64,000 nucleotides of DNA. Origin: Thermocoleostomius sinensis A174. GTDB lineage: Bacteria > Cyanobacteriota > Cyanobacteriia > Elainellales > Elainellaceae. Shown here one piece after another: positions 1 to 64,000 of the stretch. The stretch covers positions 4,007,026-4,071,025 of the forward strand of contig NZ_CP113797.1 of the NCBI RefSeq assembly GCF_026802175.1, given 5' to 3'. Position 1 is the stretch's first letter. Each line of letters starts with the position of its first letter. Both the position numbers and the translations under genes were made by a program. The notes beneath the pieces were generated by a model, which ran no database searches, had not been told where the DNA came from, and saw only the letters and a list, made by a program, of their open reading frames with translations.

Positions 1-683
1 ACTGTAATCTTACTGAGGTCGAGTAGAAAGCGACCGAGATCACTGCCAAAGTTCAGAATTTCCTCTTAAGTAAAAACTGGGAAATCCTATTTTTTCTCCT
101 ACCAATCATCGTATTTCAACGGAGAAATTAAATACAATTCATGTTTGTTATTTAAGCGTATTGCAAGTAGTTTCTCTCAACTAAAACCCACTGTTTAAAT
201 AAGGGTTTTCACCCCCTTGTACAGAGTGTAAAAGTTTGGTTATTTTCATTTTAGAAGTTGTTCCTTCTCAAAAATTTAATGCAAGAGCAATTGTTGATCT
301 TCATTGAAGTTTAGAAGCGGTGAAAGACCATTTTTAAGCGAGACGCTGATGGCAATCTACCTCTCTGAATTTTAACGAGAGGAAACTCAGTCTCTACGCT
401 TCCATTCGGTGCGTAATCTTTAGCGAGGCTCAAATGAACTCGCAGATTCACACTGACTTTTATCGAGGGCAGACGCGAAATCGTTCGTTGATTGCAAGAA
501 TCTTCTAGTTTTCCCTAACAACAGCTAGCCATGAGTTGGGGGACTTTGACAGGCGATTGCTCTGTCTTCAGAGAATCCAATTTTTTTAAGTCAATCAATT
601 TAATACGCTAGTTCTAACAATTATTCATCGGCCCTTATTTTTGTCCTCAATCGTTGATTTCAATACAAAGGGGTAAGTGAATT
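1..683. other. Non-coding leader region
   Basis: This AT-rich stretch before the first gene has no convincing reading frame on either strand. No tRNA-like cloverleaf and no strong hairpin followed by a T-run was seen. It probably holds the promoter of the caspase/WD40 gene and the tail of a gene outside the window. An A/G-rich sequence just before the GTG at 684 (AAAGGGGT) can serve as its ribosome binding site. Confidence 0.5.
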
Positions 684-3600
684 GTGCGGGATGCCTTGGT
701 GGTCGGAATTAATACTTATCAATCTCTGCCGAACTTAAAAGCACCAGCTAGAGATGCGGAAGCGATCGCCCAAATGCTGCAATCCCAAGGCGAGTTTCGG
801 GTGCATCGTGTGCCAGAAGTTATTCAAGCTGGCAAAACAGCGGTAGGTCAAAAAACGCAGGTGACACTGCGCGAATTAGAAACTGCCCTGATCAATTTGT
901 TCAAACCAAAAGGCAATCACTGTCCACAGACGGCATTGTTTTACTTTTCGGGCCATGGGCTTCAGCGAGAAGCAGGTATCCAAGAAGGCTATCTAGCTTT
1001 GAGTGATTCTCACCCCGATAAGGGGTTCTATGGATTATCGCTATTTTGGCTGCGGCGGTTACTACAAGAAAGCCCTGTTCGACAACGCATTATTATGTTG
1101 GATTGTTGCCACAGCGGTGAATTGCTGAACTTTTTAGAAGCTGATCCGGGGGCACAGTCGGGCATCGATCGCCTGTTCATGGCAGCTTCTAGGGAGTACG
1201 AAACCGCATTTGAATCATTAGACAGTCCCTACAGTGTTTTCACGCAAGCCATTCTCACTGGCTTGGAACCGCGCCGGGTTGAATCGGGAATTGTCACCAA
1301 TCACTCTTTGACTGACTATGTGAATCATGCCCTCAAGGGTGAAATTCAACAGCCATTATTTGAAAGTTCAGGAAGTGAGATTGTCTTGACTCGGCAGACG
1401 GGTTTACCTACAGCTACCCCAACCGTCATTAAATCTACAGACATTTGCCCTTATCGAGGCTTGGAATCGTTTGATGAAGCACATGCTGATTTTTTCTTTG
1501 GACGAGAAGATCTAACCGAAACCCTCATCACCAAACTCAAAGCCGATCGCTTTGTAGCCGTTGTTGGGGCATCAGGCATCGGTAAGTCTTCATTGGTGCG
1601 AGCCGGCATGCTAACGCGGCTGCGACGAGAGAAAACCGCGACAGGAGACGATCGTTGGCGCATCAAGTTCATCACTCCAACTCGACATCCGCTCAAAGGT
1701 TTGGCCGCCACCTTCATCGATGCCGCAGCTTCAGATTTAGAACGGGCTGAACAACTGCGCCGAGCCGAGGAATTCTTACAAGACGGTGGTAATGGGCTAG
1801 CGCAACTGGTACGGGCCAGTCTACCAATTCACTCTACGTCGTCTGAATTGAATGTACGAGAACGATCGCGCTTATTGCTGGTTGTTGACCAATTTGAAGA
1901 GGTGTTTACCCTATCTCAAGGCTCGGAGGCAGAACAGGAACGCCAACAATTTTTTAATTGCTTGCTAGGAGCGGCTGAGCTTGCCAAAGATTGCCTCAGC
2001 TTGGTGATTGTGCTGCGCACGGATTTTTTACCCAAATGTTTGCTCTATGAAGGATTAGCCAGCCAAATTGAACACCACCAACTCATGGTAATGCCGCTGA
2101 AATATGAGCAGATTAAAGCAACGATCGTACGTCCGGCTCAAAAGGCAGGACTGGTGTGTGAGCCAAACTTGGTATATACCATGCTGCTCGATATTTCGGG
2201 TGCACCCGGAGAACTGCCACTGTTGCAGTACACGCTATTGGAACTATGGCAACGCCGACGAGTTAATTCAACAGGCTCGATCGCTCGATTGACCTTAGAA
2301 GCGTATCAAGAACTAGGAGGCGTGCGCGGCACCCTACAAAAACGAGCCACTGATGTGTTTTACAGCTTAACAGAACCTGAACAAGCCATTGCCAAGCGCA
2401 TCTTTCTGGCTTTAACTCAACTGGGAGATGGAACCGAAGACACACGCCGCCGAGTCGCAAAATCAGAACTCATCAGTCCAGCTTATCCGACTGAGTTAGT
2501 TGATCGAGTGTTGGAAAAGTTAGTGAAGGCTAAACTGATTGTCACTAATCAAGATGTAGATGTTGTTCACGAAGCGTTAATTCGTAATTGGTCACTCTTA
2601 CGGACTTGGTTAACAGAACATCGAGAAACATTACGACGATCGCGCAGGGTTGAACAATCGGCCCAAGAATGGGATAGAGCCGGACAGCCACCCGCTGGCG
2701 ATTATTTGCTTTCGGGGTTACGGTTGGAAGACGCCGAAGACCTATTAAAAAACTGTGAAAATGAACTGTCTACGCTGGCGCAAAAGTTTATTACCGTCAG
2801 CCGAGAAGAATCTCGACAGGCCAGACGAGAATCTTGGCAACTACAAATTGCGGTTCCTTCTGTGTTACTAGCCGCCCTAACAATTGTATTTAGCCAGTAT
2901 TACAAGTCTGTGGAATCACAAGCTGAACGAGTACAACAGTTGCAAACGGCGACTTCACGCGAACGAGCCGCGATCGCTCAGTCCATTCTGCAAGAAACCA
3001 ATAGCGATCCAATGTCTGCGTTGCTAGTGAGCCGCTTAGCGGCTGAACAAGGGAGAGGTAATGTAGAAGCGCAGTCCAGTTTGCGCGCCGCCTTGCAAGC
3101 CCTGCGATTACAACTAGAACTATCCGGACACACCGGGGGCGTTCATCAGATTACCTTTAGCCCGAATCAGCGCTATCTGGCAACCGCCAGCGCGGATGGC
3201 ACGATTCGCCTTTGGGCTATTCACCCTCAAACAATTTACAACACCAGCCTGGAACCAAGCCGAGTTTTGTTGTGGTCTACTTCTGGACACAGACCTGACT
3301 CTCATGGTTATTCAGACAGAGGAGTAGAACCATGTCAAAACTTAAACTGCACTCAGACGAGCGAGGCAGCGGTAGACGTAGTATCGGTTCGTTTTAGTCC
3401 AGATAGTCGATTGATTGCGGCGATCGCCAAAGATTCAGCAACGGTTAAAATTTGGTCTGTTGAATCTTCGATAGCACCTTCTGTTGAGTCTATTGAGTCG
3501 AACTCTGAGTTAAACTCGGCTAGGTTACAGCTAACGGCCCCGTCTATTGTAACGCAAGCAATCTTTAGCCCAAATGGTCAATGGATTGCGACCGCTCATG

Positions 3601-6047
3601 AAGATCGATCGATTTCTATTTGGCAGGTGTCTACCGGCCAGTTGGTGACTCGGATTCCTAATGCCCATATCACTCAAACCCAAACAGCCATTCAGTTCAC
3701 TACGGATGGACGCTATCTGCTCTCGTCTAGTTCCGATCGCACGCTCCAGCTTTGGCAATTATTGCCCCAAGCGAACCATAAACTAACGGTAGAAAAAGCC
3801 GCAACGTTGACCCATCCCACAACCATCAATCATGCCGTGATTAGTCCTTCTGGTCAGTGGGTGGCAATCGCTGATATGAAGGGAGAGGCACATCTTTGGA
3901 ACATTGCTACTGGACACCAGGTGAAGACACTAAAACCTCCTGATGCTTCACCAACATCCCAGCTTCCAGTTCCCATTACTCAGCTACAATTTAGCCCTAC
4001 CGAATCTATCTTAGCGATAGCGGACGCTGATTATCGTCTTCAACTTTGGAATTTGAACTCTGGAAAATTGTGGCACACTCTTACACCTGTCCATGGTTCT
4101 GATACCGTAACTAATTCTAGGATTGAAACTGCACTTGAAGCGGCGAATAAACCAGAAATAACTCCTGCACTCCAGGCTCCTAGAGATTTACTGAGCTTTA
4201 ATCCTACTGGAACCATATTGGCGACAGCAAAACCTAATACAGCAAAACCTAGCGATTCTCATAGTGTTTATCTATGGAATACACAAACAGGAGAGAGAAT
4301 CGGTACCTTACCAGGGCACAACAAGCCTGTAGAAGCACTGCAATTTAGCCCAGACGGAACCTACATTGCTACAGCGAGTGCTGATGGTCTAGTGCGGTTG
4401 TGGGCAGCCGAAACAGGCGGAGAATTACCGACCATTCAGTTGCCAGACGCAGCCATTGAATGGGCAACATTTCTGGAAAATGCACCTGCGTCCATACAAC
4501 CCGTTTCTACTACCCCCTTTTCATCGCCAACCGCCCTATTGCCGCCTAAAAATCAGAACTTATTGGATCAGAAAGCGTCTCACAATGATTCAATCCTCGC
4601 ATCTCATTCGGCTATTTTGAGCAATCGTGAAGTTGGTCAATTCAATCAACCACTTTCTCCAGACAAGGTGGTCAAAGCAGAGAAAGCACTAGTGAATTTG
4701 GTTACAGTGTCTGCTTCAGGGCGACTGCAACGGTGGCAAATAGTTGCTGACCCGTTGGTCTTGTCACCACCTGCTCAATTTGCAAATTCGATCGTTGCGA
4801 CAACCACTGCGCCATCACAAGGCTTTGGGCAGCAAGTTCTGGCACTTTTAACTCGCCCCTTTCACGGGTTTGCAATCACTTCTCATCAAACTATTGGTTC
4901 TATACCAGCCAAGATTTCTACGACAGGCGCTCCACCTTCCACTGATCCACGCCAATCGTCCCCACCAATTACTACGGCTTCAATGGCACACTCGATGCAC
5001 ACCGTTACATCTATTCAGATAGCACCTAACGCCCAGCAATCGTTGAGCAGCGTCACGCTAAGTGCTGATGGACGCCTACTAGCCACTGCTACTCCGGAAG
5101 GATGGATTGAAATTTTTCAGATTGAAGCCAATCAGTCCACCACACTACTGCATCGCATTCAGAATCGGCGAATGTTTCCTGACCGTAACTCAAGGCTGGA
5201 CACAGTCACCTTAGAGTCCATCCCAACCCTGCAATTCACTAGCTTCGAGCCTACCTCCGCTCCTTCGTTGCCAGCACCCACGCGATCGCTTGCCGCCCCA
5301 TCACCATCACTAGAGCCGATTACCCTACGACACCTTTCGTTTAGTTCAGACAATCGATTTTTGTTGGGTCTTGCCGATGATTTTACCGTGCGGTTGTGGG
5401 ACGTGCAGTCGGGGCGATCGCTGCACATTTGGCAGGGGCATCAAGCGACGGTGCAACAAGCGCGGTTTAGTCCAGACGGACAGTGGGTCGCGTCCGCAAG
5501 TTGGGATCAAACTGTGCGAATTTGGCATGTTTCATCAGGAAGGTTACAAAAAACAATTCCCCATCCTGATTCGGTTAGCAGTGTCAGTTTTAGTGCAGAT
5601 AGTCAGCAACTTGTCAGTGCGAGTTGGGATGGTATCGCTCGCGTGTTTGACGTTCGCACTGGAGAACAACAGCTTTCATTGAATGGACATCAACCAGCGC
5701 TGTTGGACGCTGCATTTAGTCCAGATGGAACCCTGATTGCAACGGCGAGTGCGAGTGGCATCGCTCAACTGTGGAGTGCTCAGACAGGCTTAATACAAGC
5801 TGAATTGATGCCTAATCGTTCTGGTGCAGAGGCTGCATCCATTTCACAGGTGTTTTTCAGCCCTGATAGTCAATACCTAGCCACGTTAACCAAAGATGGA
5901 AAAGTGCATCTGTGGGCAGCTACGTGGGAAATGCTGTTGAAACTGGCCCGCGATCGCAGCTTGCGGCAACTCAGCCAAGATGAATGCAATCGGTATCTAA
6001 AATTAACGCCTGAGGAGTGCCCGGCATTGGTGTTGGGAAGTCGTTAG
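684..6047 (+). CDS. Caspase-like peptidase / STAND ATPase / WD40 repeat protein
   Basis: A 1787-residue multidomain protein. Residues 1-240 form a C14 caspase-like domain with the catalytic dyad visible as His91 (FSGHG) and Cys142 (LDCCHSG). Residues 255-700 form an nSTAND1-type NTPase with Walker A GASGIGKS at 295-302 and Walker B LLLVVDQFEE near 397-406. A hydrophobic segment at about 717-735 may cross the membrane. From about 812 to the end there are roughly 14-15 WD40 repeats, enough for two seven-bladed propellers, interrupted by long Ser/Pro/Thr-rich inserts (for example about 1270-1340 and 1390-1450). Such architectures are known as cyanobacterial orthocaspase or STAND sensors; the propellers probably sense a ligand and the ATPase activates the peptidase. 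The GTG start follows AAAGGGGT. The target is unknown and a defence or cell-death role is inference. Confidence 0.9.
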   Translation: MRDALVVGINTYQSLPNLKAPARDAEAIAQMLQSQGEFRVHRVPEVIQAGKTAVGQKTQVTLRELETALINLFKPKGNHCPQTALFYFSGHGLQREAGIQEGYLALSDSHPDKGFYGLSLFWLRRLLQESPVRQRIIMLDCCHSGELLNFLEADPGAQSGIDRLFMAASREYETAFESLDSPYSVFTQAILTGLEPRRVESGIVTNHSLTDYVNHALKGEIQQPLFESSGSEIVLTRQTGLPTATPTVIKSTDICPYRGLESFDEAHADFFFGREDLTETLITKLKADRFVAVVGASGIGKSSLVRAGMLTRLRREKTATGDDRWRIKFITPTRHPLKGLAATFIDAAASDLERAEQLRRAEEFLQDGGNGLAQLVRASLPIHSTSSELNVRERSRLLLVVDQFEEVFTLSQGSEAEQERQQFFNCLLGAAELAKDCLSLVIVLRTDFLPKCLLYEGLASQIEHHQLMVMPLKYEQIKATIVRPAQKAGLVCEPNLVYTMLLDISGAPGELPLLQYTLLELWQRRRVNSTGSIARLTLEAYQELGGVRGTLQKRATDVFYSLTEPEQAIAKRIFLALTQLGDGTEDTRRRVAKSELISPAYPTELVDRVLEKLVKAKLIVTNQDVDVVHEALIRNWSLLRTWLTEHRETLRRSRRVEQSAQEWDRAGQPPAGDYLLSGLRLEDAEDLLKNCENELSTLAQKFITVSREESRQARRESWQLQIAVPSVLLAALTIVFSQYYKSVESQAERVQQLQTATSRERAAIAQSILQETNSDPMSALLVSRLAAEQGRGNVEAQSSLRAALQALRLQLELSGHTGGVHQITFSPNQRYLATASADGTIRLWAIHPQTIYNTSLEPSRVLLWSTSGHRPDSHGYSDRGVEPCQNLNCTQTSEAAVDVVSVRFSPDSRLIAAIAKDSATVKIWSVESSIAPSVESIESNSELNSARLQLTAPSIVTQAIFSPNGQWIATAHEDRSISIWQVSTGQLVTRIPNAHITQTQTAIQFTTDGRYLLSSSSDRTLQLWQLLPQANHKLTVEKAATLTHPTTINHAVISPSGQWVAIADMKGEAHLWNIATGHQVKTLKPPDASPTSQLPVPITQLQFSPTESILAIADADYRLQLWNLNSGKLWHTLTPVHGSDTVTNSRIETALEAANKPEITPALQAPRDLLSFNPTGTILATAKPNTAKPSDSHSVYLWNTQTGERIGTLPGHNKPVEALQFSPDGTYIATASADGLVRLWAAETGGELPTIQLPDAAIEWATFLENAPASIQPVSTTPFSSPTALLPPKNQNLLDQKASHNDSILASHSAILSNREVGQFNQPLSPDKVVKAEKALVNLVTVSASGRLQRWQIVADPLVLSPPAQFANSIVATTTAPSQGFGQQVLALLTRPFHGFAITSHQTIGSIPAKISTTGAPPSTDPRQSSPPITTASMAHSMHTVTSIQIAPNAQQSLSSVTLSADGRLLATATPEGWIEIFQIEANQSTTLLHRIQNRRMFPDRNSRLDTVTLESIPTLQFTSFEPTSAPSLPAPTRSLAAPSPSLEPITLRHLSFSSDNRFLLGLADDFTVRLWDVQSGRSLHIWQGHQATVQQARFSPDGQWVASASWDQTVRIWHVSSGRLQKTIPHPDSVSSVSFSADSQQLVSASWDGIARVFDVRTGEQQLSLNGHQPALLDAAFSPDGTLIATASASGIAQLWSAQTGLIQAELMPNRSGAEAASISQVFFSPDSQYLATLTKDGKVHLWAATWEMLLKLARDRSLRQLSQDECNRYLKLTPEECPALVLGSR

Positions 6048-6154
6048 GAAATGGGACGTAGGAAACATGGATAGGACAATTTTGTGCTCCAAATCCATCC
6101 ATTCCAGGTTCCAGAAACCTAAAGATTATTCCAGCCTATTCATCTGTTGTCAGA

Positions 6155-6796
6155 TCACTCCATACGACCGCCAATATTGCTTTCTCGTCCTGCACTATTT
6201 TCGATTGATTCTAATGCTGCTCGTGATCCAGCAATGATATCCCGCTCTTCGCCGCCCAAAAACAGCCGCCCAAAGCTGCCCACGGCTGACACATGCAGAA
6301 TATTGATTAAGGCAGCTTTTTCGGCTTCGTTGGCTGCCAGCGAGGCATAGGCGGCTGGTTCCACTTCCAGGACGTATAGACTTTGCCCCGCCAAAATCAT
6401 ATTACCTTTACGGGTGCGGTTAATCAGTTGGGTGTGGTGGGCGTCGATATTGCGAATGATTTGACTAGACACGACACGGGGTTTAATGCAATCTGCTGGA
6501 CGAGCATCGATCGCCGCCAAAACGGCTCGCCCGGCTGCCAATGTATCGCTTTGACGACTAGCATGGATTTCCAGCAGACCATACAACCGCTCAATGATCA
6601 ACACCCCTGGACGGACTGCCGCTGCTTTGAGGGCGATGTCCATCAGGCGATTGATTTCAATGCCAGGCGAAATTTCAATCCACAACGAAGAATCTCCTGG
6701 TAAGGGTAAAAATCCCAAGGCTTGCGTTCCCAAATAGGCAGCGTGCTGGGGTTGCAAACTGTCCAGATAAACATAACTACGAAGATCAATTCCCAA
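6155..6796 (-). CDS. ccmP: Carboxysome shell protein CcmP (tandem BMC domain)
   Basis: A 213-residue protein with two bacterial-microcompartment domains in tandem, one in each half. The beginning ([12 protein letters not shown]), the [21 protein letters not shown] stretch and the end of the second domain ([13 protein letters not shown]) are those of CcmP, the shell protein that stacks as double trimers and is thought to gate larger metabolites such as RuBP and 3-PGA across the beta-carboxysome shell. The reading frame opens with TTG, and the conserved N-terminus begins there, so TTG is taken as the start. The gene stands apart from any ccmKLMN cluster, which is common for ccmP. It runs in the same direction as the FAD oxidase upstream, with about 80 bp between them. 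Confidence 0.93.
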
Positions 6797-6877
6797 GGTG
6801 TGTCAATCAAAGCTCGGCATTCCTTACCATTATCGCCGAGTTGTTACAGAAATTCATAGAAATCCAAATTAGCAAGG

Positions 6878-8236
6878 CTACTGCTGTTGTTCCCAAGCTC
6901 GAATTTTGCCAGGGTTTAGCAAGCCATAGGGATCGACCATTGCTTTAAACTGCATCTGTGCTGGGTCCATCACTTTGCGTCCGCCATCTTCAATGATGTA
7001 GGTATGGGGGTTAGCAATGAAGGCCCCGTTGTCTTCGTGATAGTGAATGATTTCGTAAAGGCGATCGGCTGTAGTGTAGCGCACAAGTTGCAGGGCAGCC
7101 GGTAGCACGACCCCGTTAACCCGAATGAACTCCAGATGCATCATCACTTCATCGCCAAAGTGGTGATACATGTGCTCTACCAGCTTCAGATCTTTGTCGG
7201 CAGGAAATAGGGTTTGTAGATAAGTCAGGCTTGGATCGACACTGCGGGCGTGAAGGGTGGTGTGATTCCAGGTAAACTCGCCAATGGCTACACCTTTGCC
7301 GGACTCCTGCGCCGATTTTTGATAGCAAATTGTGCCACCAAATTCCTTCAGCAGTTCTCCAAATGGTTCGAGACAAGGTTCAGCTACCATCAGTAGAGCG
7401 CAGTGACTACCCACTGGAATCATGGTGCGCAGGGCCGCAAAATAATCAGAAATGGGGGCAGCGCAGATGCAGATGAGTTTCTTGACAATGCCATCGGCAT
7501 CCCCTAACGCTTGCCCAAACCGAGCAGCGGTCATGAAATCGGGAAAGGTGGCAACTAATTCTGTCCAGGGATAGGCTGGGCCCAGTGGGATTTCTAGTTC
7601 TGTGATAATGCCGTTTGTCCCCCAAGCGTGGGCCACTTTGTAAACGTCGTCACCGCGTAGTTCAATGACTTGAGGTTCGTCTTCCATCGTCACAACGCGC
7701 AACGCCAACAGATTTCCACGATCGCGCAATTGTCCATAGGTAATGGAGCCGATGCCACCACTGCCGCCGCCAATAAAGCCGCCGATCGTCGCAGTACGGT
7801 AGGTAGAAGGAGCCATGCGAATTTCCCAACCCATTTCTCGTGTTTGCTTGTCCAAGGCTGCCAACTTTACACCCGCTTCAACCCGTGCCATGCCTGGTTT
7901 TACCCACTTTACCGCTTGCAGCTTAGTTAAATCCAGCACGACCCCGCCCCGCAATGGCACACATTGCCCATAGTTGCCCGTTCCCGCCCCGCGAATCGTG
8001 ACCGGAACACGATGCTGAACACAAACCGCCGCTGCTTTCATTACCTCTGCTTCGTTGGCAGGACGTACAACCAAATCGGCTACTTTATCATCGAGATCTG
8101 CCCGCAGAAGCGGACTATAGCTGTAGTAGTCTTTAGATAGCCTGGCAACCTGAACTGGATCTCGAATAATTTCAATCTCCCCTAACGCAGCCACTAGGGA
8201 GTCCCAATCGATTGATCGTGTTGCAGCAGCAGTCAT
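6878..8236 (-). CDS. FAD-binding oxidase (GlcD/PCMH-type)
   Basis: A 452-residue flavoprotein of the FAD-binding type 4 (PCMH) superfamily. The FAD pyrophosphate-binding region is visible at about 95-115 (IRGAGTGNYGQ, then GGVVLDLTKL), followed by the GGFIGGGSGGIGS glycine-rich stretch near 150-163. The C-terminus ends in the family's usual DPYGLLNPGKI. Members oxidise 2-hydroxyacids, aldonolactones or related alcohols; the substrate here cannot be read. The ATG start is preceded by GGAGG at 7-nt spacing. It is followed on the same strand by ccmP and could be cotranscribed, but a functional link to carboxysomes is not shown. The family assignment is firm and the substrate open. Confidence 0.85.
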   Translation of the reverse strand: MTAAATRSIDWDSLVAALGEIEIIRDPVQVARLSKDYYSYSPLLRADLDDKVADLVVRPANEAEVMKAAAVCVQHRVPVTIRGAGTGNYGQCVPLRGGVVLDLTKLQAVKWVKPGMARVEAGVKLAALDKQTREMGWEIRMAPSTYRTATIGGFIGGGSGGIGSITYGQLRDRGNLLALRVVTMEDEPQVIELRGDDVYKVAHAWGTNGIITELEIPLGPAYPWTELVATFPDFMTAARFGQALGDADGIVKKLICICAAPISDYFAALRTMIPVGSHCALLMVAEPCLEPFGELLKEFGGTICYQKSAQESGKGVAIGEFTWNHTTLHARSVDPSLTYLQTLFPADKDLKLVEHMYHHFGDEVMMHLEFIRVNGVVLPAALQLVRYTTADRLYEIIHYHEDNGAFIANPHTYIIEDGGRKVMDPAQMQFKAMVDPYGLLNPGKIRAWEQQQ

Positions 8237-8469
8237 TCAACAGCCTCCATCCGTAAACCAGATTAAGTGTCCCCATGATCGCCCGTTATGACCAAGTCGT
8301 AAAGGGATTGCTTGCACAGTTGGCGAAGAGAGGGAATCTGAACCTTCTGGCGATACTTTTTGCCGATGTCTACTCTACTGAAAGACTAATTGAAAAACTG
8401 GTACACACACTACGATCGCAATCGATTGGGGCAAATTGCGCCATCAATAACTTGAAGATGACAAGCTTA

Positions 8470-8497
8470 TACAACCTCTCTATTACAACCTCTCTAT
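8470..8497 (+). repeat. Tandem 14-nt direct repeat
   Basis: The sequence TACAACCTCTCTAT occurs twice back to back without mismatch. It lies in the 354-nt gap between the FAD oxidase start and the CTDH stop and leads directly into a copy of the dispersed palindromic repeat. Confidence 0.75.
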
Positions 8498-8570
8498 CTA
8501 GTTGCACCCTATCCTGCTCCCTCCTAACTTCTCTTTCTAGGGAGGGCAGACGGTGGGGTGAGGATGATGC
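8484..8570 (+). repeat. Dispersed palindromic repeat, copy A
   Basis: Contains CTCTATCTAGTTGCACC, then a C-rich arm (CTCCCTCCTAAC), then a G-rich arm (AGGGAGGGCAGACGGTGGGGTGA). The order and wording match the copy at 29597-29690 and, less well, the inverted copy at 19799-19870. The two arms can pair into a long imperfect hairpin. No transposase is present, so this is a MITE-like or REP-like element. The rest of the 8237-8590 gap shows no gene. Confidence 0.55.
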
Positions 8571-8590
8571 AGTAAGATGAAAAATGGATA

Positions 8591-9181
8591 TTAGGATTTT
8601 AATTTCAGCAGTTCCTCTAACGACGCCAGTAGTTTTACTTTCACCAACAGAATTTCTGCTGCTGAGTTTAAGACAAACTTCCAACCGATATTGATGCTAA
8701 ACAGTGGCGTTTGCACCCTGCCTCCAACCTGATATTCTTCCGTGCCGTCTTCCTGGGCTTCACGACGATAGCGATTAGGAAAAAGCTGTAACCCTTTGGC
8801 TTCGGTTTCTAAATACTGGACGATTGCCTTCTGTCCAACCACTGGAGAATCAAAGGGTGGATCGAGGACACCCTCTTCGGCAAAAAGAGCCGCCGTTGCC
8901 TGAAAATCTCCAGTGTTGAGCAAATCAAAATAGCGAGAAACGATCGCTTTACTAGTAGAGGAATCTGAAGTGGTAAACTCAATGAAGCCTTCAGCCATAT
9001 CGCTAGGATAATTACTAGCATCATTACTCGACTGACTTTCTACATCGTCAATGGAACTACTTTCCTGATGCATTGATTCAACGCTTGACTCAGAGACCTG
9101 CTCCTCGAATAATTCAAGTGCAGGTTCGCTCAGGTCTGCTGACGAATTTGACTGTGAACCTTTAAACTGCTTCATTACCAA
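8591..9181 (-). CDS. OCP C-terminal domain homolog (CTDH), NTF2 fold
   Basis: A 196-residue protein whose residues 78-196 form an NTF2-like domain clearly related to the C-terminal domain of orange carotenoid protein (SRYFDLLNTGD, PPFDSPVVGQ, VQTPLFSINIGWKF, LLASLEELL). The two residues that hydrogen-bond the carotenoid keto group in OCP are kept as Tyr84 and Trp167. CTDHs bind ketocarotenoids as homodimers, deliver them to helical carotenoid proteins and can quench singlet oxygen. No cysteine is present in the whole protein, so a disulfide switch proposed for some CTDHs is impossible here. Residues 1-75 are an unusual Ser/Glu/Asp-rich extension absent from OCP and probably disordered. It is divergent from the HCP gene at 9422. 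Start may be ATG 9181 or ATG 9175. Confidence 0.88.
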   Translation of the reverse strand: MVMKQFKGSQSNSSADLSEPALELFEEQVSESSVESMHQESSSIDDVESQSSNDASNYPSDMAEGFIEFTTSDSSTSKAIVSRYFDLLNTGDFQATAALFAEEGVLDPPFDSPVVGQKAIVQYLETEAKGLQLFPNRYRREAQEDGTEEYQVGGRVQTPLFSINIGWKFVLNSAAEILLVKVKLLASLEELLKLKS

Positions 9182-9186
9182 TATTT

Positions 9187-9211
9187 AAATTAATCAAGTA
9201 AATTAATCAAG
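9187..9211. repeat. Direct repeat just upstream of CTDH
   Basis: AAATTAATCAAG occurs twice at 13-nt spacing (9187-9198 and 9200-9211), followed by a degenerate third piece (CCATCAAG). It lies immediately 5' of the CTDH start codon, in the 240-bp region shared with the divergent HCP gene, so it may be a regulatory site or a leader element. The function is a guess. Confidence 0.5.
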
Positions 9212-9421
9212 AAACCCATCAAGAAATCGCCCAGAATAAAACTTCAGTCTCTGCCTTCTACAACATTGCTTACGATTGAGAAGGTATTCGCGATCGTATT
9301 ATCAATTACGACATTAGTTTACAAATCTGCCCGTAGTCAGGTTTTATAGTTCCGTCTTTCGCCAGGTTCTAATTAAACTTACGACTTGCTAAGGTGGCGA
9401 CAGTGAATTGAGGCGATAGGT

Positions 9422-9922
9422 GTGACATACACAAAAACGGATTCTAATCCATCGTTGGTTCAGTCATTTCAAAGTTTAGATGTTGATCAGCAGCTAGCAC
9501 TCTTTTGGTTTGTCTACAAGGGGATGGGAGATTCTATTACTCCAGCGGCTCCCGGTGCAAGTACAGTTTCACCTGAAATTGCTGAGTCCTTGTTCAACCA
9601 AGTCAAGGACATGTCCCACGATGAGCAGCTACAGGTACAGCGCGATCTCGTAGCCCGTAAAAATAGCTTGATTTCCCGCGAATATGGCGCCATGAGCGAT
9701 ACAACCAAGCTGCTATTTTGGTATCGCTTGGCTCAAGGGATGGATAACCAAACGATCGTTCCCGTTCCTCCAGGCTATGAGTTAACGTCCGAAGCAAACT
9801 CGTTGTTAGATGAGATTAAGAAGCTCGACTTTGGTCAGCAGATCACGTTCTTCAGAGATATTGTGGGCCCAATGGGCGTTGACCCTAATGCCGTTCCTCA
9901 CGATAGCGAAACTGGATTATAA
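9422..9922 (+). CDS. Helical carotenoid protein (HCP, OCP N-terminal domain homolog)
   Basis: A 166-residue all-helical protein of the OCP N-terminal-domain family. Motifs that line the carotenoid channel in OCP are present: Trp29 and Tyr32 (LALFWFVYKGMG), PAAPGAS at 41-47, Trp100-Tyr101 (KLLFWYRLAQGMD), VPVPPGYEL at 113-121, and the salt-bridge arginine at 145 (FFRDIVGPMG). The N-terminal arm of OCP is shortened and there is no C-terminal NTF2 domain. HCPs bind ketocarotenoid and either quench phycobilisomes, quench singlet oxygen or only carry pigment, depending on clade; the clade cannot be decided by eye. The GTG start follows GAGGCGATAGG. The adjacent divergent CTDH gene supplies the other half of OCP. 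Confidence 0.9.
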   Translation: MTYTKTDSNPSLVQSFQSLDVDQQLALFWFVYKGMGDSITPAAPGASTVSPEIAESLFNQVKDMSHDEQLQVQRDLVARKNSLISREYGAMSDTTKLLFWYRLAQGMDNQTIVPVPPGYELTSEANSLLDEIKKLDFGQQITFFRDIVGPMGVDPNAVPHDSETGL

Positions 9923-10594
9923 ATCCTCGGTTTGAGTCGCTAACCTATTACTGTTATTGTCCAGACATCGCACGTTTCCTAGATTTGAGCTTTTCTAAAT
10001 TTGAACGGAGCGGGGGCAATGGGGGGATTGCTAGCAGAATAGCTGCGCCTGCCCTGCTTGTTCATATCGCTCTGGCTCAAGTCCGGCCGATCAACGCTGC
10101 GTCGATCGAGAGTGATGTTAGCCATCGTTATACAGCAGGGTAGGTATTGCCTGCCCTCTTTGTCATTAAAAAAAGACCTAAAGACCTACGGATGGCGTTA
10201 CTGAACACAGATATGAATTGCTCTTATTCCCAACTCTTTCTCCCCAGAAAGAAGGGAGCTAGGACTCTTGTTACCCTCTGCTTTGGGCGAGGGTGAGAAC
10301 TGTAAGCAGCTCCAGCACGAGAATCATACTTCTGTTCAGCAACCAAAGACCTGTAGACTAGGATCTCGATCCTAATTGGCGTGTGGGTTGGCAAAGGGCA
10401 ATCTGAGGATGTTAGAAAAACCCGAAATTTTAGACAATCGAACGGTACTTCTTACACAATAGATATTAGTGGCTCATTTAATCATTAGTTAAGTTGCAAC
10501 GCATTCTGATTAAATGGGCTAGCTCCAAATTATTCATTCAGATGTTGGTTTTCATAGCAACATTCTTTGTCGTTTTTTAAGGGCAGAATAAATC
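9923..10594. other. Non-coding stretch between HCP and fbaB
   Basis: No gene was recognised in this 672-nt interval. It contains two hairpins. One, at 10137-10157, is listed separately as a weak terminator. The other, at 10235-10252, is a perfect 7-bp stem (TCTTTCT / AGAAAGA) around a CCCC loop. The last 150 nt are AT-rich and likely carry the fbaB promoter. Confidence 0.5.
10137..10157 (+). terminator. Weak hairpin downstream of HCP
   Basis: AGGGTAGG pairs with CCTGCCCT (8 bp with one G-U) around a TATTG loop and is followed by CTTTGTCATT. The T-run is poor and the site is 215 nt past the HCP stop, so it may or may not end that transcript. Confidence 0.3.
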
Positions 10595-11677
10595 ATGACC
10601 GCGACATTAGCTGCTCCGCAATCGATCGAAGCGTGGTTAGGACATGAAGCAGAGGATCTATTGACATATCAAGCCAAAGTTTCTAGAGATCTACTGCATT
10701 TACCGGGTCCAGATTTTGTCGATCGTGTCTTTGTGCAAAGCGATCGCAATCCTCAAGTTTTACGAAACCTGCAATTACTTTATTCTACAGGGCGGTTGGC
10801 TAATACAGGCTATTTGTCGATTCTGCCAGTCGATCAAGGGATTGAACACTCGGCTGCGGCATCGTTTGCACCAAATCCCATTTACTTTGACAGTGAAAAT
10901 ATTGTGAAGTTGGCGATTGAAGGTGGCTGTAATGCGGTAGCTACGACCTTGGGCGTATTAGGCAGTGTCTCTCGCAAATATGCACACAAGATTCCGTTCA
11001 TTGTCAAAATTAATCACAATGAACTGCTAACTTATCCGAATCAGTTTGATCAAGTTTTGTTTGCATCGGTGGAACAAGCTTGGAACTTAGGCGCTGCGGC
11101 CATTGGTGCCACAATCTATTTTGGTTCACCGGAATCGACTCGGCAAATTCAGGAGATTAGTCAGGCTTTTGCTCATGCCCATGAGTTAGGAATGGCAACG
11201 ATTCTTTGGTGCTATTTGCGTAATAGCGCTTTCAAACAAGACAAAGACTATCATTTAGCGGCTGATTTAACTGGGCAGGCTAACCATTTGGGCGTGACGA
11301 TCGAGGCGGATATTATCAAACAAAAACTCCCGGAACTAAATAACGGGTATGGTGCAGTAGCTGATGCTACTGGACATAGCTATGGCAAAACAGATAAGCG
11401 AGTCTATAGTGAGCTAACGACCGATCATCCGATTGATCTCACACGCTATCAAGTGCTTAATTGCTATGCAGGTCGGGCTGGATTAATTAACTCTGGTGGC
11501 GCTTCCGGTAAGAATGACTTTGCCGAAGCCGTGCGTACTGCGGTAATTAACAAACGGGCTGGAGGCACCGGATTGATTTCGGGGCGAAAAGCGTTTCAGC
11601 GTCCGTTTGAGGAAGGGGTGAAGCTTTTCCACACGATTCAGGATGTGTATTTGTCTCCTGATGTGACGATCGCATAG
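10595..11677 (+). CDS. fbaB: Fructose-bisphosphate aldolase, class I (FbaB/DhnA type)
   Basis: A 360-residue enzyme that interconverts fructose-1,6-bisphosphate with dihydroxyacetone phosphate and glyceraldehyde-3-phosphate in glycolysis, gluconeogenesis and the Calvin cycle. It follows the E. coli FbaB type closely: [11 protein letters not shown] near 76-86, the IGATIYFGS strand, [11 protein letters not shown] near 206-216, [10 protein letters not shown], and the C-terminal block [10 protein letters not shown] ... [17 protein letters not shown]. This class forms a Schiff base and needs no metal. Length is normal for the family. It stands alone, with a good terminator hairpin 40 nt after the stop. 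Many cyanobacteria also carry a class II enzyme; this window does not show one. Confidence 0.93.
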
Positions 11678-11717
11678 ATGCGCGCAAACCTAAACCACAG
11701 GCTAGTTGTAATTTGGC

Positions 11718-11741
11718 GGGGGCGGTTCATTGATCGCCTCC
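11718..11741 (+). terminator. Rho-independent terminator of fbaB
   Basis: GGGGGCGG pairs with TCGCCTCC (8 bp, two wobble pairs) around an 8-nt loop and is followed by TTTGTTTCT. It lies 41 nt after the fbaB stop codon. Confidence 0.6.
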
Positions 11742-11851
11742 TTTGTTTCTCCATTTTCGGGACATCGCAATGCATCACGGTTCAATATAGTCGCTGACCT
11801 TTGCTATGGTGGAGGTTAGGATTTGCTCCATTCAATCATATTCACAGCAAC

Positions 11852-12847
11852 ATGGCGATCGATCCGTCCTTGAACCAATCATCCTTCATTGACAAAACCC
11901 TGCTACTAGAACCAGGTACGCTGCAAGATAAGGTGATTCAGCAAACAAAGCGGGCGATCGAATCGGGTGCCTTGATCTCGATTCCCACCGAGTATGAGTT
12001 TGTACAGCAAGACGGCATTCAGTTCTTGGTGCGGATGTTAATTAATCTGGCACGCAAAGAGGAAGCCAAACAGCAAACGAGTACTAAAAATGATAAGGAC
12101 TTTAACCCTTTTTTGCCGTATGAGGCGAATTTATTTGTAACCGATGTCTCTAAAACTCATCTTTGTTTGTTGAACAAATACAACGTCGTAGATCAGCATA
12201 TTCTAATAGTGACGCGATCGTTTGAGGAACAAACCAGTCTGCTGACATTACAAGATTTTGTGGCGCTGTGGGCCTGTTTGGCTGAATATGACGGACTGGT
12301 GTTTTACAACGGTGGTGAAGCAGCCGGGGCCAGTCAACGCCATAAACATCTGCAACTGGTTCCTTATCTTGTGGCACCAGATGTGCCAAACATTCCAATT
12401 GAGGTTTACCTAGAATCGCGAATTGCCGAAGTATCAGATTTCAATCAGATCATCACGATCCCAGAACTGCCGTTTGTTCATGCGGTGGCTGCGATCGATC
12501 CTGCCTGGCTACAATCTCCAGGGATGGCAGCCACAGTTACGTTAGAACGCTATTATGAATTGCTGAAGGCAGTGCGCATTCCAATTCGTGAGATAACTTT
12601 GAATCAGGAAGATCTTTCTGGCACTCGATCGATGCCTACAACCAATTACCTTCAAGCCGCCCCCTACAACCTGTTAGTTACTCGGCGATGGATGCTGCTG
12701 ATTCCGCGATCACAGCCCAGTTTTGAAGGCATTCCGGTCAATTCGCTGGGGTTTGCTGGAGCGCTACTAGTGCATAATCCTGAGCAACTAGCAACCTTGA
12801 AGACGCTGAAGCCTCTGTCGTTGCTGCGCCACGTCGCCATTTCATAA
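11852..12847 (+). CDS. Ap4A phosphorylase / ATP adenylyltransferase-like protein
   Basis: A 331-residue HIT-superfamily protein. The histidine motif HKHLQ is at residues 164-168, after NGGEAAGASQR, which is the active-site signature of diadenosine tetraphosphate phosphorylases (the second His is the nucleophile that becomes adenylylated). An N-terminal DUF4922-type region and a C-terminal ATP-adenylyltransferase region (TNYLQAAPYNLLVTRRWMLL) complete the usual layout. Enzymes of this family cleave Ap4A or exchange ADP and sulfate using APS. The frame is open from 11801, but residues MAIDPSLNQ from the ATG at 11852 look like the natural beginning; the extra 17 codons are atypical. It follows fbaB but is separated by a terminator. 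Confidence 0.82.
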   Translation: MAIDPSLNQSSFIDKTLLLEPGTLQDKVIQQTKRAIESGALISIPTEYEFVQQDGIQFLVRMLINLARKEEAKQQTSTKNDKDFNPFLPYEANLFVTDVSKTHLCLLNKYNVVDQHILIVTRSFEEQTSLLTLQDFVALWACLAEYDGLVFYNGGEAAGASQRHKHLQLVPYLVAPDVPNIPIEVYLESRIAEVSDFNQIITIPELPFVHAVAAIDPAWLQSPGMAATVTLERYYELLKAVRIPIREITLNQEDLSGTRSMPTTNYLQAAPYNLLVTRRWMLLIPRSQPSFEGIPVNSLGFAGALLVHNPEQLATLKTLKPLSLLRHVAIS

Positions 12848-12911
12848 TTCTGTGAACGGTAGAGTGATTGATCATTCGGTTGCTGGTTTTACATCAGTAT
12901 GGATTGAGCTG

Positions 12912-14423
12912 TTATTTAAGTCGATCGATGAGATGATCGCCTACCCGTAAGGCATTCGCAATAATGGTCAAGCAAGGACTGACACTGGCATTAGAGGGGA
13001 AGAAACTACCGTCTACCACGTAAAGGTTGTCGAGATCATGGGCCCGGCAATAGGGATCTAAGACGGATGTGGCAGGATCAGTCCCAAAGCGACAGGTGCC
13101 ACACTGATTGGCCACTACTTGCAAGGGAGCCTCACCGCGTGGGTGAATGTTGCTGCGCTGAAAAATGGATTGAGTAGATTCGATCGCCTTCAATACCTCG
13201 ATCCAGCGATATACCAGTCGATCGTGCGCTTCTACATTGTTGGGCGTGTACTCTAGATAGAGCTTATCGTTCTCGACGCGAACACGATTATTGGGGTTGG
13301 GTAAATCTTCGGTTTGGGCCCACCAGCCAATCGATCGAGTGGCCAGTTGCTTTAAACCAAACCCAGGCACGACTTTGGCCAAAACCGATAAAACCGGAGG
13401 AGATTCCGCAAAGATCACATCTTGCAAAAGTCCACCTGTGTTCTGAATGTGACCCATCGGATAGGAAAAGTTTTCGTCCCCCCAGTAGAAATCGTGAATG
13501 TAAACGCTACGGGGAAACTTGCCAGAATTAGAGGCCGTACTCAGTTGCACCACAGCAGTGAGGGAGTGTTTCATGAAGTTTCGCCCCACCAAACCAGAGC
13601 TATTAGCAATACCATTCGGGCAAGCATCATTGGCCGATCGCAGCAACAACGCTGCCGAATTGATAGCCCCACAGGCCAGTACCACAATATCCCCCAGAAA
13701 TAGATAAGACTCGCCGCCAATCTCCGCTTCCACCGCTTTCACAACCCGTCCCGACGGATTGGTATGCAAGCACACGACTCTAGCAGAGGTTCGTAAGGTG
13801 ACATTGTCATACTTCAGAGCCGGCACCAGTCCACATACTTCGGAATCACTCGTTGGATCATCTTGCTGCCGAGTTAGCCCCAGCGGCATAGTGACTGGAT
13901 GCAGTCCTTGTTCAGCAATGGCGTCTACTACAGGTTGCATACACGGATCGTGGGCAACGGCTGGATAGGGATAATCGGCGCTACGAGGTGGCTCGGTGGG
14001 GTCTATGGCAGACTGTCCATGCACCAGATAGAGTTGCTCAGCGGCAGTGTAGTAGGGTTCAAAGTCCGCGTACTTCACACACCACTCTGGCGACACACCT
14101 TCTTGATGGGTCACGGTTTCAAAATCGCGTTCGCGCATTCGCAGCAGCGCCGCTCCATAGATTTTGGTGTTGCCACCGACGGCATAGTTGGTTTGGGGGG
14201 AAAACGGTTCGCCTGCACTGTCATACCACTGTTCAGGGGCGTGATAGCGTTCTTTCCTGAAAATATCAACGTTACTGCGGTTTTGCTCCTCTAGAGGCAT
14301 GGTTTCGCCGCGTTCCAGCACCAGAATTTTCTTGCCCGTTGGTGCAAGTTTATGGACTAACGTGCCCCCCCCAGCCCCAGTTCCAATAATGATGAGATCG
14401 TAATATTGGTCGTCGATGATCAT
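12912..14423 (-). CDS. GMC-family flavin oxidoreductase
   Basis: A 503-residue FAD enzyme of the glucose-methanol-choline family. The Rossmann motif GTGAGGGTLVHKLA lies at 13-26 and the FAD/substrate signature VLACGAINSAALLLRS near 248-263. The C-terminus has the family's NQCGTCRFGTDP and VVDGSFFPSNASVSP blocks, the latter holding the usual active-site region. The substrate is an alcohol or sugar and cannot be read. The ATG is preceded by GGGGAGG at good spacing, only 13 nt after the ctaE stop, so it looks like the last gene of the terminal-oxidase operon. That context suggests a dehydrogenase passing electrons to quinone, but this is inference. It ends 64 nt from the convergent Ap4A phosphorylase gene. 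Confidence 0.87.
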   Translation of the reverse strand: MIIDDQYYDLIIIGTGAGGGTLVHKLAPTGKKILVLERGETMPLEEQNRSNVDIFRKERYHAPEQWYDSAGEPFSPQTNYAVGGNTKIYGAALLRMRERDFETVTHQEGVSPEWCVKYADFEPYYTAAEQLYLVHGQSAIDPTEPPRSADYPYPAVAHDPCMQPVVDAIAEQGLHPVTMPLGLTRQQDDPTSDSEVCGLVPALKYDNVTLRTSARVVCLHTNPSGRVVKAVEAEIGGESYLFLGDIVVLACGAINSAALLLRSANDACPNGIANSSGLVGRNFMKHSLTAVVQLSTASNSGKFPRSVYIHDFYWGDENFSYPMGHIQNTGGLLQDVIFAESPPVLSVLAKVVPGFGLKQLATRSIGWWAQTEDLPNPNNRVRVENDKLYLEYTPNNVEAHDRLVYRWIEVLKAIESTQSIFQRSNIHPRGEAPLQVVANQCGTCRFGTDPATSVLDPYCRAHDLDNLYVVDGSFFPSNASVSPCLTIIANALRVGDHLIDRLK

Positions 14424-14436
14424 GAGAAACCTCCCC

Positions 14437-15045
14437 TCACTGCCAGAGATAAATCAACACGAACAGAATGATCCAAATCACATCGACGAAGTGCCAAAAT
14501 AGCGATGTGGCTTCTACGCCAAACGATCCCTTGTCATAGTTTCCTGGAAGAAACGATCGCCCCAGCATGATAGTTTGCAATAAAATTCCTGTGGCCACAT
14601 GCAGCCCGTGAAAACCTGTGAGCAAGTAAAATAAGCCGCCAAACACTCCAGAGGTGAAGCCAAACGGCAACCCGGCCCATTCTCGCGCTTGCCCCACCAA
14701 GAAAAACGTCCCCATCGCCATGGTGACCAACCAGAAGGCTCGAAAGCCCCAGAGGTTTTCTTTGTGCAAAAACCGCTCGGCAACGTAAATCACGAAGCTA
14801 CTAGAGACCAGCACGATCGTATTAATCAGGGGTTCTTGGGTGTCTAGTCCTGTTACGCCCGGCGGCAACCAATCTGCGGTTGTGGTTTTGAGGATAATGT
14901 AGCCACCGAAGAAGCTGAGAAACACCACACTTTCCGACAGCAGAAACACAATAAAGCCGAATTTGCTGTTGCCCGCTTCATCGTGTTCATGCTCGACGGC
15001 GTGGGATGCGACGGAGACAGTTTGGGTTTCGAGAGAACTTTCCAT
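14437..15045 (-). CDS. ctaE: Cytochrome c oxidase subunit III-type (ARTO CtaE)
   Basis: A roughly 200-residue membrane protein with five hydrophobic helices, of the heme-copper oxidase subunit III family. Recognisable parts are the N-terminal KFGFIVFLLSESVVFLSFF helix with its conserved Glu, FYLLTGFHGLHVATG with the subunit III histidines, and the C-terminal ATSLFWHFVDVIWIILF block. It is about 12 nt downstream of ctaD. The frame could begin at a GTG one codon earlier, but ATG 15045 is preferred. Subunit III stabilises the oxidase core and the proton uptake path. It belongs to the quinol-type oxidase described under ctaC. Confidence 0.92.
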   Translation of the reverse strand: MESSLETQTVSVASHAVEHEHDEAGNSKFGFIVFLLSESVVFLSFFGGYIILKTTTADWLPPGVTGLDTQEPLINTIVLVSSSFVIYVAERFLHKENLWGFRAFWLVTMAMGTFFLVGQAREWAGLPFGFTSGVFGGLFYLLTGFHGLHVATGILLQTIMLGRSFLPGNYDKGSFGVEATSLFWHFVDVIWIILFVLIYLWQ

Positions 15046-15057
15046 CACGAGATTGCC

Positions 15058-16731
15058 TCAATTTGCTGCATTGGACGGAGATAGGTTTTCGGTCAACGGT
15101 TCATTGCTGCCATAACCGTAGGGGGGAGCCGTGACGATCGGCAGTTCTTCAAAGTTTTCCACAGGTGGGGGGGAAGCAACAAGCCACTCTAGACCGATCG
15201 CTCGCCAGGGATTGGCTGGGGCGGGTTTGCCTTGAATCCAAGAACTGACCATGTTGAGAATAAACGGTAGCGTAGACATGCCCAACAGAAACGCACCCAA
15301 ACTGGCCAGTACATTCCAGAAAGCAAATTCGGGATCATAGGAAGCCACCCGGCGCGGCATTCCTTGTAGTCCTAGGGGATGCATCGGGAAGAAATTCAAA
15401 TTCGCGCCAATGAACGTCAACCAGAAGTGCAGTTTACCCAAGCCTTCGTAGTACATTTTTCCTGTCATTTTCGGGAACCAATAGTAGATGGCGGCATATA
15501 CTCCCAGCACTGTTGCTCCGTAGATCACATAGTGAAAATGACCGACCACGAAGTAGGTATTGTTGACGTGAATATCGACTGGAACCGACGCTAGCATAAT
15601 GCCCGTGATGCCAGAGAAAACAAACATGACCAATCCACCCAACGCAAACAGCATGGGGGTATCGAGGCGCAGCTTGCCGCCCCAAATGGTGGCGACCCAG
15701 GCAAATACCTTAACACCTGTGGGCACTGCTACACACATGGATGTCACCATGAACAGTATCCGCATCCAGCCAGGGGTGTAGCTGGCAAACATGTGGTGTA
15801 CCCACACTAAGCTGCTGACGAAGGTAATCAAAATTGAGGAAACCGCCACCACGCGGTAGCCAAACAGTGGCTTGCGAGCAAAGGTGGGAAATACTTCCGA
15901 GAAAATGCCGAAGACGGGCAAGATAATCACGTATACGGCCGGGTGGGAATAGAACCAGAAGAAATGCTGATATAGCACCGGGTTGCCACCCGTTTCTGGA
16001 TTAAAGAAGCTGGTTCCTACTGTAATATCAAACAGCAGCATCACGGCTCCGGCTGTCAGAGCAGGCAACCCGTAGAGTTGAATCAACTGTGCGCTGAGCA
16101 CCGCCCAAACAAAAGCCGGCATCCGAAACAGCGTCATGCCAGGTGCCCGCATCCGAGCGATCGTCGTCACAAAGTTCACTGCCCCCATAATTGACGAGAC
16201 ACCCGACAGCGCCACCGCCAAGAGCCACAGCACTTGTCCATTGATCAAATTTCCAGTGGGATTTTGAATGCTATTGGGTGGATACGCCCACCAACCTGAC
16301 TGTGACGGCCCGCCCGGCACTAAAAAGCTCGACATCAGCAAAATTCCTACCACCGGAACCATCCAAAAAGCTGCGGCATTCAGGCGAGGAAAGGCCATGT
16401 CTCGCGCCCCGATCATCAGCGGCACTAGATAATTAGCTAGCCCCACTAAAACTGGAAACGTCCACAAAAACAGCATGACGGTGCCGTGCATGGTGAACAG
16501 TGCATTATAAACAGTGCGATCGATCAAATCGGCTTCGGGGGTAATCAGTTCACCCCGCATGATCATGGCAAACAAACCACCCACCAAGAAAAAGAAAAAC
16601 GAGGTGACAATATATTGAATGCCAATCACCTTATGGTCAGTGCTGAAGCTGAAGAAGCGGCGCCAATTATTGGGAGCACCGGGGACAGGTTGTTGGGTTT
16701 CGTTGAGAGTTTCTACAGGAACATTGGTCAT
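15058..16731 (-). CDS. ctaD: Heme-copper terminal oxidase subunit I (ARTO CtaD)
   Basis: A 557-residue catalytic subunit with 12 predicted helices that reduces oxygen to water and pumps protons. All metal ligands are present: His82 (FTMHGT) and His400 for low-spin heme, His398 (VGHFHYV) for the high-spin heme, and His263, His312 and His313 for CuB, with the cross-linked Tyr267. The helix VI motif is YSHPAVY instead of GHPEVY, the mark of A2-type oxidases. Asp111 (GARDMAFPRL) marks the D-channel entrance. The gene overlaps ctaC by 4 nt, showing tight coupling. Whether it uses cytochrome c or quinol depends on subunit II, which here lacks CuA. Confidence 0.95.
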   Translation of the reverse strand: MTNVPVETLNETQQPVPGAPNNWRRFFSFSTDHKVIGIQYIVTSFFFFLVGGLFAMIMRGELITPEADLIDRTVYNALFTMHGTVMLFLWTFPVLVGLANYLVPLMIGARDMAFPRLNAAAFWMVPVVGILLMSSFLVPGGPSQSGWWAYPPNSIQNPTGNLINGQVLWLLAVALSGVSSIMGAVNFVTTIARMRAPGMTLFRMPAFVWAVLSAQLIQLYGLPALTAGAVMLLFDITVGTSFFNPETGGNPVLYQHFFWFYSHPAVYVIILPVFGIFSEVFPTFARKPLFGYRVVAVSSILITFVSSLVWVHHMFASYTPGWMRILFMVTSMCVAVPTGVKVFAWVATIWGGKLRLDTPMLFALGGLVMFVFSGITGIMLASVPVDIHVNNTYFVVGHFHYVIYGATVLGVYAAIYYWFPKMTGKMYYEGLGKLHFWLTFIGANLNFFPMHPLGLQGMPRRVASYDPEFAFWNVLASLGAFLLGMSTLPFILNMVSSWIQGKPAPANPWRAIGLEWLVASPPPVENFEELPIVTAPPYGYGSNEPLTENLSPSNAAN

Positions 16732-17648
16732 GATTGGCTGTCCTTGATGCTGGTCGGATAGTTAACAATGGGGGCCGGGGCTGGGGCGATCGTCTTCCAG
16801 CCAGGAATAACAGATTTCTGTGAGGCTTGGTAGTACTCATCGGCCGCCTGATTGAACGACTCAGCGGGGGGGTGCCCAGAGGCATCAGCCAGCCAGGACT
16901 CGTAGGCGTCCTCCGACTCGACCACCACATCCGTTTGCATGGTGGCAAAGTAGGTGCCGCTGTACTGCGAGTCGCGCAGACGATAGCGCCCTTCTCGCAC
17001 CGGGGTAAACTCAAAATCGATCGTGCGATCGGGAATGATGTCTTGCTTTAGGCGAAAGGCCGGCACATAAAAGCCGTGAATCACATCTTCTGAGATTAAG
17101 TTGAGGTGAACTCGTTGATTGACTGGCAAATGTAGTTCGGTGCTAGTGACACCATCGGGATAGCGAAACTCCCAGGCCCACTGTCTAGCTCGCACTTCGA
17201 TCGACTCATCCGGATCAATTGTGTCTTCAATAGCCACGGCATAGGCTTCTTCCATACCAGGAACATGCAAATGCACAATTTCCATAGGCCCGTGGGTGGC
17301 CATGCGTTCGTAGGTTTGGTAGCTGATGCCTGCAATCCAAAAGACGAGTAGGATCGGGATGGCTGTCCACACAATTTCTAGTGTCACGTTGCCTTCGATC
17401 GGCGGGCCATCACTATAGTCATATTTGCTAGCGCGGTGAAACAGAATTGAGTAGATAATGGCCCCAGTGACACCAAAGAAAATAAAAGAGCCAAGCGCCA
17501 CTAGAAAGCTAAATAAATCATCCACCATTTTAGATTCAGCCGCGGCCTGCGGCGGCAACCAAGCGTAGGATTGTTGTCCCATCCATACACTGATCGCTGC
17601 TAGGACGATGGTGGCCAGAAGTAAGTTCAAAATAAGACGAATGTTCAT
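16728..17648 (-). CDS. ctaC: Terminal oxidase subunit II lacking CuA (ARTO CtaC)
   Basis: A 306-residue subunit II with an N-terminal helix, a second helix pair region (about 45-70 and 95-112) and a periplasmic or lumenal cupredoxin domain. The structural QWAWEFRYPDG and VIHGFYVPAFRLKQD blocks are intact, including His191. The binuclear CuA loop is not: at 225-237 the canonical C-x-E-x-C-G-x-x-H-x-x-M reads with Asp226, Gln228, Ser230 and Phe234 in place of Cys, Glu, Cys and His, and only Met237 is kept. Loss of CuA is the known trait of the cyanobacterial alternative respiratory terminal oxidase (ARTO), believed to take electrons from quinol. It lies 57 nt downstream of a DUF2231 gene in the same operon. 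Confidence 0.93.
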   Translation of the reverse strand: MNIRLILNLLLATIVLAAISVWMGQQSYAWLPPQAAAESKMVDDLFSFLVALGSFIFFGVTGAIIYSILFHRASKYDYSDGPPIEGNVTLEIVWTAIPILLVFWIAGISYQTYERMATHGPMEIVHLHVPGMEEAYAVAIEDTIDPDESIEVRARQWAWEFRYPDGVTSTELHLPVNQRVHLNLISEDVIHGFYVPAFRLKQDIIPDRTIDFEFTPVREGRYRLRDSQYSGTYFATMQTDVVVESEDAYESWLADASGHPPAESFNQAADEYYQASQKSVIPGWKTIAPAPAPIVNYPTSIKDSQS

Positions 17649-17704
17649 AACTAGGAAAGCGATTGGAAGGCATTGAACGGCTAACGGATGAGCATCTGTT
17701 TTTT

Positions 17705-18319
17705 TTATGATCCTTGTCTAAGAACGGCGTTTGGATCTTTGCCCATTTCCAGTAATTGATCGGCAGTATTGTGAATGCCAAACTCACCGGCCATATGAGC
17801 GCCTAATGTCCCATGGGCATACATGATGGCAAAGATCACAAGCCCCATCGCCAGATAACTCCACTGCACCTGCCGTGCCATATCTTTACGCCAGTAGTAG
17901 CGTTGAAAACCGCGCCAGACTGTCATGCCAACAATAAGGGCTAGCAGGACCACTCCACCTACACCATGCCACAACATGGTGTCAAGCGCATTTAATCCCC
18001 AAGCACTGGTGACATCGGACACCGGAGTCGCCAAGAGAATTTCATAAAAGCCAGTGGCGACAGTAGGAAAAGTGACGATCGCGGCTGCCAGCATGTTATA
18101 CCACCCCACATCAAAGAAATTAGAGCGGACAGCTTCGATCGCCAAAAACTTGAACACAGGCTTTTCTAGTGGGTAGAGTACCCCAACAATGTCAAAGGCA
18201 ATGGCGACAATAAATAACCCTAGAGTTAGATGCACCAAGTTTGGGTGAATGGGAATGGAATAGGGCAAGCCGTTTGCACCTAGCTGGGAACCGACTTGAT
18301 CAATCAGTTCAGCAGTCAT
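17705..18319 (-). CDS. DUF2231 membrane protein of the ARTO operon
   Basis: A 204-residue integral membrane protein with about four hydrophobic helices and the DUF2231 hallmark IHPNLVHLTLGLF near 24-36, whose two histidines sit at the start of a helix. A further LWHGVGGVVLL segment carries another histidine. The gene overlaps the DUF2231 gene upstream by one base (TAATG) and precedes ctaC, an arrangement known from cyanobacterial ARTO loci. The conserved intramembrane histidines would suit heme or quinone binding, but the function is not established. The C-terminal part carries AHGTLGAHMAGEFGIH. Confidence 0.85.
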   Translation of the reverse strand: MTAELIDQVGSQLGANGLPYSIPIHPNLVHLTLGLFIVAIAFDIVGVLYPLEKPVFKFLAIEAVRSNFFDVGWYNMLAAAIVTFPTVATGFYEILLATPVSDVTSAWGLNALDTMLWHGVGGVVLLALIVGMTVWRGFQRYYWRKDMARQVQWSYLAMGLVIFAIMYAHGTLGAHMAGEFGIHNTADQLLEMGKDPNAVLRQGS

Positions 18320-18819
18320 TACAGCGTTCCCTCCCGAATGGCATCCACAACAGGCACCGTATGCAACCCATAGACCCAGACCAACTTATCGCCCAGATAG
18401 GTTTGAAAAAATACGAGTCCCAGCAACAATAGCCCGGCTAGTAGATAGGGGAAGGGTAGTTGCTTTGGATCATGGGAGCGAATGACGTAGCGCCATCCGG
18501 TAAGCGCAGAAATAATTCCAGCTAAGGACCAACCTAACAGCGTATGTAGGTTTAAAACCGGAATGGCCGCGTCGTAGGGTTCGGACAATCCGGCTTCAAC
18601 TTGGCCAAAAATCACAGCAATAAAGATGGAGATTGTAGCGAAAAACATATTCCACCAACTCACTTCGTACAGTCGCACGTTGCGAGTTAGATAGCCAACC
18701 ACATCGCAAAGGACAGCGAAGATGACCATAGCAATCACGAAATGAACCACGATCGGGTGGATGGTATCGGGATACGGTAAATTGTGCTCGTTTAGGGGCG
18801 GAAGCAAATTTTCAAACAC
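18319..18819 (-). CDS. DUF2231 membrane protein, first gene of the ARTO operon
   Basis: A 166-residue membrane protein of the same DUF2231 family as its neighbour, with four predicted helices and the motif DTIHPIVVHFVIAM near 19-32. It is a paralogue rather than a duplicate of identical sequence. The GTG start is preceded by AGGAG at about 7-nt spacing. As the first gene it sets the operon start: the promoter must lie in the 276-nt region shared with the divergent gene at 19096. The C-terminus ends LGDKLVWVYGLHTVPVVDAI, again with a histidine near the membrane edge. The function is unknown, but the pairing with ctaCDE suggests an accessory electron-transfer or assembly role. Confidence 0.85.
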   Translation of the reverse strand: MFENLLPPLNEHNLPYPDTIHPIVVHFVIAMVIFAVLCDVVGYLTRNVRLYEVSWWNMFFATISIFIAVIFGQVEAGLSEPYDAAIPVLNLHTLLGWSLAGIISALTGWRYVIRSHDPKQLPFPYLLAGLLLLGLVFFQTYLGDKLVWVYGLHTVPVVDAIREGTL

Positions 18820-18850
18820 AGTGACTCTCCTGGAGTAGCGTCCAGTACCT

Positions 18851-18870
18851 ACTTTAAAGTTAGCAAACTT
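18851..18870. promoter_or_regulatory. Possible operator upstream of the ARTO operon
   Basis: A perfect 10-bp palindrome ACTTTAAAGT is followed directly by an AAGTT-AGCA-AACTT inverted repeat that overlaps it. The site is 30-50 nt upstream of the GTG of the first DUF2231 gene. A regulator site is possible, but short AT-rich palindromes also arise by chance. Confidence 0.25.
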
Positions 18871-19095
18871 AACATTCTAGACAATGTATTCATCATGGCA
18901 GTCGCAGGCTTTTTCAAGATTATTTCGCATTTTCTCATGTCTGCCTCGCTTGGATGCCAAGATGAACTGTAGAGATTGTCACAGGCAAGCAACAAAGCTT
19001 GATGAGAAAACTAAACTTTCAGAAGAATACTTGTATCGTTTTTAGGACAAACACAATAAAATTGGTGGAATGAAACTTTCTGTGGAGATTGAAAC

Positions 19096-19626
19096 ATGGC
19101 AGGAACATCAGGTAGACGATCGAGAGCGGCTTCCATTCAAAAACAAGCGATTGATCAGGTGAACACGTCGCTGCAAGAACTGCCAGCAAAACCAAAAGAC
19201 AATCTGTCACTGCGCGAAGCGGTCAACTTACTGCAAGATGAAATTCGCTCTGCCTTAGCAAAAGGCTATTCACATGAAGATTTGGCTGCAATTTTTGCCG
19301 ATCAAGGCATTGAAATCAGCGCCTTGACATTGAAACGCTATGTGTCTTCTGGCAGAAATCAAGGAGCAAAATCAAAGTCCATGTCTGGGCGCACCCGCAC
19401 CCGCCGCGCACGCAAGTCTGAAGACACTTCTAGCAAGGCAGAACCTCCTACAGACCTTGATGATGCAGAAATGGTAACTGAAGAAGAGTCTGCTTCTGGA
19501 CCTGGTCGGCGACGTAAAACTTCAGCAACCAAAGCCCAATCGTCTAGCTCTACGAAATCAACCAGTCGAGGCACGTCTACGCGGGGAACGACTTCAACTC
19601 GTACTCGTCGTAGAGGAGGGAGGTAG
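19096..19626 (+). CDS. Small basic protein with predicted helical N-terminal domain and disordered tail
   Basis: A 176-residue protein I cannot name. Residues 35-85 look like a compact helical unit (LREAVNLLQDEIRSALAKGY, then DLAAIFADQGIEISALTLKRYV) similar in style to the helix-turn-helix-like region of plasmid TraK/MobC-type proteins, in which a residue block GYS.EDLA..F...GI.IS..TLKRY recurs. Residues 88-176 are low complexity, rich in Arg, Ser, Thr and Lys with an acidic patch at 120-133, and end in repeated STR/TRR triplets. DNA or RNA binding is a reasonable guess. ATG 19096 follows GTGGAGATT. It is divergent from the ARTO operon and is followed by a repeat element, not by mobilisation genes. 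Confidence 0.65.
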   Translation: MAGTSGRRSRAASIQKQAIDQVNTSLQELPAKPKDNLSLREAVNLLQDEIRSALAKGYSHEDLAAIFADQGIEISALTLKRYVSSGRNQGAKSKSMSGRTRTRRARKSEDTSSKAEPPTDLDDAEMVTEEESASGPGRRRKTSATKAQSSSSTKSTSRGTSTRGTTSTRTRRRGGR

Positions 19627-19798
19627 AGAACCGAATCAGGACACGAGAAAGAATTAATTTTGCCAACGGTTATATTCAGCGCTGAATCATTTCTCGATTG
19701 CTTGCAAACCCAATAGTGGAATTGGCGGTTGATGATGGAATCAGTTGACCTGAACCGTTGGCAATCTTGGTGAAGTAGATAATTATTGCCCAAACTAT

Positions 19799-19870
19799 TG
19801 CCACTCCTCCCCTTAACAAAGGGAGGTTGGGAGGGGCAGTGTACTATGCAACCTCATAAAGAATTGGTAT
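19799..19870 (-). repeat. Dispersed palindromic repeat, copy C
   Basis: Read on the minus strand it begins ATACCAATTCTTTATGAGG, continues TTGCA, then CCCCTCCCAACCTCCC and ends AAGGGGAGGAG. This matches copy B at 29597 in order and in most positions. The C-rich and G-rich arms can pair into a hairpin of about 18 bp with mismatches. It sits in a 430-nt gap (19627-20056) in which I see no gene. Confidence 0.65.
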
Positions 19871-20056
19871 TACAACTATTGCAACTTAAACTATCGCAGC
19901 CAGATTTTTGAAGCAACTGGGCGGTTGCATTCATGGGTAGTATCACCGTCCTTAATTTTTGGTTTTTCAATGTTAATTTTTGTTCGATTGACGCCTTCCG
20001 TTAGTTCCTAGAGAATCAGGCTATTGTATCTACGTCATTGCCGGAGAGCAACGCTC

Positions 20057-20347
20057 ATGTCCCTGACCATTATTGCCAAACTGAAGGCAAAAGCTGGAGC
20101 AGAAGAACATCTTTATCAGGAATTGCGCCGTGTAATTCCTCTGACCATTGCAGAAGCAGGCTGTATTACCTTTGATCTTCACCGATCGCTCGATGATCCG
20201 TCATTGTTCATGATCTACGAGAACTGGACTGATCGCGCTGTTTGGGAAGACCATATGCAAACTGAGTACATCCAAGCGTTTCAAACCAACACAAAGGAGG
20301 CGATCGACGATTGGGATATCTTTCTATTAAAACGGGATGAGGAATGA
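20057..20347 (+). CDS. Antibiotic biosynthesis monooxygenase (ABM/YgiN-like) domain protein
   Basis: A 96-residue dimeric alpha-beta-barrel protein. The family pattern is clear: MSLTIIAKLKAKAGAEEHL at the start, ITFDLHRSLDDPSLFMIYENW in the middle and WEDHMQTEYIQAF near the end. YgiN-type members oxidise quinols or act on aromatic compounds without cofactor; others degrade reactive carbonyls. The open frame reaches back to 20024, but those 11 residues are basic and unlike the family, so ATG 20057 is taken as the start. It stands alone, 188 nt before the HU gene. Confidence 0.85.
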   Translation: MSLTIIAKLKAKAGAEEHLYQELRRVIPLTIAEAGCITFDLHRSLDDPSLFMIYENWTDRAVWEDHMQTEYIQAFQTNTKEAIDDWDIFLLKRDEE

Positions 20348-20535
20348 GTTGGCGCCAGCTTGAAACTGAGTATTTCTTCCTTGGCAACAACCAGTGAAGT
20401 AGGCAGAACACGGGCCAACCGAAAAATAAGATTAAATCTCGCTCTTTTCCTGGCGAATTCATGCAAACATACGGTTCAACTTCTAAAACCTGCATTAGAA
20501 TGACAGCTATTTTGTCGCGTTTAGGATTTTAAACC

Positions 20536-20811
20536 ATGAACAAAGGTGAATTAGTAGACGCTGTGGCCGGAAAAGTTCAAGCCACGAAGAAGGAAGTCGA
20601 TGCCGTATTGTCGGCAACGATCGAAGCCATCATGGATGCGGTTGCCAACGGCGATAAGGTGACACTGGTGGGGTTCGGTACATTTGAACCTCGCAAACGG
20701 GCTGCCAGGGAAGGGCGCAATCCTCAAACTGGGAAAGCGATTCAAATTCCCGAAACGGTCGTTCCCGCTTTTTCAGCGGGCAAGCTTTTCAAGGAGAAGG
20801 TGTCCAGCTAG
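20536..20811 (+). CDS. hup: HU-type nucleoid DNA-binding protein
   Basis: A 91-residue histone-like protein. It begins MNKGELVDAVAGK and carries the typical GFGTFEPRKRAAREGRNPQT block at about 47-66, including the GRNP loop whose proline intercalates into DNA, and ends PAFSAGKLFKEKV. HU dimers bend and compact DNA. Length and spacing are standard. A hairpin with a T-run about 80 nt downstream probably ends the transcript. Confidence 0.96.
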   Translation: MNKGELVDAVAGKVQATKKEVDAVLSATIEAIMDAVANGDKVTLVGFGTFEPRKRAAREGRNPQTGKAIQIPETVVPAFSAGKLFKEKVSS

Positions 20812-20889
20812 CGAGTTGGGCGTATGGTTTGGTGACTCGATTGATCCCTCAACTGAATCGCTCAACTCAAGTCGCTCAATTCAAGGGTG

Positions 20890-20921
20890 TCCCCCTTTTG
20901 ATCAGCGGGTCAGTAGGGGGA
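20890..20921 (+). terminator. Probable terminator of hup
   Basis: TCCCCC pairs with GGGGGA around a 20-nt loop that contains a smaller inverted element, and ATTTTCC follows. Position and T-run suit transcription termination of hup. Confidence 0.5.
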
Positions 20922-21030
20922 TTTTCCTGTCTTGGAATCGATCGAAGCATGGGAGATTGACCCGCAGCGGACGTGAAAGGTCAGCCGATCCGGTGGGTAT
21001 GCTAATGCCATGCTTCTAAAGGGGGGCATT

Positions 21031-21843
21031 ATGCAATCTCCGTTGCGTCTAAATCACGAGGTCAGCCGATGGCCAATCACCGGGATGGTGGCGATCATCT
21101 GTATCTTGAGTATCATTGGCTTGCAATTACCGCAGTTGCAGCAGCAGCAGCGCCAAGTGGCAACCATTGCGGAAATTCGTCAGTTTACGCAAGCTGAAAG
21201 CATGCGGTTAAACGCCATGAGTGTGTTGCCCGCTTTCGGGTTCAGCAATATCGTAGCAGATTGGGTGTTTCTGAGGTTTTTGCAATATTTTGGCGACGAC
21301 ACCGCTCGTCGCGCATCGGACTATCGCCTCAGTCCTGACTATTTCAAGATTATCTTAAACCACAATCCCAACTTTTTAGCGGTATACCCGTTCCTGTCCA
21401 CCAGCACATCATTGTATGCAGGGATGCCCGATCGGTCGATCGCGATAATGCAAACTGCTTTACAATCGCTTAAACCTCATGCCCCGTTAGGGTCCTATTA
21501 CGGCTGGCGACAGTTAGGCATCGATCAACTATTGTTTCAGGGCAGAGCCGCCGCCGCCCGACAATCTTTTGCCACTGCTGCTGCTTGGGCCAGTCTGCAA
21601 GGCAACCAAAATGTGGCAACATTGTCCCAGCAAACTGCCGACCTATTAGCGACGAATCCTGAGAGCAACTATGCCCAAATTGCCGCGTGGTCAATGGTAT
21701 TAACCACGGTTCCTGACGATCGCACCCGGCAGACAGCGATCGCACATATTGAAGCACTGGGTGGCACGATCGTTCCCCAAGCAGATGGCTCGTTTGAGAT
21801 TGTGCCGCCGAAGAAGGAGGAAAGAGAACGAGGGAAGCGTTGA
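21031..21843 (+). CDS. Conserved membrane-anchored protein of unknown function
   Basis: A 270-residue protein of a kind seen in many cyanobacteria but without a function I can name. It has one N-terminal transmembrane segment at about 14-35 (ITGMVAIICILSIIGLQL) and then a soluble region. That region includes the motif LPAFGFSNIVADWVFLRFLQYFGD at about 66-89 and helical repeats resembling TPRs (SIAIMQTALQSLKPHAPLGS; ARQSFATAAAWASLQGN). The tail is charged (KKEERERGKR). The frame is open from 21010, but ATG 21031 has a strong ribosome binding site AAGGGGGG at about 6-nt spacing, so that start was chosen. ndhO follows 157 nt later on the same strand. Confidence 0.7.
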   Translation: MQSPLRLNHEVSRWPITGMVAIICILSIIGLQLPQLQQQQRQVATIAEIRQFTQAESMRLNAMSVLPAFGFSNIVADWVFLRFLQYFGDDTARRASDYRLSPDYFKIILNHNPNFLAVYPFLSTSTSLYAGMPDRSIAIMQTALQSLKPHAPLGSYYGWRQLGIDQLLFQGRAAAARQSFATAAAWASLQGNQNVATLSQQTADLLATNPESNYAQIAAWSMVLTTVPDDRTRQTAIAHIEALGGTIVPQADGSFEIVPPKKEERERGKR

Positions 21844-22000
21844 AATAGGCAGTCCTCGCGCTTGGTGGAAGTGTCGAAGCCCAAAGCCACATCAAATTGA
21901 TCGAATTCATGAATCCGATCAGGAAAGCCTATTGTTCTGGGTCTTTAGCCTTTAACCTTCATCCCTGTAGAATATAGATTTGTAACGCTTGGTGAAGATT

Positions 22001-22216
22001 ATGGCAGTAAAGAGAGGCGATCTAGTCCGAGTTGTGCGGGAGAAGCTGGAAAATAGCCTGGAGGCACAAGCCAGCGATACACGGTTTCCGCCCTACATTT
22101 TTGAGACTAAGGGCGAAGTGGTAGACATGAAAGGGGATTATGCCATGGTGAAGTTTGGCTATGTGCCCACTCCCAATTTTTGGTTGCGAGCCGATCAACT
22201 AGAGAAGGTCAGTTAG
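22001..22216 (+). CDS. ndhO: NAD(P)H-quinone oxidoreductase subunit O (NDH-1)
   Basis: A 71-residue protein matching NdhO, a small cyanobacterial and chloroplast subunit of the peripheral arm of the photosynthetic NDH-1 complex. The family core is complete: [38 protein letters not shown], and [17 protein letters not shown]. NdhO is reported to destabilise or restrain the complex and so limit cyclic electron flow. ATG 22001 is preferred over a TTG four codons upstream. It is monocistronic here, as usual for cyanobacterial ndhO. Confidence 0.95.
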
Positions 22217-22298
22217 CAATATCAGCTAAAAACCCCACGCGATCTGCGACTCTCTGAATCTTACCACCCTAACCTTCCATCCCCCGATCTAGTAGAGG

Positions 22299-22327
22299 AG
22301 GGAGCTATAGGCTAGGGTTAGCTCCCT
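22299..22327. repeat. Perfect inverted repeat downstream of ndhO
   Basis: AGGGAGCTA pairs perfectly with TAGCTCCCT around an 11-nt loop. No T-run follows in either direction, so it is not a classical terminator. It sits in the 291-nt gap between ndhO and the malate dehydrogenase gene, which otherwise shows nothing recognisable. Confidence 0.55.
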
Positions 22328-22507
22328 GCACCTAAGCGTGGCAGTAGGGCTAGGGATAAAAGCGATACGGGATTGAGCCGACCTCTGTCAAATAGCTGCA
22401 CATCGTGTGACCCTTGCAAAGGAAAAGGTTAGTTAATTTCTGCGCACGGGTGTAAGTAAACGAGCCAAGATGGAAGTAACATCCTCTTGCGACTTTGGGC
22501 TGAAATT

Positions 22508-23464
22508 ATGGCTTCATCCTTAGCGGTTTGTCGGCCCACTCGTGTTTCAGTGATTGGTGCTGGCAATGTGGGCAGTACGTTGGCTCAACGCATTGTCGAA
22601 CATAATTTGGCAGATGTAGTGCTGCTGGATATTGTGGGTGGGCGTCCAGAGGGCATTGCCTTGGATTTGCTGGAAGCAAGAGGGCTGGAAGGGCACGATC
22701 GCCGCATTGTAGGCACAACCGAATATGCCGCAACGGCTGGATCGGATGTGGTAGTGATTACGGCAGGATTGCCCCGCAAACCAGGGATGTCTCGCGATGC
22801 CCTGACTCGTGCTAATGCCCAAATTGTGATTGAAGCTACTCGGCAAGCAGTGGCGCAGTCTCCGGAGGCGATTTTTATCATCGTTACCAATCCGCTGGAT
22901 GTGATGACGTATCTGGCATGGAAAGTGAGTAAATTGCCGCCGCCACGAGTCATGGGTATGGCGGGCATTCTGGATTCGGCCCGGTTTCAAGTGTTTATTG
23001 CCAAGGAATTGGGGCTATCGCCGATCGACATTCGTACAATGGTGTTAGGTGGACACGGTGATTTGATGGTGCCACTACCGCGCTATTCTACGGTGAGTGG
23101 TATACCTATTACGGAATTGATGGATGCGAGTACGATCGATCGCCTTGTGGAGCGTACCCGCAATGGAGGAGCCGAAATTGTAGAGTTGCTGAGAACGGGA
23201 GGAGCCTTTTATGCGCCCGCGTCCTCGGCCTACACAATGGTGGAAACAATTTTGCTGAATCAACCCCGCCTGCTACCGATCGCCGCCTACCTGCAAGGCG
23301 AATATGGGCTGAATGATTTGTACCTCGGTGTTCCAGCCCGCTTAGGCTGCGGGGGGGTAGAAAGCATCTTGGAACTGAAACTGACCGACGAGGAGCGCAT
23401 CGCCCTGCACAAGTCTGCTGAGTCAGTGCGGTACACCCTAGAGTATGCGTTGGATTTACTGTAA
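22508..23464 (+). CDS. mdh: Malate dehydrogenase (LDH-like MDH)
   Basis: A 318-residue NAD-dependent dehydrogenase that interconverts malate and oxaloacetate. The Rossmann motif [12 protein letters not shown] is at about 14-25. The substrate loop reads [13 protein letters not shown], with the Arg at the position that favours malate over lactate; lactate dehydrogenases have Gln there. [11 protein letters not shown], the substrate-binding Arg in GILDSARF and the catalytic His in [10 protein letters not shown] are all present. ATG 22508 is taken as the start because conserved sequence begins soon after it; the frame is open from 22487. No TCA-cycle gene is adjacent. Confidence 0.92.
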
Positions 23465-23487
23465 TTGAGCCGGGCCCATTCCCTGAA

Positions 23488-23850
23488 TCAGCTTGCCCAT
23501 TCCTCGTCTGTGTCGGGGGCTGTCTCTTCTTCTGTATCAGGATCTGGCTCTTCAGACTGCCAAGTGGCAATCAAGCGAAATACCGCCGGAATTTCCCCCT
23601 GATCAATGGGAAACTCTAGGGTGGTTTCCGATAGCCTCAAGTAGCCTGAGTCTGAAAACGACAGCAACACTCGTCGCAGCGCTAGCCACACTTCGGATTC
23701 AAATTCCCAGTCTTGACCAACGTTGGCGCGACCCGCGATCGATCGCAGCGCCCAGAAATAGCTATTGCGCACCACTGATCCTTTTTTCTTGTAGTGCGGC
23801 ACATCGTCTTTGTGCAAAAACAACACATCGTTTTCAATTTTGGCTTTCAT
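23488..23850 (-). CDS. Conserved hypothetical protein with acidic tail
   Basis: A 120-residue protein I do not recognise. Residues 1-97 look folded (KAKIENDVLFLHKDD, then NSYFWALRSIAG, EVWLALRRVLLSFSDSGYLR, EIPAVFRLIATWQ). Residues 98-120 are a strongly acidic tail of Glu, Asp and Pro. The opposite strand also holds an open frame of the same length, but this strand has the more natural composition and an ATG start. It is convergent with the malate dehydrogenase gene, 23 nt away. No operon partner. Confidence 0.55.
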   Translation of the reverse strand: MKAKIENDVLFLHKDDVPHYKKKGSVVRNSYFWALRSIAGRANVGQDWEFESEVWLALRRVLLSFSDSGYLRLSETTLEFPIDQGEIPAVFRLIATWQSEEPDPDTEEETAPDTDEEWAS

Positions 23851-24064
23851 AAGCTACTCTGATTTCACTGTTTATACTAGATTGCAATCTCCTACCGCTC
23901 GAAACAATCTTCGCGACAAACGCACCACTCGTATAGGCGATTCGCGCATTGCCCCGACCTAGTCTGCAACGTTCTCAATTTAAATACCCCTTCAGCCTTG
24001 CGGGAACTCTGGTTCATTCTGATCGTCTAACCATCCTCATCACAGTACACAGCGAGGTTAACGG

Positions 24065-25795
24065 GTGAAACAGCGCACAGAGATGCCATTGCGGGTGCTG
24101 CTGATCGTTGCAATTGCCATCGGAGTTGGATTTCGGTTGATACATCTCGATCGCAAAATTTATTGGCACGATGAAGTTTATACCTCCATGCGGGCAGCGG
24201 GCTACACCCGACGAGAGATCGATCAAGCCCTGTTTCAGAACGCATTGGTGGCGGCTCCAGACCTTCAAACCTTTCAGCAGCTTAAACCCGGTAGCACCAA
24301 CGCAGATACGATTCGATCGCTGATGATTGAGGACCCACAGCACCCGCCACTATATTTCCTGATGGCGCGGTATTGGATGCAGTGGTTTGGTAGTTCCATG
24401 ACAGCATCTCGCAGCTTGCCGGCAATAGTGGGGCTTTTGGGGTTGCCCTTGATGGGGCTACTGGCGTTAGAGGTGTTTGCGTCTCCGACGGTGGCACTGT
24501 TGGCAACGGCGCTGTTGGCGCTGTCTCCGTTTGACGTTTTGTTTGCCCAAACGGCACGACAATATAGCTTACTGACAACGGTAATTATTGCCAGCAGTTG
24601 GCTATTGCTGCGGTGGGTCAGACAGGTTACGTGGCCACGTTGGACTTGGTACATGCTGAGTGTGGCGATCGGGCTATATGTGCATCCATTTTTTGCATTA
24701 ACGATAATAGCGCATAGTACTTATATTCTACTCATGGCAATCCAGGGTCAGCCATGTCAGACACCCCCCCAAGTAGAATCTCTTTATCCTCAGTCCAGTC
24801 ATCAGCCCGGTGTAGAAGCCAGTCATTCATCTCCCTTTCGATCGAGTGTTGCTCGCGGTTTATCCAGGATAATCACCTGGATAACGACCTGGCGCTGGTC
24901 ATTCATGGGCCGGTTTTTGCTGGCGATCGTAGCCGCACTGGTGCTGTATTTTCCCTGGATTTTGGTTCTATCTGGAAACTATCAACGAGCGTCAGCAACC
25001 ACAAATTGGACACGGGCCGAAGTTGGGTTCGATTATTTAGCAAAATTGTGGACGCTCAGCTTCACGGCCTTGTTCAACGATATTGATTTTGGCTTTAATA
25101 ATTTTTTGACTTATCTATTCCGATTACCTCATCTGTTATTGATTCTCGTAGCGCTCTACGCCGTTTATCGCTGGACTGCAAAATCAGCCAAATGCTTTAT
25201 TCTCACATCAGTGTTTGTCCCATTCCTATTGTTGGTGCTTCCCGATCTGCTGTTGGGTGGCAAACGATCGGCGGTGAGTCGTTATTTGATTGCCTCGTAT
25301 CCAGGGGTACAGTTAGCCGTGACCTGTTTGATCGGAATGGGGTTGAATCACATTCGATCGTCTGTGCAGCGATTTTGGCAATGGGCCCTTTGTGTCTCTC
25401 TCATGATCAGCATCATCTCCTGCGGTATCAGCGCTCAAGCTCAAACCTGGTGGAATAAAGATCTCAGCTATTACAATGCCGAGGTGGCAGCACAGGTTAA
25501 TGCGGCGGCTCAAACAGCTTCACCAGTCGTAATTAGCGATATGGGTGATGATTTCACCAATATGGGTGATTTGATTTCACTCAGCTACGAGCTTCAAGAT
25601 ACAGTGCGCTTGTTATTGGTCAGTCAACCACCTGATTTTAGCCAGCTTCCTGATACTGATTCTATCTTTGTTTGGCGGCCTTCCCATCAATTACAAACAG
25701 AATTAGAAAAAACCTGGAACTTGCAGACCGTGAATCAGCCTGCCCGCCTCACTAAACTGACTCCAAAACCGATCGTTGGCTATTCTTCCAATTAA
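24065..25795 (+). CDS. GT39/PMT-like membrane glycosyltransferase
   Basis: A 576-residue polytopic protein with about 10-11 hydrophobic helices. After the first helix comes the motif IYWHDEVYTSM at about 32-42, whose Asp-Glu pair is the catalytic signature of GT-C lipid-phosphate-sugar-dependent transferases (PMT, ArnT and relatives). The following QHPPLYFLMARYWMQWFG stretch is also typical of that family. Such enzymes transfer a sugar from a polyprenyl-phosphate donor to protein or lipid on the outer face of the membrane. The acceptor is unknown. A GTG at 24065 opens the frame; ATG 24086 (MPLRVLL) is an alternative. It is followed 38 nt later by recJ, possibly in one transcript. Confidence 0.8.
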   Translation: MKQRTEMPLRVLLIVAIAIGVGFRLIHLDRKIYWHDEVYTSMRAAGYTRREIDQALFQNALVAAPDLQTFQQLKPGSTNADTIRSLMIEDPQHPPLYFLMARYWMQWFGSSMTASRSLPAIVGLLGLPLMGLLALEVFASPTVALLATALLALSPFDVLFAQTARQYSLLTTVIIASSWLLLRWVRQVTWPRWTWYMLSVAIGLYVHPFFALTIIAHSTYILLMAIQGQPCQTPPQVESLYPQSSHQPGVEASHSSPFRSSVARGLSRIITWITTWRWSFMGRFLLAIVAALVLYFPWILVLSGNYQRASATTNWTRAEVGFDYLAKLWTLSFTALFNDIDFGFNNFLTYLFRLPHLLLILVALYAVYRWTAKSAKCFILTSVFVPFLLLVLPDLLLGGKRSAVSRYLIASYPGVQLAVTCLIGMGLNHIRSSVQRFWQWALCVSLMISIISCGISAQAQTWWNKDLSYYNAEVAAQVNAAAQTASPVVISDMGDDFTNMGDLISLSYELQDTVRLLLVSQPPDFSQLPDTDSIFVWRPSHQLQTELEKTWNLQTVNQPARLTKLTPKPIVGYSSN

Positions 25796-25833
25796 AATTA
25801 AATCGTCCTGTTCGTGAAAGGGTGCGATCGCCG

Positions 25834-28212
25834 ATGCCTCGCTCTCAGTGGCAAATTCAACCCACGCTGTCCCTGCCCGACTGGTTTATGCAATCGGTGC
25901 AGCGGCATACGGGCGAGCTATCCGGACACTATTTGGCCCAATTGCTGTGGCAACGGGGCATTCGCGAACCGGCTGACTTAGCTGGATTTCTCAACCCAGC
26001 TTTTTATCATCCCACCAGCCCGTTTGAGTTTGGTGAGGAAATGCAACAGGCTGTGCAGCGCTTGCAACAGGCGCAACAGCAACAAGAGAGGATTGCTATT
26101 TGGGGAGACTTTGATGCCGATGGCATTACGGCAACGGCGGTTCTCTGGGAAGGATTGGGCGCTGTTTTCCCTCCAGACCGGTTGATTTACTACATTCCCA
26201 ATCGCTTCACCGAGTCGCACGGACTTTCGAAAGCAGGCATTGATCAATTGGCAGATTGGGGTACTTCTCTAATTGTCACCTGTGACACAGGCTGCACGGA
26301 TGCAGAGGAAATTGCTTACGCCCAAGCCAACGGCATAGATGTGATCATTACCGATCACCACACTCTGCCGATCGATCGCCCCCCTGTGGTTGCCATTCTC
26401 AATCCTCGCGCGCTGCCTCTTGAACATCCGCTGGCCAATTTATCGGGCGTAGCGGTAGCCTACAAGCTGGTGGAAGCGTTTTATCAATCCTTACCCCAGC
26501 CTCCCTTAAACCTGGACACGCTGCTAGACTTGGTGGCGATCGGGCTAGTGTCTGATTTGGCGCAACTGACGGGCGATTGCCGCTATTTAGCCCAGCGCGG
26601 CATTGAACAGCTTCAGCACCATGCCAACCAACCGCTTCATCAATCAACGCGACCAGGCATTACCAAATTACTAGAACTGTGCAAACGCAACGGCGATCGC
26701 CCTACCGATATTTCCTTTGGACTGGGACCACGCATCAATGCCATTAGTCGCATTCATGGCGAGGCTCAGTTTTGTGTTGAGTTGTTGACCAGTTGGGATC
26801 TCGATCGGTGTCAACAGTTGGCGGAAGAAACAGAACTGGCGAATACTCGGCGTAAGTCGCTGCAAAAAGATATGGTGCACCAAGTAAAAGCAAAGCTAGC
26901 GCAACTCGATTTGTCTACTTGTCCGGTGATTGTGCTAGCTGATTCTCAGTGGTCAGTAGGTCTGTTGGGATTGGTAGCGGGACAGATTGCGCAGGAGTAT
27001 GGACGTCCGACAATTCTGCTGAGTGTAGAAGCTTCTGATGACGAAGCATTGCCTGCACTAGCTCGTGGTTCGGCTCGTTCGGTGAATCAACTCAATCTCT
27101 ATGAACTAGTGCAACAGCAGGCGCACTTATTGCATCGCTGGGGAGGGCATCCCTTGGCGATGGGGTTGAGTTTGTCTGTAGAAAATATTCCGTTGTTTAG
27201 CGACGCCATCAATCGCCAATTGCGGCAAACGCTGAAAGCGAACCATGAAACAGACACCCTGCTGCAAGCCGATCTGACAGTGACGGTGGCCGAGTTAGGC
27301 AAGGCGTTATTTCGCGAACTCAAGCTGCTAGAACCCTGTGGTATTGGCAATCCTGTGCCGAAATTGCTGATTCAGAACTGCTGGTTTCAACAGGTGCGCA
27401 ACCGCAACATTCAAGATCATCGCGGACGCAAAGTTCGCTACATCAAAACAGAATTTGAACTGTGGGATGATTCTGCCACAGATGGCTTTCCAGGCGTTTG
27501 GTGGGAACATTACCGCGACGAAATTCCCACTGGCTTGTGTGATGCGATCGTGGAACTGGATTTCAACACCTACAAAAAATGCTATGAAGTACGGCTGCTG
27601 GCGGTGCGATCGACCCAGCAACCCAGTCAACTGACCGTTGCTACGGCTGTTGATTGGATTTTAGATTGGCGAGGCAAAGCAGAAATAGAAAATTTGATCG
27701 CGCCCCTGTCCTCTCCTTTGCCGCTCAATCATTCCCCAAAAATCTTGAAAATTACTCAGTGTCCAACCAGTTGGAGGGATATGCAGCAGTGGTTTCAGCA
27801 AGTGCAACCAGGGCAAAAATTAGCGCTAGCCTACGCTCCACCCCTAACTCACCCCCCAATCGATCTCTGGCAACAGTTGGTAGGAATTGCCAAATATCTC
27901 ACCCGAACGGGAACCTTGGCAACGCGATCGCAACTGCAAGACAAGCTGGCATTGAGCGATCGGGCATTGACGATGGGGCTAGAAGCGTTACAGGAGCTTG
28001 GGTTTACTGTCAGCGTTGTAGATGAAACGGTGCAAATTGGCTGGTTCAAAGCGGTTGAGGAAACAATGACCAACTCTGCTCTCGGCCAATTTTTTGTGGT
28101 GCTAGAAGAAGAACAATTTCGTCAGCGTTATTTTTACGAAGTGCCCCTTGCTACTATTCAATCCGTTGCCCGTCAGTTTCTTCAATCTCGCAGTAGAGCG
28201 ATCGAAGATTGA
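25834..28212 (+). CDS. recJ: Single-stranded-DNA-specific exonuclease RecJ
   Basis: A 792-residue nuclease that degrades single-stranded DNA 5'-to-3' in recombination and mismatch repair. The DHH phosphoesterase motifs are visible: WGDFDADGITATA, VTCDTGCTD, the eponymous ITDHHTLP and the VAIGLVSDLAQLTG block; the DHHA1 part holds HRWGGHPLAMGLS. The protein is longer than the E. coli enzyme because of a C-terminal extension of about 200 residues, common in cyanobacterial RecJ, including a winged-helix-like stretch near the end (RSQLQDKLALSDRALTMGL). ATG 25834 lies about 12 nt after AAAGGG and is preferred to the GTG at 25822. Confidence 0.94.
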   Translation: MPRSQWQIQPTLSLPDWFMQSVQRHTGELSGHYLAQLLWQRGIREPADLAGFLNPAFYHPTSPFEFGEEMQQAVQRLQQAQQQQERIAIWGDFDADGITATAVLWEGLGAVFPPDRLIYYIPNRFTESHGLSKAGIDQLADWGTSLIVTCDTGCTDAEEIAYAQANGIDVIITDHHTLPIDRPPVVAILNPRALPLEHPLANLSGVAVAYKLVEAFYQSLPQPPLNLDTLLDLVAIGLVSDLAQLTGDCRYLAQRGIEQLQHHANQPLHQSTRPGITKLLELCKRNGDRPTDISFGLGPRINAISRIHGEAQFCVELLTSWDLDRCQQLAEETELANTRRKSLQKDMVHQVKAKLAQLDLSTCPVIVLADSQWSVGLLGLVAGQIAQEYGRPTILLSVEASDDEALPALARGSARSVNQLNLYELVQQQAHLLHRWGGHPLAMGLSLSVENIPLFSDAINRQLRQTLKANHETDTLLQADLTVTVAELGKALFRELKLLEPCGIGNPVPKLLIQNCWFQQVRNRNIQDHRGRKVRYIKTEFELWDDSATDGFPGVWWEHYRDEIPTGLCDAIVELDFNTYKKCYEVRLLAVRSTQQPSQLTVATAVDWILDWRGKAEIENLIAPLSSPLPLNHSPKILKITQCPTSWRDMQQWFQQVQPGQKLALAYAPPLTHPPIDLWQQLVGIAKYLTRTGTLATRSQLQDKLALSDRALTMGLEALQELGFTVSVVDETVQIGWFKAVEETMTNSALGQFFVVLEEEQFRQRYFYEVPLATIQSVARQFLQSRSRAIED

Positions 28213-28294
28213 AAATCCTAGAATGGGCTTAGTCGTTCATAAAGATAGAGGCTATCGTATGGGGTTCAATGATGATTAAAGACTGATCTATTTA

Positions 28295-28909
28295 TTGGAG
28301 GGAATCGCTTTCTTCACACTGCATGAATTTGATTTAGACGAGATTGTTCGATCGCTAACCACCATCGGCATCATCTCGATTCCTTTGTTACAAGAACAAA
28401 CTCGACAACAGTTGCAACGCGAAGCGGAGCAATTCAACTACGCTCCTGAAATTAAAACAATTGGCGCAACTGATCAGATTGTGAAAACTGAATATGATTC
28501 CTGTGATACCTTTGCTGAGAATTCGTTGTACACAGAATTGACACAGCAGTTTCAAACTTTACTAAATGATGCCATTGCCCAAACGGGATTATCGCTGTTT
28601 GAGACACCACTGCAATTTAACTCTATGGTGCTGCAACGTTATCGACCAGAACAATTGGGGATCACGCCTCATCGCGATAGCCTTAGAGCTATCAACCTGA
28701 TCTGTGTTTTCAACATCAGTGGACATGCTTCTTTCTACCGCTGTGACGATCGATCAGGGGCTGGAGCCATTGCCATCGATACGACCCCAGGACATGTGAT
28801 TTTGATGCGAGCACCGGGATTCTTAGGATTAAGCGATCGACCGTTTCATTACGTTACTGAGATTCGCTCTACCCGCTATAGCTTGGGATTACGACAGCGG
28901 ATTCGATAG
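28295..28909 (+). CDS. Putative 2-oxoglutarate/Fe(II)-dependent dioxygenase-like protein
   Basis: A 204-residue protein with the signs of the double-stranded beta-helix oxygenase fold. HRD in GITPHRDSLRAIN (about 128-130) gives the His and Asp iron ligands, His188 or so in DRPFHYVTEIR the distal histidine, and the Arg in TRYSLGLRQRI the 2-oxoglutarate carboxylate ligand. The spacing suits the family. The substrate is unknown. The only usual start codon in the open frame is TTG 28295, with no clear ribosome binding site before it; the true start may differ. It is convergent with the MarC gene 6 nt away. Confidence 0.6.
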   Translation: MEGIAFFTLHEFDLDEIVRSLTTIGIISIPLLQEQTRQQLQREAEQFNYAPEIKTIGATDQIVKTEYDSCDTFAENSLYTELTQQFQTLLNDAIAQTGLSLFETPLQFNSMVLQRYRPEQLGITPHRDSLRAINLICVFNISGHASFYRCDDRSGAGAIAIDTTPGHVILMRAPGFLGLSDRPFHYVTEIRSTRYSLGLRQRIR

Positions 28910-28915
28910 AAACCC

Positions 28916-29515
28916 TCAGGTGAAGAACAAGGTGCGAATGCCCTCACTGCCAAGCTCGATCGCTAGAGCCGCCAGCAAAAATCCCAAAATTTTGGTGGCA
29001 ATGATGGCACCTTCTGCTCCAATCCAATGGGAAACCCGGTTCGCTTGCCGAAAAATTAACCAGCTTACCAGCATGGCGGCCACAATCCCAAAAATCACGC
29101 TAGCGTGGGCATTGGGTTCTTGGGACATCAACAGCATAACGGTTGTTAGCGTACCAGGACCAGCCAATAGTGGTAGAGCCAAGGGCGTAATCGCCACATC
29201 GCGATCTTGTTCGACAATCGGCTCTTCGATTTTGCCGTTCAGCATATCAAGCGCAATCAGCAGTAACAGCAATCCTCCGGCTACTTGCAGCGAAGCAATA
29301 CTAATATGCAAGTAATTCAGGATAGGCTGCCCGATAAAGGCAAAGATTAATAAAACGGCCGTTGCCACAAGGGTCGCTCGATCGACGACTTGATTGCGCT
29401 GCTCTGCATCCATCCCCTTCGTCAGAATTAGCAAGATTGGTGCATTGCCGATCGCATCGGCTAAAACAAACACCGCCACAAAGGTCCGAATCACGATCGA
29501 CACATCCATTTCCAT
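28916..29515 (-). CDS. MarC family integral membrane protein
   Basis: A 199-residue membrane protein with six predicted helices. It shows the MarC/NAAT signature: FVLADAIGNAPILLILTKGM at about 17-36, ALPLLAGPGTLTTVMLLM near 113-130, and a C-terminal GAIIATKILGFLLAALAIELG block. Despite the historical name, these proteins have no proven role in multiple antibiotic resistance and their transport substrate is unknown; some homologues have been linked to amino acid transport. The ATG start follows GGGGGATGG. It stands alone on this strand. Confidence 0.9.
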   Translation of the reverse strand: MEMDVSIVIRTFVAVFVLADAIGNAPILLILTKGMDAEQRNQVVDRATLVATAVLLIFAFIGQPILNYLHISIASLQVAGGLLLLLIALDMLNGKIEEPIVEQDRDVAITPLALPLLAGPGTLTTVMLLMSQEPNAHASVIFGIVAAMLVSWLIFRQANRVSHWIGAEGAIIATKILGFLLAALAIELGSEGIRTLFFT

Positions 29516-29596
29516 CCCCCTTTGCCACTTAACACATTACGTTTGGTTCTGAACCTGATTGAGTGTTTCAATCTAGGTTTTAATTCGCTGCTTTTA

Positions 29597-29690
29597 ATAC
29601 CAATTCTCTATCAGGTTGCACCGGATGCCGACCCCTCCAACCATCCCGTTGCAAGGGGAGGAGCCGCCAGCGGTGGGATGAATGCGATAC
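29597..29690 (+). repeat. Dispersed palindromic repeat, copy B
   Basis: Starts ATACCAATTCTCTATCAGG, TTGCACC, then CCCCTCCAACCATCCC, a short loop, AAGGGGAGGAG and CAGCGGTGGGATGA. The 5' half matches copy C (19799-19870, inverted) and the 3' half matches copy A (8484-8570). It fills much of the 283-nt gap between marC and the ABC permease, in which no gene is visible. Confidence 0.65.
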
Positions 29691-29798
29691 CGCATGACAA
29701 AGAGTTGATACAACCTAAAGTCTGATGTCGTCAAGATAAAGCTAAAGCACATTCGATAAACGATAAAATGCTGCTTTAGCCTCTGTATTTGTGCCATC

Positions 29799-30674
29799 AT
29801 GTCCCTTGTAAGAACCCGCCCGCTGCGGCAATTTGTTGGATTATCCAGTCTATCGCGTCAAATGATGGCGATCGGCGTGCTAATCACCCTCGTATTTGTC
29901 TTGGCAGCTGTATTTGCACCACTATTGCAATCTTGGGGCGTCATTCAAGATCCGCTCGAAGCGTTGGCGAATCCCATTCATCAACCCCCATCGGTAGAGC
30001 ACTGGTTTGGTACAAGTCGGCAGGGCTATGATGTGTTCTCGCGCACGTTGTTTGGCAGTCGCGTCGCGCTACAGGTGGTGATTTTGGCTACACTGCTGGG
30101 ATTGGTGACAGGTGTTCCTCTGGGCATGGTCAGCGGCTACATTGGCGGACGGCTCGATCGCACCGTGCTGTTTTTCATGGACATCATTTCGACGTTGCCA
30201 ACGTTGTTACTGTCTGTCACCCTAGCGTTTGTGGTGGGTCGGGGGGTGTGGAATGCGGCGATCGCCCTCAGCATTGCCTACATTCCGCAATATTATCGAG
30301 TGGTCCGCAATCATACCGTCAGTGTCAAAACTGAGCTATTCATTGAGGCGGCCCAAGCAATGGGGGCCTCGACGTGGCGGGTTCTGAGGCGCTATCTTTT
30401 CTTTAATGTGATTCAAAGTGTTCCGGTGTTGTTTACCCTCAATGCAGCAGAAGCGGTGCTGGTTTTGGGTGGACTGGGCTTTTTAGGGTTAGGACTGCCT
30501 GAAGGTACACCAGAATGGGGCCGCGATCTGCAATATGCCTTGGATGCTTTGCCAACAGGCATTTGGTGGACAGCCCTGTTTCCAGGGCTAGCTTTAACGC
30601 TGCTGGTAGTAGGTCTGTCGCTGATTGGCGAAGGCTTAAATGAGTTAATTAATCCTTTGGCTCGGCAAGAATGA
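29799..30674 (+). CDS. ABC transporter permease, OppC/DppC type
   Basis: A 291-residue inner-membrane permease of the peptide/nickel transporter group. Its N-terminal OppC_N region precedes the core with VEHWFGTSRQGYDVFSRTLFG (about 67-87), the typical extracytoplasmic loop, and the EAA coupling motif is EAAQAMGASTWRVLRRYLF near 185-203. Six helices are predicted. It should form a heterodimer with an OppB-type permease and work with one or two ATPases and a binding protein, but none is encoded nearby. This split organisation is common in cyanobacteria. The substrate cannot be read. Confidence 0.9.
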   Translation: MSLVRTRPLRQFVGLSSLSRQMMAIGVLITLVFVLAAVFAPLLQSWGVIQDPLEALANPIHQPPSVEHWFGTSRQGYDVFSRTLFGSRVALQVVILATLLGLVTGVPLGMVSGYIGGRLDRTVLFFMDIISTLPTLLLSVTLAFVVGRGVWNAAIALSIAYIPQYYRVVRNHTVSVKTELFIEAAQAMGASTWRVLRRYLFFNVIQSVPVLFTLNAAEAVLVLGGLGFLGLGLPEGTPEWGRDLQYALDALPTGIWWTALFPGLALTLLVVGLSLIGEGLNELINPLARQE

Positions 30675-30834
30675 GTGGTTAAGATTTGTAACTTCACAAA
30701 AAGTAGTATTGACTTTCAGTGGAATTCTCTGCGATCTCCTGCCCACATCGGCAACGTACAGATTACACTGGATCAAGCCCTTAATTCAGACATTAGGTCG
30801 CACCTTATCATCTTGGCAATTCTCTTTTTGCTCC

Positions 30835-31233
30835 ATGATTCCATCTACACAAAAACTATCGGCTGAGGAGCTAGTTGCCCTCGATCATAAACTCTCTAAC
30901 CGCTACATCGAACTTGATCCGGCTGGTTACTTTATCATTTATGTCGATCGTGAAGCCGGACTCATTTGCGCGAAACATTACACGAATACAATCAACGATA
31001 AGGGGCTGGCTTGTGATCCTGAAACCGGTGAACCCTTGCCTTGCAACAGTAAAGTAGAGCGGGTTCCAACTCGAATTTATGCAGGTAGAACCGCGAAAGA
31101 ATTGTGCATTCAGATATTTGAAGAGACCCAACCCTGCCCCCTAACATACCTAGACCATGCGGCTTATTTGGGGCGGGAATTTGTGCGGGCGGAAATGGCG
31201 CTGCTGACAGGACAAGACTATATCCAGGATTGA
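30835..31233 (+). CDS. DUF4346 domain protein
   Basis: A 132-residue soluble protein of a family found widely in cyanobacteria. Recognisable parts are RYIELDPAGYFIIYVDREAG near 22-41, LICAKHYTNTINDKGLACDP near 42-61 and the C-terminal LDHAAYLGREFVRAEMALLTG. DUF4346 also occurs at the end of dihydropteroate-synthase-related proteins, but the function of the free-standing form is unknown. The frame is open from 30709; ATG 30835 (MIPSTQKLS) is chosen because the preceding 42 residues are unlike the family. Confidence 0.75.
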   Translation: MIPSTQKLSAEELVALDHKLSNRYIELDPAGYFIIYVDREAGLICAKHYTNTINDKGLACDPETGEPLPCNSKVERVPTRIYAGRTAKELCIQIFEETQPCPLTYLDHAAYLGREFVRAEMALLTGQDYIQD

Positions 31234-31411
31234 AATCGGCTTTTTGGAGTCTAGGGAATGGGTGGTTGGAAATGGGTTAGTTGAGTCAATAAGGATTGTT
31301 TGAATAGGCTTGGACTCATGGCACGAGTAGTCGAGCACAGCCAAGTTCCAGCATATCAGTTCGGTTCCAATCAGTCTTCTTCTGCATTGAGGACAAATCT
31401 CACCAGGGAGG

Positions 31412-31960
31412 ATGAGTTCGTCTGCTGTTGGGCTGAGTAGAATAGAAGGGATAGCTATTCCTCATTTACAATCCGTTGCCATGATGAACGAGTTGTACCG
31501 CTCAGAAGACGCCCAGCAAATTTTGCAAATTGCAATGGCTCGTCAAACAGACGAAGGCGAACTCACTCGCACTCAGCTTTATGAGATTGCGGCAGAGTTG
31601 AATATTTCGATCGCCGATATGGAAGCAGCAGAACAACAGTGGTTAGCACGGCAAGGTGAGGAAGCAGAACGGACTGCGTTCATTCGATTTCGGCAAAGCA
31701 AGTTTCAGCGACGACTGGCGAAATATGCGATCGTCAATGTGTTTCTGATTTCCCTGAATTTACTGACTGCTCCAGGAATGTTGTGGTCGCTGTATGTGGC
31801 GCTCTTCTGGGGAATTGGCGTCGCGCTAGATGCTTGGAAGACCTACTGGGTGGGCGATATAGAATTTGAGGAAGCCTTTGAAAACTGGCGACAGCGGCAA
31901 CAACTGAAGCGATCGGTTTCGACAGTGCTCAATCGCTTCAATCGCTGGATTGCGAGTTGA
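31412..31960 (+). CDS. 2TM domain-containing protein
   Basis: A 182-residue protein with an N-terminal cytoplasmic helical part and a C-terminal 2TM domain. Residues 25-85 contain YRSEDAQQILQIAMARQ and a helix-turn-helix-like LTRTQLYEIAAELNISIADM. Residues 98-150 contain the two transmembrane helices (IVNVFLISLNLLTAPG; WSLYVALFWGIGVALDAW). Its role is unknown. GGGAG directly touches the ATG at 31412, too close for an ideal ribosome binding site, so the start could be a later ATG such as that of MMNELYRSED. The stop codon overlaps the next gene by 4 nt, so the two are cotranscribed. Confidence 0.7.
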   Translation: MSSSAVGLSRIEGIAIPHLQSVAMMNELYRSEDAQQILQIAMARQTDEGELTRTQLYEIAAELNISIADMEAAEQQWLARQGEEAERTAFIRFRQSKFQRRLAKYAIVNVFLISLNLLTAPGMLWSLYVALFWGIGVALDAWKTYWVGDIEFEEAFENWRQRQQLKRSVSTVLNRFNRWIAS

Positions 31961-32280
31961 TGACGGCTCCAATGTCTTCCCCAAAGCGGCGATGCGTTTT
32001 AGTTTGTCAACACCGATCGTGTGCTCGTAACGGAGCCGCCGACGTTCTAGCCACTTTTCAGCAAGCTGCACCATGCGAAGTGTTTGTCAGTGGTAGTGAT
32101 TGCTTGGGACAATGTGCATCTGGTCCAACGGTGCAGGTGATGCCCGACGGTACATGGTATTGTCGAATTAAGCCCAGCGATGTAGCGGCGATCGTTGAGC
32201 AACATTTGCAGAACAATCAACCGATCGCGAATCTTCTGCATCCGCGGTTCCATCCGCGTTACGATAGTCCGCTTGTATAG
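31957..32280 (+). CDS. Thioredoxin-like [2Fe-2S] ferredoxin domain protein
   Basis: A 107-residue protein with the thioredoxin-like ferredoxin fold seen in NuoE and in free-standing (2Fe-2S) ferredoxins. Candidate cluster ligands are Cys17 and Cys22 (VLVCQHRSCARNGA) and Cys49 and Cys53 (GSDCLGQCASGPTV). The VMPDGTWY stretch after the second pair is typical. It probably shuttles electrons in the cytoplasm; the partner is unknown. It overlaps the 2TM gene by ATGA, suggesting translational coupling. Confidence 0.85.
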   Translation: MMTAPMSSPKRRCVLVCQHRSCARNGAADVLATFQQAAPCEVFVSGSDCLGQCASGPTVQVMPDGTWYCRIKPSDVAAIVEQHLQNNQPIANLLHPRFHPRYDSPLV

Positions 32281-32376
32281 TGCTCAATTGGCAGAGCTTT
32301 CTATGAAACCCTGTATACGGGTGAAGCCGAACTCAAAAAGCAGTGTAGTTAGATTGAGATAGACGATTGATGACCT

Positions 32377-33294
32377 ATGGATTTGCCGATCGTCTATCAT
32401 CCCAACTATGTGGTACCGCTACCTGACAACCATCGCTTCCCGATGCCCAAATTTCGGCAGTTATACGAAATGCTGATAGCTGACCAAGTGGTGCATCCCT
32501 GCCAGTTTCATGTTCCAGAATTACCGTCAAATGAGACGATTGCATGTGTGCACACTCCTGAATATGTACAGGCTTATTGTGACGGAACGTTAGATGCCAA
32601 AGCCCAGCGACGCATTGGACTACCATGGAGTCCGGCGTTGGTGAAGCGCACTTGTATAGCTGTGGGCGGAACGATCCTCACGGCTCGATTGGCGTTAGAG
32701 TGCGGCTTAGCCTGTAACACGGCGGGTGGAACCCACCATGCCTTTCCCAGTTACGGCTCGGGGTTTTGTATTTTCAATGATTTGGCGATCGCCGCTCGCG
32801 TATTGTTGTCTGAAGGTGTAGTTGAAAGAATCTTAGTTATAGATTTAGACGTTCATCAAGGTGATGGTACAGCTTTTATTTTTCAAGCTGATGCACGTGT
32901 CTTTACATTTTCAATGCATTGTGCTGTTAATTTTCCAGGAACGAAACAACAGAGCGATCTAGATGTTCCCCTAATAGCGGGAATGGGTGATGATGCTTAT
33001 TTGCAACTATTAGGTAACTATTTGCCCGATTTATTGTCGCATGTCAATCCTGATTTGGTTCTCTATGATGCTGGAGTAGATGTGCATATTAGCGATCGGC
33101 TTGGTAAGTTGGCGTTGAGCGATCGGGGAATTTTTTGTCGAGAAATGCAGGTATTAAGTACCTGCGTATCACAAGGCTATCCAGTGGCATGCGTAATTGG
33201 CGGTGGCTATGGAGACGATATGCAAGCCTTAGTGTATCGACATTCACTAGTGCATCGCGCCGCCAGTGATGTGTATCGACAGTACCGACTTTAG
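32377..33294 (+). CDS. Histone-deacetylase-family hydrolase (AcuC/HDAC-like)
   Basis: A 305-residue zinc hydrolase of the arginase/deacetylase fold. The active-site His pair is at 120-121 (AGGTHHAFP), zinc ligands are Asp158 and His160 (VIDLDVHQGDGT) with the third Asp in LVLYDAGVDVH, and the glycine-rich end GGGYGDD closes the pocket. Bacterial members deacetylate acetylated lysine, polyamines or small molecules such as acetoin-related compounds; the substrate here is not known. The length is typical for the single-domain bacterial class. It starts about 96 nt after the ferredoxin gene. Confidence 0.9.
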   Translation: MDLPIVYHPNYVVPLPDNHRFPMPKFRQLYEMLIADQVVHPCQFHVPELPSNETIACVHTPEYVQAYCDGTLDAKAQRRIGLPWSPALVKRTCIAVGGTILTARLALECGLACNTAGGTHHAFPSYGSGFCIFNDLAIAARVLLSEGVVERILVIDLDVHQGDGTAFIFQADARVFTFSMHCAVNFPGTKQQSDLDVPLIAGMGDDAYLQLLGNYLPDLLSHVNPDLVLYDAGVDVHISDRLGKLALSDRGIFCREMQVLSTCVSQGYPVACVIGGGYGDDMQALVYRHSLVHRAASDVYRQYRL

Positions 33295-33359
33295 AAAAGA
33301 AAGGAGGAAAGGATAAGGCATGAAGAATGAACTCAGCGCTTTCACGTTGTCTTAAAAAA

Positions 33360-33390
33360 TTCCCAGGTTCCGTCGGCAGAACGCTGGGAA
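33360..33390 (-). terminator. Rho-independent terminator of fcl
   Basis: On the minus strand, TTCCCAG pairs with CTGGGAA and an inner GTTC/GAAC pair extends the stem with one bulge. Six T residues follow (33354-33359). It lies 24 nt after the fcl stop codon and is one of the clearest terminators in the window. Confidence 0.8.
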
Positions 33391-33414
33391 AATAACAAAC
33401 TTCTCGTTAAGAAT

Positions 33415-34506
<1,092 letters not shown>

Positions 34507-34513
34507 CTATTCT

Positions 34514-34549
34514 CTACTCCCTACTCCCTACTCTCCATTCCCTATTCCT
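34514..34549. repeat. Heptamer (STRR-like) repeats between gmd and fcl
   Basis: About five tandem or near-tandem copies of the heptamer CTACTCC / CCCTACT type occur in a row with small variants (CTACTCCCTACTCCCTACTC and onward). Short tandemly repeated heptamers of this composition are known from filamentous cyanobacteria. A G-rich degenerate variant lies just beside it at about 34430-34482. The function is unknown. Confidence 0.75.
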
Positions 34550-34593
34550 TCCAACCGCATCCCTCTACTACGATCGCCGATCGCCCTCGGTAA

Positions 34594-35679
34594 CTAGAGC
34601 GAGATGCTGCCAACGCCTTGGCGAATGGTGGCATGTTCCAAGCTAGCGTTAGCCACGATGGAGCCGTTGCTGAGGGGAATTAGCCCTAGTGCTTTGAGGT
34701 CAGCTTCTACCATCAGTTGAACTAGTTGCTCGAAGGTAACGGATGGTTCCCAGCCTAATTTCTGCTTAGCTTTGGCGGGATCACCAATCAGCAAATCAAC
34801 TTCTGCTGGCCGCAGGTAGCGCTCGTCAAATTCAACATAGTTCTGCCAATCTAAATTCACATAGCTAAACGCCAGATCGAGAAATTCTCGAATGGAATGG
34901 GTTTCCCCGGTTGCTACAACATAATCATCGGGTTCGCTGTGCTGAAGCATCATCCACATGGCGCGAACATAGTCTTTGGCATAGCCCCAATCGCGCTTGG
35001 AGTCTAAGTTACCCATGTACAGTTTCTTTTGCTGTCCGGCCACAATGCGAGCGATCGCTCGGGTGATTTTACGAGTCACGAAGGTTTCGCCACGGCGGGG
35101 CGATTCATGATTGAACAGAATGCCATTGCAGGCAAACATTCCATAGGACTCGCGATAGTTCACCGTTTGCCAATGAGCATACACTTTGGCGCACGCATAG
35201 GGACTGCGGGGGTAGAAGGGTGTGCTTTCTCGCTGCGGAACTTCTTGCACTAGCCCGAACATCTCTGACGAACCAGCTTGATAGAACCGCACTTGCGCCC
35301 CTGTCCGTCGCTGATAATCCCGGATAGCTTCTAGTAACCGCAGAGTGCCCATGCCAACAGCATCGACTGTGTATTCTGGTGCATCAAAGCTAACTCGGAC
35401 GTGGGATTGAGCACCCAGGTTATAGATTTCTGTGGGCTGAACTTCTTCTAGAATGCGGCGTAGCGTTGTGCCATCTGTGAGATCACCGTAATGCAAGAAC
35501 AGCCGGGCATCTTCTTTGTGCGGATCTTCATAAATGTGATCAATGCGATCGGTATTAAAGGTTGAAGTTCGGCGAATAATTCCATGAACTTCATAGCCTT
35601 TTTCCAGCAAAAATTCACTTAGGTAAGAACCATCTTGACCTGTAATTCCTGTGATCAGTGCACATTGCCGTTGTGTCAT
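34594..35679 (-). CDS. gmd: GDP-mannose 4,6-dehydratase
   Basis: A 361-residue extended SDR that converts GDP-D-mannose to GDP-4-keto-6-deoxy-mannose, the step before fcl. The NADP motif [18 protein letters not shown] is at about 6-23. [27 protein letters not shown] and the catalytic [15 protein letters not shown] (Y-x-x-x-K) follow, and [16 protein letters not shown] is the classic Gmd block. ATG 35679 follows AAGGGA at about 8-nt spacing and is preferred to the ATG eight codons upstream. The C-terminal tail after about 335 is variable. Confidence 0.96.
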
Positions 35680-36290
35680 GTTCGGTGTCCCTTGTAAATT
35701 CATGAGTAGAAATGGCAGAAACCTCTTAATTTTGAAGAACTTCTGCCGGAAATAGGCTTTCTAGTTTGACATTTAGACTAATACCGCATGGCGCGTTAAC
35801 TACTAGAATTCCCAGAAAATCCACCTCTGCAACCACTGTTATAGTGGTCAGGATGTAGAAAATTTCCTCGTTGTTGCTCAGCCGATCGCCCCCATCTTCA
35901 GTAGATTTACTAAGATCACAACGATCAATCCGAAAGTTTCTTTATAAACTTAGCTCAGGCTCCGACAAGAAACTTTAAAAAAATTAAAAGTTATGGTGAA
36001 GTTAGCCGCACTACTCAATTTTAGTGGTGCTGTTGCTGCTAGCGGAGTTGGGGCAAGGCAAAAGGCGTCGGATGCTGAACGTTTCGATGCTGACCATGAG
36101 TTCCAAATGCTGGCTAACTGACACAACTCATTGCTCCCTCATCCCTCAACTTCTTCGTCCTCCTGGTCTAGAAACGGAATATAGGGAAGGGCGGATTATT
36201 CTCAGTTAATCAAGTTGCAAACGAGTTCTCTGTTCGATCGCCTACTATCAAAGAAGGATGGCAAGGTTAAAGATGGGCTAATTATCAGTC
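35680..36290. other. Non-coding region between gmd and obgE
   Basis: This is the divergent promoter region of gmd and obgE, 611 nt long. No convincing gene was seen. Short open frames are present, among them one of 42 codons from ATG 35993, but none has a ribosome binding site or recognisable sequence. Confidence 0.45.
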
Positions 36291-37310
36291 ATGCAATTTA
36301 TTGATCAAGCAGAAATTGAGGTGCAGGGCGGTGACGGCGGTGACGGACTGGTTGCTTTCCGGCGCGAAAAATATGTACCCGCGGGTGGGCCGGCTGGCGG
36401 GAATGGTGGACACGGTGGTTCGGTCATTCTGGTGGCTGTCGAGCATTTACAAACATTGCTAGATTTTAGATACGCTCACAAGTTTAAGGCCCAAGATGGA
36501 CAACGGGGCGGCCCTAAAAATATGACGGGGGCTTCGGGGGATGATCTTCGAGTTGAAGTTCCTTGCGGCACGGTTGTTTATGATGCTGAGACGGATGAAG
36601 TGCTGGCCGATTTGACAGCACCGAATCAAGAATTTTGTGTGGCGAAGGGTGGTAAAGGTGGGTTGGGCAATAAGCATTTTCTTAGCAATCACAATCGTGC
36701 CCCAGAACGGGCGTTGCCAGGGCTGCCGGGGGAGGTGCGGCTGATTCGTTTGGAATTGAAACTGTTAGCCGAAGTCGGAATTATTGGCTTGCCGAATGCG
36801 GGTAAATCGACGTTAATTTCGGCATTGTCAGCCGCCCGTCCTAAAATTGCGGATTATCCTTTTACAACGCTTGTGCCCAATTTAGGTGTAGTTCGTAAGC
36901 CCTCAGGCGACGGTACGGTGTTTGCTGATATTCCTGGACTGATTGAGGGAGCGCATTTGGGAACGGGGTTGGGGCATGATTTTCTGCGACACATTGAACG
37001 GACGCGCGTCTTGCTGCATGTGATTGACGCCACTCAAGCCGATCCAATTGCCGCTTACCATACGATTCAAGATGAATTAGCAGCGTATGGACGTGGTCTC
37101 ACCGCTCGTCCCCAAATCCTAGCACTCAATAAAATTGATGCTTTTGCGTCTGAAGAAGAGGTGGCGGCGATCGCTGCTCAATTAGAACAATGCAGCCAGA
37201 TTCCGGTGTTTCTGATTTCAGCCGTCGCAGGAACTGGGCTAGATCCGTTGCTTCAGCAGATTTGGCAGGTCTTAGAAGTAACTGAACCTGTTGTGGAAAG
37301 TTTAGCTTAA
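36291..37310 (+). CDS. obgE: GTPase Obg/CgtA
   Basis: A 339-residue essential GTPase that binds the 50S ribosomal subunit and links ribosome maturation to stress state. Residues 1-158 are the glycine-rich Obg domain ([33 protein letters not shown]). The G domain follows with G1 GLPNAGKST at 166-174, [12 protein letters not shown] for G3 and LNKID for G4. The extra C-terminal OCT domain of some species is absent, as usual in cyanobacteria. It is monocistronic here, though set between GDP-fucose and glycan genes. Confidence 0.96.
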
Positions 37311-37708
37311 TCGTCCTGTATAAGCCTGGTTGATTGAATGCAAGCGGCTATTAACGGCGGGTGAAGCTAGGTACAGTACTCATTCAAAGGCCCCTATAGC
37401 AACCTAAACCAAGCAAACTGATGCAAAGTAGGTGAGGTGACGTTGCTAAAATCTAACGGGATTGCTGACACAGCGTTGCACAAAGAGGAATCGCGAGGAG
37501 CAACGTGATCTGTTTAGAGTGCCACCTGATAAACTGTCACAGCAATGAGGCGCGAGACGCGCAACCGATCTGAGTCTAATGCAGGGTTGAGACTCTAATG
37601 CTTCAACGAGATGTTTGGATTTAATAGCGCTTGTCGCTAAAACACGGGTCACTGTTTGCTAAACTGAGGGACAGTTTTAGGCAAATAGACGTTTCACCCA
37701 TTGCCTCC
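37311..37708. other. Leader region before the large glycan fusion gene
   Basis: About 400 nt without a recognised gene. A small hairpin CGTTGC ... GCAACG occurs around 37472-37505. The next frame is open from a TTG at 37631, but no homology-bearing sequence precedes ATG 37709. Confidence 0.4.
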
Positions 37709-40700
37709 ATGAGTGTCACATCCTCCGGTGCTATCTCGGCATTGTTGACAGGACATTTAGTACCTCCCCGAGTCTTAATCATTGACATGACTCGTATAGG
37801 AGACTATTCAGCAACTGGGCAGATGAAACAGTCTATCTTTGGCCTTCACCCTGCAGAATGCCTACTACAAGTTTACATGGTAGGTGAACGGCAATTTGGG
37901 TTATATTCTCCAGCCTCAGATTCAGCCATCAAACAATATCAAGACTGTGATCAACTGTTAGCAGACTGTATTCAATTCGCACCGGATGTTATTTACTATC
38001 GTCCAGTTGCTGAGCGTCCATTGCTTCACACCTTTGCTGTTGCTGCTATCGCTAAACTAAGTATTCCCACAGTCATTCACATTGTAGATGATTGGCCAGA
38101 ACGGCTGCGGCTTCAGACCCCAAGCCGATATGTCCAGTTAGATCAGTCATTGCGTAGGCTACTTAATGATGCGTTTGCTTGCCTTAGTATTTGTGAGGCT
38201 ATGTCGATTGCTTATCGAGAACGGTATGGTGTTGATTTTATTGCCATTGCTAATTGCATTAAACCTGAAGATTGGCTGCCAACAAATACTCAAATTTCAA
38301 AAAAATTTTCACGGGTGCAACCTTTCACAATTCGCTATGTCGGTAGTTTAGCCGACGATATGACCTGCCAGAGTATTTTGGATGTTGCCGAAGTGATTGC
38401 TGCACTGCAAACAGAATATTCTATAAACTTTGAAATTTACACTACCAACTATTGGAAACAAAAGGCGATTAACACCTTCTCGAATCTACCAGGTGTAAGC
38501 ATTCATGAAGCAGCCTTTTCTACAGTAGCCTATCGCCAGTTGCTCATCACAGCAGACGCTCTGTTGATTGCTTACAATTTTGATCCAGACAGCGTTACTT
38601 ATGTTCGTTATTCGATGGCAAACAAATTTCCGGAATGTTTAGCATCAGGAAATCCTGTTCTGGTTTATGGTCCCATCGATGTAGCACCGATCGCTTATGC
38701 GGCGGAGATTGGTTGTACCCAATTAGTGATTGATCGCGATCCAAACAAGCTTAAAATTGCCATCTGTGCCTTAATAGATGACCCAAATTATGCTAGGGCA
38801 TTGGGACAAGCTGCCCGCGAATATGCTTTCCAACATCATTCGGAATCTGTAGTAGCAAAGCGATTTTACGAAATTCTGTGTCAAGCAGCACAATCAGCTT
38901 TACCCACTCGGCACCAGAGCGTGAGCAATTTAGTAAGTTCTGATCAGCAGTCGATACTGGGTCCTTTCACGCGGGATCAATCAGTTTGTTTAGACGAAAC
39001 TCAATTAGTCGCTGAGCTTTTGTCACATCTGCCTGAACACTCAATCATGTTAGACGTTGGGGCCCATCATGGCTCTGCTCTCCTCTCGTTTGTTGAAAAA
39101 GGATGGCGAGTGTTCGCCTATGAGCCTGATCCGGATAATCGCCAAGTTCTTGAACGACGAATGAACTCCTACACAAATCTGACGATCGACCGCCGAGCCG
39201 TTAGCGATCGAGCAGGAGAAACGGTTTCATTCTATGCTTCACCTGAGAGCACAGGCATCAGCACGCTTTCTCCCTTTCAAGACAGCCATCAGCAGAAATG
39301 CCAGGTTATAACTACAACAGTAGCTGAAATTTGTGCTGAGCATCAGTTGCACCAGATTGATTTTTTAAAGATCGATACAGAAGGACATGACTTGATGGTT
39401 TTAAAAGGAGTCCCTTGGGACAAAATTCATCCTGCTGTGATTGAATGTGAATTTGAAGACCACAAAACTGTTCCTTTGGGATATACCGTTGAAGATTTGG
39501 CTCAATATCTTGTCGATCGCGGTTACACCGTATTAGTCAGCGAATGGCATCCAATCGTTCGATATGGAATTCAGCACGATTGGCATCGCTTGATGTTATA
39601 CCCCTGCCAACTTGCTACTCCTCATGCTTGGGGAAACTTGCTAGCGTTCAAACACACCCCCGACCTAGAACAGGTTGTAGCGCTCACCCAGAAACTCATT
39701 AAAACGAAATCTGAAAAACCAATCACCCAGATTTCTCTAAAACTTTCTAACCAAGCCACGATCGAAGGACATAATGGTATGAACCCATCTCGTCTTCAGG
39801 ACAATCCGCAGCAAGATTCTACAGAATCATTGAATGGAAAGCATTCCTCTCATTCTGAGCTATCCCGACAACAGGAACCCTTCAATCCTCCCAAGTCTGT
39901 GCCTGTATTGCTCAAATTGAATGGGACTCGATTGGCTACTGGCTTGCTTGGACGGGTTGGGCGTTATTACAGCCGTTGGCCTCTCAGCATTGCCCTACTT
40001 GCCATAGGACTGAATACGATTGCCATGTTGGATGATGTCCCGTTTCGTTGGATTTTCTCTAGCGGGGGAACATTTCTTTTGGTGTTTTTGGTTGGACATG
40101 CTGCCTCCAAAGCAGATGTCGCTTTGCAAACGGGCGAACGTGCTCAAGAAACAGTGACGCAATCTCAGGAGATGACTGCACGGTTACAGAAAAAGGCAAC
40201 TTCGGCCTTCAAGCGAGCCACTCAAGCGGGTGAACGGTTAAAACTGACTACTGAGCGCGTTGATCAAGCGATAGCAGAGGCAGTGACGGTTGCAGATCGA
40301 GCAATATCAACCGCCAAATTTGCCACAGAGATGGCGAGCCGTGCCACCGGAAGCGCTCAGTCTGGCGCTCAATCAGCCAATCGCGCTATTGAAATGGCAA
40401 CTGCTTCCTTGGAAACGGCAAAAAACTGTCATGAAATAGCTCAACGATCGCTTAGCTATGCTGAGTCTGCTAGCGCTCAAACAACACAAGCCATTGCAGA
40501 TTTGAAACAGCAAATTGATCAAATGTCAATATTGAATCCAAGCAATACCAGCAATATCAAATTGTTTCAGCCATTCGGACGGCAACTCTCGCAGGAACAC
40601 ATTGAAGTTTTTACTAGCTTCTGGACATCAATGTTGAGATTGCAACTAAACCAACAAGGTTTAGGATATCTAGCGCATCGAATTTGTTTGTCAGAAGATA

Positions 40701-41296
40701 TCTGCACTGGGCGCTTGGCAACAACGGTGCAAGATATGGCACTTCGAGTTTTAGTCGCCCAAAGTCTTCGCACTCCTAACTTGTCAGTTCTAGAAATTGG
40801 TTCTCTATTTGGAATTAACCTTGCCATTATTTATGAAACTTGTCGTGATCATTTTGAGCAAATCCATTTGAGCGCAATCGATCCGTTGGATGGTTATTAC
40901 GATAAAGGCAGAACGGATGTTATTACTCAAGTTCCAGTCACGCGTAAGATTTTTGAACACAATATGCGCCAAATGGATATTGCGCCTCAAGATATTACTC
41001 TGCTTCAAGGTTTAAGTACTGAATCAGTAATTTTAGAAAAAGCAGGATTAAGGCAATACAACTTGCTAATTATTGATGGTGATCATTCCTATGCAGGAGT
41101 CAAATTTGATTTTGATCACTATTTGGCTGCTGTAGATGTAGGGGGGTATATCATCTTTGATGACTATAATTCCGAGGATTGGCCAGAGGTGACGGAATTT
41201 GTTGATAATGAAGTTAAACGGAATTCGAGCGTTGAATTCATAGGCTCAAGTTGGAGAACGGCTGTATTCAAGGTAATTCGTAAAAACCTAGTTTGA
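37709..41296 (+). CDS. Glycosyltransferase-FkbM methyltransferase-membrane-coiled-coil-methyltransferase fusion
   Basis: A protein of about 1195 residues with an unusual domain order. Residues 1-410 resemble a GT-B glycosyltransferase (VIHIVDDWPERLR; IRYVGSLADDMTCQSILDVAEV; FPECLASGNPVLVYGP). Residues 440-640 are an FkbM-type SAM methyltransferase with MLDVGAHHGSALLSF, FAYEPDPDNRQVL and DFLKIDTEGHD. Two hydrophobic stretches at about 755-800 could form a membrane hairpin. Residues 810-940 are an Ala/Thr/Gln-rich heptad region likely to be coiled coil. Residues 1000-1195 are a second, class I (MT24-like) methyltransferase with LEIGSLFGINLAI and LLIIDGDHSYAGVKFDFDHY. The frame is open back to TTG 37631; ATG 37709 is the first good start. 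It probably modifies cell-surface glycan at the membrane. Confidence 0.75.
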   Translation: MSVTSSGAISALLTGHLVPPRVLIIDMTRIGDYSATGQMKQSIFGLHPAECLLQVYMVGERQFGLYSPASDSAIKQYQDCDQLLADCIQFAPDVIYYRPVAERPLLHTFAVAAIAKLSIPTVIHIVDDWPERLRLQTPSRYVQLDQSLRRLLNDAFACLSICEAMSIAYRERYGVDFIAIANCIKPEDWLPTNTQISKKFSRVQPFTIRYVGSLADDMTCQSILDVAEVIAALQTEYSINFEIYTTNYWKQKAINTFSNLPGVSIHEAAFSTVAYRQLLITADALLIAYNFDPDSVTYVRYSMANKFPECLASGNPVLVYGPIDVAPIAYAAEIGCTQLVIDRDPNKLKIAICALIDDPNYARALGQAAREYAFQHHSESVVAKRFYEILCQAAQSALPTRHQSVSNLVSSDQQSILGPFTRDQSVCLDETQLVAELLSHLPEHSIMLDVGAHHGSALLSFVEKGWRVFAYEPDPDNRQVLERRMNSYTNLTIDRRAVSDRAGETVSFYASPESTGISTLSPFQDSHQQKCQVITTTVAEICAEHQLHQIDFLKIDTEGHDLMVLKGVPWDKIHPAVIECEFEDHKTVPLGYTVEDLAQYLVDRGYTVLVSEWHPIVRYGIQHDWHRLMLYPCQLATPHAWGNLLAFKHTPDLEQVVALTQKLIKTKSEKPITQISLKLSNQATIEGHNGMNPSRLQDNPQQDSTESLNGKHSSHSELSRQQEPFNPPKSVPVLLKLNGTRLATGLLGRVGRYYSRWPLSIALLAIGLNTIAMLDDVPFRWIFSSGGTFLLVFLVGHAASKADVALQTGERAQETVTQSQEMTARLQKKATSAFKRATQAGERLKLTTERVDQAIAEAVTVADRAISTAKFATEMASRATGSAQSGAQSANRAIEMATASLETAKNCHEIAQRSLSYAESASAQTTQAIADLKQQIDQMSILNPSNTSNIKLFQPFGRQLSQEHIEVFTSFWTSMLRLQLNQQGLGYLAHRICLSEDICTGRLATTVQDMALRVLVAQSLRTPNLSVLEIGSLFGINLAIIYETCRDHFEQIHLSAIDPLDGYYDKGRTDVITQVPVTRKIFEHNMRQMDIAPQDITLLQGLSTESVILEKAGLRQYNLLIIDGDHSYAGVKFDFDHYLAAVDVGGYIIFDDYNSEDWPEVTEFVDNEVKRNSSVEFIGSSWRTAVFKVIRKNLV

Positions 41297-41389
41297 TACG
41301 CCTGCTGAACTACATGACTCTAAGAAACAAGCTTTTTCAGAGCTTCAAACTACTGCTAAAAGCCTCAGTGAAGATTTAAGAATTTCTAT

Positions 41390-43549
41390 TTAGGCTTTAT
41401 CTAGGCTTTCAATGCTAACCTGAGAGATTGTTTGACAGTGAAAGCTAATATTGGTCAAGATGAGTTCTACTTCGTTAAAGTCATCACTACCAAATTCAAG
41501 GCTAATTCCGTCATGACTGCGTGAAACATTTAACTGGAGTGCAATCTTCTCTGTTCCTGCTTGGCAATGGAAGGTTCGTCTAACGCCTTCAAAAGGATTG
41601 CACCCTCGTGGGTAGAAACCAATCGATAGTTCGCAAGACTTGACCATCAGTAAGCTAATGTCAACCTGAATTAAATCGCCTAGTTCGATCGCTTTGTTGT
41701 AGTGTAGAACGACCCAATCTTTAGCTGAATGGTTGCCGACTACAAAGCCTTTTTGAGTGGGGTAACTTTTTCCTTCAAATTGAATTCCACAAAAAGTAAA
41801 GCCAGATGCTAATTCCTGAGCTAAAACATCAAGTAATTGAGCAAACTCTTCCGCTTTGGGTCGTACTTTAAAATCTTCAGCTAAAACCTGACGGCAGATA
41901 GAGTCACAAATGGTGCGATTATGCAAGATGTAGGATTCTGAGTAGTTTTTCCTTGAGTGTAGCAGTAGAGTAGGCTCAGCCTTCTCCAAATCCCTCTTTG
42001 CACTGTAGTTTAAGATGTAGTTAGTATAGCGAAGATAGGGTGAAATTTCTTGAAAAAGCTGCCACCCCTCAGAGCTAGGATCAACTGGTTGAAATGGTGA
42101 AGATAGATTGGAACCAAATTCGGCAGCAAAGAAGTTTTCTAGCAAGCAATCATAGGCCATGCCACTGTCAATTTTCTCAGTAGTTTCATCTAGGAGAGCC
42201 TGCCACTTTTGGACAAACTCAATGAATCGCCGATCGCCGACCGCATAAATAGCATTGCCATTGATGTGACGGGCATATTTCCGTGCTAGCGTATCTTGTC
42301 CTTTGTACGGGCTACCCAAAATCCAAAACTCTTCAGCCGTTTGCACTAAATCGTAAAGCGCTCCCAGCCAATCGGGACGTAGAGGAACACAGTCTGTTTC
42401 CATAAAGAAGGCATAATGGCAACTATCTTGAAGTGCAAAAATACCTCGAAAGAATTGTTGATTAGGTCCGCTTTTATAACCTTTCTTTCCAACTGGAAGC
42501 GATCGATCGCGAATATAGATATCTTCACCGTCCGGTAATACAAAGAAATAGAATTCTAGCTCTGAAAAACAATTTTGAAGAAGTTCACTAGTTTTAAACT
42601 CCTCAATAATTTCTTGCTTTAATGCTTCATCTTCCACGCCTGTAAACGTAAAAATCAATTTAGGTTTTTTCCGTCCCCGAAGATGAAGAAATGGTGTAAA
42701 GCCTGGAATCTGCCACAATTTAAGATTATTTAAAATTTGCTCGCGTTCTCTCACCTGCGTTGGAATAACTAGTGCCCCCAGTCCTGGTTGATCCAAAACT
42801 TTCCACAAGGGCTTGTATGGCAATATACCTCTCGCATGAAGTTCAGACTTCAAATTGCAATTAATGACTTCCACATCCAAATTTTTCAGGAGAATGTCAT
42901 CTCGCAAGGACTCAAACGAAGTAGGATGGAGATCAAAATTATGAACTTTTGGGTTTGGAATCTGAAACTTGTCTCCAGCTTGCTGATAATCATCAAAGAA
43001 ATAGTTAGGATTTCTTGATGGTGTTTTTTTCATGACAAGCTGTATTCCCTCAGTGTTTTCTGCTTCTGGAATTTGTTCAATATATTGCAGATCAATACCG
43101 AGCAGCGCAACTCGTTGATATCCTAAATAGATGGCATAGCGAACTGAGTAAGAACCAGTTGTCACTTTTGATGGTTGAGCGCTTTGAAAAATCGAACTTT
43201 CGATAAATGGTAAACCGAATTCAGCACCGCGTTTTTGATACCAATACAATAAAAACTGATCTAGAAAAACATAGCGCTTATCTTTGCTTGCATCAGGAAA
43301 AAACTCAAGAAAACGCCCGTCTAAAAACGCTGTTTTCACTTGCCCCTCTTCAACTAGCCGTTTGATAGCTTGGTGATGTGTAGCAATCAGTTCAGAGTCT
43401 AGACAGCAATAATGGGTGGGATACCAGTTAATACGATCCCAATAGCGATAGGCAGCATTCATGCCTAATGTATCAACCTTGTTGAGCGCTGCAAAATCAA
43501 ATCCTCGTAAACTCGGACCATTACCAATGACGATGATTGTTTTTTCCAT
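41390..43549 (-). CDS. Putative two-domain glycosyltransferase (DUF115/sialyltransferase-like N-terminus)
   Basis: A 719-residue protein. Residues 1-230 begin IIVIGNGPSLRGFDF and continue NAAYRYWDRINWYPTHYCC, the pattern of the DUF115/GT42-like group that includes motility-associated factor and sialyltransferase-like proteins; GSYSVRYAIYLGYQRVALLG follows. Residues 290-560 look like a separate GT-A-type domain with FFMETDCVPLRPDW (about 380-395), where ETD may serve as the metal-binding D-x-D. Residues 600-719 are beta-rich and might bind carbohydrate. No signal peptide. It is convergent with the large fusion gene 93 nt away and diverges from the GT2 gene at 43774, so it probably belongs to the same glycan pathway. 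The linkage is unknown. Confidence 0.6.
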   Translation of the reverse strand: MEKTIIVIGNGPSLRGFDFAALNKVDTLGMNAAYRYWDRINWYPTHYCCLDSELIATHHQAIKRLVEEGQVKTAFLDGRFLEFFPDASKDKRYVFLDQFLLYWYQKRGAEFGLPFIESSIFQSAQPSKVTTGSYSVRYAIYLGYQRVALLGIDLQYIEQIPEAENTEGIQLVMKKTPSRNPNYFFDDYQQAGDKFQIPNPKVHNFDLHPTSFESLRDDILLKNLDVEVINCNLKSELHARGILPYKPLWKVLDQPGLGALVIPTQVREREQILNNLKLWQIPGFTPFLHLRGRKKPKLIFTFTGVEDEALKQEIIEEFKTSELLQNCFSELEFYFFVLPDGEDIYIRDRSLPVGKKGYKSGPNQQFFRGIFALQDSCHYAFFMETDCVPLRPDWLGALYDLVQTAEEFWILGSPYKGQDTLARKYARHINGNAIYAVGDRRFIEFVQKWQALLDETTEKIDSGMAYDCLLENFFAAEFGSNLSSPFQPVDPSSEGWQLFQEISPYLRYTNYILNYSAKRDLEKAEPTLLLHSRKNYSESYILHNRTICDSICRQVLAEDFKVRPKAEEFAQLLDVLAQELASGFTFCGIQFEGKSYPTQKGFVVGNHSAKDWVVLHYNKAIELGDLIQVDISLLMVKSCELSIGFYPRGCNPFEGVRRTFHCQAGTEKIALQLNVSRSHDGISLEFGSDDFNEVELILTNISFHCQTISQVSIESLDKA

Positions 43550-43773
43550 GACACCCTTTCTTTAGCTAGTCAATCTTCAATTAGCAAAAATGATGAGAAA
43601 ACTTACATAAAAGCGGCACTCAAAAAATTCTATCCTGATTCATTAACGTATAAAGATTTGATCTGGTAGATAGGAGTGGTAAGGTAGAACTGCACCCGTC
43701 AGTGATATTAGACACAGTTAGAACGGATAAGAACCAGTTATTGACCTGTGTGGTAGAGAAGTGCGAGGTTTAG

Positions 43774-44754
43774 ATGATTCATCCCAGATGTTCTATCATC
43801 ATCCGATGTTATAACGAGGAACAGCATATCGGCCGACTGCTCGACGGCATCCAGCAACAGACGATCGCCCCCGTCGAGATCATCGTAGTAGATTCCGGTT
43901 CTACCGATCGAACCGTGGAGATTGCGCAGCAATATTCGGTAACGCTGGTATCGATTCGCCCAGAAGAGTTTTCCTTTGGGCGATCGCTCAACTTGGGATG
44001 TCAAGCGGCTTCGGCTGAGTTGATTGTAATCGCCAGTGCTCATGTGTACCCTGTCTATCGAGACTGGCTAGAGCAACTGCTGAAACCGTTTGCCGATCCA
44101 CAAATGGCGTTAGTATATGGTAAGCAGCGCGGCAATGATGTTACAAAATACTCCGAACACCAAATTTTTGCAACCTGGTTTCCTGATGACTCCAACCTCA
44201 ATCAAACTCATCCGTTCTGCAACAACGCCAATGCAGCAATTCGGCGAAAATTATGGCAGCAACTTCCCTATGATGAATCACTGACAGGCTTGGAAGATTT
44301 AGACTGGGCCAAGCGCGTCATGCAACTGGGGCATCGCATCGCCTATAGTGCTGAAGCGGAAATTATTCATGTGCATGATGAAACACCACGACGCATCTAC
44401 AATCGCTATCGCCGTGAAGCTATTGCTCTCAAGCGCATTTTTCCACAGGAGCATTTTAACGGATGGGATTTTGTGCGACTATTTGTCACTAACACCTTCA
44501 ACGACTACTATCACGCTTTTCACGATCGTGTTTTATTCAAAAACTTTCTTTCCATTCCAGTATTTCGCTTCATGCAGTTTTTAGGAACCTGTCGCGGCTT
44601 TATGCAAAGAGTTCCGGTGACGAGCCAACTGAAACAGACCTTTTACTATCCGAGAGGACTAAAGCGACATGCTCTCTCGCAAACTTCTAATTCACGACGG
44701 GCGATCGATTACACTCAGCGCGAAGAAGTCGTACTTGAGCAAATTCGTCACTAA
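43774..44754 (+). CDS. Glycosyltransferase family 2
   Basis: A 326-residue GT-A glycosyltransferase. The N-terminal nucleotide-sugar-binding signature is IIIRCYNEEQHIGRLLDG at about 7-24 and VVDSGSTDRTVEIA near 39-52. The acceptor-side block TGLEDLDWAKRVMQLGH is the usual ED-x-D-like motif in this branch. The C-terminal part is basic and may lie on the membrane. It probably transfers a sugar to a growing surface polysaccharide. ATG 43774 follows GCGAGG. It is the first gene of a run of codirectional genes (cytidylyltransferase, dehydrogenase, SDR and onward). Confidence 0.88.
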   Translation: MIHPRCSIIIRCYNEEQHIGRLLDGIQQQTIAPVEIIVVDSGSTDRTVEIAQQYSVTLVSIRPEEFSFGRSLNLGCQAASAELIVIASAHVYPVYRDWLEQLLKPFADPQMALVYGKQRGNDVTKYSEHQIFATWFPDDSNLNQTHPFCNNANAAIRRKLWQQLPYDESLTGLEDLDWAKRVMQLGHRIAYSAEAEIIHVHDETPRRIYNRYRREAIALKRIFPQEHFNGWDFVRLFVTNTFNDYYHAFHDRVLFKNFLSIPVFRFMQFLGTCRGFMQRVPVTSQLKQTFYYPRGLKRHALSQTSNSRRAIDYTQREEVVLEQIRH

Positions 44755-44799
44755 CGGTTACTTTACTTTTCTCTTTACCTGTCTATAATTAATTAATTT

Positions 44800-45489
44800 A
44801 TGAATTCATCACCTTCTTCTTTGCAAATTGCTGCGTTTGTTCCTATGCGCCACAACAGCGAACGAGTGGTGGGTAAGAATTATCGCCTGTTTGCGGGTCG
44901 TCCGTTGTATCACCACATCATCACCACCTTGCTCAACTGTCCGCAAATCAGCCTTGTCTGCATTGATACCGACAGCCCCATGATTATGGAAGATGCGGCA
45001 GCACAGTTTCCCAGTGTCAAAGTATTGGAACGTCCAGAGCATTTACGAGATGGAGCCATACCCATGAACGAGGTGTTGCTAAATTCTGTGGCTCAAGTTC
45101 CAGCCGATCTGTATTTACAAACTCATAGCACCAATCCGCTACTGCGAGCAGAAACAATTTCACAGGCAATCGAGCAATTTCTAGGACAGTCTGAGCATGA
45201 CAGCCTATTTGGAGTCACCCAGTTGCAAACCCGCCTCTACGATGCCACTGGCAGAGCCATGAATCACGATCCAGAAGTATTGCTGCGAACACAGGATTTG
45301 ACGCCTGTTTACGAAGAAAACTCTAATCTCTACCTGTTTACAAAGCAGATTCTGCAAGAACGTCGTAATCGAATCGGCTACAAGCCCATGATGTTTGCAA
45401 TCGATCGCCAGGAAGCCTGGGATATTGACGAAGAAATCGATTTCCGTGTGGCGGAATTTCTCTACACCGTGCAACAAACAAGCGCGTGA
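44800..45489 (+). CDS. NeuA-like acylneuraminate cytidylyltransferase
   Basis: A 229-residue nucleotidyltransferase of the CMP-nonulosonate/CMP-Kdo synthetase family. The CTP-binding start AAFVPMRHNSERVVGKNYRLF (about 10-30) replaces the canonical IPAR-S-R-x-KN, with Arg17 and Lys25 kept. LQTHSTNPLLRAETI near 107-121 and the C-terminal AWDIDEEIDFRVAEFL, with its metal-binding acidic residues, are typical. The enzyme should activate an acidic sugar with CTP. No sugar synthase (NeuB) or epimerase (NeuC) is present nearby. It lies 45 nt after the GT2 gene and 41 nt before the dehydrogenase, so it is likely part of one operon. Confidence 0.85.
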   Translation: MNSSPSSLQIAAFVPMRHNSERVVGKNYRLFAGRPLYHHIITTLLNCPQISLVCIDTDSPMIMEDAAAQFPSVKVLERPEHLRDGAIPMNEVLLNSVAQVPADLYLQTHSTNPLLRAETISQAIEQFLGQSEHDSLFGVTQLQTRLYDATGRAMNHDPEVLLRTQDLTPVYEENSNLYLFTKQILQERRNRIGYKPMMFAIDRQEAWDIDEEIDFRVAEFLYTVQQTSA

Positions 45490-45530
45490 CACGGGCGATA
45501 ATGCTTGTAATTTATCAATAGGTTAAATAC

Positions 45531-46493
45531 ATGAACTGGCGAGTTTTAATTACTTGTCCACCTATGATCATGACATTGGATCAGTGTCAGGATCGCCTTG
45601 CGGCCGAAGGGTTGGACGTGGTTGTACCGCAAATTCAGCAGCAGATGAGCGAGTCCGAGCTATGTAACATTATTGCTGACTTTGATGGTGTGATCGCGGG
45701 CGACGATCCGTTTACGGCCAAGGTGCTAGAGATTGGTCGCAAGGGACGCTTGCGGGTGCTGGCTAAGTGGGGCATTGGAGTGGATGCGATTGATTTAGAG
45801 GCAGCCAAGCAACTGGGCATCTATACCTCTAACACCCCCAATGTGTTTGGGGATGAAGTGGCGGATATTGCTCTGGGATATATCATTTTGCTGGCGCGGC
45901 AACTGCACCGCATGGATGCGGCAATTCGGCGCGGCGAGTGGTTGAAGATTCAAGGCACGTCTCTGCGCGGCAAAACGGCTGGGGTGGTTGGTATAGGCAG
46001 CATTGGGAAGGCAATTGTCCGGCGATTGCATACGTTGGGCATGGAGGTGTTGGGGCATGATGTGCACCCGATCGATCCGGCGTTTTGTCAGGAAACCCAT
46101 CTGAAATCTGTGGCGTTAGATCTGCTTTTGCAACAGTCCGACTGTATTGTGCTAGCTTGCAATTTGACGCCGCAAAATTATCATTTATTGAACGATCGGG
46201 CGTTTGCTCAGATGAAAAATGGCGTATGGGTTGTGAACGTGGCACGGGGAGCCTTAATTGATGAGACAGCCCTTGTGACAGCCCTTAAAGATGGCAAGGT
46301 GGGTGCTGCGGCGTTGGATGTGTTTGAGACGGAACCACTACCACTAACTAGCCCCTTACTTCGGTTTGAGCAGGTGATTTTGGGCAGCCATAATAGCTCG
46401 AACACGCGAGAAGCTGTACTACGAGTCAATCAGTTAGCGATCGATCATCTAGTTCGTGATTTGAATCGCGCAGCTAGTAGTCATGAATCGTAG
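45531..46493 (+). CDS. D-2-hydroxyacid dehydrogenase (SerA-like)
   Basis: A 320-residue NAD-dependent dehydrogenase of the D-isomer-specific family. The NAD motif VGIGSIGKAIVRRL lies near 147-160. The catalytic Arg (VNVARGALIDE), Glu (DVFETEPLP) and His (LGSHNSSNT) are all present. No ACT regulatory domain follows, so it is not a normal full-length 3-phosphoglycerate dehydrogenase. Its place between the cytidylyltransferase and the SDR suggests it makes or uses a 2-hydroxy or 2-keto acid for the glycan pathway. The actual substrate is unknown. Confidence 0.88.
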   Translation: MNWRVLITCPPMIMTLDQCQDRLAAEGLDVVVPQIQQQMSESELCNIIADFDGVIAGDDPFTAKVLEIGRKGRLRVLAKWGIGVDAIDLEAAKQLGIYTSNTPNVFGDEVADIALGYIILLARQLHRMDAAIRRGEWLKIQGTSLRGKTAGVVGIGSIGKAIVRRLHTLGMEVLGHDVHPIDPAFCQETHLKSVALDLLLQQSDCIVLACNLTPQNYHLLNDRAFAQMKNGVWVVNVARGALIDETALVTALKDGKVGAAALDVFETEPLPLTSPLLRFEQVILGSHNSSNTREAVLRVNQLAIDHLVRDLNRAASSHES

Positions 46494-46587
46494 AATACAT
46501 CAGCGCAACGCAGTGCATCAATCCCTTGCGCGGCGATGGTTTGGTTAGCCCATCCTGTCAATTACTGGTTCGAGTGACTTAGGAAAA

Positions 46588-47337
46588 ATGAACAAAATTG
46601 TACTAATTACAGGGGTTGCTGGTGGCATTGGCTATGCGACTGCTCAACACTTCAAACAAAATGGCTGGGTAGTAGTCGGCGTCGATCGCCAAGACACGTC
46701 ATCGCTACCGGACATCGATTGTCGAATTCAGGTGGATATTGCAGAACCACAGGCAATTCAAAAAGTAGTATTGCAACTGCGCCAAGAGTTTGACAACTTA
46801 CATTGTCTTGTCAACAATGCGGCGGTGCAGATCTGTAAACCCTCTCTAGAGATGACTGTAGCTGAATGGGACGAAATCATGGCGGTGAATGTGCGATCGT
46901 GCTTTTTTCTGGCTCAGGCAACGTATCCCCTGCTCAAACCCGTAGCAGGTAGTGTGGTGAATGTCAGTTCGGTTCATGCCGTTGCCACCTCTGCCAACAT
47001 TGCTGCCTATGCCACTAGCAAAGGAGCCTTGCTGGCCATGACTCGTGCCTTGGCGATCGAGTTTGCCTCTGCAAACATCCGTGTTAATGCCATTTTGCCA
47101 GGAGCCGTAGATACGAGCATGTTACGATCGGGCTTGCAGCGGGGGCATTTGAGTGGGGATTATGTAGACGAATTGCTTACCGATTTAGGCAAAAAAACCG
47201 TAATCGGGCGAGTAGGTAATCCTAGGGAAATTGCCGAAGCTATTTGGTTTCTGGCAAACAATACCTGTTCCTCCTTCATGACTGGGCAATCACTGATTGT
47301 AGACGGTGGTGCCACAGCACGACTAAGCACCGAGTAG
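46588..47337 (+). CDS. Short-chain dehydrogenase/reductase
   Basis: A 249-residue classical SDR. It has the cofactor motif TGVAGGIGYATA at 7-18, NNAA near 82-85, catalytic Ser (VNVSSVHAV) with the Tyr-x-x-x-Lys motif in AAYATSKGALLAM, and the usual C-terminal SSFMTGQSLIVDGGA. It reduces or oxidises a sugar or hydroxy-acid group with NAD(P)H. It lies 94 nt after the D-2-hydroxyacid dehydrogenase on the same strand and probably acts in the same pathway, which I cannot name. Confidence 0.9.
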   Translation: MNKIVLITGVAGGIGYATAQHFKQNGWVVVGVDRQDTSSLPDIDCRIQVDIAEPQAIQKVVLQLRQEFDNLHCLVNNAAVQICKPSLEMTVAEWDEIMAVNVRSCFFLAQATYPLLKPVAGSVVNVSSVHAVATSANIAAYATSKGALLAMTRALAIEFASANIRVNAILPGAVDTSMLRSGLQRGHLSGDYVDELLTDLGKKTVIGRVGNPREIAEAIWFLANNTCSSFMTGQSLIVDGGATARLSTE

Positions 47338-47449
47338 AAACAAACCATTCAAGACAAGAGCAGCTTGGAGTGTTGCAGCACTCTTAAGCAAGTTAGTCTA
47401 TCTGTCACCGGTATGTGATAGGTGCAGGGTTCTTCCAAGGAAAAGGCTA

Positions 47450-48148
47450 ATGAGTATAAAACTGGAAAAATTTGTTCCGTTTGGTCGATCGTTTGATGAA
47501 TACCGGCAGATCTTTGCTTTATCTGAAGCAGATTTGTCGGGAAACATTTTGGGAGTCGGAGATGGTCCTGCTAGCTTTAACGCTGAAGCGACTGCAAAAG
47601 GATATTCTGTAACCTCGATCGATCCTGTCTATAAATTTAGCGGCGAAGAAATTTATCGGCAATTCGATCATGTTCTGGATACGATTATTGATCAAGTAAT
47701 TGCTACTCCGAATGATTGGATTTGGTCCTATCATCGATCGCCTAATGACCTGCGCAGAAATCGAATTCAAGCTATTCAGCGATTTATTTCTGACTATCAG
47801 CACGGAAAACAAGCAGGGCGCTATCAAGTGGGTTCCTTACCGAGCTTAACCTTTAAAGATGATCAGTTTGATCTGGCATTATGCTCTCATCTTTTATTCT
47901 TATACTCTGATCACTATGATGCCGTCTTTCATCAGCAGGCTGTGCAAGAGATGCTGAGAGTGAGCCAAGAAGTGCGAATTTTTCCACTTTTAACGTTGAT
48001 GTTGCAACCATCTCCTTATTTAGATAGAGTGATTCATGATTGTGTGGCGGCTGGGCATACCGTCACAATAGAGCCGGTATTCTATGAACTGCAACGAGGG
48101 GGTAATCAGATGCTGCGTATCCGCAAAGTCATCAAAGCAGCAAACTAA
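47450..48148 (+). CDS. SAM-methyltransferase-like protein
   Basis: A 232-residue protein with a degenerate class I methyltransferase pattern. NILGVGDGPASFNAEATAKG at about 32-51 stands in for motif I, SIDPVYKFS for the motif II acid, and FDLALCSHLLFLYSDHY near 141-157 for motif IV and beyond; LRVSQEVRIFPLL is typical of a branch found in many bacteria. Whether it methylates anything is uncertain. The stop overlaps the next start (TAATG), so it is translationally coupled to the alpha/beta hydrolase. Confidence 0.75.
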   Translation: MSIKLEKFVPFGRSFDEYRQIFALSEADLSGNILGVGDGPASFNAEATAKGYSVTSIDPVYKFSGEEIYRQFDHVLDTIIDQVIATPNDWIWSYHRSPNDLRRNRIQAIQRFISDYQHGKQAGRYQVGSLPSLTFKDDQFDLALCSHLLFLYSDHYDAVFHQQAVQEMLRVSQEVRIFPLLTLMLQPSPYLDRVIHDCVAAGHTVTIEPVFYELQRGGNQMLRIRKVIKAAN

Positions 48149-49350
48149 TGAATTCTATGAATCGCATTAAACGCATTGTGAAGATTACTCTGTTCTTAAT
48201 CTTGTTGTTCAGTGGATTAGGATTCTTTTTAAGCCTTTGGATCATTGTGCCTGCTCCTACCTTCTCGTTACTACCTTTAGCAGTGGGTGCACCTGAAATT
48301 AGCCCCTGGCTCTTGGTTGGCAATATGATCGCGGCCCTTTTAGCCCTCAGCCAGTATCAGCATCCCCTTGCACGAGTTGCCCTAGTAGCAAGTTTAGTTG
48401 GGTTGTTGTTGAGTAGTTTACCCCTTAGCCAGTTGTCGGCGACTCATCAAGCTGTCACCCTGACGATGCAGCGGAATCTAGACGTTGATTCCTGGAATCA
48501 GCCACACCCAACCCTGTCCTTCCGGACTCAACCATTTCAACTGATCGATGGGTTTCGCGGCATTCCGTTGACTTCTGTCCGTCACGATTCTGGTATTGTG
48601 TTTGCCGAAGTTGAAAATGAACGGTTAACGCTGGATATTTATCGTCCGTCTACTCGCGGGCGCTATCCCACAGTTATAGTCATTTACGGTGGAGCTTGGC
48701 AAAATGGTAATCCGTCGCTGGATGCTGACTTCAATCGCTATATGGCTGCCCAAGGGTATACGATGATTGCGATCGACTATCGTCATGCGCCTCGCTATCA
48801 GTTCCCCAGCCAAATCCTGGATGTGCAAACGGCGATGCAGTTTATTCAGCGCCATGCAACGGCATACGAGGTGGATCTTAATCGCATGGCTGTACTGGGG
48901 CGATCGGCAGGGGCACAGTTGGCGATGTTATTAGCCTACCAACCCGACACTACACCATTGCGAGCCGTCGTGAACTATTATGGCCCGGTTGATTTGGCAG
49001 CAGGCTATCGCAATCCCCCGGTTCCTGATCCGATTAATACCCGAGCAATTTTAGACGCATTTCTGGGTGGTTCTCCCGAACAAGTTCCCGACCAATATAC
49101 ACTGGCCTCTCCAATTCACTTCATTAAGCCAAATTTGCCGCCAACGCTCTTGGTCTATGGCAGCCGGGATCATGTCGTGGAAGCTAAATATGGACGACAG
49201 TTGCGCGATTGCCTGCAAGCCTCAGGAAACACAGCCGTGCTACTGGAAATTCCTTGGGCAGAACATGCTTTTGATGCAGTGTTCAGTGGTGTCAGTAATC
49301 AGCTAGTGCTTTATCATACAGAGCGTTTTTTAGCTTGGGCTTTACGATGA
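48148..49350 (+). CDS. Membrane-anchored alpha/beta hydrolase (esterase/lipase-like)
   Basis: A 400-residue protein with three to four hydrophobic helices in the first 110 residues, followed by an alpha/beta hydrolase domain of the hormone-sensitive-lipase or BD-FAE kind. The oxyanion motif is YGGAWQNG at about 178-185, the nucleophile serine is in LGRSAGAQLAM near 248-258, and the Asp (YGSRDHVVEA) and His (WAEHAFDAV) complete the triad. It probably removes ester groups, perhaps acetyl groups, at the membrane. It is coupled to the preceding methyltransferase-like gene by a 1-nt overlap. A second ATG nine bases on is an alternative start. Confidence 0.85.
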   Translation: MNSMNRIKRIVKITLFLILLFSGLGFFLSLWIIVPAPTFSLLPLAVGAPEISPWLLVGNMIAALLALSQYQHPLARVALVASLVGLLLSSLPLSQLSATHQAVTLTMQRNLDVDSWNQPHPTLSFRTQPFQLIDGFRGIPLTSVRHDSGIVFAEVENERLTLDIYRPSTRGRYPTVIVIYGGAWQNGNPSLDADFNRYMAAQGYTMIAIDYRHAPRYQFPSQILDVQTAMQFIQRHATAYEVDLNRMAVLGRSAGAQLAMLLAYQPDTTPLRAVVNYYGPVDLAAGYRNPPVPDPINTRAILDAFLGGSPEQVPDQYTLASPIHFIKPNLPPTLLVYGSRDHVVEAKYGRQLRDCLQASGNTAVLLEIPWAEHAFDAVFSGVSNQLVLYHTERFLAWALR

Positions 49351-49447
49351 GGTCGCGGTAGGATCAAATTGGGATAACGACGGTGCAAGGTGTGTCAGTC
49401 AATTAAAATCAAAGTGTCAATCCGATCGCAGCAATCGTTAAGCTGGA

Positions 49448-49735
49448 ATGATGAAACAACCCGAAGACCCTCTCAGCGGAGATGCGCTGGTGAAAGAAGT
49501 ATGTCGGCGGATTCGAGTTGCCCGCAGCTATTGGGATGCTCATAATAATGCTGCCTGTCGAGGGGAACGCGATCGAGCGCTGCAACTTTACAATACTCTA
49601 ACGAACGAGCAAAAAGCGCAGATTCCACAAGTGTTACGAGTGTGGCTCCGCTATCGCAGCGAGAAATATTTTGGCCGCCACCGAACACCACCTGGCAGTC
49701 AGAAGCGCGCAAAACATGGAAAGCGCAAGCGCTAG
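49448..49735 (+). CDS. Small basic protein of unknown function
   Basis: A 95-residue protein I do not recognise. It is mostly helical (ALVKEVCRRIRVARSYWDAH; DRALQLYNTLTNEQKAQIPQ) with a strongly basic tail of Lys and Arg from residue 78. The tail could bind nucleic acid. Two adjacent ATG codons (49448 and 49451) could start it, and no strong ribosome binding site distinguishes them. It closes the codirectional run that follows the glycan genes. Confidence 0.6.
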   Translation: MMKQPEDPLSGDALVKEVCRRIRVARSYWDAHNNAACRGERDRALQLYNTLTNEQKAQIPQVLRVWLRYRSEKYFGRHRTPPGSQKRAKHGKRKR

Positions 49736-49755
49736 GAGAAATTATAAAATCTATT

Positions 49756-50027
49756 TTGACTAAACATACAGACAAGTCACACTCTCCTCAAATCCATATG
49801 CATCGGTGAAGACAAGGCTTTTGCCACCATACCGTTGAATTAAGCCTTTCAAGATTTGAGAGCATCTAATTCTTGCTTCTGTGTTTCTCTCTCGAGATCT
49901 CAGCGCTTTTTCTGAGTGACTTTCATCTTCTTTAAAGCATAAAAGATGGCATTGGTTCTCACCCCAAACTTTTGAGCGCGATCGGCCACCTTGGACTCTA
50001 AATTCTGCGTTAAAAGAGCATAGAGCA
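49756..50027 (-). pseudogene. Remnant of an IS630-family transposase
   Basis: On the minus strand a reading stretch gives KVADRAQKFGVRTNAIFYAL then KKMKVTQKKR and a stop. After more stops and a +1 frameshift it continues with RYGGKSLVFTDAYGFEES. These are the helix-turn-helix tail and the first catalytic-Asp region of IS630-type transposases. The beginning, the remaining DDE residues and any inverted repeats are missing. It is a decayed fragment in the 713-nt gap (49736-50448) before the antenna genes; nothing else coding is visible there. Confidence 0.7.
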
Positions 50028-50200
50028 TTCAGCTATATACATCTACAAAGGTTGAGATGGCATATCTCAGGCGTAGTTCATAGAAGCCGGACCTTTGACC
50101 CACTATCCAGCGTATGATTACAGCACCCACCGCAAGAAGTGTAACAAAATCTTGATTTTTATTGGGTATTTGCTGCTCAACCTGCATAATCAGATTTAAC

Positions 50201-50219
50201 GCTAATCATTCTCATTAAG
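50201..50219. promoter_or_regulatory. Candidate Fur box upstream of the antenna operon
   Basis: Read on the minus strand, TTAATGAGAATGATTAGC agrees with the 19-bp Fur consensus GATAATGATAATCATTATC at 14 positions. It lies about 230 nt upstream of the first antenna gene. A second, poorer similar segment (GCATGAGAATGTCAATAA) starts near 50229. Iron control through Fur is inferred. Confidence 0.5.
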
Positions 50220-50448
50220 CCGCCGATCCGCATGAGAATGTCAATAATCCTTTGAGAGAGAGCCAATTCGGAAAGTCAATCCTGGTGAGTTGAACCAGCT
50301 AAGTGATTCAACTTACGATACTTGCCTGTTATAGAGAAGGGATTTGATTTTGCGATCCGTGACATTGCAATAGGTTTAACTGATTCGCTGCAACCACTGC
50401 ATCGAGTCCAGGTTGTTTTGTTGATTGAATACTCAAAGGAAACGGTGA

Positions 50449-51516
50449 ATGGCAGTCTCAATTGTTTGGAAGCCTGTCTTTCGGGTGTTGGGCTGGTCTT
50501 TTGATCAAGAATCTGGAGCACCCTTGTTGGCAGGTAATGCCCAGTTTGTGAACCTTTCAGGACGATTGTTAGGGGCACATGTTGCCCATGCGGGATTAAT
50601 CGTGCTGTGGGCGGGTGCAATGACCCTGTTTGAGCTATCCCGGTTTAATCCCAATTTGCCGATGTACCAACAGAACTTGATTTTGCTGCCTCACTTAGCA
50701 ACGCTGGGATTTGGCGTCGGAGTCAATGGACAAATTTTCGATACCTATCCTTACTATCTGATTGGAATGCTGCACTTGATTAGTTCTGCTGTGCTGGGAG
50801 CGGGCGGAATTTATCATGCTGTGCTGGGGCCCGAAGTCCTAGATGAAAGAGGGTTTGGCTATAACTGGAATGATGGCAACAAAATGACCACCATCTTGGG
50901 AATTCATTTGGTCTTGCTGGGAGGCGGGGCACTGCTGCTAGTGCTTAAGGCAACCCAATGGGGTGGGCTGTATGATCCGTTGGTTGATCAGGTGCGATTG
51001 ATTCAGCCTAACTTAAATCCAGCCCGGATTTTTGGCTATTTGTTTGGCTTTAGCCCTAATGGCTGGACAATAACGGGAATGGCCAGTGTGAATAATTTAG
51101 AAGATGTGATTGGTGGTCACGTTTGGGTCAGCCTTCTATGTATTATTGGCGGAATTTATCACATTTTCTCTAAACCGCTCGATTGGGCAAAGCGGGCATT
51201 GGTCTGGTCAGGAGAAGCCTACCTTTCCTATAGCCTAGGTGCGCTGGCGATCGCAGGTTTCAGTGTGGCGTGCTTTGTTTCAGTCAATGACATTGTCTAT
51301 CCCAACGTCTTTTACGGTCCTGTGAGCGGTTCACCAGTCCGTGCTGCCCTTGCCAGTGTCCATGCTGCCCTAGGATTTTTGGCATTAATCGGACATCTCT
51401 GGCACGCCTACCGAGCACGTTCAGCGGAACGCGGTGTGCAGGCTAATACATTCTTTGATTTCATGGCGAAGGATGTGACGTTAGCAGTACCTGCGGGGTT
51501 GCAAAGCCAAGAGTGA
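50449..51516 (+). CDS. CP43-like chlorophyll-binding antenna protein (IsiA/Pcb family) 1
   Basis: A 355-residue six-helix chlorophyll protein of the CP43-prime family, which forms rings or arcs of light-harvesting units around photosystem I. It shows the family pattern: [79 protein letters not shown] and the final [10 protein letters not shown]. Many helix histidines that ligate chlorophyll are visible. The protein lacks the large lumenal loop of true CP43. The first 25 residues are a distinct leader-like extension. ATG 50449 follows CAAAGGAAA. It is the first of three codirectional antenna genes, 59 nt before the next. Confidence 0.9.
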
Positions 51517-51575
51517 GGAACAGAAAGTCTCACTCATCCCCATTCAATAGGATTTAACGAGGAGAGTAACTCATT

Positions 51576-52607
51576 ATGACAACAGCAACTCAAGCCATCG
51601 ATTCAATTCCTTGGCGAGCGGGGAATGCTCGTTTAGTTAACCTTTCTGGAATGTTATTGGGTGCCCATGTTGCCCATGCTGGGCTAATTGTCTTATGGGT
51701 GGGTGCGATCACCCTGTTTGAAGTAGCGGGTTTCAAGCCAGATCAACCGATGTATGAGCAGGGATTAATTGTGTTGCCCAATCTGGCGCGATTAGGATTT
51801 GGTGTGGGTAACGGTGGCGCAATTGTGGATACCTATCCCTATTTTGTGATTGGTGTTTTACATCTGATTAGTTCTGCTTTTTTGGGTGCGGGTGGTCTCT
51901 TTCATGTGTTCAAAGGTCCCAAAAAACTGGAAGATCGGTTTCCCTTTTTTGGGTATCGCTGGGATGATGCTAACAAGATGACAACGATTCTCGGTATTCA
52001 TCTAGTGGTGTTAGGTACGGGTGCATTGTTGTTAGTCGCCAAAGCGATGATCTTTGGTGGGCTTTACGATCCACTCATTCAAAAAGTGCGTCTAATTACC
52101 AATCCAACACTGAATCCAGCGGTAATTTTTGGTTATCTGCTGGGTACACAAGGAAAGTTCTGGATTGCTAGTGTGGACAATCTCGAAGATGTTGTAGGAG
52201 GGCATATCTGGGTAGGTCTGATGTGCATTCTCGGCGGTATCTGGCATATGCGTACGACTCCATTTACCTGGGCAAAACGACTGTTTGTCTGGTCAGGGGA
52301 AGCGTACTTATCCTACAGCATTGGCGCGGTAAGTCTGATGGCGTTCGTGGCAACGTTGTTTGTCTCGGTCAATTCACTAGTATTTCCAACTGAGTTTTAT
52401 GGTCCTACCTTGTCATTGGTGTTCGATCGCTTCCCAGTTTTTGTTAGTCCAGACGGTGAGTTAACCGCGCGGGTCTGGCTCGCCAATGCGCACTTTTGGC
52501 TAGGTTTCTTTTTCCTGCAAGGGCACCTATTTCATGCACTGCGAGCAGCAGGCTACAGCTTTGCAGAAGGACGGGTTCTCGCTTCTACTCGTGGGCAGGT
52601 GAGTTGA
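51576..52607 (+). CDS. CP43-like chlorophyll-binding antenna protein (IsiA/Pcb family) 2
   Basis: A 343-residue paralogue of the preceding gene with the same six-helix layout: [59 protein letters not shown]-type loop near 185-205, and [19 protein letters not shown] at the end. A longer insert ([19 protein letters not shown]) lies before the last helix, where canonical IsiA also has a loop. The GAGGAG ribosome binding site precedes the ATG. The next gene starts one base after its stop, so the two are coupled. Likely role: additional chlorophyll antenna for PSI. Confidence 0.9.
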
Positions 52608-52608
52608 A

Positions 52609-54177
52609 ATGACAATTGCAAATGTAACACCCGACAGCACAGCGCCTTCGCTGGAGTTTCCAGGCAGTACGCCCGAAACACGCTATGTCAAAGATTCTGT
52701 CGATCCCTATTCTTGGTGGGCGGGTAACTTCCGCTTTGCCAATCTGTCAGGTAAGTTATTGGGTGCCCATGTTGCCCATGCAGGATTAATCGTGCTGTGG
52801 GCAGGTGCAATGACCCTGTTTGAGTTATCCCAGTTTAATCCCAATTTGCCGATGTATGACCAGGGCTTGATTTTATTGCCCCATCTGGCTAGTTTGGGGT
52901 TTGGGGTCGGAGCCGATGGGCAAATTATTAGCACCTATCCTTACTTTGCGATCGGTGTTGTTCACCTGATTAGTTCATCAATTTTAGGAGCCGGCGGCAT
53001 TTACCATGCAGTTTTGGGACCAGAAAAACTAGATGAAAAGGGGTTTGGTTACAACTGGGAAGATGGTGGCAAAATGACTTCTATTCTTGGCATTCATCTA
53101 GTACTGCTGGGAATGGGAGCATTGCTGCTAGTGCTTAGGGCAACTCGACTAGGGGGGGTGTATGATCCGGCGATCGCCGATGTTCGTCTCATTACCAATC
53201 CCACGCTGAATCCACTCACGATTTTTGGCTATCTGGTGGGCATCACGCCTGACGGTTGGACACTTCAGGGTATGGCAGCCGTCCACAACCTGGAAGATGT
53301 TGTGGGAGGTCATATTTGGGTGGGCGCCCTGTGCATTCTGGGTGGCATCTGGCATATCTATACAAGACCAACCAACTGGGCGAAAGGCTTATTTGTCTGG
53401 TCAGGAGAAGCTTATTTGTCCTACAGTCAGGCAGCACTAGCGTATATGGGCTATTTTGCTGCTTACTTTGTTTGGGTGAATGAAACGGTGTATCCCTCGG
53501 TGTTCTATGGCCCTGTTGGTACTACCACTGTCGATGGGGTGATTACTCCGCGTACTTGGCTGATGCTATTTCATGTTATCTTTGCCAGTCTGCTGCTGGC
53601 AGGGCATTTCTGGCACGCCTTGAGGTCCCGGGCGATCGCTGCTGGATTTGTCTTTAGCAAGATGACGTTCAATTCCGATGCCATGCTGGGTGATAGCCAG
53701 TTTAATGGCATACCTCTGTTTACAGGCATTGTGCAGCCTGACCGTAGCGATGTTCAGCAGGGCAACCTAGCAACTCCGATCAACACCAGCGACATTAGCC
53801 TCACTTGGATCAAAAACCTTCCCATCTATCGATCGGGGTTGTCTCCCATTACACGGGGGCTAGAGATTGGTATGGCACATGGCTATCTACTGCTAGGCCC
53901 ATTCCTCAAACTAGGCCCATTGCGAAACACTGATGCTGCTCTCATCGGTGGCTTTGGCGGTGCATCAGGCTTGGTTGTGATTCTCAGTGTTTGTCTGTTT
54001 CTATATGGGTTTGCGGTCTTTCAAGGTAGACCCAAACCACGTGGAGTCTTACCCGGTAATCTCAAGACCTACAAAGACTGGAGTTTGTTTACGTCAGGAT
54101 TTCTGATTGGTGGTCTTGGGGGTGTGCTGTTTGCCAGCTTTATTGTCCTAGAAATTAGCCGAGCAGGTCTTAGTTGA
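52609..54177 (+). CDS. CP43-like antenna fused to a PsaL domain (IsiA-PsaL)
   Basis: A 522-residue fusion. Residues 1-350 are a full CP43-prime unit ([62 protein letters not shown]). After a 35-residue linker, residues 385-522 form a PsaL domain with [54 protein letters not shown] and the third helix [18 protein letters not shown]. PsaL is the PSI subunit that holds trimers together, so the fusion could replace PsaL and plug the antenna straight into the core, changing PSI oligomer state. CP43-prime/PsaL fusions have been described in some filamentous cyanobacteria. It starts 1 nt after the previous stop and is followed by a hairpin. Confidence 0.93.
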
Positions 54178-54186
54178 GGATGAAAT

Positions 54187-54233
54187 GATGGAGCAAGGAG
54201 TGCTGACTACATTTCATCACTTCCCGCTCCATC
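54187..54233 (+). terminator. Terminator-like hairpin after the IsiA-PsaL gene
   Basis: GATGGAGC pairs exactly with GCTCCATC, and the adjoining AAGGAGTG/CACTTCCC extends the stem with two mismatches around a 15-nt loop. GTTCCTTTTG follows. It lies 10 nt after the stop, as expected for the end of the antenna operon. Confidence 0.6.
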
Positions 54234-54246
54234 GTTCCTTTTGAAT

Positions 54247-54555
54247 TTAAGCCTGATCTACTTTGAAGTATTTAGCTTTTAACAAAGCACGACCATCGGT
54301 GGTAATCTCTGCGTTCTTAACCGTGATCAGAGCAGAGGAGTCAGAGGACGAATCAATTTCTCCCATCATGTAGTTAGATTGCAACAAATGATTCATTTGT
54401 TCGTTTAATTCCTCGCGGCTAACTTGTTTGCCGTCAAAGTCTTCAGCAAAGAAGCTGACATTCGATCGCCCTTCGCCACTGTGTTTGATCTTGTTGAGCA
54501 ATACATAAACGATTTCATCGTTCAGGTTATCAGCAGGCGTCATATCAACTGACAT
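54247..54555 (-). CDS. Small protein with possible winged-helix fold
   Basis: A 102-residue protein without a name I can give. The pattern EIVYVLLNKI, then SREELNEQMNHLLQSNYMMGEI, then ITVKNAEITTDGRALLKAKYF resembles small winged-helix proteins (helix, recognition-like helix, beta wing, final helix), but this is a visual impression. The frame extends ten codons upstream, but ATG 54555 has AAGGAG at 7-nt spacing and is chosen. It lies on the opposite strand between the antenna genes, downstream of the ferritin-like gene (71 nt), with which it may share a transcript. A role in regulating the island is possible. Confidence 0.6.
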   Translation of the reverse strand: MSVDMTPADNLNDEIVYVLLNKIKHSGEGRSNVSFFAEDFDGKQVSREELNEQMNHLLQSNYMMGEIDSSSDSSALITVKNAEITTDGRALLKAKYFKVDQA

Positions 54556-54655
54556 AGAGAACTCCTTGTTTGTAGGTTGAATCAAGTTAGATGAATGGTT
54601 CAGGAATACCTAGGTGAAAGGATTTTTCATCCTTTGTGTAAGACTGTATGGAATG

Positions 54656-55231
54656 TCACTTAGTGATTCCCTCAAACAGACCTCTCAATGCGGCAACAGC
54701 ATCCTGCGTCCGTGCCCAAACTCCTTTGTCGGGGTCTTTGCCTGTCAGTTCTCGAGTTCCCAGAATTTCCATCACTCCTTTCAATTGCTCTTGATGGGCA
54801 CGATTCTCAAAGTTCACTTGATTCAAAGCACCGATCGCCTGCTTGACATCCTCACCAGCAACTTGTGCCGCTTTATGAACAATCAAACCTGTCATTACCG
54901 CTTGATGTTTAATACGCTCATGAGTAGACACTTTCTGATACAGCGTTAATTCTGAGCCGTTCATCAAACGGTTTACCTGATCAATGTACTGTCGAATCGT
55001 ATCTCTAGGCTGAGTTACACCCCCAAACTGGGTCAGAACACCATCAATCACCGTCAGGTTCTTTTGGTCATCTCGAAGAAAGTCATTAAAGCGATCGCGA
55101 ATCTCCGCATCTGTGCTGACGGCAGGCAGAAGGTTCTGTTCTGTCGCAATCAACAATTCCTGGAGCGCTTTGAGATCGGCAATTTCTTGAGCGATCGCAC
55201 TCCGCTTTGTATCGTCTAATCTTGCAACCAT
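54656..55231 (-). CDS. Four-helix-bundle (hemerythrin/ferritin-like) protein
   Basis: A 191-residue, almost wholly helical protein of a cyanobacterial family usually annotated as hemerythrin-like. Visible blocks are AIAQEIADLKALQELLIATE, FLRDDQKNLTVIDGVLTQFG, KVSTHERIKHQAVMTGLIVH and FENRAHQEQLKGVMEILGTR. His and Glu residues in these helices (HERIKH, ENRAHQEQ) could bind a di-iron centre or another metal, but the canonical hemerythrin set is incomplete by eye. ATG 55231 is preceded by GGAGAAGATCC. It is divergent from isiA and shares its regulatory region, suggesting an iron- or stress-related role. Confidence 0.65.
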   Translation of the reverse strand: MVARLDDTKRSAIAQEIADLKALQELLIATEQNLLPAVSTDAEIRDRFNDFLRDDQKNLTVIDGVLTQFGGVTQPRDTIRQYIDQVNRLMNGSELTLYQKVSTHERIKHQAVMTGLIVHKAAQVAGEDVKQAIGALNQVNFENRAHQEQLKGVMEILGTRELTGKDPDKGVWARTQDAVAALRGLFEGITK

Positions 55232-55439
55232 GTGTGGATCTTCTCCAACTCATTGTGCTAACTACTGTCACATGCCCTTTGTTTTCTAACACCTTTCTTG
55301 AGATAGATTATCAATAAATTTGCTTCTTATACTTTGAGATACTGCCGTTCAAGAATCTAGCGAAATTGGACGCATTTACAGAGCATGCCCACACTAGCCA
55401 AAGCCGACAACCCCCTATCATTACATTAATTTACATGGT

Positions 55440-55458
55440 GTTAATAATAGTCATTCTT
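55440..55458. promoter_or_regulatory. Candidate Fur box upstream of isiA
   Basis: GTTAATAATAGTCATTCTT agrees with the Fur consensus GATAATGATAATCATTATC at 14 of 19 positions. It lies 91 nt upstream of the isiA ATG and 209 nt upstream of the divergent ferritin-like gene. A TATAGT at 55495-55500 could be the -10 box. The surrounding 55232-55548 gap is AT-rich and holds no gene. Confidence 0.55.
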
Positions 55459-55548
55459 GATAAGTGTGATAGGATACCTCTGAAGCTAATTGAGTATAGT
55501 TCTCAATAAATGCTGATTACTGTATAACAAGTAAGGAGAAAGAAATCC

Positions 55549-56592
55549 ATGCAAAGTGCTGCCATGCAGACTTATGGCAATCCTGACGTAAAGTATGACT
55601 GGTGGGCGGGTAACGCTCGCTTCGCTGACTTGTCTGGGCTATTTATTGCAGCGCATGTTGCTCAAGCTGCACTGATTACGTTTTGGGCAGGAGCATTCAC
55701 ACTATTTGAAATTTCTCAGTTTGACCCTGCTCGTCCCATGGGTGAACAAGGTTTGATCCTACTCCCTCACTTGGCAACCCTGGGGTTGGGTGTTGGCGAT
55801 GGTGGACAAGTCGTCAGCACCTACCCGTGGTTTGTAGTCGGTTCGGTGCATCTGATCTCATCCGCAGTGTTTGGAGCAGGGGCACTGTTCCATGCCTTTA
55901 GAGCGCCAGAGAATCTCAAAGATGCTTCTGGGCAAGCTCGTAAATTTCACTTTGAGTGGAACGATTCTGCAAAACTCGGACTGATTCTGGGGCATCATTT
56001 GCTTTTCTTAGGAGCAGGTGCATTGTTACTGGTTGCAAAAGCGATGTATTGGGGGGGGCTATACGATGCTGCATCTCAAACGGTTCGCGTGGTGACAGAG
56101 CCAACCCTTAATCCCGCCGTCATCTATGGCTATCAAACTCATTTCGCCAGCGTTGACAACTTGGAGGATTTAGTGGGAGGGCATATCTATGTGGGAGTGA
56201 TGTTAATTGCAGGTGGCATCTGGCATATTTTGGTTCCTCCCCTGAATTGGGCAAAGAAAGTGCTGATTTTTTCAGGTGAAGCCATTCTGTCTTATTCGTT
56301 GGGTGGCATTGCCCTGGCTGGATTTGTAGCAGCTTACTTCTGTGCTGTAAACACACTGGCGTATCCGGTTGAGTTCTATGGCCCTCCGTTAGATGTCAAG
56401 TTGGGAGTGGCTCCTTATTTTGCAGATACGATCGACCTACCACTGGGTGCCCACACACCTCGGGCTTGGTTAGCCAATGCTCATTTCTTCCTAGCATTCT
56501 TCTTCCTGCAAGGGCATCTCTGGCACGCACTGCGAGCTATGGGATTTGACTTTAGGCGGGTGGAAAAAGCCTTGAATGCGGTTGAGAGTTAG
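55549..56592 (+). CDS. isiA: Iron-stress chlorophyll-binding protein IsiA (CP43-prime)
   Basis: A 347-residue six-helix chlorophyll protein closest to canonical IsiA among the four paralogues here: it begins [17 protein letters not shown] after five extra residues, contains [39 protein letters not shown], and ends [10 protein letters not shown] ... [17 protein letters not shown]. IsiA forms rings around PSI under iron limitation and also dissipates excess light. ATG 55549 follows AAGGAG; ATG 55564 is a possible alternative. A Fur-box-like site lies upstream. A phycobilisome linker gene follows 162 nt later. No isiB flavodoxin gene follows directly. Confidence 0.9.
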
Positions 56593-56754
56593 GTTTTTCA
56601 GGTTCTGCAAAGAACTTTGATGAACTCTATCCAAATTAATCACAAGGGTGGATGGATAGGTAGATGAGTTATTTTCATCCCTTACCTGCTCTCTCCTATC
56701 TGTTCACTCTTTATTTCTTGTTCTGAATTTAATCTATTCGCGAAAATATTCAAC

Positions 56755-57468
56755 ATGTCATTACCACTTTTAGCCTATTCTCTTTCCAGTCAGAACCAGC
56801 GAGTCAACAGCTACGAAATTCCAGGTGATGAGCATCCTAGAATGTATACCACAGATAATTCGCCCAAGACGACCGAGATGGACTCAATCATCTGGGCTTG
56901 CTATCGACAAATATTTAACGAACAACAAATCATTCATCATCATCGCCAAATTGCTTTAGAATCACAACTTCGCTGTGGTCAAATCACTGTGCGCGATTTC
57001 ATTCGAGGGTTGGCGTTGTCTGATTCATTTCGAAAATTGAACTATGAGGTAAATAATAACTATCGATTTGTCGAGATGTGTATTCAGCGGATTCTAGGTC
57101 GCAACGTGTATAACCAGCGAGAAAAATTTGCCTGGTCAACGGTTTTGGCAACCAAAGGGTTAGGTGGGTTCATTGATCGGTTAATCAACAGTGACGAGTA
57201 TCTGGAAAACTTTGGAGAGACGATCGTTCCCTACCAACGGCGACGAATCTTGCCACAGCGTCCGCAAGGTGAACTTCCGTTTGCGCGGATGGCACGCTAT
57301 GACGGCTATCATCTGGAGCAATTGCAACAACTGGGGCATTGGAGACCATTTGGCAATGGTGTAGTCGATCGTAGTACTGAGGTTTATCGCAGAGTGCTGT
57401 TTGCAGTTCCCATGCTTTCCATTGTGGCATTGATTACAACTATTATCCTGATCGCATCTCCTAAGTAA
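56755..57468 (+). CDS. cpcL: Phycobilisome rod linker of CpcL type (membrane-anchored CpcG2)
   Basis: A 237-residue linker. Residues 1-12 ([12 protein letters not shown]) and the SSQNQRV stretch are the CpcG/CpcL start. The PBS linker domain covers about 45-175 ([69 protein letters not shown]). The C-terminus ends in a hydrophobic helix at about 213-235 ([19 protein letters not shown]), the mark of CpcL. CpcL anchors coreless phycocyanin rods to the membrane and passes energy mainly to PSI. Finding it beside isiA and IsiA-PsaL points to a combined PSI antenna set. It has no cpc genes next to it. Confidence 0.92.
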
Positions 57469-57646
57469 AGGCACATTCCGGTTAAAAGCTGTCTTGAAAT
57501 CAGTCATTGCGATCGCCAGTAAGCTTGTAACTGACTCAGTTGTGCAATTGCTTATCCAACTCCTCAATGGGTTCCTGCACCCATTCAAGAGGGATATCCA
57601 TGTTCTGCCAGATCTTTCTCAGCATTGTTCCTTGATGGTTCTTCTC

Positions 57647-57683
57647 AAACGATAAGGGGTCGTTTGCACAACCCCTATCGTTT
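57647..57683. terminator. Bidirectional hairpin between cpcL and the SIMPL gene
   Basis: AAACGATAAGGGGT pairs with ACCCCTATCGTTT (13 bp with one bulged A) around a 10-nt loop. It lies between two convergent genes, so it could end both transcripts, but neither side has a long T-run. Confidence 0.55.
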
Positions 57684-57732
57684 CTCTTCCGCATTGGACA
57701 AATGAACCGTCTTCAATCCGATCGATTCGATC

Positions 57733-58587
57733 TTAGTCTTCGATCGAGTAAGTGGCGGTTACTTGTGTGGTAACGCTGACTACAGGCGGCACAGTAGGAT
57801 CGAAAGGATACCCTCCATACTGAAATGGAGCCGGAGACAGGCTGTCGGGCGTAGGGCACGTTGTGGAATAGCCAAAGTTCCAGCTAGAATAGTCTGCCAA
57901 CGTTAAGACCTTTCCAAGCTCCACGCCGGCAATATTGGCAAAATCGTTTGCTCGCGTTTCTGCATCGGCGATGGCTGCTCGTCGAGCATCATTTTCTATG
58001 GTTGAGCACTGATTGATCGTATAAATCACGCTGCTGCCACTGGGCGAAAACCGTTCGTCCTCAGCCACAACTTGATTGACCCTTGATACGATTTGATTGA
58101 GGCGATCGGTGGTGGGTTGCGCCAATGTCAGTTGAATTCTTGCCCCGCCGTAGCTGTTGGGATCGGCAAAAACTCGAATATCACGCTCCGCCACGCCCAA
58201 GCTGGTGAGGGCATTGACAATGAATTGCAGTTCACTGGGATTAATTGGGGCAGACGAAACGGGCAGAGTGGTATCAACTGGAACGATCGGATAGTAAAAC
58301 AGTTGTAAGAGTGCTTGGTCGGCTGGGGCGTTCACTTGCCCAGTCCCAGTAACGGTAAGGCTGCGTTGATTGGTAAAAACCGTGGTTTCAGGGGGAGACG
58401 TCTGAGCTAAAAGATCCAAAGACATGTCAGAGGATGGCAACTCTAGTTGAGCAATTTGAGGGGCAGAAGATACTTCTGATCGGTTCTGGGCAAGCGGACT
58501 AGCCTGGCTTACCGATGGGATTCCCCATCCACCTGCTAGAATGCCGGCTATCATCATTACGGTTCCAAAGCGTTTGCTTCGCGACAT
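57733..58587 (-). CDS. SIMPL (DUF541) domain protein, secreted
   Basis: A 284-residue protein with a signal peptide (about 1-30, MSRSKRFGTVMMIAGILAGG, cleavage after QAS or similar) and a SIMPL domain at about 75-282. The family start LTVTGTGQVNAPADQALLQL and the DAETRANDFANIAGVELGKV block are clear, and VVSVTTQVTATYSIE closes it. SIMPL proteins are periplasmic or outer-membrane-associated oligomers; some are cell-surface proteins of uncertain function. The part before the domain is low complexity. The gene is convergent with cpcL and divergent from trmD. Confidence 0.9.
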   Translation of the reverse strand: MSRSKRFGTVMMIAGILAGGWGIPSVSQASPLAQNRSEVSSAPQIAQLELPSSDMSLDLLAQTSPPETTVFTNQRSLTVTGTGQVNAPADQALLQLFYYPIVPVDTTLPVSSAPINPSELQFIVNALTSLGVAERDIRVFADPNSYGGARIQLTLAQPTTDRLNQIVSRVNQVVAEDERFSPSGSSVIYTINQCSTIENDARRAAIADAETRANDFANIAGVELGKVLTLADYSSWNFGYSTTCPTPDSLSPAPFQYGGYPFDPTVPPVVSVTTQVTATYSIED

Positions 58588-58808
58588 AGATTTACTCGTG
58601 AGTCTTCAAAATTGTTCAAAGGGATCGGTTATTTAGAAAAGCTAGTTAAGGTAAAAAGAACTGTTGATGCGATGAGGAGAGAACGCAGGCACATTGGTTA
58701 TACACAACGGTTATATACAACTAAAACGAGGGCAGTTCCGTACTGTTTCTGCAATTGCTCTTAGAATTCCCACTCTTCTTAAGCTGTAATCATTTTTAAG
58801 TAGTAACC

Positions 58809-59504
58809 ATGCGTTTCGACATTGTGACGTTGTTTCCCGATTTCTTTGATTCGCCACTCAGTTCTGGCTTGTTGGGTAAAGCGATCGCGAAACAAATTGC
58901 AACCGTTCATTTGGTGAATCCTCGTGATTTCACTACCGACAAGCATCACAAAGTAGACGATGAACCCTATGGCGGCGGCGTGGGGATGTTGATGAAACCA
59001 GAACCTATTTTCGCGGCGGTTGAATCTTTACCTGTGTTGCCCCAACGTCAGGTGATTTTACTGACTCCTCAGGGGCAAACCATGAATCAGCGCTTGTTTC
59101 AAGAACTAGCGCTTGGCTTTAATCAATTGGTATTAATTTGTGGACATTATGAAGGAATCGATGAGCGGGTGTTGCACTTGGTCGATCGAGAAGTGTCTCT
59201 GGGCGATTTTGTGTTGACCTGTGGAGAAATTCCGGCTCTTACCTTGCTGAATGGCGTGATTCGACTTTTACCAGGAACCGTTGGCAAAGAAGAATCCCTT
59301 AAACTAGAGAGCTTTGAAGCTGGCTTGCTGGACTATCCTCAATACACTCGCCCGGCTGACTTTCGCGGCTGGAAAGTGCCCGATGTTTTGCTGTCAGGTA
59401 ATCATCAAGCGATCGCCCAATGGCGAAAAGAACAGCAAATTCAACGCACTCGCGATCGGCGACCGGATTTGTGGGAAGTTTGGGTGAAGGAATGTGGAGA
59501 GTAG
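58809..59504 (+). CDS. trmD: tRNA (guanine-37-N1)-methyltransferase
   Basis: A 231-residue SPOUT enzyme that methylates G37 next to the anticodon to prevent +1 frameshifting. It begins MRFDIVTLFPDFFDSPLSSG and carries the PYGGGVGMLMKPEPIF block, the trefoil-knot SAM site LICGHYEGIDERV and the SLGDFVLTCGEIPAL stretch, then LDYPQYTRP. Length is typical for the single-domain bacterial form. ATG 58809 lies at the conserved N-terminus. The usual operon partners (rpsP, rimM, rplS) are absent. Heptamer repeats begin at its stop codon. Confidence 0.96.
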   Translation: MRFDIVTLFPDFFDSPLSSGLLGKAIAKQIATVHLVNPRDFTTDKHHKVDDEPYGGGVGMLMKPEPIFAAVESLPVLPQRQVILLTPQGQTMNQRLFQELALGFNQLVLICGHYEGIDERVLHLVDREVSLGDFVLTCGEIPALTLLNGVIRLLPGTVGKEESLKLESFEAGLLDYPQYTRPADFRGWKVPDVLLSGNHQAIAQWRKEQQIQRTRDRRPDLWEVWVKECGE

Positions 59505-59531
59505 GGAGTAGGAAGTAGGGAGTGGGGAGTG
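59497..59531. repeat. Heptamer repeats at the trmD stop codon
   Basis: AGTAGGG-type heptamers run in tandem for about 35 nt (GTAGGGAGTAGGAAGTAGGG and a final GTGGGGAGTG). They are the complement of those at 34514-34549. The first unit includes the trmD stop codon TAG. Confidence 0.7.
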
Positions 59532-59568
59532 TACTGCTCTAACTGTCTCTCTTTTATTGCTTCTATTT

Positions 59569-61656
59569 TCATCCTTTCCTTTCGTCTTGGCTGGGGAAAT
59601 GCACGATGATCATCGATACGTTTGGATGCTGACGAGCGATCGCTTCGGGTTCTACGCCAAGGGCTGAGGTTCCAAACCGTTCGGGTTGGGTGCCAACGGT
59701 CATCATCAGAAGATCGGTAGGCTGTAGGCGTCTCGAGACTTGCCCTACCAGATTACCTTGGATGGGATGGATGGGTAGGTCTGTGGTGAGTCGCTGGCTT
59801 GGCTGCCGTCGGGGACGATCGTTGACTACTTGCAGCAGTTGCAGTGTGGCTTTGAGTTCAGAGGCGAGGGTTTGTGCTAAAGACAAGCTTTGTTGCAAGA
59901 TGGGGTTTTCCTGATCGCCGTCTGGAATCACTAATAGGACTCGTTGAATGGCTTCGATCGCTTGAGGAAAGCGGCTAACCAATACGGGCACTGTGGCCCG
60001 ACGCAGAACATTGTCGATTACACCACCAAAAAAGTTTTCTCGATAGGTGGAATAGCCTTTCCAACCACAAACAATTAAACTGGCACTGCGTTCTTGGGCA
60101 ACGCGGACAATGCCCCGATCGATCGATGCATCAACGCGACCAATCGGTTCGACTGGGGTGACGGACGCATGGGCGATCGTTTCTGCGACAGCCAACAGTT
60201 GTGTTTGCTGCATTTTAGCTTCTTCTGAAATGGGACCTTTTGCGTCTGACAGCACATGCAACGGTAACAGGGTTCCTCCGGTTGTTTTGGCTAAAATCAG
60301 TGCTAGTTGCAGCAAATTATCTTCGGTGTTGGGGTTAGCAACGGGAATCAAAATGCGATAGCGTAACGGTCCAGCCTTGACCGGAGCCGATACTGTCATG
60401 CGCTTTCCACTGCGTTTCGTTGTTTCAGCTTTAATTTTGGGTCCCCATCGGGCTGTAATCCAAGGCGAGGCAATGCAGGTAACTAAAATCATGGCGATCG
60501 TGCCATTGACGGTTAGCTGATCGACTAAATCAATGTCATAGGCAACGGTAATAGCAGCCAAGGTTGATGCGGCTTGCGCCACCGATAGCCCAAACATAAC
60601 CATAATGCTCGATCGGGCAAAGCCAAAGAATTTGCCCACTCCCCATGCTGGCAGCAACTTAGCAACCAATGCAACTCCTACCATGGCACCCGATACCAGC
60701 AACGATTGTGGATTTTGAATGAGCACTAAGGGGTTGACCAACATCCCGACCGAGATTAGAAAAAATGGCACGAATAGCGTATTACCAATGAACTGAATCC
60801 GGTTCATCAAAGGACTAAGCTGCGGAATCAATTGAGTAATAGCAATTCCGGCTAGAAATGCCCCAATAATTGGCTCAATCTCAATCAGTGCGGCTGCATA
60901 GGACACCACCAACAACGTGGCAAATACAAAGGTGAATTCGGCTCCTTCGTCGTGGCCAAAGCGACGAAAAAACCAACGCCCTACTTTAGGCACGCCCCAC
61001 AGTGTGGCGAAGGTATAAAGCGCAAGAGAAGGAATGAGAAATAGCCAAAATCCCAAATTTAAGTCACCTTGATGAGACTTAACGACGACCGCTAAAACCA
61101 GCAGCGCTAACACATTGGTAATGAGGGTTGCTCCTAGTGTAGCCGTGACAGCCTGCGATCGCATGATGCCAAATTTTGACGCGAGCGGCAGCGCTACCAA
61201 CGTGTGGGAGGCAAAGCAGGACGCCACTAGGACAGCCGCCAAAAAACTATAGCCCAACCCCTGCATCACCACCGTGCCCATCAGCATCGGTACACCAAAG
61301 GTTGCCAATCCAAAAATCACTGCCTTATCTGCGTTGTACTTCAAGTCATCTAAGCTGGTTTCCAATCCGGCCATGAACATCAGGAACAATAACCCCACCG
61401 TTCCCAACAGCACGATCGTATTATCTCGCTCTAAAATTCCTAGTCCGTTTGGCCCAATGACCACACCAGCTAAAATCAAGCCAACAATTCCGGGGAGTCG
61501 AATGCGCTCGAATAAGAGGGGAGCCACCAACATGATGGCCATGATGATCAAAAATACCCCAACTGGATCGGTGACAGGATTCCCGAACACCGAAGGACTT
61601 AAAAATTGGGTTAACCATTGCCAACTACTCTCCAAACTTGCCCAAACCCTTCCCAT
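59569..61656 (-). CDS. CPA2-type cation/proton antiporter with C-terminal universal-stress domains
   Basis: A 695-residue protein. Residues 25-420 form a Na+/H+ exchanger domain with about 12-13 helices, with the typical LAGVVIGPNGLGIL, FMAGLETSLDDLKYN, ALIEIEPIIGAFLAGIAI and FVPFFLISVGMLVNP stretches. Residues 435-690 are two universal-stress-like (USP/UspA) domains (RILIPVANPNTEDNLLQLAL; ERSASLIVCGWKG; VPVLVSRFPQA), with a GWKGYS and nearby glycine-rich pattern that could bind a nucleotide. It probably exchanges Na+ or K+ for protons, with nucleotide sensing in the cytoplasm. Homologues in cyanobacteria are called NhaS-type; I do not assign the exact member. Start ATG 61656. Confidence 0.88.
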   Translation of the reverse strand: MGRVWASLESSWQWLTQFLSPSVFGNPVTDPVGVFLIIMAIMLVAPLLFERIRLPGIVGLILAGVVIGPNGLGILERDNTIVLLGTVGLLFLMFMAGLETSLDDLKYNADKAVIFGLATFGVPMLMGTVVMQGLGYSFLAAVLVASCFASHTLVALPLASKFGIMRSQAVTATLGATLITNVLALLVLAVVVKSHQGDLNLGFWLFLIPSLALYTFATLWGVPKVGRWFFRRFGHDEGAEFTFVFATLLVVSYAAALIEIEPIIGAFLAGIAITQLIPQLSPLMNRIQFIGNTLFVPFFLISVGMLVNPLVLIQNPQSLLVSGAMVGVALVAKLLPAWGVGKFFGFARSSIMVMFGLSVAQAASTLAAITVAYDIDLVDQLTVNGTIAMILVTCIASPWITARWGPKIKAETTKRSGKRMTVSAPVKAGPLRYRILIPVANPNTEDNLLQLALILAKTTGGTLLPLHVLSDAKGPISEEAKMQQTQLLAVAETIAHASVTPVEPIGRVDASIDRGIVRVAQERSASLIVCGWKGYSTYRENFFGGVIDNVLRRATVPVLVSRFPQAIEAIQRVLLVIPDGDQENPILQQSLSLAQTLASELKATLQLLQVVNDRPRRQPSQRLTTDLPIHPIQGNLVGQVSRRLQPTDLLMMTVGTQPERFGTSALGVEPEAIARQHPNVSMIIVHFPSQDERKG

Positions 61657-62257
61657 GATGATGACGTTTCCTTGGTGTCCAACATCCTCATCTATTCAAG
61701 CATGAGTTTGGGAAGCGCGGAAAAACACGAGGGTAGTTTAGGAAGGGCCGAATGAATAGAAATCTACCTTGTAGTAGAGGCATTGAGATCACAAGTTCTA
61801 ATATATCTAGCTATGCATTAAATAGTTTCTAGTGTAGTGCTGTGCCATCAATTCTGCGATTTCTTGATGCTAAGCACTGATATTCGATCGCTTGCTTATT
61901 ACTAAGCTTGAAGTCAAGAATTTGTCAATTTGATTTCTGAAGTTCAATGCAAAAGAATCTAAACTTTTTTTACATTCCTTCTCATTCAAATTGAAATTTA
62001 TTCTAAATTTAAAAGGATATTCGTTGGCTAAAGCTGAGCATTGTTGAGGCTTTTAGGCTGCAAATGCAATAGCAATAGCTCAAAGGCTGAATGCATTTGT
62101 TGCCCAATTGAAGAGTCTCTGGGCTGAAAAATACACCCATCAACTGGAGCGATCGACTCACTGGTGCTTTCGATTCAAAATCAACTAGGCGTTCTTCAAA
62201 ATTTGAAGTGCGGCACCTTTTTTCTGCAACATTTTATCCTTGCGTCGTCTACTTTCT
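61657..62257. other. Non-coding region between antiporter and ABC transporter
   Basis: This 601-nt region is AT-rich and holds the promoters of the divergent antiporter and transporter genes. I see no gene, RNA or clear repeat in it. Confidence 0.45.
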
Positions 62258-63586
62258 ATGAATGTTAATTTACTCATTCATCGCTTAAAACGGTTGCTGT
62301 TGAGCAGGTTGCCATCACGATTGTGGCTAGTGCTCACAGGAATTGGAGTGGCGCTCAGCATTGTGTTCTATGCGGCGATCGCCTTCTCCCAGCAACCTGT
62401 TGTGCTTTCTATGTTAATGCCTGCCCTCGATGCGGCTTCAGCCCGGGTGGTTGTAGAAGAATTTGAGGCCCAGAACCCCAACATCCGGCTGAACTTAGTC
62501 GAAGGTCCCGCGGCGTCTAACTTGATTGAAGACCTATACACGTCTTCTTTTTTGTTGGGCGATTCGCCCTATGACCTAGTGGTAATGGATGTGGTCTGGC
62601 TCCCTAAATTTGCCGCAGCGGGTTGGCTAGTAGACATGACCGACCAGATTCCCGAATCTGAATTAGCCGACTTTTTGCCGGCGGATTTAGAAGGCGGCAG
62701 GTATCAAGGACGGCTGTACCGCTTGCCATTTCGCACCGATGTTGGGCTACTGTACTATCGCACTGATCTATTGGAACAAGCGGGATTGCAGCCACCTGAA
62801 ACTTTTGATGATTTGCTGACAGCGTCGCGCACTATCCAGGAAGCAGGAGAGGCGCAGTGGGGTTATGTATGGCAAGGGCGACAGTATGAAGGGCTGGTGG
62901 CCATGTTCGTCGAGGTGTTGTCGGGAGCTGGTGGCTTTTGGGTCAACCCTGAGACGCTGGAGGTTGGCTTAGACCGCCCTGAAACCTTGAAGGCGATCGA
63001 GTTTCTGCGCAATACCGTTGCTCAAGGTGTTTCTCCACCAGGGGTCACGACCTATCAAGAAGACGAAGCCCGGCGGCTGTTCCAAAGTGGCAATGTAGTG
63101 TTTATGCGCAACTGGCCCTATGCCTACCCGCTGGGTAATGAAGACGGGTCAGCAATTCAAGGACGATTTGACATTAGACCGATGGTGCATGCCCCGGGGC
63201 AAGATGGAGCGGGCTGCTTAGGGGGTTGGGGGCTAGGAATCTCCCACACAACGCCACACCCAGAGGAGGCGCTGCAAGTGGTGCGCTTTTTTGCCGGGCC
63301 TCAAGGGCAAAAACTGACGGCGCTGGCTAATGGCCATTTGCCGACAATTCGATCGCTCTACAACGATCCAGAGATTGTAGCGCAATATCCCTACTATCCT
63401 GATTTGCTGGAAGTGCTAGAACGTGGCGTTTTACGTCCGCCAGTGGCGCAATATGCCCAAGCCTCGGATATTTTGCAGCGCTATCTTAGTGCAGCGTTAA
63501 CGGGTCGTATGAATCCTGAAGCCGCCATGAAGTCAGCCGCTGATGAAACTCGTCGATTACTAGAGGCAGGAGCCGCCGCATCATGA
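62258..63586 (+). CDS. ABC transporter sugar-binding protein (family 1)
   Basis: A 442-residue extracytoplasmic solute-binding protein of the maltose/trehalose/glucosylglycerol group. An N-terminal hydrophobic segment at about 17-44 (LWLVLTGIGVALSIVFYAAIA) serves as signal or membrane anchor; no lipobox Cys was seen. The binding domain contains VVVEEFEAQNPNIRLNLVEG, YDLVVMDVVWLPKFAAAGWL, LPFRTDVGLLYYRTDLLEQAG and GGWGLGISHTTPHPEEALQV. The frame is open from TTG 62240, but ATG 62258 is preferred. It overlaps the permease gene by 4 nt. The sugar cannot be identified; osmolyte uptake is one possibility. Confidence 0.9.
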   Translation: MNVNLLIHRLKRLLLSRLPSRLWLVLTGIGVALSIVFYAAIAFSQQPVVLSMLMPALDAASARVVVEEFEAQNPNIRLNLVEGPAASNLIEDLYTSSFLLGDSPYDLVVMDVVWLPKFAAAGWLVDMTDQIPESELADFLPADLEGGRYQGRLYRLPFRTDVGLLYYRTDLLEQAGLQPPETFDDLLTASRTIQEAGEAQWGYVWQGRQYEGLVAMFVEVLSGAGGFWVNPETLEVGLDRPETLKAIEFLRNTVAQGVSPPGVTTYQEDEARRLFQSGNVVFMRNWPYAYPLGNEDGSAIQGRFDIRPMVHAPGQDGAGCLGGWGLGISHTTPHPEEALQVVRFFAGPQGQKLTALANGHLPTIRSLYNDPEIVAQYPYYPDLLEVLERGVLRPPVAQYAQASDILQRYLSAALTGRMNPEAAMKSAADETRRLLEAGAAAS

Positions 63587-64000
63587 CAAGTACGATTCGA
63601 TCTCGCGAAAAACGCACTGGATGGCTATTGTTAGCTCCGGCATTGCTGATTTTGGCAGCAGTGTATGCCTACCCCATCGCTCGATCGTTCTGGCTGAGTT
63701 TGTTCACACAGAACCTAGGAACCCAGTTGCAACCTGTGTTTAATGGCTTGGGTAACTATGGACGCATGGCTCAAGATGGGCGCTTTTGGCAGACCATCAG
63801 TAACACGATGGTGTTTACCATTTCATCGCTGGTGTTGGAATTAATCTTAGGCTTAGCCATTGCGCTGGTGTTGAATCAAGCTTTCAAAGGACGGGGAGCA
63901 GTGCGGACGATCGCCATTCTGCCCTGGGCCTTGCCAACAGCACTAATTGCCGCGACGTGGGCTTGGATTTTTAACGACCAGTTTGGTGTGGTCAATGACC
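63583..64000 (+). CDS. ABC transporter permease, MalF-type (partial, runs off the window)
   Basis: The frame opens at ATG 63583, overlapping the preceding stop by 4 nt (ATGA), and is open to the window edge (139 residues). It begins MTSTIRSREKRTGWLLLAPA and has the usual first helix, the FWLSLFT stretch, FWQTISNTMVFTISSLVLEL and IAILPWALPTALIAATWAWI, as in MalF/UgpA-like sugar permeases. It is the partner of the binding protein just upstream. The EAA motif lies beyond the edge. Confidence 0.92.
   Translation, partial: MTSTIRSREKRTGWLLLAPALLILAAVYAYPIARSFWLSLFTQNLGTQLQPVFNGLGNYGRMAQDGRFWQTISNTMVFTISSLVLELILGLAIALVLNQAFKGRGAVRTIAILPWALPTALIAATWAWIFNDQFGVVND

Follow-up and report, generated by a model that had tools for sequence, protein, structure and literature searches.

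Coiled-coil chain terminators hold the terminating enzyme at the distal end of the coil and the polymerase modules at its membrane end, and the Wzt CBM reads the cap, as described in passages of PMC11231755 and PMC3482155. In WbdD of E. coli O9a and K. pneumoniae O3, a methyltransferase-kinase with a coiled-coil ruler, an amphipathic helix serves as the anchor and a separate polymerase is recruited. In WbbB of K. pneumoniae O12 and ORF6 of K. pneumoniae O7, polymerising and terminating modules are joined in one chain with a coiled coil between them, with an N-terminal terminator (a Kdo transferase in O12, a methyltransferase-kinase in O7) and C-terminal glycosyltransferases (passages of PMC11231755). 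A different principle is represented by CAAD, a two-transmembrane-helix module with a coiled coil, which has been domain-shuffled onto different cyanobacterial enzymes and takes them to a membrane, according to the passages of PMC4893482 cited here. In mycobacterial methylmannose polysaccharide synthesis, to which ManT also belongs, MeT1 blocks the 1-OH of the polysaccharide precursor (PMC9883506, in part).

The stretch of DNA analysed, 64,000 nucleotides from the cyanobacterium Thermocoleostomius sinensis A174 (the window), encodes a giant fusion protein of 1195 aa (37709..41296, + strand, from the first ATG) which invites comparison with these systems. It consists of a GT-B-type transferase, an FkbM methyltransferase, a two-helix membrane hairpin, a heptad coiled coil of about 145 residues and a Methyltransf_24-type O-methyltransferase, in this order. 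Like WbdD, it combines a methyltransferase, a coiled coil and a (putative) polymerising enzyme at the membrane-proximal end of the coil (PMC3482155 and PMC11231755, in part), but it has two methyltransferases and no kinase match, a hairpin in place of the amphipathic helix, the glycosyltransferase in the same chain, and the distal enzyme at the C-terminus rather than the N-terminus. Compared with WbbB and ORF6, with which it shares the one-chain arrangement, its polarity is reversed and its anchor is a hairpin. We read the giant as an enzyme anchored in the membrane that would assemble and cap a glycan of the kind exported by ABC transporters, a tentative reading to which we give not quite an even chance.

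Reading frame, module order and relatives

The frame is open from 37628 to 41293 and is followed by a stop codon, with no internal stops in the ORF analysis; an alternative TTG start at 37631 would yield a protein of 1221 aa, and residue numbers are counted from the ATG at 37709. Orthologues in CCP2 (55% identity) and in a Pseudomonadales MAG (35%) align over almost the entire chain and keep the module order, which shows that the fusion is not due to chance; the retention of the order in other genomes likewise rules out an artefact or frameshift fusion. An origin from a phage or plasmid was also rejected, as seven plasmid and two phage records match partially and none covers 80% of the giant. 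Among the best 80 of 229 relatives in viral contigs, the top one spans 161 methyltransferase residues at 32% identity. The initial annotation had placed the five parts in one chain in this order, and the open reading frame, the Pfam and TIGR profiles, fold searches, hydropathy, periodicity and orthologues bear this out. Its remark that no described protein has this order is consistent with the open-licence literature searched, in which the order was not found described.

The N-terminal module (residues 19-395, boundaries approximate; 37763..38893, + strand), which is common to CCP2 and the Pseudomonadales MAG, has a glycosyltransferase-4-like Pfam match (Glyco_trans_4_4, residues 89-176, E 2.1e-5) that falls below the cut-off (25.4 bits against 29.7). 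The call as a glycosyltransferase therefore rests on the predicted fold, and the claim is for a putative GT-B fold and not for membership of family 4. For structure prediction, an Acuticoccus sequence with the glycosyltransferase only and a stand-alone FkbM protein of CCP2 were removed from the alignment (A5 to A6). Foldseek with the model of residues 1-660 (pLDDT 67.6, pTM 0.41) returned ManT (7qsg) as the best match, which was also matched by the sequence profile (E 0.0022). Four of the 50 matches listed are GPCR entries, probably owing to a fused GT-B crystallisation partner; the remainder of those listed are GT-B glycosyltransferases and UDP-GlcNAc 2-epimerases with a GT-B fold.

The FkbM methyltransferase module (residues 429-650; 38993..39658, + strand), in which many residues are invariant among the five giants described below, is identified above cut-off by both PF05050 (FkbM/Methyltransf_21, residues 449-607, E 2.9e-21, 76.8 bits against 22.7) and TIGR01444 (E 8.8e-23, 81.3 bits against 37.7). 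It is followed by a poorly conserved linker rich in Ser, Asn and Gln (residues 651-745; 39659..39943, + strand).

The order of FkbM, hairpin, coil and methyltransferase within one ORF recurs in five of the seven loci found, namely the window, CCP2, a cyanobacterial MAG, an alphaproteobacterial MAG and the Pseudomonadales MAG, and it stays the same even though the N-terminal glycosyltransferase modules differ among the five giants. The family search and the order search returned the same 36 genomes. Desulfovibrionaceae L035 is included in alignment A4 but, as its ORF runs up to the edge of the contig, it was scored as undecidable. Separate genes for the two halves in orthologues, which the initial annotation had named as evidence against its own reading, occur in part once, in the cyanobacterium LEGE 07170: hairpin, coil and methyltransferase form a gene of their own there (454 aa), and no ORF of that locus was found to be homologous to the FkbM half. 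The presence of the order in Cyanobacteria, Alphaproteobacteria and Pseudomonadales supports the capping reading.

The coiled coil and the distal methyltransferase

The coil (residues 807-951; 40127..40561, + strand) is rich in Ala, Thr, Ser and Gln and contains a single Pro. Across residues 800-951 the hydrophobic period is 3.52, and none of 2000 composition-preserving shuffles was equally strong. The AlphaFold model shows a helix that continues from the second membrane helix, with low confidence (block means mostly 47-65). Hydropathy, heptad periodicity and this model, low in confidence for the coil, thus agree with the initial annotation in making the middle region a membrane hairpin followed by a coiled coil. 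If straight, about 145 residues would extend for about 20 nm, calculated at 1.5 Å per residue.

Among orthologues the length of the coil varies almost threefold, from 71 to 201 residues. This spread is compatible with different chain lengths but fits a spacer free of any length constraint equally well, and it counts for a reading in which the giant is a fusion of several enzymes tethered to the membrane and would add and methylate sugars in repeat units or in a short lipid-linked oligosaccharide, where the coil would oligomerise and space the domains with no control of length. Against this stands the finding that a coil separates the hairpin from the distal enzyme in each of the five full-length proteins and also in the split gene of LEGE 07170, although its periodicity is weakest in the latter (53 of 2000 shuffles as strong). 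Further evidence on both sides comes from the hairpin and the export genes, and taken together we consider a fusion without length control rather doubtful.

The distal domain (residues 952-1195; 40562..41293, + strand) is a class I O-methyltransferase of the Methyltransf_24 or MycF-NovP-MeT1-like type, with a PF13578 match above cut-off (residues 1028-1153, E 5.3e-13, 50.2 bits against 26.3) and matches to the TylF and RMNT_CmcI profiles below cut-off. MeT1 (6g80) is the best Foldseek match (E 5.8e-9), and Z scores are about 20 against SpnH, MycF and MeT1. The nearest folds are mostly sugar O-methyltransferases (MeT1, SpnH, MycF, NovP), but non-sugar enzymes such as catechol and caffeoyl-CoA O-methyltransferases and TrmR score just slightly lower, and a shared fold is no demonstration of function. 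MeT1 and ManT thus come first for the distal domain and the N-terminal model, respectively; they are, however, separate proteins (14-18% identity), further enzymes that share these folds come almost level with them, and their rank is no proof of a common substrate. WbdD is absent from the ten PDB sequences matched by profile A4 at E up to 1, which does not exclude a relationship. The fold searches were dominated by the methyltransferase domain, with the hairpin and coil not probed separately, and the absence of WbdD from those lists is uninformative.

As the distal domain also resembles the macrolide and aminocoumarin sugar O-methyltransferases MycF, SpnH and NovP, the giant could instead tailor a secreted glycolipid or a secondary metabolite, held near its lipid substrate by the hairpin. 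This is very improbable in our judgement, since the neighbouring genes that are conserved code for nucleotide-sugar enzymes and glycosyltransferases, and a Pfam scan covering 29 of the window's 46 ORFs of at least 150 aa found no polyketide or peptide synthetase domain.

A membrane hairpin shared within the gene cluster

The hairpin module (residues 746-806, 61 residues; 39944..40126, + strand) is recognised in the giant of the window by its HMM with E 1.3e-32. Hydropathy peaks lie inside residues 756-806, and the AlphaFold model gives two helices. Membrane association at the proximal end of the coil is thus predicted by hydropathy and model, with a second helix that is marginally hydrophobic (best 19-residue mean 1.56); in six of 11 copies this helix is weakly hydrophobic (best mean 1.20-1.46) and therefore may not span the membrane.

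The HMM finds the hairpin in 11 proteins of four genomes, every one of them on contigs of the giant's gene cluster (alignment A1 has 12 rows, as the hairpin of the window was entered twice). Its carriers are methyltransferases, an MptE-like protein and sulfotransferase or capsule-type proteins, and three orthologues of carriers are without it; a 225-aa methyltransferase of CCP2 without the hairpin is 19 residues shorter than its MAG counterpart and was not counted as a clean hairpin-free orthologue. That the module is shared across the cluster and is not specific to the giant had been missed in the earlier reading of the sequence. The hairpin also sits on single methyltransferases whose chain ends shortly past it, so these clusters evidently benefit from membrane anchoring by itself, which again favours a fusion without length control.

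Comparisons outside the cluster gave little. There was no credible Pfam match for eight hairpin segments, and the best match of the hairpin profile in the PDB, PsbC with E 0.22, was taken as a chance membrane match. The cyanobacterial hairpin profile fails to recognise the hairpins of the two proteobacterial giants (best E 1.4 and 1.7 in their loci), so homology of the hairpins across phyla is conjectural. The likeness to the CAAD domain of cyanobacterial aminoacyl-tRNA synthetases lies in the concept of a shuffled two-helix membrane module (PMC4893482, in part); CAAD is carried by tRNA synthetases, the hairpin by glycan-type enzymes that belong to a single gene cluster. For eight hairpin segments (six of the 11 shared copies and the two proteobacterial ones), the matches listed with E values of up to 10 include no CAAD, in a search where HMMER filters drop weak matches.

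The hairpin behaves like a membrane tag that is private to the cluster and has been shuffled within it. Ala17, Asn24, Leu49 and Gly51 (module numbering) are invariant in all 11 copies and may be helix-packing residues. It is possible, though on balance we doubt it, that the hairpin is a docking tag copied among unrelated neighbouring enzymes which, through these conserved residues, gathers them into a single assembly line at the membrane, for which the giant would be scaffold and ruler and the hairpin would fix the zero point of the ruler, as a CAAD-like system for polysaccharide synthesis. The literature searched yielded no description of such a principle of addressing enzymes in bacterial glycan assembly.

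Gene neighbourhood and a possible model for chain capping

Downstream of the giant lie genes for an MptE-like (Maf-type) protein of 719 aa (41390..43549, - strand; 58-60% identity to LEGE proteins), a family 2 glycosyltransferase (43774..44754, + strand; PF00535; in two other cyanobacterial loci with 72-74% identity), a CMP-sugar-type cytidylyltransferase (44800..45489, + strand; PF02348, E 4.7e-34; 82, 77 and 42% identity), a D-2-hydroxyacid dehydrogenase (45531..46493, + strand; PF02826; 73 and 45%) and a short-chain dehydrogenase (46588..47337, + strand; PF13561; 67 and 37%). The last three are also present in the alphaproteobacterial locus, which counts for the capping reading. The MptE-like protein of the window has no hairpin, whereas its counterpart in LEGE 07170 ends in one.

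This neighbourhood raises the question of a protein-glycosylation complex, in which MptE/Maf-like domains would move a CMP-activated acidic sugar onto a surface protein and the giant would extend and methylate the glycan. The giants of CCP2 (two stretches, E 4e-32) and of the cyanobacterial MAG (3.8e-13) include fused MptE-like domains, as does that of the Pseudomonadales MAG with a match below cut-off (1.2e-5); in the window the MptE-like gene adjoins the giant and the cytidylyltransferase is linked. A Maf enzyme is described as accepting NeuAc and Kdo as donors in part of PMC11339370. The MptE match in the window is weak, however (PF01973, E 0.0033, below cut-off), and the export genes present at two loci speak for a chain linked to a lipid, which makes protein glycosylation unlikely.

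These export genes, an ABC-2 permease (E 1.9e-10 and 1.4e-8) and a Wzt with a Wzt_C domain (30.4 and 35.3 bits, cut-off 30.4), lie shortly upstream of the giant in both proteobacterial loci (L033 and L034). They strengthen the analogy to WbdD that the initial annotation had drawn, and they argue against a fusion without length control. At the window locus itself the analogy finds no such backing, which in turn favours that alternative: no homologues of the proteobacterial permease or Wzt were found by blastp (E 1e-10) among ORFs of at least 150 aa in the window and three other cyanobacterial contigs (14.8-26.7 kb). Genome-wide Wzt matches sit away from the giant's locus. In the genome of the window the sole Wzt_C match is below cut-off (25.1 bits against 30.4) and 3.3 Mb along the contig, and the permease-like gene beside it has no Pfam match at E 0.01.

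In the capping reading, the N-terminal glycosyltransferase and the FkbM methyltransferase would lie at the inner membrane face by a growing chain, presumably a lipid-linked polymer, and would add and methylate sugars. The hairpin would enter the membrane and turn back, its second helix continuing into the coil, which would keep the C-terminal O-methyltransferase distant from the membrane. The distal enzyme would act at the chain end and methylate only chains long enough to reach it, so that the coil would set the length of the glycan; the methyl group would end chain growth and serve as an export mark that the C-terminal domain of Wzt may read. Support comes from the geometry, which is that of the characterised terminator class, with a putative polymerase on one side of the coil and the modifying enzyme on the other in all five giants, from the periodicity of the coil and from distal folds that are mostly sugar O-methyltransferases. 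The reading is weakened by the lack of a permease or Wzt match at the window locus, the varying coil length, the weak second helix, the nearly equal scores of non-sugar O-methyltransferases for the distal domain and the low confidence of the coil model.

If the capping reading is true, the coiled-coil chain-terminator principle of enterobacterial O antigens would extend to a family in two phyla and three classes, with reversed polarity, a hairpin anchor and a different predicted cap chemistry, namely plain O-methylation by a MycF/MeT1-type enzyme. The coils of 71 to 201 residues would then form a natural length series for probing the ruler idea. The shared hairpin would offer a genetic tag, ready for use, with which to place enzymes in one membrane complex, and it provides a testable claim on how the enzymes of cyanobacterial surface polysaccharides come together.

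Domain order and predicted folds of the giant protein

The open reading frame at 37709-41296 (+), here called the giant, is real and without interruption, and encodes 1195 residues from the first ATG. Pfam and NCBIfam searches placed an FkbM domain at residues 449-607 and a Methyltransf_24 domain at residues 1028-1153, both well above cut-off, and a glycosyltransferase-4-like match at residues 89-176 that lies under it. All seven alignment rows share the same Asp and His residues in the motifs IDGDHxY and FDDY of the distal methyltransferase.

The AlphaFold model of residues 1-660, built from a five-row alignment (mean pLDDT 67.6, pTM 0.41), resembles GT-B enzymes, with the methylmannose polysaccharide mannosyltransferase ManT (7qsg) as the first Foldseek match listed (E 6.1e-9) and HepE, PglA and others close behind among the matches listed. 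The model from the hairpin to the C-terminus (seven-row alignment, mean pLDDT 75.1) comprises a short helix at residues 758-772, a second helix that starts at 780 and continues to 878, a further helix at 883-941 and a confidently predicted methyltransferase domain. Nearest to this domain by Foldseek is MeT1 (E 5.8e-9); by VIA-align 2, SpnH (Z 20.2, rmsd 3.1, 187 aligned), MycF (Z 20.2, rmsd 3.2, 193 aligned) and MeT1 (Z 20.0, rmsd 3.0, 195 aligned) are tied as nearest folds, with non-sugar O-methyltransferases from Z 19.6 downward. By sequence, the nearest PDB entry is NovP (E 3.8e-4). MeT1 and ManT, which head the fold matches for the distal methyltransferase and the glycosyltransferase half (from models m1f429fa4cfca and m590bbdc115ee), both belong to mycobacterial methylmannose polysaccharide synthesis, which is perhaps a coincidence, as the ranks of these modelled domains are near-tied with other enzymes.

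Relatives and the coiled coil

Five of the 98 related genomes searched, the window's own included, gave a match to the giant at E <= 1e-10 (its own, G010, G021, G062 and G038), that in G038 being restricted to FkbM. In a scan of 84,980 species genomes, the hairpin-to-end alignment gave 66 matching stretches, among which six loci encode a relative, or seven loci with the window counted in; the scan was based on two short peptide patterns, and distant relatives will therefore be missed. FkbM, hairpin, coil and Methyltransf_24 domain follow one another within one ORF at five of the seven loci, namely the window, CCP2 (2131 aa), an uncultured cyanobacterium MAG (2208 aa), an Alphaproteobacteria MAG (1507 aa) and a Pseudomonadales MAG (1691 aa), the taxon names of the MAGs possibly being wrong. 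LEGE 07170 has a separate 454-aa gene for hairpin, coil and methyltransferase, and blastp at E 1e-10 found no homologue of the FkbM half among the ORFs of this locus. The Desulfovibrionaceae ORF reaches the contig edge and is thus uninformative on module order. The N-terminal modules differ: the window's glycosyltransferase is common to CCP2 and the Pseudomonadales MAG, and the remaining two giants have different ones. MptE-like domains are fused to the giant in CCP2 (two stretches), in the cyanobacterial MAG and, below cut-off, in the Pseudomonadales MAG. Neither this architecture nor a hairpin shared among glycan enzymes was described in the titles and opening lines of abstracts listed from open-licence PubMed Central.

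Residues 800-951 of the giant show a hydrophobic period of 3.52, and none of 2000 shuffles was equally strong. The same count (0/2000) was obtained for CCP2 (201 residues) and the cyanobacterial MAG (147 residues), against 2/2000 for the Alphaproteobacteria MAG (71 residues, best period 3.62), 3/2000 for the Pseudomonadales MAG (115 residues) and 53/2000, a weak periodicity, for the 454-aa LEGE 07170 protein (116 residues); these spans were set by us from the hairpin end to the first conserved methyltransferase residue, and their lengths are uncertain by a few residues.

A hairpin shared within the cluster

An iterated profile started from the window's hairpin (residues 746-806) found 11 copies when run against the ORFs of the window and of the three related cyanobacterial loci. 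Besides the three giants of the cyanobacteria and the 454-aa protein of LEGE, the carriers are a glycosyltransferase-sulfotransferase fusion (1615 aa), an NKWYS capsule-type protein, a Methyltransf_24 protein, two Methyltransf_11 proteins, an FkbM protein and an MptE-like protein, which shares 58% identity with that of the window and matches Pfam under the cut-off (E 0.0097); the hairpin is C-terminal, near the N-terminus or mid-protein. Helix 1 has a clearly hydrophobic character in each of the 11 copies (1.57-2.11) and helix 2 in five (1.56-2.25), the remaining six reaching 1.20-1.46; to judge from sequence, helix 2 may therefore be re-entrant or surface-bound. Both proteobacterial giants have a hydrophobic hairpin at the equivalent place, the sequences of which gave no match to the hairpin profile.

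At E <= 1e-5 the hairpin occurs in 4/388 genomes of a class draw, 3/36 of the family, 1/386 of a phylum draw (the window's own) and 1/145 in a search around G062, these draws overlapping and the two large ones having at most 15 candidates scored per genome. Every whole-genome match sits on the contig of the giant's cluster, with one match in the window genome. Profile A4, which contains the hairpin, found the same 4/388 genomes and no others at E <= 1e-20, an agreement that is thus partly built in.

Pairwise identity between hairpins ranges from 23 to 82%. The 82% pair belongs to the FkbM and Methyltransf_11 proteins of CCP2, and since the likeness spans 121 residues and extends into the linker, it points to recent copying between neighbouring genes. 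Orthologues also differ in carrying the hairpin: MptE-like proteins have it in LEGE and not in the window (58% identity, 555 columns), Methyltransf_24 proteins in LEGE and not in the MAG (69%, 226 columns), and Methyltransf_11 proteins in CCP2 and LEGE and not in the Alphaproteobacteria MAG (37-38%, 215 columns). The last ~160 residues of the window's MptE-like protein (41390-43549 (-)) are unlike the LEGE 07170 counterpart, which has the hairpin there, an apparent domain swap. In CCP2 (L015), shortened Methyltransf_11 and Methyltransf_24 gene copies at 6908-7468 and 9966-10643 may reflect duplication and decay still under way in the cluster. The LEGE 07170 locus (L016) encodes the sulfotransferase fusion (3164-8011), the NKWYS protein (13054-14499) and a further sulfotransferase (17056-18390), and its product is therefore probably sulfated as well as methylated.

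The G+C content of 37709-47337 is 0.447, compared with 0.483 elsewhere in the window; equally low values occur in 20/272 sliding windows of the same length, all 20 overlapping this stretch. No hairpin match was found in G002, of LEGE 07170's genus. The low G+C and the patchy distribution suggest horizontal transfer. The window genome is a single contig of 5.81 Mb, marked as cyanobacterial by CP43-like and PsaL genes within the window, where 50449-54177 (+) holds three tandem CP43/IsiA-like antenna genes, the last of which (522 aa) carries a fused PsaL domain. An nSTAND1 NTPase of 1787 aa with a long WD40 tail (684-6047 (+)) is possibly a conflict or signalling protein.

Gene neighbourhoods, transporter and proposed function

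Ahead of the alphaproteobacterial giant lie genes for a cytidylyltransferase, a hydroxyacid dehydrogenase, an ABC-2 permease (E 1.9e-10), a Wzt, a glycosyltransferase and a methyltransferase; a short-chain dehydrogenase gene comes after it. The Pseudomonadales giant follows genes for an ABC-2 permease (E 1.4e-8) and a Wzt as well as a second FkbM gene (E 1.6e-11). The two Wzt proteins score 30.4 and 35.3 bits against the carbohydrate-binding domain Wzt_C, for which the cut-off is 30.4. The window's cytidylyltransferase, hydroxyacid dehydrogenase and short-chain dehydrogenase are 42, 45 and 37% identical to the alphaproteobacterial proteins and 82, 73 and 67% to those of LEGE 07170. Ahead of Obg and the giant, two genes at 33415-35703 (-) encode a GDP-mannose 4,6-dehydratase (PF16363, E 9.9e-151) and an epimerase that looks like GDP-fucose synthase; they might supply this glycan or a different one.

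The proteobacterial permease and Wzt had no match among ORFs of at least 150 aa on the window and three other cyanobacterial contigs (blastp E 1e-10). The one Wzt_C match of the window genome, at ~768 kb (25.1 bits, below cut-off), lies in a 433-aa ATPase that is 35% identical to the alphaproteobacterial Wzt across 399 residues. This Wzt-like ATPase (locus L118, 8918-11073; G000:C1 ~767-769 kb), whose long C-terminus is weakly Wzt_C-like, is preceded by a permease-like gene, without a Pfam match at E 0.01, and followed by an apparent family 2 glycosyltransferase gene. Long Wzt-like ORFs (411-482 aa) occur in all three related cyanobacterial genomes, never on the giant's contig.

A plainer reading, with the coil as no more than a spacer within an anchored fusion, is not far behind the favoured one, most of all for the window's own protein, whose locus lacks the transporter. 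The matching Wzt in the proteobacterial relatives favours the giant as a membrane-bound glycan-assembly enzyme with the distal O-methyltransferase as chain cap. For this putative capping enzyme, we infer everything between the substrate and the control of chain length: the hairpin would set the base of a ruler, and the distal O-methyltransferase would cap chains once their growth has brought them within its reach.
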